A DNA stretch of 64,000 nucleotides from Flavicella sediminum (GTDB lineage: Bacteria > Bacteroidota > Bacteroidia > Flavobacteriales > Flavobacteriaceae), in contig NZ_VDET01000002.1 in assembly GCF_006381105.1 (NCBI RefSeq), positions 124,001 to 188,000 of the forward strand, read 5' to 3'. The notes beneath the pieces were generated by a model. It ran no database searches, was not told the origin of the DNA, and saw only the letters and a program-made list of their open reading frames with translations. The position numbers and the translations under genes are program-made. Below are positions 1-64,000 of this stretch, one piece after another (positions within the stretch are counted from its first letter, which is position 1; each line of letters begins with the position of its first letter).

Positions 1-2
1 CA

Positions 3-1178
3 AATCCAGATTCTTCTTTGTTCTATAACAAAAAGGCCATCTTCTTTTTAAAAAAATACAAGGACTTACAAACGCTCGCCTACAACTACAACAACCAAGC
101 ACAGCAATACAAACTCTTAAAAAAATACGACAAAGCAGTTGAACTATACCAAAAAGCCGATTCAATTAGTTTGAAAGAAAACATCAACTCTTCAAAACTT
201 ATTTTTTACAAAAACTTAGCAGAAACCTATGAGCTATCGGAGGATTTTAAAAATGCAACATTGTACCTGAATAAGATAACTGCTTTAAAAGATAGCATCA
301 ACGACACAAAACAAAATATTGCAATTTCAGAAATCAATGAAAAGTACAATAACGAAAAGTTGAGAGCTGACAACTTGGTGATTGATGCCAAACGTAAGAA
401 AAACAAAAACCTCCTGTTCCTTTCACTTGCCCTATTATTCTTCGGAATTATAACCTTTGTTTTAATTCAAAAAAACACCAAGAAAAAACAACGATTGGCT
501 GAAAAAGAAAAAGAACTACAAACACAAAAACTAAGCACTGTCTTAAAAGAACAAGAATTGACCATGATAGATGCGATGGTAGCAGGACAAGAAAAAGAAC
601 GTCAACGTATTGCTAACGACTTACACGATGACCTAGGTAGTTTATTAGCCAATGTTCGTTTGCATTTTGATGCTTTAAAAGAAAAAAAATCGGAAGATTT
701 ATTTGAACGCACCCATGTATTAATTGACGAAACTTACGACAAGGTTCGCTCACTATCACACGCCAAGAACTCTGGTGTTATTGCCAAACAAGGCTTGTTA
801 AAAGCCGTTCAAAATATGGCTGATAAAATTTCACAAACAAATAAAATTTCTATTGCGGTATTTGATTATGAATTGAATGAACGCCTAGAAAACAGCTTGG
901 AGATTACTTTATTCCGAATTTTACAAGAATTGATTACCAACACGCTTAAACACGCAAATGCTTCTGAAATTGAAATTCATTTAACCAACCATGGCGATAC
1001 ATTAAATATTTTATTCGAAGACAATGGAATTGGTTTTGACACCGCTCAAATTCTAGCCAAACACAATGGTATGGGACTTAGCAGTATTGACAAACGCATA
1101 GAACATCTAAACGGCTCTATGAATATTGATTCCATTAAAAACCAAGGCACCACCTTTATAATAGACATTCCTTTATGA
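3..1178 (+). CDS. TPR sensor histidine kinase, NarL/DesK type (5' partial)
   Basis: The reading frame is open from base 3, so the true start lies left of the window and the TTG at 18 is not a convincing start. The visible part begins with tetratricopeptide-like helices (LLKKYDKAVELYQKADS), followed by one transmembrane helix (LLFLSLALLFFGIITFVLI), a short coiled coil, a HisKA_3 dimerisation box (ERQRIANDLHDDLGS, with the phospho-acceptor His in LHDD) and a HATPase domain (N box NTLKHA, G boxes DNGIGFD and GMGLSSI). The family autophosphorylates and passes phosphate to a NarL-type regulator. Its stop overlaps the start of the next gene by 4 bases, so the two are translationally coupled partners. 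The signal sensed cannot be read from the sequence. Confidence 0.93.
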   Translation, partial: NPDSSLFYNKKAIFFLKKYKDLQTLAYNYNNQAQQYKLLKKYDKAVELYQKADSISLKENINSSKLIFYKNLAETYELSEDFKNATLYLNKITALKDSINDTKQNIAISEINEKYNNEKLRADNLVIDAKRKKNKNLLFLSLALLFFGIITFVLIQKNTKKKQRLAEKEKELQTQKLSTVLKEQELTMIDAMVAGQEKERQRIANDLHDDLGSLLANVRLHFDALKEKKSEDLFERTHVLIDETYDKVRSLSHAKNSGVIAKQGLLKAVQNMADKISQTNKISIAVFDYELNERLENSLEITLFRILQELITNTLKHANASEIEIHLTNHGDTLNILFEDNGIGFDTAQILAKHNGMGLSSIDKRIEHLNGSMNIDSIKNQGTTFIIDIPL

Positions 1179-1798
1179 TACGATTAGCTATAGCCGAAGA
1201 CCATCAATCCTTAATTGACGGTATCAAACTACTTTTAAAATACGAGGAAGGAATTTCCATTATTGGTACAGCCAATGACGGAGAAGAACTAGTTGAACTT
1301 GTAAGCCTAAAAAGACCCAGCATTGTTATTACCGACATACGAATGCCCAAACTTGATGGAATTGCAGCGACAAAAAAAATAAAAAAACTATTTCCTGAAA
1401 TAAAAATACTCGCTTTTACCATGTTTGATCAAACTGATGCTATAGAGCAAATGATTGCTGCAGGAGCTTCTGGTTATATCTTAAAAAACTCTCCATTAAG
1501 TGAAGTCTTAAACGCCATCAAACAAGTAGCCAATGGGGAAACGTATTACGATGCCCATATTGACACCAATAGCTTACAAACAAAAGCAAGCTCTTCTAAA
1601 AAAGGTGTTTTAACCAAAAGACAGATTCAAATTTTAAGACTTATCTCCCAAGGAAAAACTTCTAGAGAAATTGGTGAGGAGCTTTTTATAGGAACACTAA
1701 CGGTTAGTACGCATCGTAAAAATATGATTCAAATTTTAGGTCTCAAAGGCACAGGAGAATTGATGCGTTATGCCCTAGAAAAAAAATACGAATTCTAA
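1175..1798 (+). CDS. NarL/LuxR-family response regulator
   Basis: 207 residues. The receiver domain (about 1-120) has acidic residues E8/D9, the phospho-acceptor D54 in VITDIRMP, and the Lys of ILKNS. A LuxR-type helix-turn-helix follows (about 145-205: LTKRQIQILRLISQGKTSRE). This is the normal output partner of the kinase immediately upstream, with which it overlaps by ATGA. It binds DNA and controls transcription of unknown targets. No terminator-like hairpin was recognised directly after the stop. Confidence 0.95.
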   Translation: MIRLAIAEDHQSLIDGIKLLLKYEEGISIIGTANDGEELVELVSLKRPSIVITDIRMPKLDGIAATKKIKKLFPEIKILAFTMFDQTDAIEQMIAAGASGYILKNSPLSEVLNAIKQVANGETYYDAHIDTNSLQTKASSSKKGVLTKRQIQILRLISQGKTSREIGEELFIGTLTVSTHRKNMIQILGLKGTGELMRYALEKKYEF

Positions 1799-1975
1799 AA
1801 TTTCTTTTTCACTCGCAATTCGATGCACTTCTTTTTTTTTAAAAGAAAACACAGTCCTATACGCAGGTCAACCCAAACACTGTTTTTTATCTCAATTTCT
1901 ACAACAATTGATTTGACTAGCAAAAAGAATTATTATATATTGACTTTTTTATAACCCTTAATTAACTTAGTCCGT

Positions 1976-2689
1976 ATGAGCCCAAATGAAGACAGAAAAA
2001 TAAGAGAACAATTCACCCCTAAAACATGGAACGAAATTAAAACAAACGATTCTTGGGGAATTTTTAAAATCATGTCTGAATTTGTAGATGGTTATGAACG
2101 CTTAAGTCAAATTGGCCCATGTGTCAGTATTTTCGGATCTGCCAGAACCAAAGAAAACCATGAACATTATATTCTTGCAGAAGAAATTGCCTTTCAACTT
2201 TGTAAAAATGGTTATGGTGTTATTACTGGTGGTGGACCAGGAATTATGGAAGCAGGAAACAAAGGTGCCAACCGCGCCGGCGGAATTTCTGTCGGATTGA
2301 ACATTGAGCTTCCGTTTGAACAAAAAGACAATCCATATATCAACAAAGGAATGAGTTTAGACTTTGATTATTTCTTTGTTAGAAAAGTAATGTTTGTAAA
2401 ATATTCGCAAGGTTTTATTGTTATGCCAGGAGGTTTTGGAACCTTAGATGAATTATTTGAAGCCATTACTTTAATTCAAACAAAAAAAATTGGACGATTT
2501 CCAATTATTCTTGTGGGACGAGAATTTTGGAGTGATTTGTTAGTTTGGATAAAAAACGTATTGCTAACAGAACATGCTACCATTAGCGAAGAAGATTTAA
2601 ATCTTTTTAGAGTTGTTGACACCGCACAAGAAGCTATTGATCATCTCAACAAATTCTATGAGAAATACAATTTCAAACCAAATTTCTAA
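1976..2689 (+). CDS. LOG family protein (TIGR00730-type Rossmann fold)
   Basis: 237 residues. It carries the LOG/'lysine decarboxylase-like' signatures: GSART near residue 55, GGGPGIMEAGNKGA near 90, and PGGFGTLDELFE, the PGGxGTxxE nucleotide-binding motif. Characterised family members are phosphoribohydrolases that release free base from nucleoside 5'-monophosphates, including cytokinin ribotides. The bacterial substrate is usually not known. ATG at 1976 is preceded by a 177-base gap with no clear other feature. The next gene starts 9 bases after its stop, so co-transcription is likely. Confidence 0.9.
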   Translation: MSPNEDRKIREQFTPKTWNEIKTNDSWGIFKIMSEFVDGYERLSQIGPCVSIFGSARTKENHEHYILAEEIAFQLCKNGYGVITGGGPGIMEAGNKGANRAGGISVGLNIELPFEQKDNPYINKGMSLDFDYFFVRKVMFVKYSQGFIVMPGGFGTLDELFEAITLIQTKKIGRFPIILVGREFWSDLLVWIKNVLLTEHATISEEDLNLFRVVDTAQEAIDHLNKFYEKYNFKPNF

Positions 2690-2698
2690 AAATACGCG

Positions 2699-5524
2699 TT
2701 GAAAAAATTCTATTCTTGTTCTTTACTATTGTTCTTGATTTGTTTAAAAATTAATGCACAACAAACAAAAATCAGCATCAAAGGTTTACTTATGCCCGAA
2801 GTTGACCAACTGGCATTGCAACAAAAAATAGTGTACTACAACAATAGCAACCAAGTCTTGCACAAAATTGTTTTACACAATTGGGCCAATAGTTTTTCAG
2901 GTCAAAAAACCGCCTTAAGCAAACGCTTGATAGAAAATTATAAAAAGAGCCTATATTTTGCAGACTCTATAGATCGGGGGAATTCGAACATACACAAATT
3001 ATCTGTAAATTTTAAACCCGCTGACTATCATTTACACAACAGCAAAGTTGATCTGTTAGAAATTCCACTAGAATCACCCTTACAAAAAAACGACTCTGTT
3101 GTTATTACCGCCAATTACTCGGTAAAAATTCCCAATGCTAAATTTACAGGCTATGGAAAAGACGAACTTGGCAATTATAATTTAAGACATTGGTACCTGC
3201 AACCCGCCGTTTTTTCCAACAAGAAATGGCAAGCTTCCTCCAATCTCGACATGGACAATCTATACCAGCAAGCAGCAGATTACGACATTCAAATGTTTGT
3301 GCCTATTGGCTATCATATAAACGCTGGGCTTCCTTATGAAATGACATACAAAAACCATTTAGCCGATTTTAAATTCGAAGATAAAAAACGTGTAGATGTG
3401 GTACTAGCCATAACTTATAACAGCAGCTTTTCTAACTACAAAACCAACGACTTAAACATTGCTACAAATATTGAAAGTGATAAAATTTCAACACAAACAA
3501 AAAAAGTAATTCTAGAAAGAGCCGTTGCTTTTATTGAAAACAACCTAGGTAAATTTCCACACAACTTCGTTTTATTAGATGCTGCCTCATATCAAAAAAA
3601 CAAAATTTACGGCATCAATGATTTGCCCAATTTTTTACGGCCTTTTTCAGATGTTTTTGAATGGGAAACCAAAATATTCAAAGCGCTAAGTAACAAACTG
3701 GTGGAAGAAACTTTATTATTCGATCGAAATACCGATTACTGGTTATCCGACGGGATACAAAGTTATTTGATGATGCAATATGTGAGCCAATACTATCCTG
3801 AAGTCAAGCTACTGGGAAAAAACTCAAAACGTTGGGGAATTAAAAATTTCAATTTTGCTCAAATGGATTATAACGACAAATATCCTTTTGTATACCAATT
3901 TTCAGCAAGAAAAAACATTGATCAATCACTAACCACACCTGCTGTGGAACTTTCTAATTTCAACAGAAAAATAGTCAACAAATACAAAGCTGGTTTAGGC
4001 TTGCGTTATTTAGATGCTTATTTAGGCGGAGCAACTTTACAGAATTCTTTAAAAGCATTTTACAAAGAGAATCAATTACAACCAACCAACAGCGGTACAT
4101 TTCAACAATATTTATCTGAACGTACCAACAAAGATCTTTCTTGGTTTTTTGGCGACTACCTACAATCCAAAAAGAAAATAGACTTTACTTTAAAAAGAAT
4201 AAAAAAAACGAAGGACTCGCTGTTTGTTACAATTAAAAACACTCGAAACATAAGCGCCCCCGTTGCATTGTATGGAGTAAAGAATAAAAAGATTCAATGG
4301 AAAAAGTGGATTCCACCAATTGACAGCACCAAAACCATCAAAATAGCAAAAGGAAATTTCGACAAAATATCGTTGAATTACGAATACCTATACCCTGAAT
4401 TTAATTTAAGAAACAATTGGAAAAATGTGCGTCCAAAATTATTTGAAAGACCGCTACAATTAAAATTCATAAAAGACATTAGCGATCCATATTACAACCA
4501 AATATTTTACAAACCCACATTTGACTATAATTATTACGATGGTTTTATTTTAGGAATTGACCTGAACAACAAACCTGTCCAAAAAAATAATTTCGAATAT
4601 AAAATAGTTCCAACCTACAGTACGAAAAGTGAAACTTTCTCTGGTAAATTCTCAACAGTTTACAACTACTTTCCAGAAAACAAAAAAGTATACCGTGTGC
4701 TTTTTGGAGTATCTGGAAGTCGTTTTCATTATGACAAAAATTTAAACTACACCACTTTTGCCCCTTTAGTTTCTATACAATTTAACAGAAAAAACCTAAG
4801 AGCTGTTGGCACCAATAATCTAACCTTAAAATATTTAATGATTGACAAGCAGGTTGAAGTGAACACCCTGAAAACTGACGAAGACCATTACAATATCACC
4901 AAATTAAAATATTCTTATACAAGACCCGATTTATTAAATGATTTCAGAATAAATACCAGTTTCGAATTCGCCAATAATTTCAACAAAATAGCCACAGATA
5001 TTTTGTACAGAAAGCTTACAGATAAAAACAGGCAATGGGAATTTAGATGGTTTGCTGGAGTGTTTTTAAACAATAACACCGATTCAAATTATTTCAGTTT
5101 CGGACTAAGCAGACCGCAAGATTATTTATTTGAACACAATTTATTTGGCCGGTCGGAAGATACAGGAATTGTGAGTCAACAATATGTTAGCGCACAAGGT
5201 GGATTTAAATCTCTTTTTACGAAAGACACTGAAAAATTTGCCAATAGCTGGATGACTTCCTTTAACACATCTGTTAGTATTTGGAGAAGCTTGCAATTGT
5301 ACAACGATTTTGGAGCTGTAAAAAACACGGGGCAGCCAATTTTTTTCGCACATGAAAGCGGACTTCGTTTAAATTTTGTTCACAATATACTAGAATTCTA
5401 CATCCCTATCCACTCTAATAATGGTTGGGAAATGGGACTCAATAACTACACAAGTAAAATTCGATTTACCTTGGTTTTAGACGCCAATAGAATCTTTAAT
5501 TTTGTTAGACGTGGTTTCCTATAA
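2699..5524 (+). CDS. Large M1-peptidase-like exported protein, zinc site not recognisable
   Basis: 941 residues with a TTG start at 2699, directly followed by a clean signal peptide (MKKFYSCSLLLFLICLKINAQ). The middle resembles the gluzincin/M1 aminopeptidase scaffold seen in flavobacterial 'metalloprotease' annotations, with WLSDGIQSYLMMQYV where active enzymes have WLNEGxAxY. No HExxH motif occurs anywhere, so catalysis is doubtful. The last ~350 residues are rich in alternating aromatic and polar segments and could be a beta-sheet or barrel-like region. It lies 9 bases after the LOG gene. Confidence is high that it is a real exported protein and moderate for the fold. Confidence 0.75.
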   Translation: MKKFYSCSLLLFLICLKINAQQTKISIKGLLMPEVDQLALQQKIVYYNNSNQVLHKIVLHNWANSFSGQKTALSKRLIENYKKSLYFADSIDRGNSNIHKLSVNFKPADYHLHNSKVDLLEIPLESPLQKNDSVVITANYSVKIPNAKFTGYGKDELGNYNLRHWYLQPAVFSNKKWQASSNLDMDNLYQQAADYDIQMFVPIGYHINAGLPYEMTYKNHLADFKFEDKKRVDVVLAITYNSSFSNYKTNDLNIATNIESDKISTQTKKVILERAVAFIENNLGKFPHNFVLLDAASYQKNKIYGINDLPNFLRPFSDVFEWETKIFKALSNKLVEETLLFDRNTDYWLSDGIQSYLMMQYVSQYYPEVKLLGKNSKRWGIKNFNFAQMDYNDKYPFVYQFSARKNIDQSLTTPAVELSNFNRKIVNKYKAGLGLRYLDAYLGGATLQNSLKAFYKENQLQPTNSGTFQQYLSERTNKDLSWFFGDYLQSKKKIDFTLKRIKKTKDSLFVTIKNTRNISAPVALYGVKNKKIQWKKWIPPIDSTKTIKIAKGNFDKISLNYEYLYPEFNLRNNWKNVRPKLFERPLQLKFIKDISDPYYNQIFYKPTFDYNYYDGFILGIDLNNKPVQKNNFEYKIVPTYSTKSETFSGKFSTVYNYFPENKKVYRVLFGVSGSRFHYDKNLNYTTFAPLVSIQFNRKNLRAVGTNNLTLKYLMIDKQVEVNTLKTDEDHYNITKLKYSYTRPDLLNDFRINTSFEFANNFNKIATDILYRKLTDKNRQWEFRWFAGVFLNNNTDSNYFSFGLSRPQDYLFEHNLFGRSEDTGIVSQQYVSAQGGFKSLFTKDTEKFANSWMTSFNTSVSIWRSLQLYNDFGAVKNTGQPIFFAHESGLRLNFVHNILEFYIPIHSNNGWEMGLNNYTSKIRFTLVLDANRIFNFVRRGFL

Positions 5525-5576
5525 TTAGTGCATTTTACCAAGGATACAAACTCTTTTAAAATTCATTTTAAAACCG

Positions 5577-5584
5577 TACCTTTG
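5577..5584 (+). promoter_or_regulatory. Bacteroidota -7 box TACCTTTG upstream of the E1 gene
   Basis: TACCTTTG matches the TAnnTTTG consensus of the primary sigma factor in Bacteroidota and lies 23 bases before the ATG at 5607. A good TTG -33 element at the usual spacing is not evident. Confidence 0.5.
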
Positions 5585-5606
5585 CACTATCTAAAAATGC
5601 TTATTC

Positions 5607-8060
5607 ATGACCTCAGTAACCTCTGAAATTAACGAACAAAACCTATCGTTTCAACAATTTAAAGATGAAATATTAAAGGACTACTATACAGCTGTATTGA
5701 GTAGAGAATGTAGTTTGTTAGGAAGGAAAGAGGTACTTACAGGAAAAGCAAAGTTTGGAATTTTTGGTGATGGTAAAGAATTGCCACAAATTGCTATGGC
5801 CAAAGCTTTTAAAAAAGGAGATTGGAGATCGGGCTATTACAGAGACCAAACTTTTATGATGGCTTTGGGTGAGTTTACGCCCCAACAATTTTTTGCTGGC
5901 TTGTATGCGCATACAGATATCAAAGCAGAACCTTTTTCTGCAGGTAGGCAAATGGGAGGCCATTTCGCAACTCATATTGTAAATGAAGATGGCACTTGGA
6001 AAAACCAAACACAACAATACAACACCAGTTCTGATGTATCTTGTACAGCTGCACAAATGCCTCGATTAGTGGGATTAGCTTATGCATCTAAACTTTATAG
6101 AAACGTAGCTAGCTTACAAAAAGGCTATGAAAACTTCACCAATAAAGGAAATGAAATTGGTTGGGGTACCATAGGAAATGCAAGTACAAGTGAAGGACAT
6201 TTTTTTGAAGCAATCAACGCTTCTGGTGTTTTACAAATCCCCATGATTACCAGTGTTTGGGATGACGAATATGGAATTTCAGTTCATGCCAAATACCAAA
6301 CCACAAAAGAAAATATTTCTGAAGTTTTAAAAGGTTTTCAAAGAGATCCTAAAAACAAAGGTTTGGAAATTTTACGTGTAAACGGTTGGGATTATGTGCA
6401 ATTAATGGATACCTATAAGAAGGCTGCAGAAATTGCTAGAACAGAACATGTACCTGTATTAATTCACGTTCAAGAACTAACACAACCACAAGGACACTCT
6501 TCTTCTGGATCCCATGAACGATACAAAAGCAAAAACAGACTAGGTTGGGAAGCCGATTTTGATTGCAATAAAAAATTCAAAGAATGGATTTTAGAATTTG
6601 AATTAGAAAACAACGACCATATTTTAAAAATTGTTGAAAGCGAAGAAGAACTTATTGCTATAGAAAAACAAGCCAAACGAGAAGTTTCTCAAGCAAAAAA
6701 AGATGCCTGGAAAGCTTTTTTAGAACCGCTTAAAAAAGAACAATTAGAATTATTGCAATTATTGGATGGCGTTTGTAAAACGAGTTCAAACAAAAATTTT
6801 ATAGCAAAACTAAGAAACGATTTTGCTGCTATAAAAGAACCTTCTCGAAAAGAAATATTTGAAACGGCTAGAAAAGCAACGCCACTTTTACGTTTTGAAA
6901 ATTCGAAAGAAAAAACAAAATTCTTAGCTTGGCTAACCGAAAACAAGCAAATTACACAAGATAAATACAGCACAAAACTTATCAATGATACCGGAAACGG
7001 AGTAAGTACTATTGCTGAAATAAAACCAACCTATCCTTCCGACAAAAAAATTGTTGATGCAAGAATTATCATTCGTGATAATTTTGACGCCCTACTAGAA
7101 AAACATGGCAACTTGTTTATTTTCGGGGAAGATTCTGGTAAAATTGGAGATGTTAACCAAGGACTAGAAAGCTTACAAGATAAATTTGGTGAAGATAGAG
7201 TAACGGATACCGGAATTAGAGAATCTACTATAATTGGTCAAGGAATTGGAATGGCTTTACGTGGCCTTCGTCCTATTGCTGAAATTCAATATTTAGATTA
7301 TTTAATATACACCATACAAACCTTAAGTGATGATTTGGCCTGTTTACGTTACCGAACCTTTGGAAAACAACGTGCCCCATTAATCATTAGAACCAGAGGA
7401 CATCGTTTGGAAGGAATCTGGCATTCAGGATCTCCTATGTCTATGATACTAGGAACCTTAAGAGGAATTCATTTATTGGTACCAAGAAACATGACCAAGG
7501 CCGCTGGGTTTTACAATACCTTGTTACAAGGAGATGAGCCAGCTTTAGTTATTGAAAATTTAAATGGTTATCGTTTAAAAGAAGAATTACCTGAAAATTT
7601 AGGAGAATACACTACGCCTATTGGTTACGTAGAAACCGTAAAAGAAGGAGCTGATATTACGTTAGTTTCCTATGGATCTACTTTAAAAATTGTTCAGGAT
7701 ACCGCTTTAGATTTAGCTCAAGTAGGAATTGATATTGAAATTATTGATGTACAATCTTTAATGCCTTTTGATTTGAATCATGACATTTCGAAAAGTGTTG
7801 CCAAAACCAATAGATTATTAGTTATTGATGAAGATGTTCCTGGGGGAGCTTCTGCTTATATTTTACAAAAAGTACTAGATGAGCAAGATGCTTATCATTA
7901 TTTAGACAGCAAACCTTCTACTTTAAGTGCAAAACCACATCGACCTGCTTATGGTAGTGATGGTGATTATTTTTCAAAACCGTCAACTGAAGATGTGTTT
8001 GAAGCTGTATACAAAATAATGCATGAAGTCAATCCTGTAGAATTCCCAAACCTCTACTAA
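5607..8060 (+). CDS. 2-oxoacid dehydrogenase E1, fused alpha and beta subunits
   Basis: 817 residues in one chain. Residues ~20-400 are the ThDP-binding alpha-type E1 domain (GNASTSEGHFFEAIN, then a SSGSHERY loop). Residues ~490-815 are the transketolase-type beta domain (FIFGEDSGKIGDVNQG, and GHRLEGIWHSGSP for the active-site region). The family decarboxylates branched-chain 2-oxoacids or pyruvate and passes the acyl group to a lipoyl E2, which is not in this window. Fused alpha-beta E1 proteins of this length are common in Bacteroidota. Whether the substrate is 2-oxoisovalerate or pyruvate cannot be decided here. Confidence 0.9.
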   Translation: MTSVTSEINEQNLSFQQFKDEILKDYYTAVLSRECSLLGRKEVLTGKAKFGIFGDGKELPQIAMAKAFKKGDWRSGYYRDQTFMMALGEFTPQQFFAGLYAHTDIKAEPFSAGRQMGGHFATHIVNEDGTWKNQTQQYNTSSDVSCTAAQMPRLVGLAYASKLYRNVASLQKGYENFTNKGNEIGWGTIGNASTSEGHFFEAINASGVLQIPMITSVWDDEYGISVHAKYQTTKENISEVLKGFQRDPKNKGLEILRVNGWDYVQLMDTYKKAAEIARTEHVPVLIHVQELTQPQGHSSSGSHERYKSKNRLGWEADFDCNKKFKEWILEFELENNDHILKIVESEEELIAIEKQAKREVSQAKKDAWKAFLEPLKKEQLELLQLLDGVCKTSSNKNFIAKLRNDFAAIKEPSRKEIFETARKATPLLRFENSKEKTKFLAWLTENKQITQDKYSTKLINDTGNGVSTIAEIKPTYPSDKKIVDARIIIRDNFDALLEKHGNLFIFGEDSGKIGDVNQGLESLQDKFGEDRVTDTGIRESTIIGQGIGMALRGLRPIAEIQYLDYLIYTIQTLSDDLACLRYRTFGKQRAPLIIRTRGHRLEGIWHSGSPMSMILGTLRGIHLLVPRNMTKAAGFYNTLLQGDEPALVIENLNGYRLKEELPENLGEYTTPIGYVETVKEGADITLVSYGSTLKIVQDTALDLAQVGIDIEIIDVQSLMPFDLNHDISKSVAKTNRLLVIDEDVPGGASAYILQKVLDEQDAYHYLDSKPSTLSAKPHRPAYGSDGDYFSKPSTEDVFEAVYKIMHEVNPVEFPNLY

Positions 8061-8190
8061 ATAAATTACTGACGACAAACTAAGTGCGCTCATATACTAC
8101 TTAACAAACAATACACGTATAGTGCATTTTATTACACATTTGTTATAGGGTTTAGGGGTGTTCGCGCTTTACAGAATAAAGGTTTTGTTT

Positions 8191-8198
8191 TAACTTTG
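8191..8198 (+). promoter_or_regulatory. Candidate -7 box TAACTTTG upstream of the CarboxypepD_reg gene
   Basis: TAACTTTG fits TAnnTTTG and ends 23 bases before the ATG at 8222. The -33 element is not convincing. The preceding bases 8061-8190 hold no other feature I can name. Confidence 0.45.
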
Positions 8199-8221
8199 AA
8201 AGAAGTTTAACCAACCCTTTT

Positions 8222-9385
8222 ATGATGATCAAATTATTTAGCAAGACACAATTATGTCTATTTGCCCTTACTTTATTATTCTCTTACACCCAAAATGCTC
8301 AGCAAAAAAATATTGAAGTTACTGGAGTAATTTTAGATGAAAACAATATTACCATTCCTTATGTTGCTGTAGGAATTGTTGCCAAAAGCATTGGAAGTTC
8401 CAGTACAGAAGACGGTGAATTTTCACTTAAAATTAGCGCCAATGAATTGCAAGACACTTTATCGGTTTCTTCTTTAGGGTTTGACACCTATAAAATTAGA
8501 GTAGAAGAATTTTTAGCCTTAAAAGAAAAGAAAATTATCCTAAAAGAAAACGTTGTTTCTATGGATGATGTTCAACTTTTAAAACCTTCCGAATATGTGT
8601 TTAATGCCATCAAAAACTTAAAAAACAACACGTTAAGCTCTTACCACCAATTACAACTTCTTTACCGGAGAGCGGCTACAGAAGGAGGTAAATCAAAATT
8701 CTTTGTCGAAAATTTTATAAAAATTAAAGATCGAGGTCCAAAATATTCTTTAGGAAGAGTACAAGTAACCGAAGCTCGAAAATCTGCAGATTATAGAATA
8801 TGGAAAAGAACCCAATGGACACATTCTATCAACTATATGGCAAGTGGAAATCCGTTAAGACCTTCAGACAAAAAACCAAACCTTAAAAAATATACCTGGA
8901 AAAAAACAGGGGATACTTCTTACGAAGGAGAAGATGTTCTAATTATAAAAGGAACCCTCAAACACGATTATATAATTTTCTATATTGGACTTGACGATTA
9001 TAAAATTTATAAAATAGAAAGACCACGAACCATATACACTTATACAAAACACAAAAGTGGAAAACTACATTTGAGCTATTATTCAAAAGAATGGGGATTT
9101 GGAAGAAATATGATTCCAAAACAATACTGGAATACTGAAGCGGAAAAAATGACCTATCGCTTGGAAGGATTTGTACTGAATGTAGTGACTAACAAAAGTA
9201 ATATTGCGGTTCGTGATTTTGGAGGTACTTCGGATATGGGAACATTAAAACTTCCTTACCATCCCGAGTTCTGGTCAAATTTAAGCATGCCACCAGATAC
9301 GAAGTTTTTCAAAAAAATTAAATCTGAATTGGAAGGACTTTACGGAGTTCCACTTGAAACCCAATTTAAACTCGTCAATAAATAA
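8222..9385 (+). CDS. Exported CarboxypepD_reg-like domain protein
   Basis: 387 residues: signal peptide (about 1-26), then a carboxypeptidase-regulatory-like beta-sandwich (residues ~30-110, IEVTGVILDENNITIPYVAV). The rest is a conserved domain of unknown function with SYEGEDVLIIKG near the middle. It ends in GVPLETQFKLVN, a C-terminus shared almost word for word with the gene at 22066-23220 and with the remnant at 21662-21882, so it belongs to a local paralogous family. It has no TonB plug or barrel. Function is unknown; a cell-surface or periplasmic role is inferred from the signal peptide and the sandwich domain. Confidence 0.8.
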   Translation: MMIKLFSKTQLCLFALTLLFSYTQNAQQKNIEVTGVILDENNITIPYVAVGIVAKSIGSSSTEDGEFSLKISANELQDTLSVSSLGFDTYKIRVEEFLALKEKKIILKENVVSMDDVQLLKPSEYVFNAIKNLKNNTLSSYHQLQLLYRRAATEGGKSKFFVENFIKIKDRGPKYSLGRVQVTEARKSADYRIWKRTQWTHSINYMASGNPLRPSDKKPNLKKYTWKKTGDTSYEGEDVLIIKGTLKHDYIIFYIGLDDYKIYKIERPRTIYTYTKHKSGKLHLSYYSKEWGFGRNMIPKQYWNTEAEKMTYRLEGFVLNVVTNKSNIAVRDFGGTSDMGTLKLPYHPEFWSNLSMPPDTKFFKKIKSELEGLYGVPLETQFKLVNK

Positions 9386-9389
9386 AAAA

Positions 9390-9417
9390 ATGCCACTGTT
9401 GTTCACAGTGGCATTTA
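9390..9417 (+). terminator. Rho-independent terminator after the CarboxypepD_reg gene
   Basis: A perfect 10-base inverted repeat (atgccactgt / acagtggcat, loop of 5) begins 5 bases after the stop codon and is flanked by A-rich and T-rich runs. Confidence 0.8.
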
Positions 9418-9525
9418 TGTTTCTAACAACTTTCCTTTTTTAAACCCTATTTTTTGTAAATTTGCCTCTTGAAAAATTAAACAAATTACCAACAAACAAT
9501 CGGACTCCCTAAATTATACTATTAA

Positions 9526-10281
9526 ATGATTTCAGCAAACGGAAAATCTATAATCATAGCCGCTAATAAAACCGTAGTCCCATTATTTTTATTGATGTTT
9601 TTTGGATTGTATTTCGACAGTTCGATGTTTGCCAAAAAGTATCCTGAAACACAAAATATTGCCAACATACTAATGGTTATTTCGTTTTCCATTCTGTTTT
9701 GGAAATCTTCGGCTAAAATAAGAGAACTAATGATTTACGCAGTGATTGTGGGAATTATTGGAGAATATTTATTTTCCTTAGGAATGAGCATGTATACCTA
9801 TCGACTAGAAAATGTTCCCTTTTATATTCCTCCAGGGCACGCCATCGTATATATTACAACCATATATTTTTGCAAACAAAAAAGCATCAAAGTAAACAGG
9901 CTGCTTTTAGAAAAAATATTTACCATCGCCATTGTACTTTATGGCCTTGTATTTTTAATAACAAAAGGAGATGTTTTTGGTTTTGTTATGACCTTAACGG
10001 TTCTGTTGCTGCTAAAAAACAAACCTCGAGAGCGCTTGTTTTTTTTAAGCATGTATATTGTTGTTGCCTTTCTAGAAATTGTTGGTACCACCTATGAATG
10101 TTGGTATTGGCCAACAACAGCTTGGGATGTCATTCCTTTTTTAGAGAGCGGTAATCCTCCAAGCGGCATCAGTCTATTTTACTTTTTACTAGACCTAAGT
10201 TGCTTATGGCTATACAAACAAAGACACCGAAAAGCATGGGCGAGAATGAAACATATTCGATTCTTAAATGAAAAATTGTAA
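9526..10281 (+). CDS. Polytopic membrane protein of unknown function
   Basis: 251 residues with about seven hydrophobic helices and a basic C-terminal tail (LYKQRHRKAWARMKH). Conserved-looking aromatic/acidic motifs occur in the last third (TTYECWYWPTTAWDVIPF, then GNPPSGISLFYF), which would be good anchors for a family search. I do not recognise the family. It has its own gap upstream, with a possible TAAATTTG box at 9457-9464, and stands alone between two terminated or separately promoted genes. Confidence 0.75.
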   Translation: MISANGKSIIIAANKTVVPLFLLMFFGLYFDSSMFAKKYPETQNIANILMVISFSILFWKSSAKIRELMIYAVIVGIIGEYLFSLGMSMYTYRLENVPFYIPPGHAIVYITTIYFCKQKSIKVNRLLLEKIFTIAIVLYGLVFLITKGDVFGFVMTLTVLLLLKNKPRERLFFLSMYIVVAFLEIVGTTYECWYWPTTAWDVIPFLESGNPPSGISLFYFLLDLSCLWLYKQRHRKAWARMKHIRFLNEKL

Positions 10282-10442
10282 GTGTATTTACATAGCCATT
10301 TCTTGCCATAAAATGACTATTTAGAGGGTCGGAAACAAATTGTTAATTTTTTTCAACTCCTCAACATCTTTGTTTATTTTCACACATATTACCTACACTT
10401 TACACAGCGTTTCGTATCTTGCCGCAAATTAAAAAACATAGT

Positions 10443-13034
10443 ATGTCAAAACAGACCAAATTATCAAGATTTAACGACAATGTACTTGCTAAATACCAAG
10501 TATACAACAGTGTTTTCATGACATTACCTTTTGATAATGTTACAAAAACAGGTACATTATTACCGTTATTTAATGAGACTTGTATTGAAGGCTTTAAAAA
10601 CGGAAAAACACCTACTGAAATAGTCAATGGGTTTTTTGATAAATACAAAGAAAACTGTACCGAAGAAAATAGAATAAGTTTTTTATTCAAATTCATCCAA
10701 TACATTGAACGTCAGGTAGTTTTGTTTGACGCCATTGAAGATGCAGCTTTTCCAATTGTCAATAACATGAATGGAATTGGAACCATTAGAAATGTAAAAG
10801 AAGTTGCAGATTCTAAAAGGGTTACCAAAGAATTACAAAAATATTTAGAAGAATTTAAAACTCGTTTGGTACTTACGGCGCATCCTACGCAATTTTACCC
10901 AGGAACCGTTTTAACAATTCTTACAGATTTACAAAAAGCAATTAATGAAGACGATTTGTCTTTGATAAAAAAGCTTTTGTCTCAGTTAGGAAAAACAACT
11001 TTCTTTGCCGATCAAAAACCAACACCTTATGACGAAGCAATTAGCTTAATCTGGTATCTAGAAAATGTATTTTATCACTCAATCAGTAAAATATATGACT
11101 ACATCCAAACGCATATTTTTGATGGAAGATCTATCGACAACGAAATTATAAACCTAGGATTTTGGCCTTGTGGAGATAGAGATGGAAATCCGTATGTCAC
11201 TACAGAAACTACTTTAAAAGTAGCGCGTAAACTTCGTCAAACTGTTTTAAAGAACTATTACAGAGAAGCTAGAAAAATTAAAAGAAGATTGTCATTCTCA
11301 GGTGTTTTTGACATTATTTCTGACATCGAATCTCGTTTGTACGACAGTTGTATTTCGGAGGATGCTCCAATCAGAATTTCTCAAGAAGCATTATTAGAAA
11401 AATTACAAACCATCAAAAAAATTATCAAAGACCAACACAATAATTTATTTATTGAAGAGGTAGATAGTTTTATCAACAAGGTGAAAATTTTTGGATACCA
11501 TTTTGCAACCATGGATATCCGTCAAGATAGCCGTGTACATCATGATGTATTTACAGAAATCGTAAAAGAATTACAAGCCAAAGGAGATACTTCTTTTCCT
11601 GAAAACTATTTAGAGCTTCCTGCAAAAGAACAAATTGAAATTTTAGCAAAAGTCAAAGGAAATGTTGATGCTGAAGATTTTTCAAACGATATGGCTGTAA
11701 AAACTTTAGGTTCTATGCAAGCTATAAACACCATTCAAAAAGAAAATGGTGCAAGAGGGGCAAATAGATATATCATTAGTAACAACCAAACAGCATTGAA
11801 TGTTATGGAAACTTTTGCCATGCTAAACCTTTCTGGTTTTGAAGATGGATTAAAAGTTGATGTCGCTCCTTTGTTTGAAACGGTGGATGATTTAGCAGTT
11901 GCACCAAATGTAATGCGTGAGCTTTACAATATTCCAGAATACCGTGCACATGTTGCTAGTAGAGGAAATAAGCAAAACATTATGTTAGGTTTTTCTGATG
12001 GAACCAAAGATGGTGGTTACTTAATGGCCAACTGGGGTATTTACAAAGCGAAAGAAGAATTAAGTGCTGTTTCTCGTGAATTCGGGATCAAAGTAATTTT
12101 CTTTGACGGACGTGGTGGACCTCCTGCACGTGGTGGTGGAAAAACATCTAAGTTTTACGCTTCTTTAGGACCAAATATTGAAAATCAGGAAATTCAATTG
12201 ACCATTCAAGGACAAACAATTAGTTCTAATTTTGGAAACTTAGATTCTTCTCAATACAATATTGAACAATTATTAGGAGCTGGTGTTGCCAACAAAATCT
12301 TTAACGACCCGAAAAACGGTGCCATGTCTGATGAAGATAGAGCGGTTATGATTGACTTAGCAGAAACTAGTTTTGAAGCGTATAGCAACTTTAAGAACCA
12401 TGAAATGTTCATTCCTTATTTAGAGCGAATGAGTACTTTAAAATTCTACGGAAAAGCCAATATCGGTTCAAGACCCTCTAAGCGTTCAAAATCTGCACAA
12501 CTAGATTTCAGCGATTTAAGAGCTATTCCTTTTGTAGGTAGTTGGTCTCAGTTGAAACAAAATGTTCCTGGATTCTTTGGAGTAGGTACGGCTTTCAAAA
12601 AATACGAAGATGCTGGAGAGTTTGAAAAAATTCAACATTTTTACAACAACTCTAACTTCTTTAAAACTTTGTTAGAAAACAGTGTGATGTCCTTAACAAA
12701 ATCTTTCTTTGAATTGACGGCCTATATGGCCAAAGACGAGGAGTTTGGTGACTTTTGGAATATCATTCATGACGAATACCAATTGACAAAAAAAATGTTA
12801 TTGAAGTTAACTGGACACAAAGAACTTATGGAAAATTACCCTGATGGAAGAGCTTCTATTGCAGTAAGAGATTCTATTGTTTTACCATTGTTAACCATCC
12901 AACAATTTGCATTGAAGGAAGTTCAAAACATCAATAAATCTGGTATTAAAGACAGTGCAAGACTTGAAACTTTTGAAAAAATTGTGACTCGTTCTTTATT
13001 TGGAAATACAAATGCTAGTAGAAACTCAGCATAG
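10443..13034 (+). CDS. ppc: Phosphoenolpyruvate carboxylase
   Basis: 863 residues from the ATG at 10443. An in-frame TTG 24 bases upstream would add eight unlikely residues. Signature blocks are clear: LTAHPTQFYPG (catalytic His region, usually TAHPTE), GDRDGNPYVT, GFSDGTKDGGYLMANW, and FFDGRGGPPARGGGK (usually FHGRGGxxGRGGGP). The enzyme carboxylates PEP to oxaloacetate for anaplerosis. The chain ends in NASRNSA rather than the common C-terminal QNTG, and TQ replaces TE in the first motif; I read both as lineage features rather than damage. Confidence 0.95.
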   Translation: MSKQTKLSRFNDNVLAKYQVYNSVFMTLPFDNVTKTGTLLPLFNETCIEGFKNGKTPTEIVNGFFDKYKENCTEENRISFLFKFIQYIERQVVLFDAIEDAAFPIVNNMNGIGTIRNVKEVADSKRVTKELQKYLEEFKTRLVLTAHPTQFYPGTVLTILTDLQKAINEDDLSLIKKLLSQLGKTTFFADQKPTPYDEAISLIWYLENVFYHSISKIYDYIQTHIFDGRSIDNEIINLGFWPCGDRDGNPYVTTETTLKVARKLRQTVLKNYYREARKIKRRLSFSGVFDIISDIESRLYDSCISEDAPIRISQEALLEKLQTIKKIIKDQHNNLFIEEVDSFINKVKIFGYHFATMDIRQDSRVHHDVFTEIVKELQAKGDTSFPENYLELPAKEQIEILAKVKGNVDAEDFSNDMAVKTLGSMQAINTIQKENGARGANRYIISNNQTALNVMETFAMLNLSGFEDGLKVDVAPLFETVDDLAVAPNVMRELYNIPEYRAHVASRGNKQNIMLGFSDGTKDGGYLMANWGIYKAKEELSAVSREFGIKVIFFDGRGGPPARGGGKTSKFYASLGPNIENQEIQLTIQGQTISSNFGNLDSSQYNIEQLLGAGVANKIFNDPKNGAMSDEDRAVMIDLAETSFEAYSNFKNHEMFIPYLERMSTLKFYGKANIGSRPSKRSKSAQLDFSDLRAIPFVGSWSQLKQNVPGFFGVGTAFKKYEDAGEFEKIQHFYNNSNFFKTLLENSVMSLTKSFFELTAYMAKDEEFGDFWNIIHDEYQLTKKMLLKLTGHKELMENYPDGRASIAVRDSIVLPLLTIQQFALKEVQNINKSGIKDSARLETFEKIVTRSLFGNTNASRNSA

Positions 13035-13054
13035 TTAATTATACTTTAAAACCC

Positions 13055-13090
13055 AAAGGCCGTAAATACTATTTACGGCCTTTTTTCTTT
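13055..13090 (+). terminator. Rho-independent terminator after ppc
   Basis: A perfect 13-base stem (aaaggccgtaaat / atttacggccttt) with a 3-base loop, followed by a T run, starts 21 bases after the ppc stop. Confidence 0.9.
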
Positions 13091-13217
13091 TTTGCTATTT
13101 AGTGAAAATCCCCCTATAATTTAGTACGTATAAATACCTGTTTTTCCTTTTTTAATTCTTAGTTGAAAAAAAAATCGTAATATTAATAGTTCTTATAGGA
13201 GACCACAAAAAAAAGCG

Positions 13218-13895
13218 ATGAAAAAAGAAAGAATAAAAATATTTTTAATAGATGATGACGTCTTGTATTTTGAGAGTCTTCAGAATTTATTCCGATCAAA
13301 TGAACGTTTAAACCTCATCTATCAAACGGCTAATTTTCGAGAACTTTCAAATATCTTGTTAACATCTCAACCCGATATTCTTTTGTTAAATATTCGATCT
13401 GCACATTACCAAGCTGAAAATATAACCAGTCTCTTACATGCAAATTTTCCAGAAATAAAAATCATTGCTATTTCTAAAAAACTAGAAGAAATTTTAAATT
13501 CAAAATTATTTATTTTTGATGCCAACGCCTACTTAACCAAGAAGGACAGTAGCGAACAGATAATACAAACCATACTAAAAGTAAAAAAAGAAGGCTATTA
13601 TTATGGAGAATCTTTTATTCGCTTCATGAGAAATCATCATGTAAAGAAAAAAATAATCCATCAGAAAAAAGAAAGCAACACCTTATTTACCAAAAGGGAA
13701 CTGCAAGTTTTAGAATTGGTTTGCTTGCAAAAAACCACGCAAGAAATATCTGAAGAATTGTATGTAAGCCCTAGAACAGTAGAAGGACACAGAAATAGTA
13801 TGATGGTTAAAACAGGCTCTAAAAACGTAGCAGGATTAATTGTTTACGCCTTTCAGCACAATTTAATAGACATCAAAGAAAGTCTAATTTTTTAA
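13218..13895 (+). CDS. LuxR-type regulator with a receiver domain lacking the phospho-acceptor Asp
   Basis: 225 residues. The N-terminal receiver-like domain has the acidic cluster D12-D14 and the conserved Lys (YLTKKDS), but the phospho-acceptor position reads LLLNIRSAH, giving N58 in place of Asp. A normal LuxR HTH follows (~150-215: LFTKRELQVLELVCLQKTTQE). No histidine kinase is adjacent. I infer an atypical, probably phosphorylation-independent regulator. Targets are unknown; the converging Crp/Fnr gene starts its stop 7 bases away on the other strand. Confidence 0.88.
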   Translation: MKKERIKIFLIDDDVLYFESLQNLFRSNERLNLIYQTANFRELSNILLTSQPDILLLNIRSAHYQAENITSLLHANFPEIKIIAISKKLEEILNSKLFIFDANAYLTKKDSSEQIIQTILKVKKEGYYYGESFIRFMRNHHVKKKIIHQKKESNTLFTKRELQVLELVCLQKTTQEISEELYVSPRTVEGHRNSMMVKTGSKNVAGLIVYAFQHNLIDIKESLIF

Positions 13896-13901
13896 AGAAA
13901 A

Positions 13902-14588
13902 TTAAAAACCTATTCCGATTCTTTTCAAAGCTTCTTTGTCTTCGATTTTTATTTTCTTCCCTACCAAACTAATGATCTTATCTTTTTTAAGTTCTGACAA
14001 CAAACGTATAGCTGATTCTGTTGCTGTACCGATAACATTAGAAATTTCTTCTCTAGAAAGTTGAATATTAATCGTACCATCTTCTGCCTCTCCAAAAGTT
14101 TCATCTAAAAACAATAGCATATCTGCCAAACGTTCACGCACAGTTTTTTGAGCCATATTAGTCAACGTTGCATTGGCGTCTTTTAAATCATGACAAACCA
14201 CCTTAAACATGTCTTTAGAAAAATCTTTATTGTTCTGAATAGAATCAAAAATATCTTTTTTAGGAATAAAACAAGCTGCCATATCTTCCAAAGCCACAAC
14301 TGATAAACTCACCGGTTCTTCACTTAAAACGGATCGATAACCAAGCATATCACCATGTTTGATAAACTTTACAATTTGTTCTTTTCCATTCTGACTCAGC
14401 CTTGTCAACTTACACTTTCCTTCTTTAATACAATACACCCCATTTAACATTGAGCCCTCTTTAAAAATAACGTCACCTTTTTTAAAGATCAATTCATTTT
14501 TATGATTAGACACTTCTTTTAGCTCTTCGCTTGATAATGTTTTTAAGGTATTGAATTCCCGAATGATACATTGATGACAATTTCCCAT
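13902..14588 (-). CDS. Crp/Fnr-family transcriptional regulator
   Basis: 228 residues: cyclic-nucleotide-binding-type sensory domain (~20-140, FKKGDVIFKEGSMLNGVYCIKEG) and a C-terminal winged HTH (~160-220, LSREEISNVIGTATESAIRLLSEL). Three cysteines sit near the N-terminus (GNCHQC) and a further one lies in CIKEGKCK. An N-terminal cysteine pair is reminiscent of Fnr-type proteins, but I cannot assign a 4Fe-4S cluster. It is divergent from the copper ATPase at 14763, a pairing typical of cbb3-oxidase regulation in Bacteroidota. Confidence 0.9.
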   Translation of the reverse strand: MGNCHQCIIREFNTLKTLSSEELKEVSNHKNELIFKKGDVIFKEGSMLNGVYCIKEGKCKLTRLSQNGKEQIVKFIKHGDMLGYRSVLSEEPVSLSVVALEDMAACFIPKKDIFDSIQNNKDFSKDMFKVVCHDLKDANATLTNMAQKTVRERLADMLLFLDETFGEAEDGTINIQLSREEISNVIGTATESAIRLLSELKKDKIISLVGKKIKIEDKEALKRIGIGF

Positions 14589-14635
14589 AGTTTTGTAGTA
14601 ATAGCTTTACCAAATATAACTTAATTATATGATAA

Positions 14636-14652
14636 TTGTCAGTAATTGACGC
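14636..14652. promoter_or_regulatory. Possible Crp/Fnr-type operator between the divergent genes
   Basis: GTCA-n5-TGAC (14638-14650) is an inverted repeat in the gap between the Crp/Fnr gene and ccoI. It resembles Fnr/Crp half-sites but has a 5-base spacer rather than the classical spacing, so this is a suggestion only. Confidence 0.3.
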
Positions 14653-14762
14653 GCTAATTATTCGGAAATTTGTCGTATTATTTTAGGTATGAATGTCTTT
14701 CGAGACACAACAAAAAAAGAAAAGCCTTCGGGTATTGACTCTTTTTTTTTAATTTTAGGAAC

Positions 14763-17144
14763 ATGGAAAAAGCAAACTGCTATCATTGTGGTAATGATTG
14801 CAAGGATAATAATTCGCTTGTTTTTGACCAAAAGAATTTCTGTTGCAACGGTTGTAAAACTGTTTTCGAAATTCTTAACGAAAACGAATTGAATTGTTAT
14901 TACGATTTTGAGCAAGCCCCTGGGAAAGTTCCAGAAGAAATTTTTGGGAAATACGACTATTTAGACAGCCCAAGTATTGCTGCAAAAATATTAGAATTTG
15001 ACGATGATGTGACAAGTATTGTTACCTTGAGTATTCCGCATATTCACTGTAGTTCTTGTATTTGGATTTTAGAAAATTTACACAGACTAAACGAACACCT
15101 GAGTTCTTCACAGGTAAATTTCCCAAACAAAACTGTACGTATTGTTTTTCATAAAGAACTGATTTCCTTAAAAGAAATTGTTATTTTACTTAGTTCTATT
15201 GGTTATGATCCCTATATCAGTTTAGAAAATACTGAGTCTAACAAAACAAAAGCTGCCGATAAAACACTGATTTACAAATTAGGCGTTGCGGGTTTTGCTT
15301 TTGGTAACATTATGTTTCTGTCTTTTCCTGAATATTTTGAAGTCGATGAATTTTGGCTAAACCAATACAAAAGTTTCTTCAGATGGATCATGTTTTTCAT
15401 GGCAATCCCTGTCTTAGTTTATTCTGCTCAAGATTATTTTATTTCTGCTTACAAAGGATTGAAACATAAAATATTAAATATTGATGTTCCTATTGCTTTG
15501 GGTGTTCTTGTTTTATTTCTAAGAAGTAGTTATGAAATTTTCACAAAATCGGGGCAAGGTTATTTAGATAGTTTATCTGGATTGCTATTTTTCTTACTAC
15601 TTGGTAAACTTTTCCAACAACGAACCTATTCATTTTTATCTTTTGAAAGAGATTACAAATCGTATTTCCCAATTGCGGTTACACGAATTAAAAACAAAAT
15701 TGAAGAGGCCGTTCAAATTTACGATATTGAAAAAGGCGATCGATTGCTTATTAGAAACCAAGAACTTATTCCTATTGATGGAATTATCATCAACGGTGAT
15801 GCTTTGTTGGATTATAGTTTTGTAACCGGAGAAAGCAATCCTGTTGAAAAAAAATCAGGTGATAAAATTTTTGCTGGCGGAAAACAATTGGGAGGTGGTA
15901 TTGAAATTGAGGCTATCAAATCTGTTTCACAAAGTTACTTAACTCAGCTTTGGAGCAATGATATTTTTTCCAAAAACAAAGACGACAATTTTAAAGGCAT
16001 AACCGATCAAATAAGCCAATATTTTACTTTTGTAATTTTAATTATTGCCATTGTATCAGGGACTTACTGGTATTTTATTTCACCTAAAATTGCTGCTACC
16101 GTTGTCAGTGCAATTCTAATTATTGCCTGTCCTTGTGCCTTGGCTCTTTCGGCTCCTTTTACCTTAGGAAATATTATTCGGATTTTTGGAAAACATAAAT
16201 ACTATTTGAAAAACGCCAATGTTATTGAAAGTATGGCCAAAATAAATTCCATCGTTTTTGACAAAACGGGTACCATTACTTCTAGCAGCAGTCAAGAAAT
16301 AACTTATGAAGGAACTCCCCTATCAACGAAAGAAAAATCACAAATAAAATCCATATTAAGAAACTCCAATCACCCTTTAAGCAGAACCTTATACGATTGG
16401 TTGCCTGAATTAGAAATAGAAAATATTTCCGACTTTAAAGAAATTGCAGGAAAAGGAATTACAGGCATTGTTTCCGGACAAGAAGTGAAAGTTGGAAGCG
16501 CTAGTTTTACCGTTTCTCAACAAGAACTAAATAGTGAAGAAACAGCTGTTTTTGTAAATATCAACGAAATCAACAAGGGGAAATTTCTTTTTAAAAATCA
16601 ATACCGCCTTGGAATGTTTGAGATGTTTAATCAATTAAAAAACAAATTCAAATTGGCTTTACTCTCTGGAGACAATGAGGGTGAAAAGTTACATCTGCAA
16701 AAAGTCCTTCCCAAAAACACCACCTTACTTTTCAACCAAAAACCAGATGACAAGCTGAATTATATACAACGTAAACAACGAGCACATGAAATTGTCATGA
16801 TGATTGGTGATGGCCTAAATGATGCGGGGGCACTCGCACAAAGCGAAGTTGGAATTGCCGTTTCAGAAAATGTAAACGTATTTTCTCCTGCTTGTGATGG
16901 TATTATTGACGCCATTCAACTAGATAAACTTCCACTTTTTCTAAGCATTGCAAAAAAAGCTATGCGCATCATAAAAGCTAGTTTTGTCTTGTCTTTTCTA
17001 TACAACTTGCTTGGTTTGTATTTTGCTATTAGCGGACAATTATCTCCTGTTATAGCAGCTATTTTAATGCCTTTGAGTTCTATTTCTGTGGTTGTTTTTG
17101 TTACTGTACTCACCAATTATATCTCCAGACCTTTAAATACTTAA
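14763..17144 (+). CDS. ccoI: Heavy-metal (copper) P1B-type ATPase, CcoI/FixI-like
   Basis: 793 residues. The N-terminal cysteine-rich metal-binding segment (NCYHCGNDC... FCCNGCKTVF) is of the type found on CcoI/FixI ATPases. It is followed by an HMA-like CxxC (HCSSCIW), then about eight membrane helices with the CPCALALSAP transport motif, the phosphorylation loop DKTGTITS, the HP motif (SNHPLS) and the hinge GDGLNDAG. The family exports Cu+ for assembly of cbb3 cytochrome oxidase. In relatives ccoS and ccoNO(Q)P normally follow; here none do, and a lamin-tail pseudogene comes next. Confidence 0.9.
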   Translation: MEKANCYHCGNDCKDNNSLVFDQKNFCCNGCKTVFEILNENELNCYYDFEQAPGKVPEEIFGKYDYLDSPSIAAKILEFDDDVTSIVTLSIPHIHCSSCIWILENLHRLNEHLSSSQVNFPNKTVRIVFHKELISLKEIVILLSSIGYDPYISLENTESNKTKAADKTLIYKLGVAGFAFGNIMFLSFPEYFEVDEFWLNQYKSFFRWIMFFMAIPVLVYSAQDYFISAYKGLKHKILNIDVPIALGVLVLFLRSSYEIFTKSGQGYLDSLSGLLFFLLLGKLFQQRTYSFLSFERDYKSYFPIAVTRIKNKIEEAVQIYDIEKGDRLLIRNQELIPIDGIIINGDALLDYSFVTGESNPVEKKSGDKIFAGGKQLGGGIEIEAIKSVSQSYLTQLWSNDIFSKNKDDNFKGITDQISQYFTFVILIIAIVSGTYWYFISPKIAATVVSAILIIACPCALALSAPFTLGNIIRIFGKHKYYLKNANVIESMAKINSIVFDKTGTITSSSSQEITYEGTPLSTKEKSQIKSILRNSNHPLSRTLYDWLPELEIENISDFKEIAGKGITGIVSGQEVKVGSASFTVSQQELNSEETAVFVNINEINKGKFLFKNQYRLGMFEMFNQLKNKFKLALLSGDNEGEKLHLQKVLPKNTTLLFNQKPDDKLNYIQRKQRAHEIVMMIGDGLNDAGALAQSEVGIAVSENVNVFSPACDGIIDAIQLDKLPLFLSIAKKAMRIIKASFVLSFLYNLLGLYFAISGQLSPVIAAILMPLSSISVVVFVTVLTNYISRPLNT

Positions 17145-17178
17145 TTTCATCTCTTTTCGGTATCGTTATCGAAAAATA

Positions 17179-17191
17179 AAAACGTTTTCGG
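17179..17191. promoter_or_regulatory. Candidate LacI-type operator upstream of the first lamin-tail gene copy
   Basis: Read on the minus strand this is CCGAAAACGTTTT, matching the core of the operators beside lacI (CCGAAAACGTTTCCG) except for the last half-site bases. It lies ~85 bases before the pseudogene start. Two more ATTACCGAA repeats lie nearer the start. Confidence 0.45.
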
Positions 17192-17274
17192 TAACCTCCT
17201 CGATAATTGAATATAGTTCACAATCTTATTTAAGACTACTATTACCGAATTATATTACCGAAAACTTTTTAATT

Positions 17275-18148
17275 ATGAATACGAAAATTACTTTAATGGC
17301 AATGTTCTTACTAACTGCAACAACAATTGCGCAACCAATTCTTACGGCAATATACTCGAGTGATTGTACTGTAAAACCTAGAGGAATTGAAATCTATGCC
17401 AAAGGAACCGTAGATTTTTCGTTATACAAAATCTAAAACCAAGCAAACGGTACTACTGTAGCGTTTGCTGACAGAAGTATAGACTTGAATGCATTAGGAA
17501 CTAAAACAAATGAATTTGTTTACATTACTATTAACTCATCGGAATTTGCATTTACCGTTGCTGATTTTGCTGGAGTTGACGGAACAGAACCTTGGCTAGA
17601 GGCAGGCAATGTTGCTTGGGTTAACGGAAACGACGCAGCAAGAATTGTAAGAAAATCTGACGATGCAATCATAGACTTCTATGGAGTTGAGGGAGAAAAT
17701 GGAGATGGTAAACCTTAGGATTATATTAAAGGTTATGCAAAAAGAATTAACGCTACCATGCCAACTAGTGATATTACAATAGCAGATTGGGAAATTAATA
17801 AGAATGCATTTTCAGGCAAAGGACTATGTCAAGACCCGGATGCCGCTATCTTATCATCTGTTGCTGATTTAGGAACTTATAACACTACAGCTCTATCTGT
17901 AAACCATAACGAATCTACAGAATTCTCTATTTACCCAAACCCTGCTAATAAGGAAATTAATATTTCTAGTTTACAAACAATTTCTACTTGTAACATAATG
18001 GATCTTAGTGGTAAGATTATTGTTTCCAAAGCACCTGAAAAAACGACTGCTTCATTTGATGTGCGTTCATTTTCTCCTGGAATATATATTATTCAACTAA
18101 TAGACCGTAAAAATTCAATAAACACATAAAAAAATTATGATTGAATAA
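17275..18148 (+). pseudogene. Lamin-tail-like T9SS-sorted protein, copy 1 (nonsense-disrupted)
   Basis: Reading one frame from the ATG at 17275 gives a protein aligned end to end with the two intact copies downstream, interrupted by TAA at 17434 (CAA in the copies), TAG at 17716 (TGG in the copies) and TAA at 18127 (GAA in the copies), plus an extra A just after it. The signal peptide, lamin-tail-like sandwich (TAIYSSDCT...RGIEIYAKG) and sorting domain (YPNPANKEINIS) are otherwise well preserved. Two of the three stops are single transitions, so inactivation looks recent. Its upstream region carries LacI-like half-sites that the intact copies lack. Confidence 0.85.
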
Positions 18149-18230
18149 TTCTACATTTGTTTTCTAAATAGAACATCGTATGCTTTCTAATTTAGATAAA
18201 AAAATTGCTACCTATAACAAAATAAAAGCG

Positions 18231-18270
18231 TAAAACTCCAAAGACTATATAGGTTTTTGGAGTTTTTTTT
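18231..18270 (+). terminator. Terminator after lamin-tail copy 1
   Basis: aaactccaaa pairs with ttttggagttt and is followed by eight or more Ts. The same hairpin recurs after copy 2 at 19319, showing that the duplication unit includes the terminator. Confidence 0.75.
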
Positions 18271-18422
18271 TGCTTTTAGACATCCAAATTCAAAAATCAT
18301 TTAAGAACGCCTAAGAACAATAATTAAACCTTTCAGAACAAACCAAACGCTGCTCCAATACTATTTTAGCTCTCGAAAAGTCAATTAAAGTAATTGACAA
18401 CTAATAACTAAAAAAATAAATT

Positions 18423-19283
18423 ATGAGAAACAAGATTACTTTAATGGCAATGTTCTTTCTAACAGTAACAACATTTGCGCAACCAATTATTACCGCAATT
18501 TACTCTGGAAATTGTACGGGTGCTGTACCAAGAGGAATTGAAATCTATGCGAATGGAGAAGTAGATTTTACGCTGTATCAATTTCAAAACCAACCCAATG
18601 GAGTTGGCTTTACAAGAATGTTTGATATGGATGGACTAGGAACTAAAACAGACGAATTTGTTTATGTTTCGAGAAATACAGGGGAATTTTCGGACACGAC
18701 AACTGAATTTGCAGCAATTACAGGAACAGAAACGAATTTATACGACGCCAATACTGGATGGGTAAGTGGCGATGATGCCGTTAGAATTGTAAGAAAATCT
18801 GATGATGTCGTAATAGATTTCTATGGTGTAATAAATGAAGACGGAACCGGGAATCCTTGGGATTATACAAAAGGTTACGCTAAAAGAATTAATGGCACAA
18901 TTCCAACAGGTGCATTTACAATTGCTGATTGGAACATTGCTAAAAATGCATTTTCAGGCAAAGGTCTATGTAATAGCGAAGCTTTGTTATCCGATGTTGC
19001 CGATTTAAAAACTTATAGCACCGTAGCTTTGTCTGTAGATCATAACAAATCAATAGAATTCTCTATTTACCCAAACCCTGCTAATAAGGAAATTAATATT
19101 TCTAGTTTACATACAATTTCTACCATTAACATCATGGATCTTAGCGGTAAGATTATTGCTTCTAAAACCCCTGAAAAAACGACTACTTCTTTTGATGTGC
19201 GTTCATTTTCTCCTGGTATATATATTATTCAACTAATAGACCGTAAAAATTCTGTGAGCACAGAAAAAATTATTATTGAATAA
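18423..19283 (+). CDS. Secreted lamin-tail-like domain protein with T9SS type A sorting domain, copy 2
   Basis: 286 residues: signal peptide (1-19, ending FAQ), a single lamin-tail-type beta sandwich (~20-185, TAIYSGNCTG...RGIEIYANG), and a C-terminal T9SS type A sorting domain (~210-286, SIYPNPANKEINIS ... SPGIYIIQLIDRK). T9SS cargo crosses the outer membrane and has this tail removed. No catalytic motif is visible, so the protein may bind a polymer or surface rather than cleave it. Its 100-base upstream region is shared with copy 3. It sits between ccoI and lacI beside a galactan-degradation cluster, but no sequence link to that pathway is proven. Confidence 0.85.
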   Translation: MRNKITLMAMFFLTVTTFAQPIITAIYSGNCTGAVPRGIEIYANGEVDFTLYQFQNQPNGVGFTRMFDMDGLGTKTDEFVYVSRNTGEFSDTTTEFAAITGTETNLYDANTGWVSGDDAVRIVRKSDDVVIDFYGVINEDGTGNPWDYTKGYAKRINGTIPTGAFTIADWNIAKNAFSGKGLCNSEALLSDVADLKTYSTVALSVDHNKSIEFSIYPNPANKEINISSLHTISTINIMDLSGKIIASKTPEKTTTSFDVRSFSPGIYIIQLIDRKNSVSTEKIIIE

Positions 19284-19318
19284 TGCTACAATTGATTCAG
19301 TGAACTCAAAAACTTGGT

Positions 19319-19356
19319 AAAACTCCAAAGACTATAAAGGTCTTTGGAGTTTTTTT
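19319..19356 (+). terminator. Terminator after lamin-tail copy 2
   Basis: aaactccaaagac pairs with gtctttggagttt (short A/T loop) and is followed by a T run. Confidence 0.8.
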
Positions 19357-19511
19357 TACCTGTAGTAATTCTAATTCAAAAATTATTTAAGAACCCCTGA
19401 GAACAATAATTAAACCGTTCAGAACAAACAAAACTGCACGTCAACGCTATTTTTGTCCATGAAAAGTCTATTAAAAATAATTGACAACTAATAACCAAAA
19501 AAACTAAAATT

Positions 19512-20384
19512 ATGAGAACCAAAATTACTTTAATTACAATGTTACTACTAACAGTAACATCATTTGCGCAACCAATTATAACAGCAATCTACAGTGGAGA
19601 TTGTAGCGGTAAACCAAGAGGAATTGAAATATATGCAAAGGGGGAGGTGGATTTTACACTATACAAAATTCAAAACCAAGCAAATGGAACAGGAGTAGCC
19701 TTTGCCGATAGAAGTATTGACATGGATGCATTGGGAACTATCACAGATGAGTTTATTTATGTTATTAGAAACTCAGGAGAATTTTCTGATACGGTAACTG
19801 ATTTTGCCGCAATTGATGGAACAGAAACGGTATTATACGGTGCTGATGTTGCATGGGTAAGTGGTGACGATGCGGTTAGAATTGTAAGAAAATCTGACGA
19901 TGTCGTAATAGATTTCTATGGTGTGCTTGATGAAGATGGAACCGGGAAGCCATGGGATTACCTAAAAGGTTACGCTAAAAGAATTGATGGAACCACACCA
20001 ACAGGTGCCTTTACAATTGCTGACTGGAGCATTGCTAAAAACGCCTTCAAGTTGAAGGGAATTTGTCAAGATCCTGATGCTGCAATCTTGTCATCAGTTA
20101 CTGACCTGGGAACTTATAGTACTGTCGCTTTATCTGTAAACAATAGCAAAACAACAGGATTTTCAGTTTACCCAAATCCAGCAAACAATGAAATTAATAT
20201 TTCAAATTCAAACGCCATTGCTAGTTTTAAATTAATTGACATCAGTGGAAAAACCATACTTACAAAAAATAACATTGGTCAAAACTCAAAAATAAATATA
20301 GAAAACATCGAAAGTGGGCTTTACATTATTCAACTAATAGACCTACAAAACAATGTAGCTACAGAAAAAATAGTTATAGAATAA
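19512..20384 (+). CDS. Secreted lamin-tail-like domain protein with T9SS type A sorting domain, copy 3
   Basis: 290 residues with the same plan as copy 2: signal peptide (1-19), lamin-tail-like sandwich (TAIYSGDCSGKPRGIEIY, DDAVRIVRKSDDVVIDFYG), and T9SS sorting domain (SVYPNPANNEINIS). The sandwich is close to that of copy 1, while the sorting domain has drifted from copies 1 and 2 (KLIDISGKTILTKNNIG). This mosaic suggests exchange among the tandem copies. The upstream 100 bases, including the gaacaataattaaacc block, match those before copy 2. Function is unknown. Confidence 0.85.
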   Translation: MRTKITLITMLLLTVTSFAQPIITAIYSGDCSGKPRGIEIYAKGEVDFTLYKIQNQANGTGVAFADRSIDMDALGTITDEFIYVIRNSGEFSDTVTDFAAIDGTETVLYGADVAWVSGDDAVRIVRKSDDVVIDFYGVLDEDGTGKPWDYLKGYAKRIDGTTPTGAFTIADWSIAKNAFKLKGICQDPDAAILSSVTDLGTYSTVALSVNNSKTTGFSVYPNPANNEINISNSNAIASFKLIDISGKTILTKNNIGQNSKINIENIESGLYIIQLIDLQNNVATEKIVIE

Positions 20385-20440
20385 GGCTACTTATTAAATA
20401 TATTTTGAATTTGTAAAATCTTTTCAAAGTTTAAATGAAT

Positions 20441-20475
20441 GAGAAAGCTCAACAGTTACTGTTGAGCTTTTTTTT
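20441..20475. terminator. Bidirectional terminator between lamin-tail copy 3 and lacI
   Basis: aaagctcaacagt pairs perfectly with actgttgagcttt in the short gap between the converging genes, with A and T runs on the two sides so it can serve both strands. Confidence 0.8.
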
Positions 20476-21481
20476 ATATTTTCATAGAAGATTCCCTTAC
20501 ATTTAATCTTCCATTTAAAACAATAGTCTGCGGTACAAACAAGCCTTTTGTTTCAATCTGTTCTAACAACAAATTAGCGGCTGTTTGTCCAATATCTCTG
20601 GTAGGCTGACTTACAGAGGTTAGTGCGGGCACAATATGTTCCGCCAATCGAGATTCTGAGAACCCAACAAAGGCTATGTCTTTAGGTATTTCGTACCCAT
20701 GTTCTTTAAAAACTTTCATGGCTCCTATTGCACTTTGGTCACTTGCCGCAAATATAGCACTCGGTACTTCTTTATTTTCAATCATTTCTAAAGCCACTTT
20801 TGCACCAGCTTCCATAGAAAAACTACACGCTACTTTTCTTCCTAAAGGAACTTTGTATTTTCTATGTGCCGCATCAAAACCTTTCAATCTGTTTTTTGAA
20901 AGCGTTAAATTCTTAGGCCCCGTTAAATGCACAATATCTCTATGCCCTTGGACTAATAAATGTTCCGTAGCAAAAAATGCCCACTTAAAATCATCAAATA
21001 CTACTTTTGATGCGGGTAGGTCTTCCACTACCCTATTAAAAAAAACAATCGGCATATCAGAATCGATCAATTTTTTATAATTTTCTATATTCTGATTTTC
21101 GCAGGACAAAGAAATAATCAATCCATCTACCATGTTATCAACCATGGTTTTTACATTGTTAAACTCAGTTTCCCAAGATTCGTTTGACTGCATAATCAAT
21201 ACCTGATATCCTTTTTCTAACAAAATTTCCTGCGCTCCCATAATAACTTCAGGAAAAAAACTATTCACAAATTCAGGAACTATAATTCCTATATTTAAAG
21301 AACGCTGTTGAATTAGTTTCCTAGCAATTGGATTGGGTCGATAACCCATCTCTTCTGCCGTTTTCAAAATCAATTCTTTTGTTTCGGTTCTAATGTCATA
21401 CTTGTCATTAAAAGCCCTTGACACAGTTGAAACTGATACATTCAATTTTCTGGCTACATCTTTTATAGTGATATGTTTCAT
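20474..21481 (-). CDS. LacI-family transcriptional regulator
   Basis: 335 residues. LacI helix-turn-helix and hinge lie at residues 1-60 (TIKDVARKLNVSVSTVSRAF, hinge helix NPIARKL), and the periplasmic-binding-protein-like effector domain at ~60-330 (LNIGIIVPEFVNSFFPEVI, AIFAASDQSAIGAMK). The family represses or activates sugar genes and responds to a sugar ligand. It is divergent from the CarboxypepD_reg genes and upstream of the symporter operon. CCGAAAACGTTTCCG-like palindromes at its own 5' side and before the symporter suggest that it controls both. The effector is unknown, plausibly a galactan-derived sugar. Confidence 0.92.
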   Translation of the reverse strand: MKHITIKDVARKLNVSVSTVSRAFNDKYDIRTETKELILKTAEEMGYRPNPIARKLIQQRSLNIGIIVPEFVNSFFPEVIMGAQEILLEKGYQVLIMQSNESWETEFNNVKTMVDNMVDGLIISLSCENQNIENYKKLIDSDMPIVFFNRVVEDLPASKVVFDDFKWAFFATEHLLVQGHRDIVHLTGPKNLTLSKNRLKGFDAAHRKYKVPLGRKVACSFSMEAGAKVALEMIENKEVPSAIFAASDQSAIGAMKVFKEHGYEIPKDIAFVGFSESRLAEHIVPALTSVSQPTRDIGQTAANLLLEQIETKGLFVPQTIVLNGRLNVRESSMKI

Positions 21482-21520
21482 AAATCAATATTAAAGAATA
21501 AAAAGCATTTCCGCAAACAC

Positions 21521-21534
21521 CGGAAACGTTTCCG
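21521..21534. promoter_or_regulatory. Perfect LacI-type operator, site 1
   Basis: CGGAAACGTTTCCG is a perfect 14-base palindrome with the central CG typical of LacI-family operators, 40 bases upstream of the lacI start codon. Confidence 0.7.
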
Positions 21535-21549
21535 ATAAAAATAAGGTTT

Positions 21550-21564
21550 CCGAAAACGTTTCCG
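21550..21564. promoter_or_regulatory. LacI-type operator, site 2
   Basis: CCGAAAACGTTTCCG is centred ~30 bases from site 1, in the same gap. Flanking GTTTCCG repeats extend it. It lies upstream of both the minus-strand lacI and a plus-strand promoter candidate at 21584-21616. Confidence 0.65.
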
Positions 21565-21583
21565 AAACAAAAATAAATTCAAT

Positions 21584-21616
21584 TTGCAATAAAAAACATT
21601 TTGATGGCTATATTTA
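21584..21616 (+). promoter_or_regulatory. Candidate promoter for the CarboxypepD_reg remnant/gene
   Basis: TTG at 21584 and TATATTTA at 21609 are separated by 22 bases, close to but not a perfect match for the Bacteroidota consensus. The LacI-type sites lie just upstream, the same geometry as at the symporter promoter. Confidence 0.35.
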
Positions 21617-21661
21617 GCATCTATTTTTACTTTTCAACCTGAATGGACAAACCATTTAACC

Positions 21662-21882
21662 ATGAAAAAATTAATTCTAACCGCATTATTACTCACCTGC
21701 ACCTTCATATCATTTAGTCAAAAAACACAGGTTTATGGAACTATTCAAGACGAGACAGGCATGCTGATTTCTGGAAAAATTTTGTAGCTCCACCAGATAC
21801 AAAATACTTCAAAAAAATAAAAAAAGAGCTGGAATCCAACTTCGGTGTTCCCTTAGAAACACAATTCAAATTGGTCAACTAA
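21662..21882 (+). pseudogene. CarboxypepD_reg-like gene remnant with internal deletion
   Basis: The first 36 codons encode a signal peptide and the start of the regulatory-like domain (KTQVYGTIQDETGMLI), nearly identical to the start of the gene at 22066. The sequence then jumps to a segment matching the last ~37 codons of that gene (PPDTKYFKKIKKELESN... FKLVN) in another frame, so the first frame stops at once. About 930 bases of an ancestral gene appear lost, with a short shared ATT at the join. The two genes share the bases just before their ATG, so they were tandem duplicates. Confidence 0.85.
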
Positions 21883-22065
21883 ATTTTAATTCTCAAATAA
21901 AACACAACCTTCAAAATCTTAAATTGATTCTTGGAGTTTTTTCACAAAGCCTCATATTCATTGAGCATTCTAAAACAAAAAAAACTCCTAAGAACAATTT
22001 TTATTCAGTGAAGCACAACAAAAGGACTGCAATTTCTGAAGTTTGTAAGCACAAACCACTCAAAC

Positions 22066-23220
22066 ATGAAAAAATTAATTCTTATCCTTCTATTTATTGG
22101 AAGTTCAATCAATGCTATAGCTCAAAAAACACAAGTCTACGGTACCATACAAGACGAAACAGGTATGTTGATTCCCTATGTTTCTGTAAGTTTTGCTAAC
22201 AATACCAAAGGTACCACCTCCAATGATGATGGAGAATTTGTTATACAAGTAAGCAACGAAGAAAAACAAGATACATTAACGATAAATTGCCTTGGTTTTA
22301 ATACGTATGAAATAAAAATTCAAGACTTAATTGACAAAAAAGACAAGAATATAGTTTTAACAGAAACCGCTATTAGTTTGAACGAAGTAGAATTACTTCA
22401 ACCAGATGTTTACGTACAAAGAGCCATAAAACAATTAAAGACCAATACTATTAGTAGCAGACACCAACTGACCTTGCTATATCGAAGAGCTTCTAGTGAA
22501 GAAGGCAAAGCACGATTTTTTACAGAGCACTATTTAAAAATTTATGACAAAGGTCCAGCCGCTAAAAAAATGACATCCATAGAAGTGTTGGAATCTAGAA
22601 AATCTGCGGATTATCGGTTTCTTAAAAAGAAAGAAAACCATCACTCCATTATTCCTATGACGGTTCGCAATCCGTTAAGACATTTAAGATCTACAAAAAA
22701 CATCCAATGGACAAAAGAAGGAGATTCTTCTTATGAAGGAGAAGATGTACTTATTATCAAAGGAAAACCAAAAGATGCAGCTCCATTTATCATGTATATT
22801 GGTGTGGATACTTACAAAGTGTACAAAGTTGATAATGCCGCTAATAATTCATTGTATGTCTATAAAAATAATAATGAAGGAAAATTACAACTAGCTTACC
22901 ACAGTCGACAATGGAAATCTGGCGTTCCAATTTCCAAAAAATTACAAAAAAACTTAAAGAAGTCTAAACCTGAACTTTCGGCAACTTACAAACACGAAGT
23001 ATTTGTTTTAGACGTTGAAACAAATAAAAAGAAAATGAAGGTCAGAAACCAAGCAAAAGCCTGGACAACAGACATGGGTGATTTAAAAGTTCCTTATCAC
23101 AAGGAATTTTGGGCTAACTTTATTACACCTCCAGATACCAAATATTTTAAGCAAATAAAAAAAGAATTAGAATCCAACTTCGGTGTTCCCTTAGAAACAC
23201 AATTTAAATTGGTTAACTAA
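22066..23220 (+). CDS. Exported CarboxypepD_reg-like domain protein, paralogue of 8222-9385
   Basis: 384 residues: signal peptide (1-19), carboxypeptidase-regulatory-like sandwich (~20-105, VYGTIQDETGMLIPYVSV), then the same unnamed domain as the protein at 8222 (DSSYEGEDVLIIKGKP, C-terminus GVPLETQFKLVN). It lies between lacI and the symporter operon and may be controlled by the same regulator through the operators at 21521-21564. Function is unknown. Its location beside a galactan cluster, and the separate paralogue beside housekeeping genes, suggest duplication and recruitment. Confidence 0.8.
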   Translation: MKKLILILLFIGSSINAIAQKTQVYGTIQDETGMLIPYVSVSFANNTKGTTSNDDGEFVIQVSNEEKQDTLTINCLGFNTYEIKIQDLIDKKDKNIVLTETAISLNEVELLQPDVYVQRAIKQLKTNTISSRHQLTLLYRRASSEEGKARFFTEHYLKIYDKGPAAKKMTSIEVLESRKSADYRFLKKKENHHSIIPMTVRNPLRHLRSTKNIQWTKEGDSSYEGEDVLIIKGKPKDAAPFIMYIGVDTYKVYKVDNAANNSLYVYKNNNEGKLQLAYHSRQWKSGVPISKKLQKNLKKSKPELSATYKHEVFVLDVETNKKKMKVRNQAKAWTTDMGDLKVPYHKEFWANFITPPDTKYFKQIKKELESNFGVPLETQFKLVN

Positions 23221-23236
23221 GTCTCATTTTATTCCT

Positions 23237-23279
23237 AAAAGCCCTCCAAAGATTTCTTTAGATCCTTGGAGGGCTTTTT
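23237..23279 (+). terminator. Terminator after the CarboxypepD_reg paralogue
   Basis: aaaagccctccaa pairs with ttggagggctttt across a 16-base loop, ending in a T run. It separates this gene from the symporter operon. Confidence 0.8.
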
Positions 23280-23336
23280 GCTTTTAGAGCATTTATACAC
23301 CCCTTGTATGAATTATTTAACAGAATAAACAAAACA

Positions 23337-23352
23337 CCGAAAACGTTCCCGA
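23337..23352. promoter_or_regulatory. LacI-type operator, site 3
   Basis: CCGAAAAACGTTCCCG is an imperfect palindrome matching the sites beside lacI, located ~44 bases upstream of the -33 element of the symporter promoter. Confidence 0.55.
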
Positions 23353-23369
23353 CGACAAATAACGTTTTC

Positions 23370-23383
23370 GGGAACGTTTCCGA
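23370..23383. promoter_or_regulatory. LacI-type operator, site 4
   Basis: CGGGAACGTTTCCG differs from the perfect site 1 by one base. It is flanked by further half-sites (AACGTTTTCGG before, CCGAAAAC after) and ends 12 bases before the -33 TTG. Confidence 0.65.
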
Positions 23384-23395
23384 AAACATATTCAT

Positions 23396-23424
23396 TGTAA
23401 TCCTTCTAAGAAAGCCTAAATTTG
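23396..23424 (+). promoter_or_regulatory. Promoter of the symporter / galactan operon
   Basis: TTG (23396-23398), an 18-base spacer and TAAATTTG (23417-23424) match the Bacteroidota TTG / TAnnTTTG promoter well, 37 bases before the symporter ATG. LacI-type sites abut it upstream. Confidence 0.7.
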
Positions 23425-23460
23425 ATTGTATAAGTATCTTAAATACTAAAATTTACAATC

Positions 23461-25107
23461 ATGACTACAATTGATATTGCTGTAATTTTAATTTTCACAT
23501 TGCTCGTTTTTATTTGTGGAATGAGTTTTTCCAAATCTGGAAAAAATATGAAATCCTATTTTGCCGCAGGTGGTGCTTTGCCATGGTGGATGAGTGGGTT
23601 GTCACTTTTTATGAGTTTTTTCTCCGCAGGAACCTTTGTGGTTTGGGGCTCTATTGCCTATAAAAGTGGTTGGGTGGCCATTGCTATACAATGGACCATG
23701 TGTATTGCTGGTTTAATTATCGGTTTTTGGATTGCTCCTAAATGGCAAAAAACAAAAGCCTTAACTGCTGCTGAGTTTATTACCGATAGATTGGGCTATA
23801 AAACACAGAAAATTTATACTTATTTGTTTTTATTGATTTCCGTTTTTACCACCGGAGCTTTTTTATATCCTGTGGCTAAAATCGTTGAAGTTTCTACGGG
23901 CATCCCAATTACGGCAAGTGTTATTTTTTTAGGAATATTAATTTTAATTTACACAGCTGTTGGTGGTTTATGGGCCGTTATCGTAACCGACGTTTTACAA
24001 TTTGTGGTTCTTACCGCAGCCGTACTTATAGTCGTTCCTTTGTCTTTTGATAAAATTGGAGGCATCAATCAATTCATCAATCTAGCGCCAGATAATTTTT
24101 TCAACTTTGTAAATGAAGAATATACGCCAGGATTTTTAGTTGCTTTCGGACTTTATAATTTATTTTTTATTGCAGGAAACTGGGCCTACATTCAACGTTA
24201 CACTAGTGTTGCAAGCCCTAAAGACGCCAAAAAAGTAGGTTGGTTATTCGGTGGATTATATACGATCAGTCCGCTTATTTGGATGCTACCTCCTATGATT
24301 TACAGAGTATTAAACCCTGGACTTGGCGAGTTGGCTGAAGAAGGAGCCTATTTATTAATGTGTAAAGAAGTATTGCCTGTAGGAATGCTAGGTTTGATGC
24401 TAGGAGGAATGGTTTTTGCCACTTCAAGTTCGGTCAATACAACCTTAAATATTTCCGCAGGAGTTTTGGCTAACGATGTCTACAAACATTTCAAACCAAA
24501 CACCAGTGATAGCGACCTAGTAAAAGTTGGGAAACGATCTACCATTATTTTAGGAATTATTACCATAATTGTTGCTTTATTGGTTCCGTTAATGGGTGGA
24601 ATTGTTAACGTTGTTATGAGTTTAGCTGCCTTAACAGGTGGTGCCATGTTCCTACCTCCTCTTTGGGCGCTTTTTTCCAAATACCAAACCGGTAAAAGTG
24701 TTTTGTTGGTTACCCTTGTTTCTTTAGCCATCAACGGATTTTTCAAATTTATAAGTCCTGAGTTATTCGACTTTGCTTTGGATCGTGCTACGGAAATGGG
24801 TGTAGGAGTAGGAATACCCGTTGTGTTATTAGCCATTTTCGATTTTTATGCGAAATCAACAAAACAGAGTACCGAACAACATGAAAAACACCAAGGTATT
24901 GTTTCCACAAAAGTCTCTGCAACCAAAGAAGAAAGCGAAAGTGGTAATAAAAAAGGAAGTAGAGTCATTGGAATTGGCGTGGCAGCTACTGGGCTATTGG
25001 TACTCGGACTTTCATTTATTGCAGAAACAGGAGCGTTTCTTGTTGGAGGAATGGGAGTTGCCGTTTTAATATTAGGCTTATTCGTGATCAAAAAAAATCT
25101 TAATTAG
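23461..25107 (+). CDS. Sodium:solute symporter (SSS family)
   Basis: 548 residues, about 13 hydrophobic helices, and the SSS core (FCAG-like start MSFSKSGKNMKSYFAAGGALPWWMSGLSLFMS region, AVGGLWAVIVTDVLQF, and GNWAYIQRYTSV). The extended C-terminus (~470-548) adds a charged linker and two more helices. The family imports sugars or other organic solutes with Na+ across the inner membrane. As first gene of the cluster and the only importer seen, it probably carries a monosaccharide or anhydro-sugar released by the enzymes downstream; the substrate is inferred from context only. Confidence 0.9.
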   Translation: MTTIDIAVILIFTLLVFICGMSFSKSGKNMKSYFAAGGALPWWMSGLSLFMSFFSAGTFVVWGSIAYKSGWVAIAIQWTMCIAGLIIGFWIAPKWQKTKALTAAEFITDRLGYKTQKIYTYLFLLISVFTTGAFLYPVAKIVEVSTGIPITASVIFLGILILIYTAVGGLWAVIVTDVLQFVVLTAAVLIVVPLSFDKIGGINQFINLAPDNFFNFVNEEYTPGFLVAFGLYNLFFIAGNWAYIQRYTSVASPKDAKKVGWLFGGLYTISPLIWMLPPMIYRVLNPGLGELAEEGAYLLMCKEVLPVGMLGLMLGGMVFATSSSVNTTLNISAGVLANDVYKHFKPNTSDSDLVKVGKRSTIILGIITIIVALLVPLMGGIVNVVMSLAALTGGAMFLPPLWALFSKYQTGKSVLLVTLVSLAINGFFKFISPELFDFALDRATEMGVGVGIPVVLLAIFDFYAKSTKQSTEQHEKHQGIVSTKVSATKEESESGNKKGSRVIGIGVAATGLLVLGLSFIAETGAFLVGGMGVAVLILGLFVIKKNLN

Positions 25108-25127
25108 AAAATTACAATTAAAAAAAT

Positions 25128-27407
25128 ATGTTAGTACAAAATAACAGCGCGGCTATTAGACAAAACAAAACAACTAGCTTACAAAGTGAATTTGTAGTTA
25201 TTGGAGGTGGAACTGCCGGTGTTTGTGCCGCTATAACAGCAGCAAGAAAAGGTGTGAAAACGGTATTAATTCAAGACCGACCTGTATTAGGAGGAAATGC
25301 TTCTTCTGAAGTTCGCTTATGGATTTTAGGTGCTACTTCTCATATGGGAAACAACAACCGTTGGGCTCGTGAAGGAGGTGTCATGGATGAAATTCTTGTT
25401 GAAAATTTATACCGAAATAAAGAAGGAAATGCTGTTATTTTTGATACCGTATTACTAGAAAAGGTATTGAACGAAGAAAATATTACACTACTACTAAATA
25501 CCGCTGTGTACGATGTAAGTAAATCTGATGACAAGAATTTAGAATCTGTAAGAGCATTCAATCCACAAAACTCAACAGAATATATTATCAAAGCTCCTTT
25601 ATTTTGCGATGCTTCTGGTGATGGAATTGTAGCCTTTAAAGCTGGCGCTTCTTTTAGAATGGGAGCCGAAACACAGGAAGAATTTGGAGAAAAATTTGCT
25701 CCAGACAAAGCGTACGGAGAGCTATTAGGACACTCCATGTATTTTTATAGCAAAAACACGGACAAACCTGTAAAATATGTGGCTCCAGAATATGCTTTAA
25801 AAGACATTACTGCCATTCCACGTTACAAAGCTATTGGTAAGGACGATAAAGGTTGTCGTTTTTGGTGGTTTGAATATGGTGGTCGTGGCGATACAATTCA
25901 TGAAACAGAAGAAATTAAATACGAACTGTGGAAAGTAATCTATGGTGTTTGGGATTATATTAAAAATTCAGGAAATTTTGAAGATGTGGACAACATGACT
26001 TTGGAATGGGTGGGTACGGTTCCTGGTAAACGTGAAAGTAGACGTTTTGAAGGATTGTACATGATCAAACAACAAGATGTTATTGGTCAAAGTAAATTTG
26101 ACGACGCGATTGCACATGGAGGCTGGGCCATAGATTTACATCCTGCCGATGGTGTTTATAGTGAACTTTCAGGCTGTACCCAGTGGCATTCAAAAGGTGT
26201 TTACGACATTCCTTATAGATCTTTTGTTAGTAAAGATATAGACAACTTATTTTTAGCAGGAAGAATTATTAGTGCTACACATGTGGCTTTTGGTTCTACT
26301 CGTGTTATGGCCACTACCGGTTTATGCGCACAAGCATTAGGAATGGCCGCTTCTATTTGTATAGAAAACAAAATAAAACCTGCACAAATTCTAGAAAATG
26401 GATTGATTAAAAAATTGCAAAATGAACTGAATCTATTTGGTCAAAGTATTCCTAGAGTGCCTATTCAAAAAGAAAGCAATTTATTATCAAAAGCAACGAT
26501 AAAAAGTTCTTCTTCTTTAAAATTAACTAAAATAATTGGAGATGGAGAGTGGATGAATTTAGGAACGGCTACTGCTCAATTGTTGCCTTTAAAAGCGAAT
26601 CAGAAATACAAATTTAAGGTACTAGCCAATGTTTTGGAAGCTACGAATATTGAAATTCAATTACGTACTTCTATCAAAGCTGAAAATTACTGTCCAGAAT
26701 TAATTTTAGAAACTCAAATTTCTTCCTTAGAAAAAGGAGAACAAGAAATTGAATTCGAATTTGACACGACACTTACCGAGGATCAGTATGCGTTTGTTAC
26801 TTTTCTTTCAAACGACAAAATAGAACTTAAAAATAGCAACCAACGATTTACAGGAATACTTTCTGTATTTAATGGCGTTAACAAAGCGGTTTCTAATAAT
26901 GGAAAACAAACACCACCTGCAGCCATTGGTGTAGATACTTTTGAATTCTGGATTCCTCATAGACGACCTGAAGGAAAGAATATCGCCTTAGAAATTTCTC
27001 CTGCTATTGAAGTATTTGAAGAGAACAATATTAGAAATGGGTTTGTGCGTCCAGGAAAAACGAGCAATGCTTGGTCGGCTAGTTTAGAAGACAAAAATCC
27101 TAGTCTGACAATTACTTGGGACGAAGTTCAAGAAGTTTCGGAGATCAAGTTGTTCTTAGACACAGACTATGACCATCCTTTAGAATCTACCTTAATGGGA
27201 CATCCTGAAGAAGTAGCTCCTTTTTGTTTAAGAAACTATAAAATTACAGACCTAAACGGAAACCTGATTGTAGAAAAACAAGGCAATTACCAAACCATTA
27301 ACACTTGGAAATTAGAACAACCTATACAAACAAAAGGCTTTATTATAGAAATGGAACACCCGTTGGAAAATGTACCTGCTTCCATTTTTGAAATTGTATG
27401 TCAATAA
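25128..27407 (+). CDS. FAD-dependent oxidoreductase with C-terminal sandwich modules, no signal peptide
   Basis: 759 residues. The FAD-binding Rossmann motif GGGTAG lies at residues 26-31 (FVVIGGGTAGVCAA), with a second conserved block RPVLGGNASSEVRLW, as in FAD_oxidored (PF12831-type) proteins found in polysaccharide-utilisation clusters. From ~450 the chain becomes beta-rich, and its last ~130 residues look discoidin-like (AWSASLEDKNPSLTITWDE...). No signal peptide or lipobox is visible, so it is predicted cytoplasmic. It follows the symporter by 20 bases. The reaction is unknown; oxidation of an imported sugar or anhydro-sugar is a context-based guess. Confidence 0.85.
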   Translation: MLVQNNSAAIRQNKTTSLQSEFVVIGGGTAGVCAAITAARKGVKTVLIQDRPVLGGNASSEVRLWILGATSHMGNNNRWAREGGVMDEILVENLYRNKEGNAVIFDTVLLEKVLNEENITLLLNTAVYDVSKSDDKNLESVRAFNPQNSTEYIIKAPLFCDASGDGIVAFKAGASFRMGAETQEEFGEKFAPDKAYGELLGHSMYFYSKNTDKPVKYVAPEYALKDITAIPRYKAIGKDDKGCRFWWFEYGGRGDTIHETEEIKYELWKVIYGVWDYIKNSGNFEDVDNMTLEWVGTVPGKRESRRFEGLYMIKQQDVIGQSKFDDAIAHGGWAIDLHPADGVYSELSGCTQWHSKGVYDIPYRSFVSKDIDNLFLAGRIISATHVAFGSTRVMATTGLCAQALGMAASICIENKIKPAQILENGLIKKLQNELNLFGQSIPRVPIQKESNLLSKATIKSSSSLKLTKIIGDGEWMNLGTATAQLLPLKANQKYKFKVLANVLEATNIEIQLRTSIKAENYCPELILETQISSLEKGEQEIEFEFDTTLTEDQYAFVTFLSNDKIELKNSNQRFTGILSVFNGVNKAVSNNGKQTPPAAIGVDTFEFWIPHRRPEGKNIALEISPAIEVFEENNIRNGFVRPGKTSNAWSASLEDKNPSLTITWDEVQEVSEIKLFLDTDYDHPLESTLMGHPEEVAPFCLRNYKITDLNGNLIVEKQGNYQTINTWKLEQPIQTKGFIIEMEHPLENVPASIFEIVCQ

Positions 27408-27417
27408 TTTTAAATAC

Positions 27418-29697
27418 ATGAAAAAAATAACCCCTTTTATACTTTCTTTATTCCTTATAGGATGTAACGTGCATAAACAGGCTACGAAGAACACCAACAA
27501 TACGGATCTTAGTCTGAATGGAACTTGGAATTTCTTAGCCAATAATGACATCCAAGAAACGGAAGTTTTACATGCCAATTATTCAACTTGGGATCAAATG
27601 AGCGTTCCTGGAAATTGGGATTCGGAGAACAAATACTCCAATTATGTCGGCAAAGGCTATTATCAAAAAAACATTACGATTCCACAAGCATGGAAGGGCA
27701 AACAAGTACGCTTAAAATTTGATGCTGTTTATGAAACTTCAAAAGTATGGCTTAATGGAGAATTACTGGGCACACACAAAGGCGGCTATACTCCTTTTGA
27801 ATTCAATATCTCAAAAAATGCTAGTTATGGTGCTATAAATTCACTTGTCGTTTTGGCCGACAATAGCTTTAAGCGTGGTGCTTGGTGGGCATGGGGAGGA
27901 ATTAGTAGAGACATCCATATTTATACAAATGATGCAATCCGATTGGTTTGGCAACATATAGACGCTGTTCCAAACTTTTCAAAAGGAATAGTTCATTTTA
28001 AAATTGAGTATAAAATAGAAAACAATGGAGAAAAAGCAGAACACTTAAAAATTGTTTCCAATATTAAAACTGCCTCTGGAGATACCTGTGTTACAAAGCA
28101 ACAAATGCTGGAAGCACAAAATGGCATTACAAAAACAAGTGTTGAGTTTTCAGAAAAACTAGCTGATTTGGAATTATGGCATTTTGATCATCCTACTTTA
28201 TATCTTTTAACTTCAGAAATTTCAACCAAGTCAAAAATATTACAAATAGATAGCGCTAAATTCGGAATTCGAAAATTAGAAGTCAAAGGAGAAAAGTTAG
28301 TTCTAAACAATGAACCTATACGTGTTAATGGATTTAACCGTGTTCACGATCATAGATCCTTTGGAAATACAGAACCTGATGAACTCATTCAGCAAGACAT
28401 ACTTGATATCAAATCTTTAGGAGGTACTTTTTCTAGAATCATGCACGCCCCTGCTTCAGAAAACTTATTGGCCTTTTGCGATAGTATTGGTTATATGCTA
28501 ATTGAAGAAATTCCTGTTTGGGGAAGAGGTGCTCCTAATGCAAGGGCAAACAATCCTATTACTAAACAATGGCTAACGGAAATGATTGAAAGAGATTACA
28601 ATCATGCCAGTGTTGTTGGCTGGAGCGTAGGTAATGAAATTGGTAATTTAGATGGTGATTGGGCCGACATGACCATGACACCTGATCAGTACAACTATGT
28701 AAATTCTATGTTTGACCATGTGATCGCTTTAGATCCGAATAGATTAAAAACGTATGCTAGTTTTACGGCTTATTTACCAAAATCTGACAACACCAATGAA
28801 CCTGTAGCTAAGGCAGATTTTATTTCAATAAACACCTATGGGAAAGCCTATGACAAAGCTGTAAAAACACATAAAAAATTTCCGAACAAGCCTATTTTCT
28901 TTTCTGAAATTGGAAAGGGACAAATTGGAGAAACGAACACTTCGCAACTGGCCAAATCCTTAGTTGACGATTTAGCCGAAATTCAAGAATTACCTTATGT
29001 TATGGGTTCGGCTTTATGGACGTATAACGACTATAGAAGTAATTACAAAGCCACACCTGCTTCAGGAAACAGAGCATGGGGTGTGGTAGATGTATGGAGA
29101 AATAAAAAACCCGTCGCTTATAATCAAATTCAAGATATTTATGCCCCTATCAAAAATATCTCTTTCACTTTAAGTGACAGATGGATAAATGTAATGGTTA
29201 CCCCTAAATCAATTAAAGAATTACCTAGCTACATTTTAAAAAACTACCACCTGACTTGTCGCTTTTTTGATGAAAACGATAAAGAAATAGCTTCTCAAAA
29301 ATCTAAACTACCTACAATACATCCTGGAGACGAATTGTTTTTTATCTCCTTCAAAAATATTTACAAAGCGGCTTATTTTAAAATTTCATTGCAATCGCCT
29401 CTAGGAATAGAAATGAAAACAATTTTCAATCATTCCAAAAAATCGTTAAAAAAAGACCAAAATCTATCAGATAGAATTATTCATTTGGAAAAGAGAACGA
29501 ACGAAATTATACTCGGTTACAATGTATCAGAAGAAGAAACTTCATTCACCATTAAATATGGAGAAAACATTCCTTCAAAAACTATTGAAACCAAGCTTAA
29601 AGGATCCATTAAAATTCCTTGGCAATCTAACAAACCGTTCACTATTCAAATGAAATCTAACAAAAGTGACTGGTCTAAAATAAAAAGCATCAACTAA
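27418..29697 (+). CDS. GH2-family glycoside hydrolase lipoprotein
   Basis: 759 residues from the ATG at 27418, chosen because it gives a lipoprotein signal with lipobox LIGC (C16); the in-frame ATG at 27370 does not. N-terminal sugar-binding domain (~30-170, LNGTWNFL, VPGNWD, WWAWGGISRDIH), immunoglobulin-like domain (~175-285) and TIM barrel (~290-590). Acid/base E407 in GWSVGNEIG and nucleophile E497 in IFFSEIG are both present. GH2 enzymes are mostly exo-beta-galactosidases, glucuronidases or mannosidases; a beta-galactosidase acting on galactan oligosaccharides fits the GH117 and GH16 neighbours. Anchored in a cell membrane facing the periplasm or surface. Confidence 0.9.
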   Translation: MKKITPFILSLFLIGCNVHKQATKNTNNTDLSLNGTWNFLANNDIQETEVLHANYSTWDQMSVPGNWDSENKYSNYVGKGYYQKNITIPQAWKGKQVRLKFDAVYETSKVWLNGELLGTHKGGYTPFEFNISKNASYGAINSLVVLADNSFKRGAWWAWGGISRDIHIYTNDAIRLVWQHIDAVPNFSKGIVHFKIEYKIENNGEKAEHLKIVSNIKTASGDTCVTKQQMLEAQNGITKTSVEFSEKLADLELWHFDHPTLYLLTSEISTKSKILQIDSAKFGIRKLEVKGEKLVLNNEPIRVNGFNRVHDHRSFGNTEPDELIQQDILDIKSLGGTFSRIMHAPASENLLAFCDSIGYMLIEEIPVWGRGAPNARANNPITKQWLTEMIERDYNHASVVGWSVGNEIGNLDGDWADMTMTPDQYNYVNSMFDHVIALDPNRLKTYASFTAYLPKSDNTNEPVAKADFISINTYGKAYDKAVKTHKKFPNKPIFFSEIGKGQIGETNTSQLAKSLVDDLAEIQELPYVMGSALWTYNDYRSNYKATPASGNRAWGVVDVWRNKKPVAYNQIQDIYAPIKNISFTLSDRWINVMVTPKSIKELPSYILKNYHLTCRFFDENDKEIASQKSKLPTIHPGDELFFISFKNIYKAAYFKISLQSPLGIEMKTIFNHSKKSLKKDQNLSDRIIHLEKRTNEIILGYNVSEEETSFTIKYGENIPSKTIETKLKGSIKIPWQSNKPFTIQMKSNKSDWSKIKSIN

Positions 29698-29714
29698 AGT
29701 TTTAAATTCCGATT

Positions 29715-32700
29715 ATGAAAAACCTATATACGCTACTCTTCCTACTTGTCCTATTTTCTTGTACATTGCAAAAAAAACATGAGTCGACTTATGAACCAAC
29801 CACTAGTAGTTTAAATGGTGAATGGAAATTTAACACCATTTACGGTCAAGGTTCAAACCCCTTAAATATTCAGGAACTAGCTTCTGATATTGTGATTGAT
29901 AACGATGATCAAAACAAGGTTGAAATAAAAGGAAATTGGAATACTAAAAAAATTGGAGGAAGAGGCTCTGTTTTTTATGGACAAAACTACTTAAGTCATC
30001 ATTTTTCTAAAAATGAATCAGCAGATAATTATGTGCGTTTCAAACCTTCAATAGCTAAAACTGGATATTATGAAGCATTTGTTAAATATCCATTTGCTTC
30101 ACATTTAACCGCTCAAATTAACATCAACAGTTCAGAAGGAAAAACATCAAAATATGTAAGTCAAAGAACTGATTGCGGACAATGGATTAGTTTAGGGATC
30201 TATAAATTCAATGCTTTAGAAAACAATTATGTAGAAGTTACTGCCATTACAGAAGGTGAAGTGGCTGCAGATGCCATACTTTTCAGACCTATTTCTAAAG
30301 AAAAATATGTAGAAGCAAAAGAACAACCAAATCAGATTTATTTACCCGAATTCAACGATTCAGATTGGCATCATTTAAAAGTTCCTGGTCACTGGGGAAT
30401 GATCAATTCTTATTCTAATTACAATGGTTTGGCTTGGTATCGAAAAGAATTTGAATTGCCAAAAACATGGAAACCGAATGCGAATGAAAAAATTAGATTA
30501 AAATTTGATGGGGTTTATCATGTTGCTAAAGTATATTTAAATGGCCTATTTATAGGAAAACACCGAGGTGGATTTACTCCTTTTGAATTTGAAGTAAAAG
30601 ACATTTTAAATTTTAAAGAAAAAAATACGATTGCTGTTGAAGTCGACAATAGAAATAAAGTTGGTGCCACATGGAATTGGGGAGGAATTATTCGAGGTGT
30701 TCATTTAATTAAAAATAACGTTGTCCGAATTAATAACCAATACATGCATGCTGAGCCTAATTTAACAAAAGGAACGGCAAGTTTAAAATTGAAAGTAAGG
30801 TTGGAGAACAATTCTTCAGAATCCAAAAATATTACTATCCATTCTATAATTTCTAAAGACGGAAAATTAGTAGAGCTAAACAAAACCGTTTCCGTTGCTG
30901 CGCAAACAACAATGGATGCAGAGCTAACAGGAAGTTTAAAAGCTAGCGATGTAAAATTATGGCATTTTGATCATCCTGAATTGTACAATTTAGAAACAAC
31001 AATTTCAGAGCAAAACAAGTCCATAGATTTGAAAACCGATCATTTTGGAATACGCAAAATTGAGGTTACAGCTTCTAAATTGTTATTAAATGGTGAGCCT
31101 GTTCGTTTAGGTGGATTTAACCGTGTAAGTGAGCATCGATTTTGGGGTTCTTCAGAACCTTTAGAAGTTTTAGAAAAAGACATGGATTTGATGAAAGAAG
31201 CAGGCGCAAACTTTATGCGAATTATGCATGGTACCCAAAACGAAAAACTCATTGATTTGTGTGATAAAAAAGGAATTCTAATTTTTGAAGAAGCCAATGT
31301 TCGTGATTTAAGCAACCCTGAATTTACACCTCCCCACTACCCTTTAGCAAAAGAATGGATTAAGGGAATGGTGGAACGTGATTGGAATCACCCAAGTATT
31401 ATTGGTTGGAGTGTTGGAAATGAATTAAGCAATCATTATGATTATGCAAAGTTAACGATGGATTATGTTCGTGAAATGGACCCAAATAGATTGGTTACTT
31501 GTGTTAGTAATAGCGGACAAAAAAGTTTTTCCAATCGTAAAACTGATCCGAATACGGAAGTAGATATTATTATGCACAATATGTATCGTTGGCAAGGAGA
31601 ACCTCAAGTTATTATTGATAAATTGAGGAGCGAATGGCCAGAAAAACCCATCTTTATTTCAGAATATGGTTTTGACCCGTATCCAACAACTTCCTTAGAC
31701 GGAGATCAACAGATATTTTCTGACTGGAACCAACATTGGAGAGGCAAAAATGAATTTGTTATTGGAGGTTCGCTTTGGACATTCAATGATTATAGAAGTG
31801 GTTATGCAGCAACTTCACAAGAAGAAAATAGAGTTTGGGGACTGGTTAGCGTTTGGAGACAAAAAAGAAGAATGTTTGACAGAGTTGCCAAAGAATTTAG
31901 CCCTATCAAAGATATTAAAGTCGAAAACTTAACCATTTCTAATAACAAAGCAAACGTGATCATTCCTATTAGAGGATTAGCAGATTACCCAAGCTACAGT
32001 TTAAAAGGCTATCAATTAGTCTGGTCTTTTAGAGCTCCTGAGGGAAAAATAGTTTCAAAAAACTCGAAAAACCTGCCTTTACTTTCACCAACTGACAAAA
32101 CATGGAGTGGTGAAATTACTTGGAGTAAATTACCTGAAAACTTATTGGATTTACGTATCCAACTTATGAGTCCGACAGGCTATGCACGTTATGAAAAAAC
32201 AATCTCCTTAAAAACACCTAATGCTCCAATAATTAAGGCCGTTGATTTAGGCGACAAATCTGCACGTGTGTTGTTTGAAAAAGTTCCTGGAGCTAAAGAG
32301 TATTTTGTGCGCTATACAAATGATGACGGAACGATAACAGAATCATTTAAAACAATTACAAATGCCATTGAAATTGAAAACTTAAGCAATCATAAAGCCT
32401 ACACTTTTAGTGTCATTTCTATAAATGAGAAAGGAGAATGTCTAGCACCTAATTCAATAGAAGCAACACCAAACGGAAAACTACTAGCACCTAAAATTTG
32501 GGAAGCATTTATAACAGATAATAAAGCTGTGATTGGTTATACAAGTGAATTTGAAGACACGTTTTACAATGTAAAATATGGTGCTTCAAAAGAAAATTTA
32601 AATAACGAATTTAGATCTAATGTTAGAGGTATGATGACCATTGATTTAGAGAATGAAAGTGAAATTTATTTCCAAATTCAACGAGAAACTAAAGGTCAAA

Positions 32701-32735
32701 AAGGGAGTTGGTCGCAAATAATTAAAGCAAATTAG
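29715..32735 (+). CDS. GH2-family glycoside hydrolase lipoprotein with nested carbohydrate-binding-like and C-terminal FN3 modules
   Basis: 1006 residues; lipobox FSC with C16. The GH2 N-terminal domain starts at ~30 (SLNGEWKFN) but is interrupted at ~55-200 by a golvesin/CBM-like sandwich (YVRFKPSIAKTGYYEAFVKY...ADAILFRPIS). It resumes at FNDSDWHHLKVPGHWG. TIM barrel ~455-750 with acid/base E570 (GWSVGNELS) and nucleophile E650 (IFISEYGFDP). A fibronectin type III domain follows near 840-930. Probably a beta-galactosidase-like exo-enzyme of the galactan pathway. It begins 17 bases after the first GH2 gene. Confidence 0.88.
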   Translation: MKNLYTLLFLLVLFSCTLQKKHESTYEPTTSSLNGEWKFNTIYGQGSNPLNIQELASDIVIDNDDQNKVEIKGNWNTKKIGGRGSVFYGQNYLSHHFSKNESADNYVRFKPSIAKTGYYEAFVKYPFASHLTAQININSSEGKTSKYVSQRTDCGQWISLGIYKFNALENNYVEVTAITEGEVAADAILFRPISKEKYVEAKEQPNQIYLPEFNDSDWHHLKVPGHWGMINSYSNYNGLAWYRKEFELPKTWKPNANEKIRLKFDGVYHVAKVYLNGLFIGKHRGGFTPFEFEVKDILNFKEKNTIAVEVDNRNKVGATWNWGGIIRGVHLIKNNVVRINNQYMHAEPNLTKGTASLKLKVRLENNSSESKNITIHSIISKDGKLVELNKTVSVAAQTTMDAELTGSLKASDVKLWHFDHPELYNLETTISEQNKSIDLKTDHFGIRKIEVTASKLLLNGEPVRLGGFNRVSEHRFWGSSEPLEVLEKDMDLMKEAGANFMRIMHGTQNEKLIDLCDKKGILIFEEANVRDLSNPEFTPPHYPLAKEWIKGMVERDWNHPSIIGWSVGNELSNHYDYAKLTMDYVREMDPNRLVTCVSNSGQKSFSNRKTDPNTEVDIIMHNMYRWQGEPQVIIDKLRSEWPEKPIFISEYGFDPYPTTSLDGDQQIFSDWNQHWRGKNEFVIGGSLWTFNDYRSGYAATSQEENRVWGLVSVWRQKRRMFDRVAKEFSPIKDIKVENLTISNNKANVIIPIRGLADYPSYSLKGYQLVWSFRAPEGKIVSKNSKNLPLLSPTDKTWSGEITWSKLPENLLDLRIQLMSPTGYARYEKTISLKTPNAPIIKAVDLGDKSARVLFEKVPGAKEYFVRYTNDDGTITESFKTITNAIEIENLSNHKAYTFSVISINEKGECLAPNSIEATPNGKLLAPKIWEAFITDNKAVIGYTSEFEDTFYNVKYGASKENLNNEFRSNVRGMMTIDLENESEIYFQIQRETKGQKGSWSQIIKAN

Positions 32736-32737
32736 TA

Positions 32738-33506
32738 TGAAATTAACACGAATAGACATCATTGGCAAAATGGAGAAACAGAAAATAGTCAATTGGGCTA
32801 TACAGAAGGACTTTCGCCAGGATATGCCCATACTTATGAAAAGGCTATAAAAACCAAGCGAATTCGTTTTTCATCTAAGAATTCAAACCACTTTCATATC
32901 AAAAAATTTCGTATTTACGAAGAAAACATAGAATGTGAATTTCCTAGAAATATATTATCTAACAACGCAGACAATATTGTAACAGGTTTAAATAACCTTT
33001 CAAAGGACAGTCAAGTTACAATTACTGCTAGTGGTCTTTATAACGATACCTTTAAAATTTCTGATGTTGCTAATGGTAGTATTACAACAGGGTGGGTTTC
33101 TCAGAAAGAAGGTGAAAAATGGTTGGAGTTTGAATGACCTTCAGGAAAAAAGTTGGACATATTCAGTTCATAAATAGGTAAAAAAAAATAATTGGAATGG
33201 ACTTGTTTCGGATTATAAAATTGAGGCAGAAGTTCATGGAGAATGGGTTGAAATTGCAAGTTACGATGCGAAAATCAGTAATAACTTTGCCGAAGAATAC
33301 CATACTTATGGAATGGATTGGAATGAAAAAGAATTGATTTTTTATTTTGATGGAAAAGAGATTAGAAGAGAGAAAATACATTTTGTTATAGCGAAGCACC
33401 TATTTGGTTAAGTCTAGCAATTAAAAAATGGTCAGGTACAGTTTCTGATGGAATTGATGGTACTTCATTGAAGGTGGATTATGTAAGATATCATAACAAA
33501 AAATAA
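32738..33506 (+). pseudogene. GH16-discoidin gene fragment (5' half lost, frameshifted)
   Basis: Starting 3 bases after the GH2 stop, the sequence aligns with the protein at 37677-39005 from its NTNRHHWQNGE segment to the final DYVKYY. The whole 5' half with the signal peptide and catalytic EIDxxE is missing. There is a TGG-to-TGA stop at 33135 (WPS in the intact gene), a frameshift in an A-run near 33180, and another near 33370. It is therefore a dead fragment. It fuses exactly behind a complete GH2 gene, which marks a recombination junction. Confidence 0.9.
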
Positions 33507-33542
33507 TAAAATTAAAAAAACATAGTAATCAAACAACACAAA

Positions 33543-34670
33543 ATGAAACATCTAGCATTAGTTTTAATTACAGTTACTCTTTTAAGTTCTTGTAAAGTAC
33601 AACCAAAAAAAACTGTTGAAATAAAAAAATCAGATTATAAAATTGAATTAGGAGAAGTTAGGCTTCAGTCTAAATTTGAAAGTGATACAATGAGTGTTTG
33701 GGGAGGTTCCATTACAAAAGGAGATGATGGTTTGTATCATATGTTTTATTCTCGATGGAAAAAAGATTTAGGTTGGGCTTGGGCTACACATTCTGAAATA
33801 GCACACGCTGTTGCTGAAAGTCCTTTTGGACCATTTAAGTTTAAAGATATTGCTTTGGGAATTCGAGATTCAAAATTGTGGGATGGTTTATGTACACACA
33901 ATCCTACAGTTCACAAATATGGCAATAAATATTACTTGTATTATATGGGAAATACAGGTGACGGAAAAGTATTTGGAGAACCTGGAGAAATAAAACTAAA
34001 CCCTATTCATAGAAATAATGCGAGAATAGGTGTAGCAGTTGCCGAGAACCCAAACGGACCTTGGAAACGTTTTGATAAACCATTAATTGATGTGAGTAAG
34101 GATAGCACAGCTATTGACGCGTTATTAGTGAATAATCCATCAATTACCAAAAGACCAGATGGAGGATATTTAATGGTGTATAAGGCAGTAGGTAAAAAGA
34201 AAAAAGGAATATGGGGAGGTCCGGTAGTGCATTGTGTAGCAACATCTGATAATCCTACAGGACCATTTGTAAAATTCGACAAACCAATTTTTCTAGCTAA
34301 AGGACACGATTTCCCTGCTGAAGATCCTTTTATTTGGTATGAAGCTGGAAAATATAGAGCAATTTTAAAAGATATGCATGGAGCATTTACAGATGCAGGT
34401 ATGGCGTTGGTTTTATTTGAATCTGAAGATGGATTTGATTGGACATTATCTAAAAATGCATTGGTTTCAAAATTAGAAATTAAATGGGAAGATGGAACGG
34501 TTCAAAAAGTAGCTAATTTAGAACGCCCCCAAGTTTATTTAGAAAATGGAATTCCAAAAGTTCTTGTATGTGCTTCTGATGTAAAAGATAGTAAAGGTGT
34601 GCTTCAATCTTTTAATGTTCAAATTCCAATTCAAACTATAAAAATTAATAATGAAGAATCTAAAAAATAG
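33543..34670 (+). CDS. Five-bladed-propeller glycoside hydrolase-like lipoprotein (GH43/GH117-like), copy 1
   Basis: 375 residues with lipobox LSSC (C17). Repeated propeller-blade motifs are visible: SVWGGSITKGDDGLYHMFYSRW, THNPTVHKYGNKYYLYYMGN, NPSITKRPDGGYLMVYK, AEDPFIWYEAGKYRAILKD. These fit the GH43/GH68/GH117/GH130-type five-bladed propellers, and EDPFIW resembles a catalytic-blade motif, but I cannot name the family or catalytic residues with confidence. A close paralogue ends the cluster (40281-41363). Probably an exo-acting enzyme on galactan oligosaccharides, by context. Confidence 0.82.
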   Translation: MKHLALVLITVTLLSSCKVQPKKTVEIKKSDYKIELGEVRLQSKFESDTMSVWGGSITKGDDGLYHMFYSRWKKDLGWAWATHSEIAHAVAESPFGPFKFKDIALGIRDSKLWDGLCTHNPTVHKYGNKYYLYYMGNTGDGKVFGEPGEIKLNPIHRNNARIGVAVAENPNGPWKRFDKPLIDVSKDSTAIDALLVNNPSITKRPDGGYLMVYKAVGKKKKGIWGGPVVHCVATSDNPTGPFVKFDKPIFLAKGHDFPAEDPFIWYEAGKYRAILKDMHGAFTDAGMALVLFESEDGFDWTLSKNALVSKLEIKWEDGTVQKVANLERPQVYLENGIPKVLVCASDVKDSKGVLQSFNVQIPIQTIKINNEESKK

Positions 34671-34917
34671 TTTTATATCCGTTTTTTCCTTTTCCGTAAC
34701 CTTTATAGGTTTAGCACAATCAAATTTTGATTTTAAAGAGTTACTCCCTGAAAAGTTTGACAAAGCAAATATTATTCAGGAAAAAGATTACAATGTTTGG
34801 GGTACCAATATTTTAAAAGGAAAAGACGGAATTCCTAAAGCATTGATCATTGCCATTTTACCTAAGGATAGTGAAGTCTCTTTTTCTTTGGTAATTCCTT
34901 TAAAATATAAACATTGA
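34651..34917 (+). pseudogene. Remnant of a third propeller-hydrolase gene
   Basis: An 88-codon frame starting inside the last codons of the previous gene. It has a signal peptide (residues 1-22, ending LAQ) and then NVWGTNILKGKDG, which corresponds to the first-blade motif VWGGSITKGDDG of the propeller lipoproteins. After that the similarity ends in a short hydrophobic tail. I read it as a 5' fragment of a truncated propeller gene; a small expressed exported peptide cannot be excluded. Confidence 0.55.
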
Positions 34918-34921
34918 TTTT

Positions 34922-36382
34922 ATGAAATTAGAACTCAAAAACCACCTATTCAAAAGTGTTTGTTTGTTGTTTACTTTGATTAGCTATCAGTTACAAGCGC
35001 AACAAAAGACCTACAATATTGTTTGGATAAATGCTGATGATTTAGGAAGAGAATTATCTTGCTACGGACATCCTGCAGTGCAGACACCAAATATTGATGG
35101 TTTGGCAAAACAAGGAGTTTTGTATACCAATGCTTATGCCAATGCCCCTGTTTGCTCTGCAAGTAGATCGTCTCAAATTACAGGAATGTATCCAATAGCT
35201 ATAAATTCGTTAGATCACAGAACCTTAAATATGACCGCTTTGCCTGATGGCATACAACCTATTACTGAGTTTTTTAAAAAAGCCGGTTATTTTGTAACCA
35301 ATGGAAATGGATTGAATTTATTAAAAAGTGGAGGTAAAAAAGATTACAATTTTATTCCAAGTATTAAATACGATGGAACAGATTGGAATCAAAGAAAGCA
35401 AGGGCAACCTTTTTTTGCTCAGGTTCAGATAAAGTATCCACATAGATTGTTTGTAAAAGATAAAAAAAATCCAATCAATCCAAAAGATGTAGTGTTGCCT
35501 AAATGCTATCCAGACCATCCGTTACTAAGAGCAGATTGGGCTCTGTATTTAGAATCTATTCAACATTGTGATGCTATTGTAGGTGAAATTTTAAAAAAAT
35601 TAGAAGCAGATGGATTGGCAGAGAATACGATTGTATTCTTTTTTGGAGACCACGGTCGTCCACATCTTAGAGATAAACAATTTTTATACGAAGGAGGATT
35701 GCAGATTCCTTTAATTGTAAGATGGCCAAGTCAATTAAAACCCAATAAAAAAGACAAACGTTTGGTCAGTTTGGTAGATGTAGCAGCTACTAGTTTGGCT
35801 ATATCAGGTATTAAAACTCCGTATAAATTACACGGTAAAGTGTTCTTAGGAAAAAACACAAAAAAACGTACATATATCTATGGATTTAGACAACGTACAG
35901 GAGATGCCGTAGAAAATATGAGAAGTATTACCGATGGTCGTTACAAATTAATTTGGAATAGAACGTATGACAGACCCTGGATGCAGTTAACGAGTTATAA
36001 AAAATTACAATATCCTGCTTTTGCCTTGTATCATTATTTATATAGTAAAGGAGCATTAAAAGCTCCGTACAATCAGTTTATGGCGGCAACAAAGCCAGAG
36101 TTTGAATTGTTCGATTTGAAAAAAGATCCTATGGAATTTAAAAATTTGGCAGGAAAAAAAGCTTGTAAAAAAGTTCAAGAAAGATTATTTCAAACTCTAT
36201 CATCCAACTTAAAATCCTATGAAAAAAATATGATTTTTGAAGATGAGGCAACCATTGCCAAAGCCAAACAGGGTTCTAAAATTTATTATAAAAAAGCATT
36301 GGAACAACAAAAACCAGAAGTTTCTGTAGAAGCTTCTTATGAAGAAATAGTAAAAGATTGGGAAGAAAGACTTTTACAGTAA
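34922..36382 (+). CDS. S1-family sulfatase (formylglycine type)
   Basis: 486 residues with a signal peptide (1-27, ending LQAQ). Metal-binding DD at 39-40 (INADDLGRELSCYG), the sulfatase signature CSASR beginning at C78, and FFGDHGRPHLRDK for the second half of the active site. CxAxR rather than CxPxR is a variant that anaerobic-type maturases (anSME) can convert to formylglycine; no maturase gene is in the window. It should remove sulfate esters, which makes a sulfated galactan such as porphyran or sulfated agar the likely target. Exported to the periplasm or surface. Confidence 0.9.
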   Translation: MKLELKNHLFKSVCLLFTLISYQLQAQQKTYNIVWINADDLGRELSCYGHPAVQTPNIDGLAKQGVLYTNAYANAPVCSASRSSQITGMYPIAINSLDHRTLNMTALPDGIQPITEFFKKAGYFVTNGNGLNLLKSGGKKDYNFIPSIKYDGTDWNQRKQGQPFFAQVQIKYPHRLFVKDKKNPINPKDVVLPKCYPDHPLLRADWALYLESIQHCDAIVGEILKKLEADGLAENTIVFFFGDHGRPHLRDKQFLYEGGLQIPLIVRWPSQLKPNKKDKRLVSLVDVAATSLAISGIKTPYKLHGKVFLGKNTKKRTYIYGFRQRTGDAVENMRSITDGRYKLIWNRTYDRPWMQLTSYKKLQYPAFALYHYLYSKGALKAPYNQFMAATKPEFELFDLKKDPMEFKNLAGKKACKKVQERLFQTLSSNLKSYEKNMIFEDEATIAKAKQGSKIYYKKALEQQKPEVSVEASYEEIVKDWEERLLQ

Positions 36383-36433
36383 ATCAATTAATTTTTGAAT
36401 GATCATAAATAAACAACATAAAATATAACAAAG

Positions 36434-37672
36434 ATGAAGTATATAGTACTATGCATAGGAATTGTTCTTTTTGGAGTTAAAGCAAAAGCTCAAGAAAAAA
36501 GCACATTTGATTATTCCCAGTGGGAATTAAAATGGGAAGATAATTTTGATTATAAAAACAGTCAATTAGATGATCATTGGATTTCTGCCAATTACACTAG
36601 TAAAAATTTATACTGTAGCCGATGGCGAGAAAACGTAGATGTAGTAGATGGCGTAATGCATTTAAACATTAAAAAAGAAAAAAGAGGGGGGAAAGATTGG
36701 ACAGCAGGTAGTATCTGGACACGCAAACAGTTTAAATATGGATATTTTGAATGTCGCTACAAATATGCTGGAGGAGAAGCTACCAATAATTCCTTTTGGT
36801 TAATGACAAGAGGAGGAGAACCTACAGAAGGTAAAAAATTTGAAATTGATATTAACGAAGGACATTATCCTAATGAGGTGAGTACTAATATCCATAATTG
36901 GTCAGATTTTACCGTTTTGCCAAATGGAAAGAAAACACACCCAAGTTATAATGAAATGTTCTTTTTTGGAACCAAACCAAATTATTCTATTCAATTAGAA
37001 ATTCCTGTTGAAACGAAGAAAATACGTTTTACCTCTAAAAATAGTTCTAGGTTTAATGTGGGCGAATTTAGAGTGTATGGAGTAAACGAGTCTGGAGAAT
37101 ATCCAACGGTATTGTCACAAACAGCAGATAGTGATATTGATGGTTTGGTAAACTATGCAAGAGCTCAAAATGTAAGCATTACATCAAGCGGTTCGTATAA
37201 AGGAAATTCTTCAGAAAATAAATTGATAGATGGAAACCCTTTTACTTCTTGGAGCACACAGCAAGAGGGAGATAAATGGGTAGAGTTCACTTGGGATCAA
37301 TCTATAACTGTTGGTTGTATTCAGTTTACAAACGGATGGAGAGATCAAAGTAAAACATGGCACAGCTTAGTAAGCAATTACAAAATTCAATATTTAAAAG
37401 ATGGAGAATGGAGAGATATTTCTGTTTTAGATGCCAGTAAAGAGAATGATTTTTCGGAGGAATATCATACCTACGGATTGGAGTGGGATGAAAATGAATT
37501 GGTGTTTTATTTTGATGGTAAAGAATTAAGAAGAACTAAAAATGATTTTTGTTATAGTGAAGCTCCAATCTTTTTAAGCTTAGCTCTTATTAAATGGCAC
37601 GGAGTATTAAAAGATGATTTGGATGGTAAAAGTATGAAGGTTGATTATGTGAAATATTATCAGAAAAAATAA
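36434..37672 (+). CDS. GH16 endo-galactanase-like enzyme with internal discoidin-like insertion, copy A
   Basis: 412 residues with signal peptide (1-20, ending KAQ). The GH16 jelly-roll first half spans ~30-165 (WEDNFDY, GYFECRYKYAGG, NSFWLM) with catalytic signature EIDINE at 137-142: nucleophile E137, D139, acid/base E142. The GH16 fold resumes at ~342 (YHTYGLEWDENELVFYFDGK) and closes with VDYVKYY. The intervening ~180-338 is discoidin (F5/8C)-like, but strands normally last in that domain (TKKIRFTSKNSSRFNVGEFRVYG) come first and the normal beginning (NVSITSSGSYKG, LIDGNPFTSWST) comes after. Likely an agarase- or porphyranase-type enzyme. Confidence 0.88.
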   Translation: MKYIVLCIGIVLFGVKAKAQEKSTFDYSQWELKWEDNFDYKNSQLDDHWISANYTSKNLYCSRWRENVDVVDGVMHLNIKKEKRGGKDWTAGSIWTRKQFKYGYFECRYKYAGGEATNNSFWLMTRGGEPTEGKKFEIDINEGHYPNEVSTNIHNWSDFTVLPNGKKTHPSYNEMFFFGTKPNYSIQLEIPVETKKIRFTSKNSSRFNVGEFRVYGVNESGEYPTVLSQTADSDIDGLVNYARAQNVSITSSGSYKGNSSENKLIDGNPFTSWSTQQEGDKWVEFTWDQSITVGCIQFTNGWRDQSKTWHSLVSNYKIQYLKDGEWRDISVLDASKENDFSEEYHTYGLEWDENELVFYFDGKELRRTKNDFCYSEAPIFLSLALIKWHGVLKDDLDGKSMKVDYVKYYQKK

Positions 37673-37676
37673 AAAA

Positions 37677-39005
37677 ATGAAATTACCCATAACCATTACG
37701 ACTATTTTAGCACTAAGTTTTAGCTTAGAAAGCTGCGCGCAATCTACTAACAACAACGAGATTATAGTAAAAGAGCCAGAGAACAAAAATGAAGAAAAAA
37801 TCATTTGTCCTGAAGATATCTATCATACTCTTTTACCCATTCCATCTGTTGAATTTGATATTTCTAAATGGGAATTAGCTTGGGAAGATGAATTTGATTA
37901 TCCTAACTCTCAGCTTGAAAACAATTGGACTTCTCAAAATGGGCCTAGTGGTCATATCCTTTGTAGCCGATGGAGAGATAATGCAGTAGTAGCCAATGGC
38001 GTTTTGGAATTACAAGCAATAAAAGAACAGCGTGGTGGAGCAGATTGGACTTGTGGCAATATTTGGACAAAAGAAACCTTTAACTATGGTTATTTTGAAT
38101 CAAAATACAAATATGCTGGTGCTAGTGGAACCAACAACTCCTTTTGGTTGTTTTCGAATTTAAAAGGTGTGGGTAATAGTACACCTGGTGTTACTTGTGA
38201 ATTGGATATTAATGAAGGACATTTTCCTAATGAGATGAACACAAACCGTCATCATTGGCAAAATGGAGAAACGGAGAACAGTCAATTAGGATACACAGAA
38301 GGCTTATCTCCAGGATATGCGCATAGTTTTGAAAAAGCTATAAGCACAAAAAAAATTCGTTTCTCTTCTAACAATGCCAATCATTTTCATATCAAAGAAT
38401 TTCGCATCTACGAAGAAAAAGCAGACTGTGATTATCCTAAAAACATACTTTCCAATACGGCTGACAACTCAAATGCTAACTTAAACAACCTTTCAAAAGA
38501 CAGTCAAGTTACCATCACAGCTAGTGGTACTTATAATGATACTTTTAAAGTTTCTGATGTTACCAATGGAAGCATTACAACTGGTTGGGTATCACCAAAA
38601 ACAGGAGAAAAATGGCTAGAATTTTCTTGGCCTTCTGAAAAAAACATAGGACATATACAATTTATCAATGGTTGGCAAAGTGGAAGTAATTGGAATGCCT
38701 TAATATCAGACTATAAAATAGAAGCTTATATAAACAATGTATGGGTTGAAATAAGTAGTTACGATGTAAAAACAAGTTACAATTATGCCAACCATTACCA
38801 TATTTATGGAATGGACTGGTCGGAAACTGAAATCAAATTTTATTTTGATACTAAATTGATTCGTACAATTCCGAATACACTTTGCAATGAAGCATTAAAT
38901 ATTTATTTAAGCTTGGCTATATTAGAACACGCTGGTGAAGTTACAGACGCAATAGATGGTACTAGCATGAAAATAGACTATGTGAAATATTATACTAAAA
39001 AATAA
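37677..39005 (+). CDS. GH16 endo-galactanase-like lipoprotein with internal discoidin-like insertion, copy B
   Basis: 442 residues; probable lipobox ending C20 (SLESC), then a ~35-residue linker. GH16 first half ~58-185 (WEDEFDYPNSQL, GYFESKYKYAG) with ELDINE at 175-180: E175, D177, E180. The discoidin-like insert spans ~216-372, again with KKIRFSSNNANHFHIKEFRIY before SQVTITASGTYND and NGSITTGWVS. GH16 resumes at YHIYGMDWSETEIKFYF. It starts 4 bases after copy A. The pseudogene at 32738 derives from this type. Likely cleaves beta-1,4 galactose linkages in an agar- or porphyran-like polymer; exact specificity is not readable. Confidence 0.88.
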   Translation: MKLPITITTILALSFSLESCAQSTNNNEIIVKEPENKNEEKIICPEDIYHTLLPIPSVEFDISKWELAWEDEFDYPNSQLENNWTSQNGPSGHILCSRWRDNAVVANGVLELQAIKEQRGGADWTCGNIWTKETFNYGYFESKYKYAGASGTNNSFWLFSNLKGVGNSTPGVTCELDINEGHFPNEMNTNRHHWQNGETENSQLGYTEGLSPGYAHSFEKAISTKKIRFSSNNANHFHIKEFRIYEEKADCDYPKNILSNTADNSNANLNNLSKDSQVTITASGTYNDTFKVSDVTNGSITTGWVSPKTGEKWLEFSWPSEKNIGHIQFINGWQSGSNWNALISDYKIEAYINNVWVEISSYDVKTSYNYANHYHIYGMDWSETEIKFYFDTKLIRTIPNTLCNEALNIYLSLAILEHAGEVTDAIDGTSMKIDYVKYYTKK

Positions 39006-39008
39006 ACC

Positions 39009-40265
39009 ATGAAAACAACAATTCTCAACATTATAAAAACATCTTTTCTTTTCTTATTGATAAGCGCCTGTAGTTCAAAGGAAAAAACAAATACTACGGG
39101 ATTTCCTTACAATATCAAGGAAGATACGAAAAACAGAGCATTAAGCAGTGCCATAGAACGTGCCTTTACTCAGTACGATGGTTACACACCTGCCACTAAT
39201 GAATTGTACTCTAACTTTTTATATACACCTTTAAAAGGCTTGGACTATAACGATGGTGACGGTACCATTTCTAGAAGAGATCCTTCAAAAATCATTAAGG
39301 AAAACGGAAAATATTATGTTTGGTACACACATCGTCAAACACCAACGCCACCTGTTGGAGCTAGAAATGCAGACAAGAGTAACGATACCATCCCTTCTAC
39401 AGATTGGGATTTATGCGATATTTGGTACGCCACAAGTAAAGACGGTTTTACTTGGGAGGAACAAGGAGTTGCCGTTCCTAGACCTCCAAAACCACAAGTA
39501 GGTTGGCGATCTGTAGCCACAACTGATATTTTAAAATGGGAAGGAAAATATTATTTATACTTTCAAGGATTTTTAGAAGCGAGCGGAAAGAAAGGTGATT
39601 ATTGTCCGGTAGCCGTAGCTTCTTCGGATTCTCCTGATGGTCCTTGGACCTATCATGAAGGTGCAGTTATAGAAAACGGTGCCAAAGGCGAATGGGATCA
39701 ATTTGCCATTCACGATCCAAATCCATTTATTCACAACGGCAAAATTTATATCTACTACAAAGCAGCCTTTAACAGACCCGATAATTTATGGATTGCTGCT
39801 GGTTTGGCGATAGCAGATTCTCCTTTAGGACCTTTTAAAAAGCATCCTTTAAATCCACTCTTTAATTCCGGACATGAAACTTCATTATTTCCATTTAAAG
39901 AAGGAATTGCTGCCTTAATCGTTCAAGATGGTGTAGAATCCAATACCATTCAATATGCCAAAGACTGGGTGAATTTTGAAATTGCTTCTGTATCGAAATT
40001 TATGCCTGTTGCTTCAGGTCCTTATATTGCAGATGCTTTTTTAGACAACAAAAATGGAAGAGGAATTACATGGGGATTGTCTCATTTTGTCAATGCAGGA
40101 GCACATGGAAAACAACATTCAATACTAGCCCGATTTGATTGTGATTTGAGTTTGGATGTACACGATCCTCAAATGAAGAAAAAAATTAGATGGAACAAAC
40201 CTGACTTTTATTTTCAACATAAACTGAATAAAAAACAACTAGATAGAATTAAAAACAGCAACTAA
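39009..40265 (+). CDS. GH117 3,6-anhydro-L-galactosidase-like lipoprotein
   Basis: 418 residues with lipobox ISAC (C21). The five-bladed propeller shows the GH117 hallmarks: GDGTISRRDPSK with base D91, QFAIHDPNPF with D236, and SGHETSLFP with H289/E290, the histidine being the unusual general acid described for this family. GH117 enzymes release 3,6-anhydro-L-galactose from the non-reducing end of neoagaro-oligosaccharides. This is the best single clue to the cluster's substrate. It starts 3 bases after GH16 copy B. Confidence 0.92.
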   Translation: MKTTILNIIKTSFLFLLISACSSKEKTNTTGFPYNIKEDTKNRALSSAIERAFTQYDGYTPATNELYSNFLYTPLKGLDYNDGDGTISRRDPSKIIKENGKYYVWYTHRQTPTPPVGARNADKSNDTIPSTDWDLCDIWYATSKDGFTWEEQGVAVPRPPKPQVGWRSVATTDILKWEGKYYLYFQGFLEASGKKGDYCPVAVASSDSPDGPWTYHEGAVIENGAKGEWDQFAIHDPNPFIHNGKIYIYYKAAFNRPDNLWIAAGLAIADSPLGPFKKHPLNPLFNSGHETSLFPFKEGIAALIVQDGVESNTIQYAKDWVNFEIASVSKFMPVASGPYIADAFLDNKNGRGITWGLSHFVNAGAHGKQHSILARFDCDLSLDVHDPQMKKKIRWNKPDFYFQHKLNKKQLDRIKNSN

Positions 40266-40280
40266 AACAATCAATTTAAT

Positions 40281-41363
40281 ATGAAAACAAAACCATATGC
40301 GCTGCTTGCGCTAGTACTTGTCTTATTTACGGCATGTAGTACAACAACAACTAAAAAAGAATACAAATTAACCCTAGGAGAAGTCGCCTTAACATCAAAA
40401 TTTCAAAATGATTCCATTACTATTTGGGGAGGATCTTTAGTAAAAGGGGATGATAATTTATACCATCTCTATTATTCAAGGTGGAAAAAAGATTTAGGTT
40501 GGGCTTGGGTGACCCATTCCGAAATAGCACATGCAGTATCCACTAGTCCGTTTGGACCTTTTACTTTTAAAGACGTTGCCTTAGGAATTAGAGATGCCGC
40601 TTTATGGGATGGACTCTGTACACACAATCCTACCGTGCATAAATATGGCGACAAATATTATTTGTACTATATGGGAAACACGGGTGATGGCGTCGTAACT
40701 GGAAGTCCAGGAAACATCAAATTAAACGTTTTGCACAGAAACAATCAAAGAATAGGTGTTGCCGTTGCCGACAACCCAAATGGCCCTTGGAAACGCAGTG
40801 ACAAACCTCTAATTGATGTAAGCGAGGATGTGAATTCCTTAGATGCATTAATGACAAGCAATCCTTCAATAACAGAACGTCCAGAAGGAGGGTATTTAAT
40901 GGTGTACAAAGCGGTTGGTAAAAAGAAAAAAGGAAAATTTGGCGGACCTGTAGTCCATTGTGTAGCCACTTCTGACAGTCCGACTGGGCCTTTTAAAAAA
41001 TACGATTTCCCTATTTTCACTGCAAAAGGACACGATTTCCCAGCTGAAGATCCATTTATTTGGTATGAAGACGGAATGTATAGAGCTATACTAAAAGACA
41101 TGCATGGCGCCTTTACAAAAGCCGGACAAGCTTTAGTTTTATTCGAATCTAAAGATGGTTTTGATTGGAGTTTAGCCAAAAATGCATTGGTTTCAACTTT
41201 AGAAATAAACTGGGAAGATGGGAACACACAAAAAGTAGCACATTTAGAAAGACCCCAACTTTATATTGAAAATGGGAAACCCGTTGCTTTGCTATGTGCC
41301 TCTGACATAAAAGATGCCCATGGCGTTTTACAATCCTTCAATGTACAAATTCCGATAAAATAG
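40281..41363 (+). CDS. Five-bladed-propeller glycoside hydrolase-like lipoprotein, copy 2
   Basis: 360 residues with lipobox FTAC (C15). It aligns throughout with the protein at 33543-34670 (SRWKKDLGWAWVTHSEIAHAV, LWDGLCTHNPTVHKYGDKYYL, GHDFPAEDPFIWYED), ending in VLQSFNVQIPIK. Last gene of the operon, 15 bases after GH117 and before a strong terminator. The fold is that of GH43/GH117-like propellers; activity is unassigned. Retention of two intact copies plus a remnant suggests a useful, perhaps diversifying, exo-activity. Confidence 0.83.
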   Translation: MKTKPYALLALVLVLFTACSTTTTKKEYKLTLGEVALTSKFQNDSITIWGGSLVKGDDNLYHLYYSRWKKDLGWAWVTHSEIAHAVSTSPFGPFTFKDVALGIRDAALWDGLCTHNPTVHKYGDKYYLYYMGNTGDGVVTGSPGNIKLNVLHRNNQRIGVAVADNPNGPWKRSDKPLIDVSEDVNSLDALMTSNPSITERPEGGYLMVYKAVGKKKKGKFGGPVVHCVATSDSPTGPFKKYDFPIFTAKGHDFPAEDPFIWYEDGMYRAILKDMHGAFTKAGQALVLFESKDGFDWSLAKNALVSTLEINWEDGNTQKVAHLERPQLYIENGKPVALLCASDIKDAHGVLQSFNVQIPIK

Positions 41364-41378
41364 AAAGTATACAAACAA

Positions 41379-41414
41379 AAAAAGAGGCTGTATTTTCATA
41401 CAGCCTCTTTTTTT
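41379..41414. terminator. Bidirectional terminator at the end of the galactan operon
   Basis: gaggctgtat pairs with atacagcctc (4-base loop), with an A-run before and T-run after. It lies between converging genes and can stop both. Confidence 0.85.
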
Positions 41415-41426
41415 GTTCACTATTTC

Positions 41427-41714
41427 CTATAGATATTGATCCACATTTTCCCATGGACCTCCATTGATAATATCAATTCCTTGTTGCTTTAAGAAGTCAG
41501 TTGCCTGTCCACTTCTCGCTCCACTTCTACAAACAGCAATTACTTGCTTACCGTAGCCCTTCACTGTATCAATATTACTAGGAATTCTATCTAAAACAAT
41601 ATGCTCTGAACCTGCGACATGCCCTTCAGCATATTCGCCATCTGTTCTAACATCTAATACAACAGCTCCGTTTTTTAAATACTCTTGTATTTTTTCATTG
41701 TCAAAATTTGCCAT
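41427..41714 (-). CDS. Rhodanese-like domain protein
   Basis: 95 residues: a single rhodanese domain (VLDVRTDGEYAEGHVAGSEHI) with the active-site cysteine loop VCRSGARSG. Such proteins carry persulfide sulfur for thiosulfate or thiol chemistry. No signal peptide, so cytoplasmic. It follows the PpiD-like gene on the same strand after about 40 bases. It is the first conserved gene right of the accessory cluster. Confidence 0.9.
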   Translation of the reverse strand: MANFDNEKIQEYLKNGAVVLDVRTDGEYAEGHVAGSEHIVLDRIPSNIDTVKGYGKQVIAVCRSGARSGQATDFLKQQGIDIINGGPWENVDQYL

Positions 41715-41754
41715 AATTTTTTTGCTTTAATTTTCTGTACCTAATCATACTGTA

Positions 41755-43851
41755 TTAATACATATTTCCTCTTTGATCATCAACTTCAACTAAATCTTTT
41801 AGTGCGTTGAAGATTTGACCGTTTACTTTGTTTTTGTTGTCTGTAGCAAGACTGTTTTTAGCCCCTTCATAACTAGGTAAAGTTGCTGGTTTTTCTTTTG
41901 ATTTTACAACAAAAGCAAAAACACCTTTTACTCCAGAAACATTTGTAATTACTTTATTTTCAGCTACAGCATACATGGCTCCTACAACACCTGGCTCAAT
42001 TCCAACACCAGAAATAGTTGGAGCACCTAAAGTAACATTAGAAAATGATTTTACAGCAACTTCTGCTGATTTAGCAATTGCTTCTAAATCTGCTCCCTTC
42101 ATTTTTTCAGCAATCAATTTTGCTTTTTTCTGATTCATTAAAATAGGCTTCACCTTTGCCGATGCTTTAGAAGAAGACGAAAGACCTTTTTCTGATTTAT
42201 TAGTCAATACAACTACCGCATAACCATTATCTAAATCGAAACGTTTTACATCATTGATTGAACGTTCATTATCGAAAGTCCATCTTACAATACTTCTGTT
42301 TTTACCTAAACCAGAAACATTTTCTTCTAATTCTTTAATACCTACTAAAGGTCTAGCTGTATAGTTTAATTCTTTTAACAATTCATCTAAAGTCTCACCT
42401 GAAGATAATTTATAAGCCAAACTTTCCGCATTTTCAAAAATAGTGTTTTCAGTAGCTTCAGAAGCTTCAATTTTTCTTGCCAAAGTTGACAATTTCACCG
42501 CATTTTGAATATTTTTTTGATTTGTAATATGAATTACATGCAATCCGAAATCAGTTTTAACAACTCCGATATCTCCTTTTTTATTTAAGAAAGTATAGTC
42601 TCTAAATTCAGGTACCATACGAGAATATGTAAACCAGTCTAATTCACCACCCTTTTCAGAATTTGATTTATCAGAAGAAAATTCTTTTGCCAAAGAGGCG
42701 AATTTAGATTTCTTTCTTTTTACAACTTTCAAAATACTATCAGCCAATTTTTGTGCTTCAGCTTCCGTTCTTGTAATGGTTGGATCAGCAGATCTTGAAC
42801 CTACATAAGAAATTAAGATATGACTAGCTTGCACTGAATCCGGCATCTTAATAAATTCTTCAACTTTCGATAATCTGTAGTGATTTTGAAATTTATAAGG
42901 TCCAACAACAACACCTTCTTTCGCCGCAAAAATTTCATCAGCAACAACGGTAGGTAAATTGTTCTTAAATAAATAATTTCCATCAACAGGAATATCCGTT
43001 CCGCTTTCAGCTATATAAGCTACACCATCTTTAGCCGCTGTAAAAGGAGCTATTTCCAATTTCAATTCGTCTTGAATGTCTTTTTCATCTTCTTCAGAAG
43101 CTACTATATCAAACTTTACATATTTAATATCTCTTGTCGCGTCTACTTTAAATTCAGCAGCATGACTTTTAACATAGGCATCAATTTCAGAAGAACTTAC
43201 TGTAGCATCTGCATCTTCAATAGAAGAATAAGGTACGTAAACAAAAGATCCAGATAACTTGGTTCCATTTTCAAAATGGTTTCTTTCACCATCTTTTAAA
43301 GATGCACCAACTCCTAACTTTACCAATTGCGTATACGCCGATTGCTCAACGTTTGCTTTAACGTTCTTTTCAGTATTCAACCAATTTGTCCAAGCACTGT
43401 TTGCTTGACCTTTTGAATTTTCTTTTAAGTTTGCTAAGTACTCTTTGAATTTATCTTCATCAAAAAGACCAATCTCATTTTTGAAAATTTCAGCATTTTT
43501 AATTGAAGGTATTTCAACGATGGCATCCCAAACGTCTTTTTCTCCTACTACAATTCCTGCATTTTTTAATTGCTCTTGGTAAATTTTTTCGCTTAAAACA
43601 CTATTCCAAACAGCATTTACTGCTTGCATATCAGAAACACCATTTCCAACATTAGATTTGTATGCTTCTACTCTAGTTCCAAAATCTTTTCTACTAATCG
43701 TTTCGCCATTAATTTCACCTACTGAATTTACTTTACTAGAATTAAAAAAGTCTAAAATATCTTTTGGACTTGCAACAAAAGCAAATAGCGCCAAACCAAT
43801 GATTACAATTAAAAACATTGAACGCTCTCTAATTTTCGATAATATTGCCAT
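41755..43851 (-). CDS. PpiD/SurA-like membrane-anchored peptidyl-prolyl isomerase
   Basis: 698 residues from the ATG at 43851, giving MAILSKIRERSMFLIVIIGLALFAFV; the upstream ATG at 43893 only adds 14 unlikely residues. One N-terminal transmembrane anchor (~12-30), a SurA_N-like chaperone region, and a parvulin domain (~340-450, VQASHILISY, GELDWFTYSRMVPEF, FGLHVIHIT). It helps outer-membrane and exported proteins fold in the periplasm. Neighbouring genes serve envelope biogenesis (LptC, an OMP), which fits. Confidence 0.9.
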   Translation of the reverse strand: MAILSKIRERSMFLIVIIGLALFAFVASPKDILDFFNSSKVNSVGEINGETISRKDFGTRVEAYKSNVGNGVSDMQAVNAVWNSVLSEKIYQEQLKNAGIVVGEKDVWDAIVEIPSIKNAEIFKNEIGLFDEDKFKEYLANLKENSKGQANSAWTNWLNTEKNVKANVEQSAYTQLVKLGVGASLKDGERNHFENGTKLSGSFVYVPYSSIEDADATVSSSEIDAYVKSHAAEFKVDATRDIKYVKFDIVASEEDEKDIQDELKLEIAPFTAAKDGVAYIAESGTDIPVDGNYLFKNNLPTVVADEIFAAKEGVVVGPYKFQNHYRLSKVEEFIKMPDSVQASHILISYVGSRSADPTITRTEAEAQKLADSILKVVKRKKSKFASLAKEFSSDKSNSEKGGELDWFTYSRMVPEFRDYTFLNKKGDIGVVKTDFGLHVIHITNQKNIQNAVKLSTLARKIEASEATENTIFENAESLAYKLSSGETLDELLKELNYTARPLVGIKELEENVSGLGKNRSIVRWTFDNERSINDVKRFDLDNGYAVVVLTNKSEKGLSSSSKASAKVKPILMNQKKAKLIAEKMKGADLEAIAKSAEVAVKSFSNVTLGAPTISGVGIEPGVVGAMYAVAENKVITNVSGVKGVFAFVVKSKEKPATLPSYEGAKNSLATDNKNKVNGQIFNALKDLVEVDDQRGNMY

Positions 43852-43977
43852 TATTTTTATTAAATTATTTATTGATAGTGTGCGAAAATACAATTTACTC
43901 TTTAATAATAAAAGTGAAACAGCTTTTTAATTAGCCTACAAAATAAAAAAAGTAATGTGTTGTTTTTGAGGTGAAAT

Positions 43978-45243
43978 TTAAGCCTCTAAAACGGTAAGAT
44001 AAACTTGTTCAATCTTTGAAGTACTGCTTTTTAACACTTCGATTTTATAGTTTTCAATCGTCAAAATATCGCCTTTTACAGGGATATCTTCGGTATGGTT
44101 TAAGATAAAACCACCCAATGTTTCATATCCCTCATCTTTTGGAATATTTAAGTTGTAGGTTTCGTTCAAATAATCAATTTCCAAGCGAGAAGAAAATTGA
44201 AATTTATTTTCTTTGATGATGACTTCTAAAAGCTCAATAGAATCGTGTTCATCTTCTATCTCTCCAAACAATTCTTCAATAATATCTTCCACAGTGATCA
44301 ATCCAGAGGTACCTCCATATTCATCTAATACAATCGCAATACTTTTTCTTTTTTTGATCAATGAATTTAAAACATCACTAATACTGCTTGATTCTGGTAC
44401 ATTTTCAACTGGCATCAAAATAGATTTGATACTTTTCGGCTTTTTAAACAAATCGAAGGCGTTTACGTAGCCGAGAATATCATCTAAAGAAGTTTTATAA
44501 ATTACAACTTTGGACAGGCCTGTTTCAGCGAAAATTCGTTTTAATTTGGCCGTTGTTTCGTGTATTTCAACCGCAATTATTTCTGTTCTAGGCACCATAA
44601 TTTCCCTAGCTTTCAATTTATGAAAGTCTAAAGCATTTTGAAAAATTTGAATTTCAGAATCTACGGAATCATCTGCTGTATCTAATTGTTCATTTATATA
44701 ATCACCTAATTCTTCTTTGCTAAATTCAGTTTGAGACTCAGCTCCATTATCGTTAAAAAACACTTTTAAGAAGAAATCGGAAATTCGTGAAATAAATCCT
44801 GAGATATAGTAAAATAAAATATAGAAGAAATATGCTGGAACAGCAAATAACTTTAAAGTTTCGTTTGCATAAATTCTGAAAATTGCTTTTGGCAAAAACT
44901 CAGCAGTCACCAAAATTATCAAAGTAGAAATAAGCGTTTGAATTAGCAGAACACTAAATTCATTAAAATAAGCAATACCAATAAAAGGGATTAGCACATC
45001 TACAATAAGTGCCCCCATATAGTAACTATATACCACCAAAGAAATATTATTACCCACTAACATTGTGGTAATAAATTTTGAAGATTTTTTTGTGATACGC
45101 TCAAGAATTTTAGAGACAATCGTGTCTCCTTTTTTCTCTAGCTCAATGTGCAATTTATTAGAAGAAATAAAAGCAATTTCCAAGCCTGAAAAAAAAGCTG
45201 ATAATAAAACGGAAACAATAATTATTGTAATTTCTACGCCCAT
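43978..45243 (-). CDS. DUF21/CBS-domain membrane protein (CorC/HlyC-type, GldE-like)
   Basis: 421 residues: DUF21 transmembrane domain (~1-190, SAFFSGLEIAFISSN), two CBS repeats (~205-325, MVPRTEIIAVEI, RKSIAIVLDEYGGTSGLITVEDI) and a CorC_HlyC domain (~340-421). Relatives are 'hemolysin family' or magnesium/cobalt efflux proteins; the similar GldE of gliding flavobacteria is another candidate. The role is not decided by sequence. Confidence 0.85.
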   Translation of the reverse strand: MGVEITIIIVSVLLSAFFSGLEIAFISSNKLHIELEKKGDTIVSKILERITKKSSKFITTMLVGNNISLVVYSYYMGALIVDVLIPFIGIAYFNEFSVLLIQTLISTLIILVTAEFLPKAIFRIYANETLKLFAVPAYFFYILFYYISGFISRISDFFLKVFFNDNGAESQTEFSKEELGDYINEQLDTADDSVDSEIQIFQNALDFHKLKAREIMVPRTEIIAVEIHETTAKLKRIFAETGLSKVVIYKTSLDDILGYVNAFDLFKKPKSIKSILMPVENVPESSSISDVLNSLIKKRKSIAIVLDEYGGTSGLITVEDIIEELFGEIEDEHDSIELLEVIIKENKFQFSSRLEIDYLNETYNLNIPKDEGYETLGGFILNHTEDIPVKGDILTIENYKIEVLKSSTSKIEQVYLTVLEA

Positions 45244-45249
45244 AAAAAT

Positions 45250-45429
45250 TTATTCTCTTTTCTTTCGAAACCTTCTTTTAAAGAAAAACATAAATACAGC
45301 AAGTACACCAAAACCCAATTGTATGTATCCTTTTTCCGGTTCTTCTGAAATTTTCAGAACACCTTCAAAAATAAAAATAGCTCCTATAATTAAATAAGCA
45401 AACTCAAAATATTTACTAAATGCATGCAT
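45250..45429 (-). CDS. Small membrane protein, 59 residues
   Basis: Start set at the ATG at 45429, two bases after the lptC stop; a longer frame from 45480 overlaps lptC and adds an improbable basic leader. Two hydrophobic helices (FAYLIIGAIFIFEGVL and GFGVLAVFMFFF) end in a basic tail RRFRKKRE. Lies between lptC and the CBS protein in an evident operon. Function is unknown. Confidence 0.7.
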   Translation of the reverse strand: MHAFSKYFEFAYLIIGAIFIFEGVLKISEEPEKGYIQLGFGVLAVFMFFFKRRFRKKRE

Positions 45430-45431
45430 AA

Positions 45432-45998
45432 TTACTCTTCTTTTAAAAATAGTTCTCCACTTGTTTTTTTCATTACCCAATTTTGCAAATTGTGCTTCGA
45501 CTCAAACCCGGTTCCATAGATAGTATCTTGATCTAAGGTAAGTTTAAATTCTTTTTCGGTAAAGAAATAATTGATTTTTTGATCCCAATACAATTGAGAC
45601 GTTTCTAATTTTGTTTTTTCTGTATGATTGTACACCACGACATTTCCTATAATTTCAGAAATAGAGGTTTTGGTATATGACCTTGCATAGTCTCCAGAAA
45701 TAGTTGTTGAATCCGTTCCCGTTTTATCAATTGTTACAATAACAACGCCCTCCGGATATTCCGAATACGGATGCTCTTTCCTATTGCTAAAATCGTACAA
45801 CAAAGGCGTGTTTAATCGGGTAACAACCTTACCCGAGTCTTTGTAAACATACCTTACATTTTCAGATTCTCCTACAGGTAAATTCTTATCAGCTAAAAAG
45901 TCTTTAACCTCTTTAACATTGTTTACACAAGAAAAAAACATTGCCACCATAAAAATGGCAACAATGTTTTTTAAGTTATTTATTATAGTTAAGTACAT
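45432..45998 (-). CDS. lptC: LPS export protein LptC
   Basis: 188 residues with an N-terminal hydrophobic anchor ending in a lipobox-like FFSC. The LptC/OstA-like beta-jelly-roll repeats follow (LPVGESENVRYVYKDSGKVVTRL, YARSYTKTSISEIIGNVVV, LYWDQKINYFFTEK). The family bridges the LptBFG transporter to the periplasmic LPS-transfer chain. Ten bases separate it from the upstream TPR gene. The gene order coaX-OMP-TPR-lptC-CBS-ppiD is characteristic of flavobacteria. Confidence 0.88.
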   Translation of the reverse strand: MYLTIINNLKNIVAIFMVAMFFSCVNNVKEVKDFLADKNLPVGESENVRYVYKDSGKVVTRLNTPLLYDFSNRKEHPYSEYPEGVVIVTIDKTGTDSTTISGDYARSYTKTSISEIIGNVVVYNHTEKTKLETSQLYWDQKINYFFTEKEFKLTLDQDTIYGTGFESKHNLQNWVMKKTSGELFLKEE

Positions 45999-46007
45999 TC
46001 CTTTAAA

Positions 46008-47360
46008 TTAAGGAATTTTTACTGTTTCACCAATCCAACATCCAATTTTAAAAGGAGCTCCTGAAGTAACACCTTCAGTAAAGATTAACTTTTTAGCAGG
46101 AATTGACGACTTATAACTCTTAACATATTTTTTTGCAGTACTTGCATTTGCAGGATCTACTCTTTCTGCAATTTCAGCCATTTTTAAAGCGGCTACATAT
46201 ACCATTTTCTTTTCAAACTCTGATTTACCACAAGTATTTGCACTTTTAGCATACAAACTTGCAATTAACAAGTAAGCTTTCCCCATACTTCTTTTGTTTG
46301 CAATTGCTTTTCTTGCATAAGATCTGGCCTCAACTTTACGACCTTTCTTTTGCATTATTTGAGCAATTTTATACAAATAAGCTGCTTTTTTATTCGTGTC
46401 TTCTTCTTGTTGCACCGCTTTCTCAAAATACTCTTTTGCCTTGTCAAACTGATTGTTCTTAACTAAGATACCCGCATAAAAAACAGATGCTTCTGGAGAA
46501 GGTTGCGCTTTAACGTAAGCCTCTACTAATTTATCATATAATGGATCCTCTGTACATTCTTTTTTATACATTCTAGAAACAGAACTTTTCAACCATGCTC
46601 CATTCGTTTTATTTGCTTCAAAATCTGCAGTAAACATAGGAATCAAACGATCGCAAGTAGAAAGATCAACAATTATTTTATCCAAACCACCTTCTACTTG
46701 ACCGATAGCTTTAGAATTATTTTCATAAGCTTTCTTATATCTTTTTTCGCTAGAAGTTAAAACATTCCCTGCTTCTTCTTTTGCAGAATATCCATCTAAT
46801 TTCTTTGCGTAATTATCTAATTTATCGTGAACTGCTTCCACTAAAACATCATAGGTATCAAAAATAAACTGAACATTAGAATCTTTGTTCTTTTCAGTAA
46901 CATAACTGAAATATCTGTAAATTGCTTTTACACCCATTTTTGATGGATCAATTTTATAAGCTTTATCTAGCATTTGAAAAACATCTTCATCAGACTGTTT
47001 TTCTTCACTTAAGAAATCTGCATAATCGCTATATACTTTTGCTAAGTCTTTAGGATACAACTCAATTCTTTGGTCAAAAACTCTACGAACCAAAGCAATA
47101 GCTGCTGGTCTTTCTTCTGGTGTTGCTTTAGCTAATTTATCTTTAGCGATAGTCACTCCCAATTTATAAATATTTACAGATAATTTTGGACTGTTATTCA
47201 AACACCATAGCCAATTTTCATAAGCCCCTGCATAATTTTTCGACTTATAATCTCCTTTGAAAAGATTATACTTTATTGCCGCTTCTTGATTGGTATCTTG
47301 TGCGTTTACCATGTTCATGCTAAAAAATAAACATGTCATTAAAAGTAATACTTTCTTCAT
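46008..47360 (-). CDS. Exported TPR-repeat protein
   Basis: 450 residues from the ATG at 47360, chosen because it places the signal peptide MKKVLLLMTCLFFSMNMVNAQ at the very start; the upstream ATG at 47387 overlaps the preceding gene. The mature part is helical TPR throughout (FDKAKEYFEKAVQQEEDTNKKAAYLYKIA, KVEARSYARKAIAN). A periplasmic scaffold role is likely, perhaps with its outer-membrane and LPS-export neighbours. Specific function unknown. Confidence 0.82.
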   Translation of the reverse strand: MKKVLLLMTCLFFSMNMVNAQDTNQEAAIKYNLFKGDYKSKNYAGAYENWLWCLNNSPKLSVNIYKLGVTIAKDKLAKATPEERPAAIALVRRVFDQRIELYPKDLAKVYSDYADFLSEEKQSDEDVFQMLDKAYKIDPSKMGVKAIYRYFSYVTEKNKDSNVQFIFDTYDVLVEAVHDKLDNYAKKLDGYSAKEEAGNVLTSSEKRYKKAYENNSKAIGQVEGGLDKIIVDLSTCDRLIPMFTADFEANKTNGAWLKSSVSRMYKKECTEDPLYDKLVEAYVKAQPSPEASVFYAGILVKNNQFDKAKEYFEKAVQQEEDTNKKAAYLYKIAQIMQKKGRKVEARSYARKAIANKRSMGKAYLLIASLYAKSANTCGKSEFEKKMVYVAALKMAEIAERVDPANASTAKKYVKSYKSSIPAKKLIFTEGVTSGAPFKIGCWIGETVKIP

Positions 47361-47379
47361 CCTTTTAGTTATTTTAATA

Positions 47380-48636
47380 TTAATCAATTTTCCTCTGTCT
47401 AAACCATTTGTCTCCTAAAGAGAAACTAAGCTTCAAATTAAAGTATTTTTCTTCAATTAAACTAGTTGTTAATTCTCCTTTTTTTCCATACTCAAATCCA
47501 ACATTCAAATCAGACAAACCTTTACCCATTGGTAATCCTACTCCAAAAGACATGCCAAAGTCTTTTATCTGAGTTCCGTCCACCTGCATTCCTAAGTTTT
47601 CATATTTCACACCAGCTCTATAGGTTACCCTACTAAAGTAGCTTGTTAACGAATTGAATTTAGGTATATAATAACCACCTAAAGACAAACGTTTGTAGTC
47701 GGTAAAAGTCACATTTTTTGTATTGTTTTCTAGGGCAGACCCGTTAAAGCTCATTGCTTTGTTAAAGCTGTATTCAATACTCGTATTCCATTTACTTAGT
47801 TCACCATAGCCAATAGCAAAAGTTGTATTGATAGGATTAACAACAGTTGTAGAATTTGAATCATCTTCTGGCAATGCATCTACAATTGTTTCTACATCTA
47901 TTCCGTTAAAAATACCTTTGTATAATTGTGTCGACTCTTCAACACTTTGATCTTTGCTCTTTAAAAACACCAAACCTAAACCTAAGGTGTGTTTAGTAGA
48001 TGTTTTTGATTGGTAATTTACACCAAACTTACCGTCAAAACCTCTAATAATATCTTTTGTTCTATACCGAATATCATAAATCAAATCGTCTTGTTCTTGG
48101 GTTACTGTATTATTTACGGTTCCAAATACATATCCCGCCTCAAAACCTATAGAAAGTCCTTTGTATATTTTATATCCTACCCCCATAAAAAGCATGCTTG
48201 TACCACCTTCACCTTCATAGGTATAAATAGAAGTACCATCATCTTCTTGTAAATTATATCCAACACCTGTTTTACTTCTTAAACCACCGGTAAATCCCAT
48301 TTTCTCTCCTATTGGAAAACCTATTGCCAAATAAGACAATGCAAATGCAGATGATTTTTGTTCTGTTGAATTATCGGAAATTGTAGATTGATAATTTGTT
48401 GTTCCAACAGCATAAGTTGTAAACCTTAAACCTGACAAACTAGCAGGATTTGAAAAATTCAAATGCAAAGGCTCAGAAAACGAAGCTCCGATTCCTCCCA
48501 TCAATGTTTCTTCAACTGTTTTACTTGGTATGTTATTTCCTATTCCGAAAAACGAATATGGTGAGGCTTGCTGTTTTTGCGCAACGGCACTTACTGTTAA
48601 AAACACAGTTAAAAACAGTATTGTTTTTTTTATCAT
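47380..48636 (-). CDS. Outer-membrane beta-barrel protein
   Basis: 418 residues: signal peptide (1-19, ending AVAQ), then alternating beta-strand pattern with many aromatic girdle residues and a glycine-rich start (SPYSFFGIGNNIPS, MGGIGASFSEPLHLNFSNPAS) reminiscent of the FadL/OmpP1-like or PorV-like barrels of Bacteroidota. It ends in a strand, LKLSFSLGDKWF, plus a short tail. It overlaps coaX by 4 bases at its start. Transport substrate unknown. Confidence 0.8.
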   Translation of the reverse strand: MIKKTILFLTVFLTVSAVAQKQQASPYSFFGIGNNIPSKTVEETLMGGIGASFSEPLHLNFSNPASLSGLRFTTYAVGTTNYQSTISDNSTEQKSSAFALSYLAIGFPIGEKMGFTGGLRSKTGVGYNLQEDDGTSIYTYEGEGGTSMLFMGVGYKIYKGLSIGFEAGYVFGTVNNTVTQEQDDLIYDIRYRTKDIIRGFDGKFGVNYQSKTSTKHTLGLGLVFLKSKDQSVEESTQLYKGIFNGIDVETIVDALPEDDSNSTTVVNPINTTFAIGYGELSKWNTSIEYSFNKAMSFNGSALENNTKNVTFTDYKRLSLGGYYIPKFNSLTSYFSRVTYRAGVKYENLGMQVDGTQIKDFGMSFGVGLPMGKGLSDLNVGFEYGKKGELTTSLIEEKYFNLKLSFSLGDKWFRQRKID

Positions 48637-49364
48637 TCTTGTGTATTGTGTGTCAAAATTGAGTTCAAACCTTCCGCTAGAAAATTTGGATTCGCAAATA
48701 TGCTATTTTTTAATCTTTTAGACAAGTAATAAGCGTCTCCTCCTGTTAAAACAACTGTTAAATCACTAAAACGACACTTATATTCTGAAATTACCCCGTC
48801 AATTTCACTAATTGCGCCTTGAACAACTCCCGAACCGATACACGAATTTGTATCATCACCAATAAAATTTTTAAAATTATCTATCGTTAATAAAGGTAAA
48901 TTTTCAGTAAAATTATGGAGGGCTGTAAACCTCATTTGCAAGCCTAAAGAAATGGCTCCTCCCAAATAATTATTTGTTTCAGACAAGATATCAAATGTGA
49001 TGCAAGTACCTGCATCAATCACTAGTACATTTTTATTAGGAAATAAAAACGAAGCAGCACTCATCAAAGCAATTCTATCCACCCCTAAAGTAATAGGGGT
49101 TTTATAAGAGTTTATAAACGGAACCTTTGTTTGGCTATTTAACCATACTACTGCTGAAACATTTTTTAATATAGCTGCTATTTTCTTAGTTAACGCACCT
49201 ACTGAAGATACAATTGTATTAAAAATTTCGTGTTCAATGAAAATATTTTTAATTTTTTCTTCGAAATCATTTTCATCGCTTACAAAGCTGAAAACAATGC
49301 TATCTCGCTCAAAAACAAATACTTTAATTCGACTATTACCTGCGTCGATTATTAGATTTTTCAT
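48633..49364 (-). CDS. coaX: Type III pantothenate kinase
   Basis: 243 residues of the ASKHA-fold CoaX family: N-terminal phosphate loop LIIDAGNSRIKV, substrate motif VDRIALMSAA (GVDR), and central LVIDAGTCITFD, followed by GGAISLGLQMR. It phosphorylates pantothenate in coenzyme A synthesis. Its stop overlaps the start of the OMP gene (4 bases), making it first in the operon that runs down to ppiD. Confidence 0.93.
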   Translation of the reverse strand: MKNLIIDAGNSRIKVFVFERDSIVFSFVSDENDFEEKIKNIFIEHEIFNTIVSSVGALTKKIAAILKNVSAVVWLNSQTKVPFINSYKTPITLGVDRIALMSAASFLFPNKNVLVIDAGTCITFDILSETNNYLGGAISLGLQMRFTALHNFTENLPLLTIDNFKNFIGDDTNSCIGSGVVQGAISEIDGVISEYKCRFSDLTVVLTGGDAYYLSKRLKNSIFANPNFLAEGLNSILTHNTQE

Positions 49365-49412
49365 ATTATTTTATAATCCTTCAAAGATACGAATACATTT
49401 TTTCAAAATATG

Positions 49413-49445
49413 TTTGGATATATCTAAATATTACATGTATATTTG
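49413..49445 (+). promoter_or_regulatory. Promoter of tRNA-Phe
   Basis: TTTG (49413-49416), a 21-base spacer and TATATTTG (49438-49445) fit the Bacteroidota promoter, 46 bases before the mature tRNA start. Confidence 0.6.
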
Positions 49446-49491
49446 CAACCGCTTAGGCAAGCAGACTAGTTCTAAATGCCGCAGCAACAAA

Positions 49492-49564
49492 GGTGCCTTA
49501 GCTCAGTTGGTAGAGCAATGGACTGAAAATCCATGTGTCCCTGGTTCGATTCCTGGAGGCACCA
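49492..49564 (+). tRNA. tRNA-Phe (anticodon GAA)
   Basis: A 73-base cloverleaf: acceptor GGTGCCT pairs with AGGCACC, D arm agctcagttggtagagc, anticodon stem atgga/tccat with loop ctGAAaa, T arm with ggttcgattcc. The discriminator base is A and CCA is not encoded. Confidence 0.97.
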
Positions 49565-49567
49565 CTT

Positions 49568-49604
49568 AAAAACCGTAAAGATTCATTTCTTTACGGTTTT
49601 TTTT
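49568..49604 (+). terminator. Terminator after tRNA-Phe
   Basis: aaaaccgtaaag pairs with ctttacggtttt (8-base loop), followed by Ts. Confidence 0.85.
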
Positions 49605-49609
49605 ACACT

Positions 49610-49784
49610 CCAAACTTTCAACTCACATACAATTTTTGGGTCAGTCGTAAAAGTTGTGGGATTTTGATAATTACGCATAAATATTGGCAAGTCTAAATAG
49701 GAAAAAAGGAATATTTCTTACACCTCTAAATTGTGCTCTAAAGTCTTTAATTTTGGCATTGAAGGATTCAGCAGAACAAGTTTA
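49610..49784 (-). mobile_element. Insertion-sequence remnant (transposase C-terminus and probable IS end)
   Basis: On the minus strand 49784-49671 encodes an uninterrupted tail containing SAESFNAKIKDFRAQFRGV, then RNIPFFLFRLANIYA and a stop. This is the typical C-terminus of ISAon1-like transposases of Bacteroidota. Upstream of it is a stop codon and then the tRNA terminator hairpin, so all of the N-terminal and central transposase is gone. Bases 49610-49670 may retain the element's end. The remnant lies between two tRNA genes. Confidence 0.7.
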
Positions 49785-49800
49785 GCAGTTTTCGAGCAAA

Positions 49801-49830
49801 AAAAAACCATAACAAATGTTATGGTTTTTT
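49801..49830. terminator. Terminator hairpin beside tRNA-Ser
   Basis: A perfect 13-base inverted repeat (aaaaaaccataac / gttatggtttttt, 4-base loop) lies 6 bases beyond the 3' end of the minus-strand tRNA-Ser. The A-run gives a T-run on that strand. Confidence 0.85.
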
Positions 49831-49835
49831 TTATG

Positions 49836-49920
49836 CGGAGAATGAGGGATTCGAACCCCCGGAGGTGTGACCCTCAACAGTTTTCAAGACTGCCGCATTC
49901 GACCACTCTGCCAATTCTCC
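49836..49920 (-). tRNA. tRNA-Ser (anticodon TGA)
   Basis: An 85-base class II tRNA with long variable arm: acceptor GGAGAAT pairs with ATTCTCC, anticodon loop ctTGAaa in a cagt/actg stem, variable arm gagggtcacacctc, T loop ggttcgaatcc, discriminator G. CCA is not encoded. Confidence 0.97.
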
Positions 49921-50095
49921 AAGTGTCTCATCAGGTATTCCCTGAATGCGGTTGCAAATATACAGGCTTTTTACAATACACTCAAACTTTTTTTAATCTT
50001 TTTTTACATTTTTTTTATTTCAAAAATCAATCTACTGAAAACAAAAAAGTTAGAACAAAATTATTTTTACTTTAAAAGGATTTACCAACATTAAG

Positions 50096-50103
50096 TACCT
50101 TTG
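50096..50103 (+). promoter_or_regulatory. Candidate -7 box TACCTTTG upstream of the TauE/SafE gene
   Basis: It matches TAnnTTTG and ends 15 bases before the ATG at 50119. The -33 element is weak. Confidence 0.45.
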
Positions 50104-50118
50104 TTTTAAAATATTTGT

Positions 50119-50874
50119 ATGACATTAGATCTTATTCTTCTCATTATTGCTGGTTTTTTTGCTGGAGCCATAAATACAATTGCCGGCGGAGGATCCCTAT
50201 TGACTTTGCCTTTACTTATTTTTATGGGCTTGCCAGAGGCCATCGCCAATGGAACAAATAGAATTGCTATCTTTTTTCAGACAGCATCCTCTGTCGCTGG
50301 TTTTCGAAGTAAAGGCGTAGTAACATATCCTTTTAGCCTTTACTTAGGCATATCAGCTTCCATAGGCTCCTTTATAGGCGCACAATATGCTATAGACATT
50401 GACGGTGCAACCTTTAAAAAAATCTTATCTATTGTCATGATTGTTGTTGTGTTCTTAATTGTATTCAAGAAAAACAACAACTCATTAGAAGTCTTAGCAG
50501 AAAGAACTACAGGAAAACATTTATACATAGCCATTATTGTTTTTTTCTTTGTAGGACTTTATGGTGGTTTTTTAAATGCAGGCGTCGGTTTTATAATGCT
50601 AGCCATATTACCCATGATCAATCGATTTACTTTAGTAAAATCGAACGCTACCAAAGTAACCGTTGCTTTTATTTACACGGCCATTGCCTTGAGTGTATTT
50701 ATATTTAATGGAAAAGTAGATTGGAAATTAGGTTTAACGCTAGCTATTGGAAATGCTACGGGAGCTTGGTTTGCCAGCCGTTATTCAGTAAAAAAAGGTG
50801 ATAAATTTATTCGGTATGCTTTATTTGTGATTGTTGTGGGAATGTCTATAAAATTATGGTTTTACAATAGTTAA
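50119..50874 (+). CDS. TauE/SafE-family sulfite/anion exporter-like membrane protein
   Basis: 251 residues and about eight hydrophobic helices, with the two-fold family motif AGAINTIAGGGSLLTLPLLIF near the N-terminus and a repeat form GGFLNAGVGFIMLAIL in the second half. The family moves sulfite, sulfoacetate or related organosulfur anions across the inner membrane. Substrate cannot be read from sequence. A monocistronic arrangement is likely, with a gap on each side. Confidence 0.9.
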   Translation: MTLDLILLIIAGFFAGAINTIAGGGSLLTLPLLIFMGLPEAIANGTNRIAIFFQTASSVAGFRSKGVVTYPFSLYLGISASIGSFIGAQYAIDIDGATFKKILSIVMIVVVFLIVFKKNNNSLEVLAERTTGKHLYIAIIVFFFVGLYGGFLNAGVGFIMLAILPMINRFTLVKSNATKVTVAFIYTAIALSVFIFNGKVDWKLGLTLAIGNATGAWFASRYSVKKGDKFIRYALFVIVVGMSIKLWFYNS

Positions 50875-50936
50875 TTATCTCTCGATTAGAAAGGTCATGA
50901 AAAAAGTTTTTTTTAACTTCGCCAAAAATAATTTTT

Positions 50937-52001
50937 ATGTCGAATTCTTTCGGAAAACTTTTTAGAATAAGCACTTTTGGTGAATCACACGGACCAGCAA
51001 TTGGCGGTGTTATAGACGGATGTCCTCCTGGTATTGAACTAGATTTTGAAGCCATTCAAAATGAACTGAACAGAAGAAAACCTGGACAATCTAAAATTGT
51101 GACCCAACGAAAAGAACCAGATGAAGTAAAATTTCATTCTGGAATTTTTGAAGGCAAAACGACAGGTGCTTCTATTGGTTACGTGATTGAAAACACCAAT
51201 CAAAAATCGAAAGACTATTCCCATATTGCTAAAACATACCGTCCTTCACATGCCGATTACACCTACGACAAAAAATACGAAGGTCATAGAGATTATAGAG
51301 GAGGCGGAAGAACTTCAGCAAGAGAAACAGCCAATTGGGTTGTAGGAGGTGCCGTTGCCAAACAAATTATTAAAAACATTAAAATAAATGCCTATACATC
51401 TGCTATTGGCCCTATTCAGTTAAACACACCTTATCAAGAATTAGATTTCAATCAAATTGAAGCTAATATTGCACGTTGTCCGGATCCAGTCATTGCAGAA
51501 CAAATGATTGATTATGTTTCTGACATAAAGAAACAAGGGGATACCGTTGGTGGTGTTGTAACTTGTGTTCTGCAAAATGTACCTGTCGGATTAGGAGAAC
51601 CTATTTTTAATAAATTACATGCTGCTTTAGGACAAGCAATGCTTTCTATCAATGCCGTAAAAGGTTTTGAATATGGTAGCGGTTTTGAAGGAGCTAAAAT
51701 GAAAGGTAGCGATCATAACGATATTTTTAATGCGGATGAATCGACGAAAACAAATCTTTCTGGAGGTATTCAAGGGGGAATTAGTAACGGAATGGACATA
51801 TACTTTAAAGTAGCTTTTAAACCTGTTGCCACCATTATTCAAAAACAAATGACCATTGATAGCGATGGAAATGAAGTAGAAATGATGGGAAAAGGAAGAC
51901 ATGATCCTTGTGTTGTACCTAGGGCTATTCCTATTGTAGAAGCCATGGCTGCCATGGTATTAACAGACTTTATGATGTTAAACAAATCGACTCAGATATA
52001 A
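50937..52001 (+). CDS. aroC: Chorismate synthase
   Basis: 354 residues. The family signatures are present: [18 protein letters not shown] near the N-terminus, [30 protein letters not shown], and [12 protein letters not shown], ending in [17 protein letters not shown]. It converts EPSP to chorismate using reduced FMN, the last step of the shikimate pathway. Length is normal for the family. Confidence 0.97.
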
Positions 52002-52007
52002 ACATAC

Positions 52008-52035
52008 AAAACTCACCAATTGGTGAGTTTTTTTA
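52008..52035 (+). terminator. Terminator after aroC
   Basis: aaaactcacc pairs with ggtgagtttt around an AATT loop, then a T-run, ending 11 bases before the NUDIX start codon. Confidence 0.85.
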
Positions 52036-52045
52036 TTTTACAGCA

Positions 52046-52600
52046 ATGAAAAAATGGAAGATTTTAAATAAAAAAGACATGTCTCCTAGCAAATGGTTTC
52101 CTATTGAACGCCATACGGTAGAAATGCATGATGAAAAAATTGTTGACGATTTTTACATTTCTCCCTTAGGAGATGGTGTGATGACACTTCCTTTTACTAA
52201 AGACAACAAAATTGTTCTTATAAAACAATACAAACACGGTTTTGGAGAAATTACTTATGACTTACCTGCTGGATTTACACAAGTAGGAAAATCAGTTGAA
52301 GCATCAGCACTTGCTGAATTAGAAGAAGAAACGGGCATTATAGCAACTAGTAGCGACTTATTCTTTTTAGGGAAATTTTGCAATGTTCCCGCCAAACTAA
52401 AACATACAACTTATAGTTATTTAGTTAGAAATGTTTGTTTTAATGGAGTACAAAAGCTTGATGACTGCGAAGAAATACTTGTAGAAACACAAGAACCCCA
52501 AAAAGTAATTTCTATGATAAAAGAAAATATAATTATGAAAAGTGACGTGGTGGCCACTATTATGAAAGCTTATTTAGAATTCCCTGAATTGTTTATTTAA
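52046..52600 (+). CDS. NUDIX hydrolase (ADP-sugar pyrophosphatase-like)
   Basis: 184 residues. NUDIX box lies near residues 80-103: GFTQVGKSVEASALAELEEE followed by TG, matching Gx5Ex7REUxEExGU with A in place of the first R. The N-terminal part (WFPIERHTVEMHDEKIVDDF) resembles ADP-ribose pyrophosphatase-type enzymes that hydrolyse nucleoside-diphosphate-linked metabolites. The exact substrate is unassigned. A terminator lies only 11 bases upstream, so its own transcription must start inside or read through it. Confidence 0.85.
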   Translation: MKKWKILNKKDMSPSKWFPIERHTVEMHDEKIVDDFYISPLGDGVMTLPFTKDNKIVLIKQYKHGFGEITYDLPAGFTQVGKSVEASALAELEEETGIIATSSDLFFLGKFCNVPAKLKHTTYSYLVRNVCFNGVQKLDDCEEILVETQEPQKVISMIKENIIMKSDVVATIMKAYLEFPELFI

Positions 52601-52615
52601 TCCAAATTTATTTAA

Positions 52616-52644
52616 ACCTAACAGGTTTTGAAAACCTGTTAGGT
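52616..52644. repeat. Long perfect palindrome, terminator-like
   Basis: acctaacaggtttt and its exact complement are separated by one base, between the converging NUDIX and ruvC genes. It can act as a bidirectional terminator, though a long T-run is absent. This aacaggtttt type palindrome is the kind that may recur as a dispersed repeat in flavobacterial genomes. Confidence 0.65.
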
Positions 52645-52656
52645 CTTAATAAAATA

Positions 52657-53247
52657 TTATTTCGCTTTATTTACTTTATTCATATTGGCTTTAGCGAAAG
52701 AGGCCCAACCCGAATAATTTTTCCCACCAACAACAACGCCACTGTTATAGTAGTGACATACGGCAGCGGCCAAACCATCGGTAGCATCCAGGTTTTTAGG
52801 TAAGGTTTTTAAATTCAAAGTAGATTTTAGCATCAAAGCAACCTGCTCTTTACTAGCATTTCCATTTCCGGTAATAGCCATCTTAATTTTTTTGGGAAGG
52901 TATTCTGTAATTGGAATTTCTCTTGACAAACCAGCAGCCATTGCCACACCTTGCGCCCTACCCAACTTTAACATGGACTGCACATTTTTCCCAAAGAAAG
53001 GAGCTTCAATAGCAATTTCATCAGGATGATAGGTATCAATCAGCTCAATGGTACGTTCAAAAATAAGCTTTAATTTGGTATAAGGATCATCGTACTTCTG
53101 AAGTAACAATTCATTCATTTGAATAAATTCCATTTTTTTCTTCACTATTTTTATCAATCCAAATCCCATAATGGTGGTTCCTGGGTCTATTCCTAAAATG
53201 ATGCGTTCAACACTCAATACACTATTATTTACAATTAATACTTTCAC
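52657..53247 (-). CDS. ruvC: Holliday-junction resolvase RuvC
   Basis: 196 residues. RuvC motifs: ILGIDPGTTIMGFG with catalytic Asp at 21, IAIEAPFFGKNVQS, and DATDGLAAAVCHY for the last acidic pair. It cleaves Holliday junctions with RuvAB. The ATG at 53247 gives a ~12-residue N-terminal extension over typical homologues; no closer ATG exists, so a downstream TTG (residue 11) is the only alternative. Confidence 0.94.
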   Translation of the reverse strand: MKVLIVNNSVLSVERIILGIDPGTTIMGFGLIKIVKKKMEFIQMNELLLQKYDDPYTKLKLIFERTIELIDTYHPDEIAIEAPFFGKNVQSMLKLGRAQGVAMAAGLSREIPITEYLPKKIKMAITGNGNASKEQVALMLKSTLNLKTLPKNLDATDGLAAAVCHYYNSGVVVGGKNYSGWASFAKANMNKVNKAK

Positions 53248-53376
53248 TTTATTTTATCGCATATTAGCAACAAAACAACACCACGAAGATAAAGAAATTC
53301 AATGCAGTAAAACTTACGAGATGCCAATCTACCAAATATTTTTTCTATTTTCACAAACTCTTAAACCCTATACCTT

Positions 53377-54474
53377 TTGATTTTATTTGGATGTTTTATA
53401 AGCCTAAGCTATGTTAGTGTATTAACGTATTTATTAATGGGCTTTGAAAAAAACAAACTTGCTAAACCAATAAACATCCCAAAAACTAATTTTTCTATTA
53501 TCATTGCTTTTAGAAACGAAGAGAAAAACCTACTCACTTTACTGAACAGCTTAAAACTACTAAACTACCCCGATAGTAAATTTGAAATTTTATTGGTGAA
53601 TGATTTTTCTACTGACAACTCAGTTCCTATTATCGAAAATTTTCAACAAGAAAACAAAACGATAGCGCTACAAATCTTACACACTCCACAGACTACAAAA
53701 AAACAAGCCTTAACATTCGGAATACAACATAGTAAATTTGACCAAATAATAAGCACAGATGCCGATTGTATAGTACCCATTAACTGGTTAAAAAGTTACG
53801 ATGCCTTTTTACAAAAACATCCCGCGAAATTAATTTCTGGGCCAGTTGCTTATAGTACCGACAATTGCTTTTTACAACAATTTCAGAATTTAGAATTTCT
53901 AAGTCTTATGGGAGCTACTATTGGTGGTTTTGGAAACAAGTCACCTTTTATGGCGAATGGTGCTAATATTAGCTATTCTAAAATAATTTTTAAAGAGCTA
54001 CTTGGCTTTAGCGGAAATGAATTCATTGCCAGTGGAGATGATTTGTTTTTACTGGAGAAAATAGAAAAAAACTATAAAAATGAAAGCCATTTTTTGCAGA
54101 ACTGCAACGCTATTGTAACAACCAAACCCGCTCTAACATTTCAGGAATTAAAAATGCAGCGCATCCGTTGGGCAGCTAAAATGACACATTCTAAAAACAA
54201 ATTTGCAAAAATAGTAGGCATCGTAGTTTTTACCATGAATTTGAGCCTTATCATCTCCATCGTTATATCTATAAAATGGACAATCCTATTACTTACTAGT
54301 AAAGCTGTCATTGATTATTTACTCGTCAGAAAAACTGCTTTGTTTTTGGAACAAAAATCTTGGAAAAAATATTTCTTACCCAGTTTATTCCTATATCCAT
54401 TATTCAACACCTATATCGCCATATTAGCACTTTATAAGGGCTATACATGGAAGGGAAGAAACTTTAAACAATAA
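53377..54474 (+). CDS. Family 2 glycosyltransferase, membrane-associated
   Basis: 365 residues from a TTG start; an in-frame stop at 53362 limits any extension, and the first in-frame ATG would remove the N-terminal helix. GT2/GT-A domain ~35-240: FSIIIAFRNEEKNLLTLLNSL, LLVNDFSTDNS, STDADCIVP (DxD-like), and QRIRWAAKM (QxxRW). Two or three hydrophobic helices follow at the C-terminus. It probably adds a sugar to a lipid or polysaccharide at the cytoplasmic membrane. Acceptor unknown. Confidence 0.88.
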   Translation: MILFGCFISLSYVSVLTYLLMGFEKNKLAKPINIPKTNFSIIIAFRNEEKNLLTLLNSLKLLNYPDSKFEILLVNDFSTDNSVPIIENFQQENKTIALQILHTPQTTKKQALTFGIQHSKFDQIISTDADCIVPINWLKSYDAFLQKHPAKLISGPVAYSTDNCFLQQFQNLEFLSLMGATIGGFGNKSPFMANGANISYSKIIFKELLGFSGNEFIASGDDLFLLEKIEKNYKNESHFLQNCNAIVTTKPALTFQELKMQRIRWAAKMTHSKNKFAKIVGIVVFTMNLSLIISIVISIKWTILLLTSKAVIDYLLVRKTALFLEQKSWKKYFLPSLFLYPLFNTYIAILALYKGYTWKGRNFKQ

Positions 54475-54606
54475 TTACTTTGCAGGAAATAAAGCTTCAA
54501 TAAAACTATCGACATTGAATAATAAATAAACAATGACCACTAGTAAAACTAGTAATATCACAGTTCGTTTTTTATTAGGTACTTTACGTTTTTTAAGTCT
54601 GTCCAT
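54475..54606 (-). CDS. 43-residue single-pass membrane protein
   Basis: An ATG at 54606 opens a 43-codon frame with a basic N-terminus (MDRLKKRKVPNKKR), one helix (TVILLVLLVVIVYLLF) and a short acidic/hydrophobic tail ending FPAK, stopping directly against the converging glycosyltransferase stop. The positive-inside plan and lack of overlap with another gene support it as real. Function unknown. Confidence 0.6.
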   Translation of the reverse strand: MDRLKKRKVPNKKRTVILLVLLVVIVYLLFNVDSFIEALFPAK

Positions 54607-54660
54607 TTGATGATTTTATTTCTTGTGCTAATTTATAAAAACTAGATGAGTGTGTGACAC

Positions 54661-54692
54661 AAAAAATCCGCTTTCCTTTCGAAAAGCGGATG
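54661..54692 (-). terminator. Terminator after the TPR-like membrane gene
   Basis: atccgcttt pairs with aaagcggat, and the plus-strand A-run at 54661 reads as a T-run on the minus strand, 20 bases beyond the stop of the gene at 54712. Confidence 0.8.
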
Positions 54693-54711
54693 CTTATAAA
54701 TTGTATTGAAA

Positions 54712-55227
54712 CTACATTTTTTTCATTTGTTGTTTCATCATTTTAATTTGATCATTCAACATACCATGTTTGTCTAATTTCTTAGCTTCATTCAACAAGG
54801 TAGTCGCTTCTCTTTTTCTTCTTTTATGCATGGCTACACCTGCTAAGTTTAATTTCGCCATGGCCACATCATGATCCATAGACAGACCAATGCTCAAGGC
54901 TTTTTTAAACAACTTTTCTGCTTTGGTCATGCTAGTTTGAGTCACCATTAAACCTTGTAAAAAATAGAAATAGGCTTCTTGAGGTTTTCTTAAAGCGCTT
55001 TCAGGCTTTTTAATATAATCTAACCATTTTTGTGCGCCAGGAAAATTTTGTTTTCTAATTTGTAAAAAAGCCAATAATAAAAATTCATTTTTATAGAAGA
55101 AGAAAATAAAGACTCCTGCTAACAGAAGAATCATAATTCCATTCATTATATTTTCATCTATAAATTGAAATACAGCCCAAACAGAAATTAATACGGCTAA
55201 GGCTATTTTAATATACTTACTAAACAT
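54712..55227 (-). CDS. Membrane-anchored TPR-like protein
   Basis: 171 residues: two hydrophobic helices at 1-60 (IALAVLISVWAVFQF, IMILLLAGVFIFFFY), then helical repeats of TPR type (QEAYFYFLQGLMVTQTSM, AEKLFKKALSIGLSMDHDVAMAKLNLA) and a Met/Lys-rich tail. Adjacent to ccsBA on the same strand. Function is unknown; a membrane scaffold is likely. Confidence 0.8.
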   Translation of the reverse strand: MFSKYIKIALAVLISVWAVFQFIDENIMNGIMILLLAGVFIFFFYKNEFLLLAFLQIRKQNFPGAQKWLDYIKKPESALRKPQEAYFYFLQGLMVTQTSMTKAEKLFKKALSIGLSMDHDVAMAKLNLAGVAMHKRRKREATTLLNEAKKLDKHGMLNDQIKMMKQQMKKM

Positions 55228-55301
55228 TTTTAATCTAATTTTTATAATTAAAGCTCCTTTAAAAGGAAAGCAAATTTACATTTTTTTAAGCTATCTAAAA
55301 G

Positions 55302-58300
55302 CTATTTTTTATAGTATTTCAAATGTTTTCTATACGCTAGCACTCCTAGAACAGCAACGATACCTATTGAATAATAGACAAATGTAGGAGTTACAATTTT
55401 ATCTCCACTTGCATAAGAATGCAGTCCTGATAAGTAAAAATTCACACCAAAGTACGTCATGATAATGGAAGCGAAAGCAATCACAGACCAAAGATTGTAA
55501 GTAAAACGACCTCTTAAGCCAGGAACCAAACGCATGTGTAAAATAAAGGCATAAATCATAATACTAATCAGCGCCCAAGTTTCTTTAGGATCCCATCCCC
55601 AGTAACGTCCCCAACTTTCATTGGCCCACATACCCCCAAGGAAGTTTCCGATGGTTAACATAATTAAACCAACGGTTACCGACATTTCATTAATAATAGT
55701 CAATTCTTTGATGGTTTCATTTAATTTCTTCTTGTTAGACTCATTGGTCAAAATAGTTAAAATTAATGCAATAAAACCTAAGATCATTCCTAAAGCAAAA
55801 GGTCCATAACTAGCTACAATAATAGCCACATGAATCATTAACCAATAAGAGTTCAATACCGGAACTAAGTTTGCAATTTCAGGATCCATCCAATTCCAAT
55901 GAGCAATCATCAGAATCATAGATGTTAAAAAAGCTGTTGCAGCAATGGTCAAGGTAGATTTTCTTCCAAAAACCAAACCGAAAAACATAGTTGCCCAAGC
56001 TACATAGATCATAGATTCATAGGCATTACTCCATGGAGCATGTCCGCTAATAAACCATCTAGCCGCCAAACCGGCCGTATGCATCGCAAAAAACAACAAG
56101 ACCAAACCAACAATAAATTTGATACTTATATTTAAGAGTTTACTTTTTGTAAAAATCTGTACAATTACTAAAATAAATAAAAGTAGCCCCGCGTACATAT
56201 AGTACATAAAGAGCTTCTTAAATATATCGTACTTATTATACGCTATTTCAAATTTTATTTTATCATCAGAAGGATATACAGCAGCTCCGTATTTTTTCTG
56301 GAAGTTTTTAATTCCATCTAAAATTTTATCGGTCTCCGTATAATCATTTGATATTTTAGCTTGACCCAAAGTTTGAATATATACGGGTAAAATTTGTTTT
56401 ACAAAAACAGAATCGATCCCTGTAAACTTAGCCGTAGATAATTCTGGTTGCGACACCCATTTATTCGTTGCATCTTTAGGAATAGGAAATATTCTAAGAA
56501 TACCACCACCAATAGCAGAATACAACAAACCAACACGTTTATCAACGTTTATTACATCTTTTTGAAACTTACTTTTGATGCTATTCTTTTGCGCTTCAAT
56601 AACCAATTCCTTGATTTTATAATGTCCATTTTGATCAATAAAATCAATCAAACGAGCATATTTATCAGTAACAGGAATTCCTAGCAAAGATCTTAACTTG
56701 TCATTTCCACGTTCTAAATAAATAACAGGAACTTGAAACCATAAGGTAGGATTCTGAACAATCGACAAAAACACTTGGTTCGAATTTAATCCCTTATACG
56801 TTTCTTTTTTACTCACTTTACGTAATAACTGAGACGCGAATGTGTGCACAGGTTTCATTCTACCACCTGCATCCTGAATTACCAATTCACTGAAGTCCTC
56901 AGCATGTTGTGCATCGACAGCATTGGCAGCCATAATAGAATCCAATTGTGCATCCGTAATTTTATTCACATGATTTTTATGCGTTGAGGCTTGTTCTTCA
57001 TGTTCCTGCTCATGATTATGATCGTGTTCATGATCGTGCCCATCTTCTTGGCTAAAACCAGAAAAGGCAATCATGAAAAGTAACATACACAAAGTGGCTT
57101 GTTTTTTCTTTATTTTTCGAAGCTGGTGTCTTAATCCAGAAAACCTCGTATTCTTTACAAAAAGTATCAATAACAATCCTGCATACAAAGCAAAATAACC
57201 AATATAGGTAACTAGAGTCCCCCAGTAATCATGATTTACAGACAAACGAGTTTCTTCATATTGATCTGTGATATCGTAACTAGATTGAAAAAATTTATAG
57301 CCCTTATAATTTAATATATTATTCATAAATACTCTAAAGTCAAACGTTTTATCTATGTCAATTACCGTAATTTCACTCGCATAAGACATAGCACTTTGAG
57401 AACCTGGATAGTTTTCTAACTGAAAGTCGTTCAATTTAATTTGAAATGGTAGATTTATTTCTTTAGCTCCATAGGTTACCCTAAAATTAAGATCTCCTAA
57501 AGTAAACTGTACAGGTGCATTTGTAGCATATTGTCCACCTTTAACTTCAATAGATGTATTTTCGTTTTTTGTCGACACATTAAAAACTAACAAATCTTCA
57601 GGATGTTCGTCCTTATTTCCAGAAACCACTGCCATTTCTCCCTTCAAAGGAGGCTTAGGCACTACAAAACTTAAACCTGCAATAGAATGTAGTGTCAAAT
57701 ACTTAAAAGTTTCTAAGGTATCTTTTTTAATACTTCCTTTTAATTGATCTGCCATTCTTAAAAATGTACCGTCAAATAAAGATTCCATCCTTAATTCATC
57801 ACCTACTTCTTCAAAATTAACCAACGCATTTTCTTTATGGGCATATCCAACTAAAACACCATGGATATTTTCAATTTCTCCCTTTTTAATATAATGATCA
57901 TGCCTACTACCACTGCTAGATTCAACAAAATGGATATACTTTTCACCATTTTCAGATTCCTTAAACTCGGTAAATGCATTTGGAATATAATTCGTCAATT
58001 CAAGGGATACTTCTTGCCCTCTAAAATCGGTATTTAAAGAATAGTTATTTGTACCCCACGCAGACAATAACAAATCGTCTTCCACAATTTTTTGTTCCTT
58101 ATTATCATCAAGTGTTACCGTTACATAGGTCCTATCAGAAAAGAAAACATTAGAAGTTTCTCCTTCTTTAATTGGCATAATACCTTCGTAACTAATATAA
58201 CGTGTAATACCAGCACCTATCAAAATACAAAGAAAAGACAAGTGAAATAATAACACAGCCCACTTCTCTTTTTTATACAAACGGTATCTAAATATATTAC

Positions 58301-58487
58301 CAAAAAAATTGATCGTGAACAATACCATGATTGCTTCAAACCACCAAGTATTGTAAACCAATGCTTTGGAGGTTTGTGTTCCAAAATCATTTTCAATAAA
58401 TGTGGCTATTCCCATCGCGGTTGCGAAAACTAGAAATAGAACGGCCATTAATTTTGTACTAAATAAAAGTGCTACTATTTTTTTCAT
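55302..58487 (-). CDS. Cytochrome c biogenesis protein, fused ResB-CcsA (CcsBA)
   Basis: 1061 residues. The N-terminal half is ResB/Ccs1-like (MKKIVALLFSTKLMAVLF, several helices, a periplasmic domain with RHDHYIKKGE). The C-terminal ~290 residues are CcsA with the heme-handling WWD-type motif, seen as WGRYWGWDPKETWALI. It moves heme to the periplasm and attaches it to apocytochrome c (system II). Between the halves lies a histidine-rich stretch (EDGHDHEHDHNHEQEHEE), preceded by a signal-like helix. The fused form is normal in Bacteroidota; the His-rich linker is unusual. Confidence 0.92.
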   Translation of the reverse strand: MKKIVALLFSTKLMAVLFLVFATAMGIATFIENDFGTQTSKALVYNTWWFEAIMVLFTINFFGNIFRYRLYKKEKWAVLLFHLSFLCILIGAGITRYISYEGIMPIKEGETSNVFFSDRTYVTVTLDDNKEQKIVEDDLLLSAWGTNNYSLNTDFRGQEVSLELTNYIPNAFTEFKESENGEKYIHFVESSSGSRHDHYIKKGEIENIHGVLVGYAHKENALVNFEEVGDELRMESLFDGTFLRMADQLKGSIKKDTLETFKYLTLHSIAGLSFVVPKPPLKGEMAVVSGNKDEHPEDLLVFNVSTKNENTSIEVKGGQYATNAPVQFTLGDLNFRVTYGAKEINLPFQIKLNDFQLENYPGSQSAMSYASEITVIDIDKTFDFRVFMNNILNYKGYKFFQSSYDITDQYEETRLSVNHDYWGTLVTYIGYFALYAGLLLILFVKNTRFSGLRHQLRKIKKKQATLCMLLFMIAFSGFSQEDGHDHEHDHNHEQEHEEQASTHKNHVNKITDAQLDSIMAANAVDAQHAEDFSELVIQDAGGRMKPVHTFASQLLRKVSKKETYKGLNSNQVFLSIVQNPTLWFQVPVIYLERGNDKLRSLLGIPVTDKYARLIDFIDQNGHYKIKELVIEAQKNSIKSKFQKDVINVDKRVGLLYSAIGGGILRIFPIPKDATNKWVSQPELSTAKFTGIDSVFVKQILPVYIQTLGQAKISNDYTETDKILDGIKNFQKKYGAAVYPSDDKIKFEIAYNKYDIFKKLFMYYMYAGLLLFILVIVQIFTKSKLLNISIKFIVGLVLLFFAMHTAGLAARWFISGHAPWSNAYESMIYVAWATMFFGLVFGRKSTLTIAATAFLTSMILMIAHWNWMDPEIANLVPVLNSYWLMIHVAIIVASYGPFALGMILGFIALILTILTNESNKKKLNETIKELTIINEMSVTVGLIMLTIGNFLGGMWANESWGRYWGWDPKETWALISIMIYAFILHMRLVPGLRGRFTYNLWSVIAFASIIMTYFGVNFYLSGLHSYASGDKIVTPTFVYYSIGIVAVLGVLAYRKHLKYYKK

Positions 58488-58607
58488 CTCTTTGAAATTC
58501 TGCTTTTTAGACCTTAGAAAACCGCCAATCTACTCTCAGCCGAATCCGACTGCAAATTTAACAATTCTAATCCTAAGAAAATTGTTAAACTTTTGTTTAT
58601 TAAACAA

Positions 58608-58640
58608 AAAAAAAGAGTTCTTTTCAGAACTCTTTTTTTA
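58608..58640 (-). terminator. Terminator downstream of the Wzc-type kinase gene
   Basis: aaaaaagagttct pairs with agaactctttttt around a 4-base loop. It lies directly beyond the stop of the minus-strand gene at 58641, and its A-run gives a T-run on that strand. Confidence 0.85.
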
Positions 58641-61016
58641 TTAGGCTTTAAAGATTGTTTTCCACCATGGGAGTTTTTCAACTTCACCATAACCATAAGC
58701 ACCATAAGCACCATAGCCATAACTTTTCTTATAATCAGAAGCATTGATCAACATGGCCATGTTTGGCAATCTTTTATCCGTATACAAGTTTTGAGGAATT
58801 GCCAATAGACGTTTATCTAAGAAACCTGCTCTAGAAACATAAATAAACAAATCCGCATACTTACTAACTAATAATGTATCAGTCACTAAATTGACCGGAG
58901 CCGTATCCACTACAATATAGTCGTACTTCTCCTTAAGTTTTGCAAATAAATCTTCCACTCGTTGATTTAATAGTAATTCCGCAGGATTAGGAGGTATAAT
59001 ACCAGAAGAATAGATATCTAAATTGTCATATCCCGGAATATTGAACTTTAGGTCAAAAACATTTATGTTTTCATCTTTTATATAATTCGTAATACCTTTA
59101 GTGTTTGGCAATCCCAAATATTCAGTGATTTTAGGAGCTCGTAAATCCATTCCTACCAAAGCAACCTTTTTACCTGACAAAGCAAGGGTACACGCTAAAT
59201 TCACAGAAACAAACGACTTTCCTTCTCCACTCGTTGTTGATGTAATAAAAAGAGATTTACAATTTTCTTCAACCCCAGTTAGCAAGAAATCTAAATTGGT
59301 TCGTAACAAACGAAAGGCTTCAGCAGTACTAGATCGTCCTCCTTCTTTCACAACTATGTTTTCACCAGTATCATTGATAGGAATATCACCTAATATTGGT
59401 GCGGATACATTCTCTTCTAAATCTTTACGTGTATGCAGCTTAGTATCTAACATATCGTTTAGATAGATAACACCGAATGGAATTATTAAACCTAATAACA
59501 AAGCAGATAAAACAACAATATTCTTTTTAGGAGAAATCGGTTTTAACGAACCATGAGCATGGTCAATAATTTTTGAATTTGAGGTTGTAACAGCCAATGA
59601 AATTTCAATTTCTTCTTGTTTCTGCAACAAATACAAATACAACTCTTCTTTAATCGTTTGTTGTCTCAATATATTCTTAAACTCCCTCTCTTTCCCTGGT
59701 ATTTCAGATATTCTAGAATTATTGACAGCAGATTTCTCTTTCAAGTTCGTCAAAGTAGTTTGAAGAGATCGTTTTAAGTTTGTAAAACTCTCTCTTAAAC
59801 TTTTTTGATAATTAGACAACTGACCATTAAACTCTAACACTAGAGGATTATTTCTTCTAGAATTTCGCAAAAGTTTATTCCTCTTTAAAACAATCTCATT
59901 GAACTGTTCCACTTGAAGTAATAATGATTCATCTTTAAACCCTAAATTGGTAGGAATTAATTGATAATCCGTATTACTTTGTTCAAAATACGAATCCATC
60001 AATTCTATTAAACTCAATTGTGTTGATATTTCGAAAACTTCCCTTTCGTCAATATCCAACGTTCTATAAATATTAGTAGTTTCAGAACTAATATCAGTAA
60101 TGTTATTAATTCTTTTGTAACTTTCTATTTCTTTATCAATTCTTTCCAAATCATCTTTAATAAGAACTAATCTTTTAGATATAAATATGGAAGTATTTAA
60201 ATTCACTTCACTCTTATCTCTAATAGTCTCAGAATTATAATTATCTACAAGTTTATCTATTATATCAATTCCTTTTTGTAAAACAGGACTTTTCATACTC
60301 AATAACAAAACACTTGAGGAAAAAAACTTATCAACTGGGTTAATTTGAATACCCGAAACGATATTATCAACTTCTGCATGAATGCTAGAAACTTTAACTC
60401 GAACTTGTTTATTTAAAAAAACATCTTTATACTTTTTGTTTAATTCAATAGTATATCCGTTTTTTTCGAGCTTAAATTCACTTCCAAATTTTAGGTTTAA
60501 TGATTCTTTTTTCGAAGCACTAATTAACTCAAATTCTTTTAAATTAATAATTCTAACATAAAAAGTAGTATCTATTTCTTTAGTAATTAATGAAGGTATT
60601 TCTTTAAATAAAATAGGACAATCACCTTTATGAATCTCTGACTCCTTTATCCTACCTTCTTCATAATAACGTATATTCAAATCAAGATCTTCAACAACAC
60701 TTAACGCAAGGCTTCTTGATTTCAAAATTTGCATTTCATTTTGAATGTTACTTCCCGATCCTTCTAACAGTCCTAAATCTTGAAAAGCACTCAATTCGGA
60801 GGTAATTGAACTTTGATTATCCTTTATTAAAATTGAAGAATCTATTTGATATAAAGGTGATGAATATCTTATATAAATAAAAGCGATCAACAAACTTGCA
60901 ACAATGCAAAAAAAGAACCATTTCCAGTGAATAAGATATTTTTCAATCTCATCTCTAATACTAAAATTTTCTTCAACTTTATTTTGTATATTATAATTGG
61001 GACTATTCTGACTCAT
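58641..61016 (-). CDS. Capsule/exopolysaccharide Wzc-type tyrosine autokinase
   Basis: 791 residues. Wzz domain near the N-terminus with first transmembrane helix (WFFFCIVASLLIAFIYI), long coiled coil (~280-450), second helix near 510 (NIVVLSALLLGLIIPFGVIY), and a BY-kinase domain: Walker A TSGEGKS ending at 601, Walker A' VGMDLRAPK, Walker B YIVVDTAP. The C-terminus holds a tyrosine cluster (SYGYGAYGAYGYGE). It controls polymer length and export by cycles of tyrosine phosphorylation. The Wza-type exporter gene is 4 bases away. Confidence 0.93.
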   Translation of the reverse strand: MSQNSPNYNIQNKVEENFSIRDEIEKYLIHWKWFFFCIVASLLIAFIYIRYSSPLYQIDSSILIKDNQSSITSELSAFQDLGLLEGSGSNIQNEMQILKSRSLALSVVEDLDLNIRYYEEGRIKESEIHKGDCPILFKEIPSLITKEIDTTFYVRIINLKEFELISASKKESLNLKFGSEFKLEKNGYTIELNKKYKDVFLNKQVRVKVSSIHAEVDNIVSGIQINPVDKFFSSSVLLLSMKSPVLQKGIDIIDKLVDNYNSETIRDKSEVNLNTSIFISKRLVLIKDDLERIDKEIESYKRINNITDISSETTNIYRTLDIDEREVFEISTQLSLIELMDSYFEQSNTDYQLIPTNLGFKDESLLLQVEQFNEIVLKRNKLLRNSRRNNPLVLEFNGQLSNYQKSLRESFTNLKRSLQTTLTNLKEKSAVNNSRISEIPGKEREFKNILRQQTIKEELYLYLLQKQEEIEISLAVTTSNSKIIDHAHGSLKPISPKKNIVVLSALLLGLIIPFGVIYLNDMLDTKLHTRKDLEENVSAPILGDIPINDTGENIVVKEGGRSSTAEAFRLLRTNLDFLLTGVEENCKSLFITSTTSGEGKSFVSVNLACTLALSGKKVALVGMDLRAPKITEYLGLPNTKGITNYIKDENINVFDLKFNIPGYDNLDIYSSGIIPPNPAELLLNQRVEDLFAKLKEKYDYIVVDTAPVNLVTDTLLVSKYADLFIYVSRAGFLDKRLLAIPQNLYTDKRLPNMAMLINASDYKKSYGYGAYGAYGYGEVEKLPWWKTIFKA

Positions 61017-61020
61017 ATTT

Positions 61021-61791
61021 CTACCTTAATGTAATTGATATAATTGTTAACAGCAAAGAAACAGATGAAATAATAATACCATTCGTGGAACTATTCGTAG
61101 ATGAATTAATTCTTGGTTTATTTGGCTCAACATAAACTACATCATTTTGCTGCAAATAATATACAGGTGAGTTAAAAACTTCAGCAGAAGTTAAATCAAT
61201 CCTATTATACGTTAGACCTTCTTCCGTTTCTCTTACCACTAAAATATTCTTTCTTTTACCATACACTGTCAAATCTTTAGCAGCTGCAATAGCATCAAGA
61301 ATAGTATATCTTTCCCTTGTAACCGACTTAATTCCAGGTGAGCTAACCTCTCCTAGTACAGACACACTAAAGTTCAACAACTTCATAACCACCTGAGGCT
61401 CCTGTAAATATTTCTCAAGTTTCTTCTCAATAAGATTCACACATTCTAATCTTGTCAAACCTGACAACTTCAGCATACCTAACTTAGGAAAGTCAATCAT
61501 ACCATCTTTTCCAATCAAATATGTTTGTAGTTGTGGGGTCGATGTTGTTGTTAATTGATTTCCTGAAAAAGCAGCAACAGGTAAATTAAATGGTTTTGTA
61601 GCCTCATAATCGATAGAAGAAACAGATATAGACAGCCGATCATCAGGTTTCAAAATAGGACTATAATCTTTTAATTCATTAAACCCATGCTTTTCTATTC
61701 CTTGAAAATAAACAAGATTTTTTCTTGGAGCGCATGAATAAAAGACACCAATAACCAAGATTAAAAGACAATAATTATATAATACTTTCAT
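61021..61791 (-). CDS. Polysaccharide export outer-membrane lipoprotein (Wza type)
   Basis: 256 residues with lipobox FYSC (C19). Poly_export domain at ~40-130 (LKPDDRLSISVSSIDYEA, YLIGKDGMIDFPKLGML), SLBB domain at ~140-215 (FSVSVLGEVSSPGIKSV), and a C-terminal hydrophobic helix (GIIISSVSLLLTIISITL) that may anchor it. It forms the outer-membrane exit pore with the Wzc-type kinase. Lies in an apparent operon with its neighbours. Confidence 0.93.
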   Translation of the reverse strand: MKVLYNYCLLILVIGVFYSCAPRKNLVYFQGIEKHGFNELKDYSPILKPDDRLSISVSSIDYEATKPFNLPVAAFSGNQLTTTSTPQLQTYLIGKDGMIDFPKLGMLKLSGLTRLECVNLIEKKLEKYLQEPQVVMKLLNFSVSVLGEVSSPGIKSVTRERYTILDAIAAAKDLTVYGKRKNILVVRETEEGLTYNRIDLTSAEVFNSPVYYLQQNDVVYVEPNKPRINSSTNSSTNGIIISSVSLLLTIISITLR

Positions 61792-61833
61792 TAAATTATA
61801 TTTTTTTTTTGCAAAGCTACTAGTTTTATTTGT

Positions 61834-63756
61834 TTAAATCCAATTATTAGTAACTTGATTATTTTTTTCATCTAAATTCTCAAAAACAGAATTCTCAGAA
61901 ATATACTCCGGAACAATTCCTTTTAAAAAACGCACCAATTCTGCATCTTCAATTCTACTATTATTTTTGCATAGATTCTCAATCCCCGCAACAATCTTCA
62001 CGCAGTCCAATTCCCTAACTTTGCTAATCATTATTTTTTCATGATGAGTTGGCATCGTATTTTCTCCATCATTTAAAAGTTCTTCATATAATTTTTCACC
62101 GGGTCTTAATCCAGTAATTTTTATATCTATATCATCTGGATATTTCAATCCAGAAAGTTGGATCATTTTAACGGCAAGGTCATATATTTTTACCGATTCT
62201 CCCATATCAAAGATAAAGATCTCACCTCCTTCTCCCATGGTACCCGCTTCAATAACCAACTGACAAGCCTCAGGAATCGTCATAAAGAAACGCGTAATTT
62301 CTTTATGTGTCAATGTCAACGGCCCTCCTTCTTCAATTTGTTTTTTAAACAGAGGGATGACAGATCCATTGGAACCCAACACATTTCCAAATCGAGTTGT
62401 AATGTATTTTGTCTTTCCTTCGCCTTCTTTTTGTTTGCAATTGATATACATCTCGGCAACTCGCTTTGTCGCTCCCATGACATTGGTTGGATTTACCGCC
62501 TTATCAGTAGAAACCATAACAAATTTATCCGCCTCATATTTCAAGGCTAAATCTGCAATATTTTTTGTACCATTCACATTAATTTTAACCGCTTCATAAG
62601 GAGAATCTTCCATTAAAGGTACATGCTTATAAGCAGCAGCATGAAAAACGATATCCGGTTTGTATTTACTAAATAACTGATCCATTCTATACAAATCTCT
62701 AACGTCGGAAACATAGACTTCGTAATTGCTTACTCTTTCTCTTTTCAACTCCTGTTCTAAATCATATAAAGAAGATTCTGCTTGATCAATCAAAACCAAC
62801 TTCTCACAAGGATAACCACTAATTTGGCGAGATATTTCACTTCCAATAGAACCTGCAGCTCCTGTGATAAAAACCGTTTTTCCCTTAAATTCCTGATCCA
62901 AAATAGGATTGTCCAAATTTATAGGACTCCTTTCCAATAAATCTTCAATTTTTATTTGTTTTACTTGGCCGATATGAAGATCTCCATCCACCCATTTAGA
63001 TACAGGAGGTGCTATTTTCACCTGTACATTCAAGCTGTACATTTCATCAACAATTTCTAACAATCGCTCTGGTCTTATTTTCTGAATCGCAATAATAATT
63101 TCTTCAATTTTATTATCTTCCACGAAAACATCTGTAATTTCTGTAGAATCGAAAATAGGTAGGCGATTAATTTTCTTACCTGATTTATTCACATCATCAT
63201 CAATAAAACCGATGATTTTATGAGAACTTTCTAAATCTTTAGACAAAGTTGAATAAACAATGCTGCCCATCTCACCAGCTCCATAAATTAAAACATGAGC
63301 TGGTTTTTTTAAATCAGAGGCTATTTTCCGATAAATAAATTTAAAAACAAATCTACTAGTTATTAAAAATATAATATTTAACAGATAGTGGATAACAATA
63401 ATAACAATTGGTACTGTAAAATAAGGCCTAAAATTAAACCATTTATTTAGTAAGACAATTAATGCTAATAAACAAGCAAATAAACTGACACCTATATAAA
63501 CATTCAAAGCATCTCTCAAGCCTGTTTGCCTAATCACTCCCTTATAAGAACCAATTAAAAAAAAACTAACGAAAGCAAGTATTGCGATAACCGGAATATC
63601 ATAGAATAAGCGATACACATCAAAATCAACACTAAAGTTAAAACGAATAAAATAGGCTATAAAGAACGTTTGAACCACCAAAAACACATCAATACACAGC
63701 ACCATCCATCTTGAAACATTTTTATGGGCATAGTTTGATAAATACGAACGAATCAT
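61834..63756 (-). CDS. CapD/FlaA1-like nucleoside-diphosphate-sugar dehydratase/epimerase
   Basis: 640 residues. Four N-terminal membrane helices (~15-145), a CoA-binding-like Rossmann region (LIYGAGEMGSIVYS, ~150-250), then the SDR catalytic domain with NAD site FITGAAGSIGSEI near residue 295 and the TDKA active-site region (MVSTDKAVNPTNVMGATKR). Family members are UDP-GlcNAc 4,6-dehydratases or C5 epimerases that start synthesis of deoxy-amino sugars for capsule or LPS O-antigen. Which sugar is made here is not readable. Confidence 0.92.
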   Translation of the reverse strand: MIRSYLSNYAHKNVSRWMVLCIDVFLVVQTFFIAYFIRFNFSVDFDVYRLFYDIPVIAILAFVSFFLIGSYKGVIRQTGLRDALNVYIGVSLFACLLALIVLLNKWFNFRPYFTVPIVIIVIHYLLNIIFLITSRFVFKFIYRKIASDLKKPAHVLIYGAGEMGSIVYSTLSKDLESSHKIIGFIDDDVNKSGKKINRLPIFDSTEITDVFVEDNKIEEIIIAIQKIRPERLLEIVDEMYSLNVQVKIAPPVSKWVDGDLHIGQVKQIKIEDLLERSPINLDNPILDQEFKGKTVFITGAAGSIGSEISRQISGYPCEKLVLIDQAESSLYDLEQELKRERVSNYEVYVSDVRDLYRMDQLFSKYKPDIVFHAAAYKHVPLMEDSPYEAVKINVNGTKNIADLALKYEADKFVMVSTDKAVNPTNVMGATKRVAEMYINCKQKEGEGKTKYITTRFGNVLGSNGSVIPLFKKQIEEGGPLTLTHKEITRFFMTIPEACQLVIEAGTMGEGGEIFIFDMGESVKIYDLAVKMIQLSGLKYPDDIDIKITGLRPGEKLYEELLNDGENTMPTHHEKIMISKVRELDCVKIVAGIENLCKNNSRIEDAELVRFLKGIVPEYISENSVFENLDEKNNQVTNNWI

Positions 63757-63841
63757 GCAATTATTATTTTTTAAAATTGTTTAATACCAACTCTACTTAT
63801 ATCATAGGGAACAAAGTTACATCTTTTTTCAAGAAGTAACT

Positions 63842-64000
63842 TTACAAGTTTATATTCTTTTTATGCCTAAAACAAATCACAAACCAAATTACCAAAAGAG
63901 AAATCAACACTCCTATAAACAACTTAACAAAACTCCAAAGACTACCTCTTAGTAAATAGAACTCAGCTCCTAACAAGCTTAAAAAAATCATATACTCAAA
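63842..64000 (-). CDS. C-terminus of an integral membrane protein (partial)
   Basis: A frame open from the right edge of the window ends in a stop at 63842-63844: 52 residues with one or two hydrophobic helices (GAEFYLLRGSLWSFVKLF, GVLISLLVIWFVICF) and a basic tail RHKKNINL. In a capsule locus beside a CapD-like enzyme, a flippase or polymerase is plausible, but the fragment is too short to identify. Confidence 0.5.
   Translation of the reverse strand, partial: FEYMIFLSLLGAEFYLLRGSLWSFVKLFIGVLISLLVIWFVICFRHKKNINL

Follow-up and report, generated by a model that had tools for sequence, protein, structure and literature searches.

Two adjacent, intact genes of Flavicella sediminum (copies A and B) encode family 16 glycoside hydrolases (GH16) with a second domain built into the catalytic fold, and this insert is an F5/8C domain (discoidin, CBM32-like) with a circularly permuted strand order, in which the last two strands lead. 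Both genes lie in the 64,000-nucleotide stretch of contig NZ_VDET01000002.1 that was analysed here (the window), at the place where an initial annotation, made from the sequence alone, had located them (Table 1). The explanation that we favour as a whole, at a probability of roughly 0.85, is that these are exported GH16 enzymes that would cleave galactan and that carry a permuted discoidin, which would have been inserted once and would grip the substrate.

In both copies the match to the F5/8C family (PF00754) interrupts the match to the GH16 family (PF00722), so the claim that a discoidin lies inside GH16 in both genes holds. The GH16 match scores 59 bits in copy A (P0001), where it is split into two stretches, and 53.4 bits in copy B (P0002), against a cut-off of 22; the nested F5/8C match scores 32.1 bits in copy A (residues 248-333) and, at residues 280-369 of copy B, 20.1 bits, which is under the cut-off of 28.2. 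In both copies, and in the relic of a third copy, the insertion site is the loop ahead of the YH(T/I)YG strand. The distance from EIDINE to YHTYG had been given as 157 residues, but in copy A the two motifs are 201 residues apart (193 for ELDINE and YHIYG in copy B), and the number 157 is right as the length of the insert. Since an insert-free paralogue (L038:669-1451) has 44 residues in the same interval, the excess comes to 157 residues in A and 149 in B. The segments themselves lie as described: in copy A KKIRFTSKNSS..GEFRVYG falls within residues 183-216, ahead of NVSITSSGSYKG..YKIQYLKDGEW within residues 240-334.

Table 1. Coordinates of the features discussed (positions in the window, or in the named locus where a locus prefix is given).
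Feature	Position	Strand	Evidence or remark
Galactan-type locus	22066-41363
Relic of a B-type third copy, its two insert pieces ordered as in copies A and B	32737..33503	+	starts at TNRHHW
Sulfatase	34922..36382	+	9bb9 (S1_8A sulfatase by name) as best solved relative, E 1.6e-95
GH16 copy A (P0001, 412 aa), permuted discoidin nested inside	36434..37672	+	ORF, Pfam
Copy A, GH16 first half, residues 28-177 (approximate ends), EIDINE at 137-142	36515..36964	+
Copy A, front piece of insert (residues 183-216), equivalent to the last two strands of canonical F5/8C	36980..37081	+
Copy A, linker (about residues 217-239) bridging the former C- and N-termini of the discoidin	37082..37150	+
Copy A, rear piece of insert (about residues 240-334), equivalent to the first part of canonical F5/8C	37151..37435	+	PF00754 positions 1-83; 4a42 superposition
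Copy A, GH16 second half, residues 339-412, starting at DFSEEYHTYGLEW	37448..37669	+
GH16 copy B (P0002, 442 aa), architecture as copy A	37677..39005	+
Copy B, insert front piece, residues 213-245	38313..38411	+
Copy B, rear piece of insert (about residues 271-369)	38487..38783	+	PF00754 at 280-369
Relative of 3,6-anhydro-alpha-L-galactosidases	39009..40265	+	4u6d (unnamed function), E 4e-183; 3p2n (named enzyme), E 1.5e-61
Insert-free GH16 paralogue, genome G248, adjoining an inserted copy	L038:669-1451 (also L103:9130-9912)	- (L038)
GH35 of BT0290 type with permuted C-terminal F5/8C	L109:208-2598	-
GH35 of BT0290 type with permuted C-terminal F5/8C	L110:205-2598	-

The permutation was examined with a local F5/8C profile of 143 positions, built from 24 canonical domains of related genomes, on 19 inserted sequences that include both window copies (18 distinct ones, since L015 and L034 are identical). 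In all 19 the front piece, taken alone, aligns to the last part of the profile (start at 105-109, end at 141-142) with 4.6-14.9 bits (positions 105-141 and 12.0 bits in copy A, 107-142 and 14.9 bits in copy B, the weakest score being that of L040, 4.6 bits), and the rear piece in native order matches positions of about 5 to 104. Placing the front piece behind the rear piece gains 13.6-21.1 bits over the rear piece alone in every one of the 19 sequences, confirming that the front is the canonical end and the rear the canonical start. Chance can be excluded, since in each of the 19 sequences none of 100 shuffled front pieces attained the re-ordered score, with borders between front and rear that had been picked after inspection of the alignment. 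Less favourably, a rotation scan run blind, with the loop residues on either side left in place, attained the profile end at its best rotation in 14 of the 19 sequences and missed it in L014, L015, L034, L035 and L040.

Re-ordering has the same effect with other profiles, turning a partial F5/8C match into a nearly complete one, as a check suggested with the annotation had anticipated. With PF00754, copy A rises from 35.2 to 45.4 bits and its coverage from positions 1-82 to 1-114 of 127, while copy B rises from 21.5 to 32.1 bits (2-85 to 2-114) and thereby passes from under to over the cut-off. All 11 native inserts and all 8 re-ordered inserts match PF00754 at E <=0.01, and the first row, at 35.9 bits against the cut-off of 28.2, falls within the F5/8C family. 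In a profile search of the PDB the native insert profile matched the canonical CBM32 structure 4a42 over residues 25-87 (E 0.0017), with the leading piece aligned, swapped, to residues 117-148 at 0.8 bits, which is not significant alone; the re-ordered profile matched residues 25-148 of 149 (E 9.1e-6). In the insert the strands do not follow in one canonical run; the tail stands first, and the insert is therefore classed as a permuted variant and not as a regular F5/8C member. As for the new ends, the original ends of the domain are indeed joined, as had been proposed, via a linker of about 23 residues, but the cut does not fall between the last and the first strand; it lies ahead of the last two canonical strands, at about position 105 of 143 in the local profile. 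In the insert the chain runs through the last two strands of the discoidin, crosses the linker that bridges the old ends, and finishes with the first strands.

Structure prediction points the same way. An insert model (164 aa, alignment of 11 rows, folded by itself) came out as one compact domain (pLDDT 83.6, pTM 0.83), in agreement with the proposal of a single module of one-domain length, and the predicted model has the discoidin sandwich fold. Foldseek returned no match under E 0.001 for this model; the best was 6eon (7.6e-3), and among the 50 matches listed we recognised one canonical CBM32, 2jd9, at rank 44 (E 0.26). With VIA-align the model in native order superposes on 6eon with Z 10.9, rmsd 3.1 and 124 aligned residues over model positions 1-149, the 6eon range of 215-778 marking just its two outermost aligned residues, of which the lower is within the GH35 catalytic part. 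On 4a42 (CpGH89 CBM32-6) the superposition takes in 85 residues, with rmsd 1.6 A and Z 7.2, and is confined to model positions 61-156; unlike the insert, this domain has canonical strand order and free termini. The superposition on F5/8C domains that had been advised as a check comes out in favour of the proposal, a canonical domain being fitted by the rear piece alone and the permuted 6eon over both pieces.

The structure 6eon is that of BT0290, a GH35 enzyme whose entry is titled galactanase and whose molecule is named beta-galactosidase. In it, as in two GH35 proteins of related loci (L109, which aligns with 6eon over residues 26-796, and L110), the C-terminal domain consists of a front, tail-type piece followed by a rear, head-type piece; in 6eon the stretch ..FFCLEALNAH..AIAELELLG.. 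precedes ..WKVIYADSEE..WHTNY..IVIDLGE..GFSYLPR..KDYKVYL. Re-ordering raises the PF00754 score of the L109 domain from 47.5 to 53.4 bits (coverage 7-72 to 7-127) and the local profile scores from 47.4 to 72.8 bits (L109) and from 45.1 to 60.4 bits (L110). As in the GH16 insert, the last two discoidin strands come first and the chain ends after the KDYxxYxx strand, so that the new ends are the same, but in GH35 the domain is C-terminal, outside the catalytic fold, and belongs to a different discoidin subgroup. The existence of a solved permuted discoidin therefore supports the permutation reading and at the same time removes any claim to its uniqueness. GH35 exceeded its cut-off in none of the 40 genomes of the relatives set (own genome included) and in 3 of 99 class genomes. 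The GH35-type profile gave nearly end-to-end matches in 6 of 247 class genomes (ORFs of 791-823 aa), two of which are sources of the profile and the other four of which are putative GH35 cases counted by profile match; among the matches listed, 10 others cover the head part only.

The permuted arrangement also occurs in the pseudogene, as had been noted: the relic, which is without the 5' half of the gene and contains frameshifts and stops, is 72% identical to copy B in DNA (801 aligned columns) and keeps the two pieces in identical order. The same split GH16 could also be found elsewhere by sequence search, 7 of 24 related loci matching over the whole length (two Wenyingzhuangia, two Algibacter, Lutibacter, Seonamhaeicola and an uncultured member of the Flavobacteriaceae); in the other 17 the BLASTP pieces are confined to the GH16 core, except for low-identity ends that slightly enter the insert (L027). 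The inserted GH16 family, from marine bacteria, is small and rare in the Flavobacteriaceae, being present in 6 of 397 sampled genomes, own included. Among 395 class genomes the insert profile matched two, the own genome and G550, the latter only over positions 60-162 of 164.

The catalytic part of these proteins is an intact GH16 core. Prediction of the whole chain gave a model of no more than fair quality (pLDDT 66.2), but its GH16 jelly roll superposes on 3b01 (Z 20.6, rmsd 3.0, 205 aligned, model 29-412), 5ocr (Z 19.5) and 3juu (Z 19.4), and Foldseek places GH16 glycosidases among the best 50 of 1555 matches. These three structures, of GH16 kappa-carrageenases, porphyranases and laminarinases, share the catalytic jelly roll with the modelled chain at 19-27% sequence identity over the aligned part, and with chains of 250-278 residues they have no room for an inserted discoidin. 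The GH16 catalytic motif is E-x-D-x-x-E, and the family acts by a retaining mechanism. E137, D139, E142 and H154 are kept in all 19 sequences; the protein should be an active enzyme, and its core would cleave by the retaining mechanism with E137 and E142. Leader sequences, judged by eye, suggest that both copies are exported endo-glycosidases.

Several alternative explanations for the insert and its history need to be considered. Loops at the insertion position vary in GH16, so one could imagine that the segment merely consists of lengthened ordinary loops; this is already contradicted, and we give it practically no weight, as the F5/8C match of copy A exceeds the cut-off, the insert-free paralogue shows how short the interval can be, and the insert folds alone. 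Another view would see in the insert only leftovers of two discoidins, a tail from the first and a head from the second, unrelated to each other and forming no single domain, as the result of a tandem repeat that decayed in a loop. A slice through a tandem array would indeed yield the order tail, linker, head, and the same genome encodes a tandem F5/8C protein (an 825-aa ORF), but the two pieces are complementary (rear about 5-104, front 105-142, of 143 positions), are predicted to fold together, occur in that order in 6eon, and are both present in all 18 distinct sequences, which makes leftovers very improbable. Thus the segment has turned out to be neither an ordinary GH16 loop nor two partial folds, the outcomes that the annotation had named as fatal to its proposal, in view of the PF00754 matches, the single-domain fold and the fit to 6eon. 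If the insert is a permuted discoidin, one may still ask whether a single permuted ancestor, instead of two events, stands behind the GH16 and GH35 domains. The cut point is identical, and the p-AU value against joining the two groups is 0.038, only a mild rejection from a comparison of two trees; yet in the best tree the GH35 rows group with the canonical domains L047, L048, L050, L051, L059, L060 and L066 (95/94) and the GH16 insert rows with seven other canonical domains (90/84). The two permutations therefore look independent as far as the domain tree goes, and we regard a common permuted ancestor as unlikely. The 11 GH16 inserts included in the domain tree fall into a single clade (99/96), so one insertion event can explain them; in our proposal a flavobacterial ancestor would have acquired the permuted domain once, ahead of the YHTYG strand. 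The insert-free paralogue, which has 62% identity to copy A on one side of the insert and 70% on the other, may represent either the ancestral state or a loss; the tree of the GH16 core does not discriminate between the two, and a tree that groups all 19 inserted rows to its exclusion was not rejected (p-AU 0.19). For the permutation itself we infer a likely origin by one of two routes, a register-shifted slice of a tandem discoidin array (the end of one repeat plus the start of the next) or duplication followed by trimming; the linker of the 825-aa tandem protein, read by eye as a possible source of the insert, has no clear resemblance to it.

What the insert does is a closer question. Tethered twice next to the catalytic sheet, the discoidin could serve as a built-in wall that grips the substrate beside the cleft, and we rate this at about an even bet. 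Its main rival accepts a real permuted discoidin but sees in it a structural or oligomerisation module, a view that we consider plausible though somewhat less probable. In its favour, the insert-free paralogue persists and the insert evolves faster than the core: copies A and B have 37% amino-acid identity in the insert and 53% in the core, and the NG86 dN/dS of the insert for P0001 against L009, L010 and L011 is 0.076, 0.207 and 0.057, compared with 0.028 to 0.061 for the core (the near-identical pair L011/L012 gives 1.02 for the insert, from very few changes). On the other side, 18 of 19 sequences retain W302 and W309, and among solved canonical domains the best relative is a CBM32, both of which are only suggestive of sugar binding. 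The one exception, a divergent copy (L042:1471-2748), has Cys at both positions, which suggests that these two residues touch or stack.

Circularly permuted proteins are a known phenomenon, and the fold in question is widely used for sugar and membrane binding; here permutation and domain nesting are combined in a natural case, an unusual construction for a two-domain enzyme. Fusions of GH16 with discoidins are also known: in Paenibacillus LamA (PMC2789033) both domains stand on one chain, with the discoidin separate and C-terminal, in contrast to the nested and permuted domain of copies A and B. With a permuted discoidin already solved in GH35, what would be new is a permuted discoidin nested in the GH16 catalytic fold; none of the literature matches listed describes a GH16 enzyme with a nested or permuted discoidin. 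We tentatively suggest, at somewhat less than even odds, that evolution has opened a second pair of usable ends in the discoidin fold on at least two separate occasions (at the GH35 C-terminus and in the GH16 loop), and that in GH16 the permutation permits double tethering with the binding face toward the cleft, giving one composite active site. Such a second natural cut point could be used for engineering discoidin/CBM32 domains into enzyme loops, and an inserted copy adjoining an insert-free paralogue is a ready pair for probing the role of the insert. Profile and structure searches that keep residue order under-report permuted domains.

Finally, the genomic neighbourhood gives some indication of the substrate. 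Besides the sulfatase and the anhydrogalactosidase relative, the locus encodes two GH2 proteins with beta-galactosidase-like matches under curated cut-offs, a sodium/solute symporter and a large FAD oxidoreductase, and because of these neighbours we infer a red-algal galactan, on which copies A and B probably act. No SusC/SusD pair was found among the ten locus genes scanned; a 384-aa protein of the locus combines a CarboxypepD_reg domain with a weak match to the start of SusC. In 11 of 13 stretches read (of which L015 and L104, 226,539 bases each, are probably one contig) the GH16 gene is accompanied by one or more further neighbours resembling a gene of the window locus, the shared types being GH2, GH43-like, anhydrogalactosidase-like, sulfatase, symporter and FAD oxidoreductase. 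The two stretches without such a neighbour in the bases read are L011 and L108, the latter, with 14 kb read, holding the copy at L041:559-2748 (minus strand). That copy is a 730-aa GH16 protein with a type IX secretion tail (PF18962), ahead of which a repeated stretch can be seen by eye. In the window the relic stands directly after a GH2 gene; in the equivalent position L013 carries a B-type and an A-type copy, both intact, and L107 a copy of type A.
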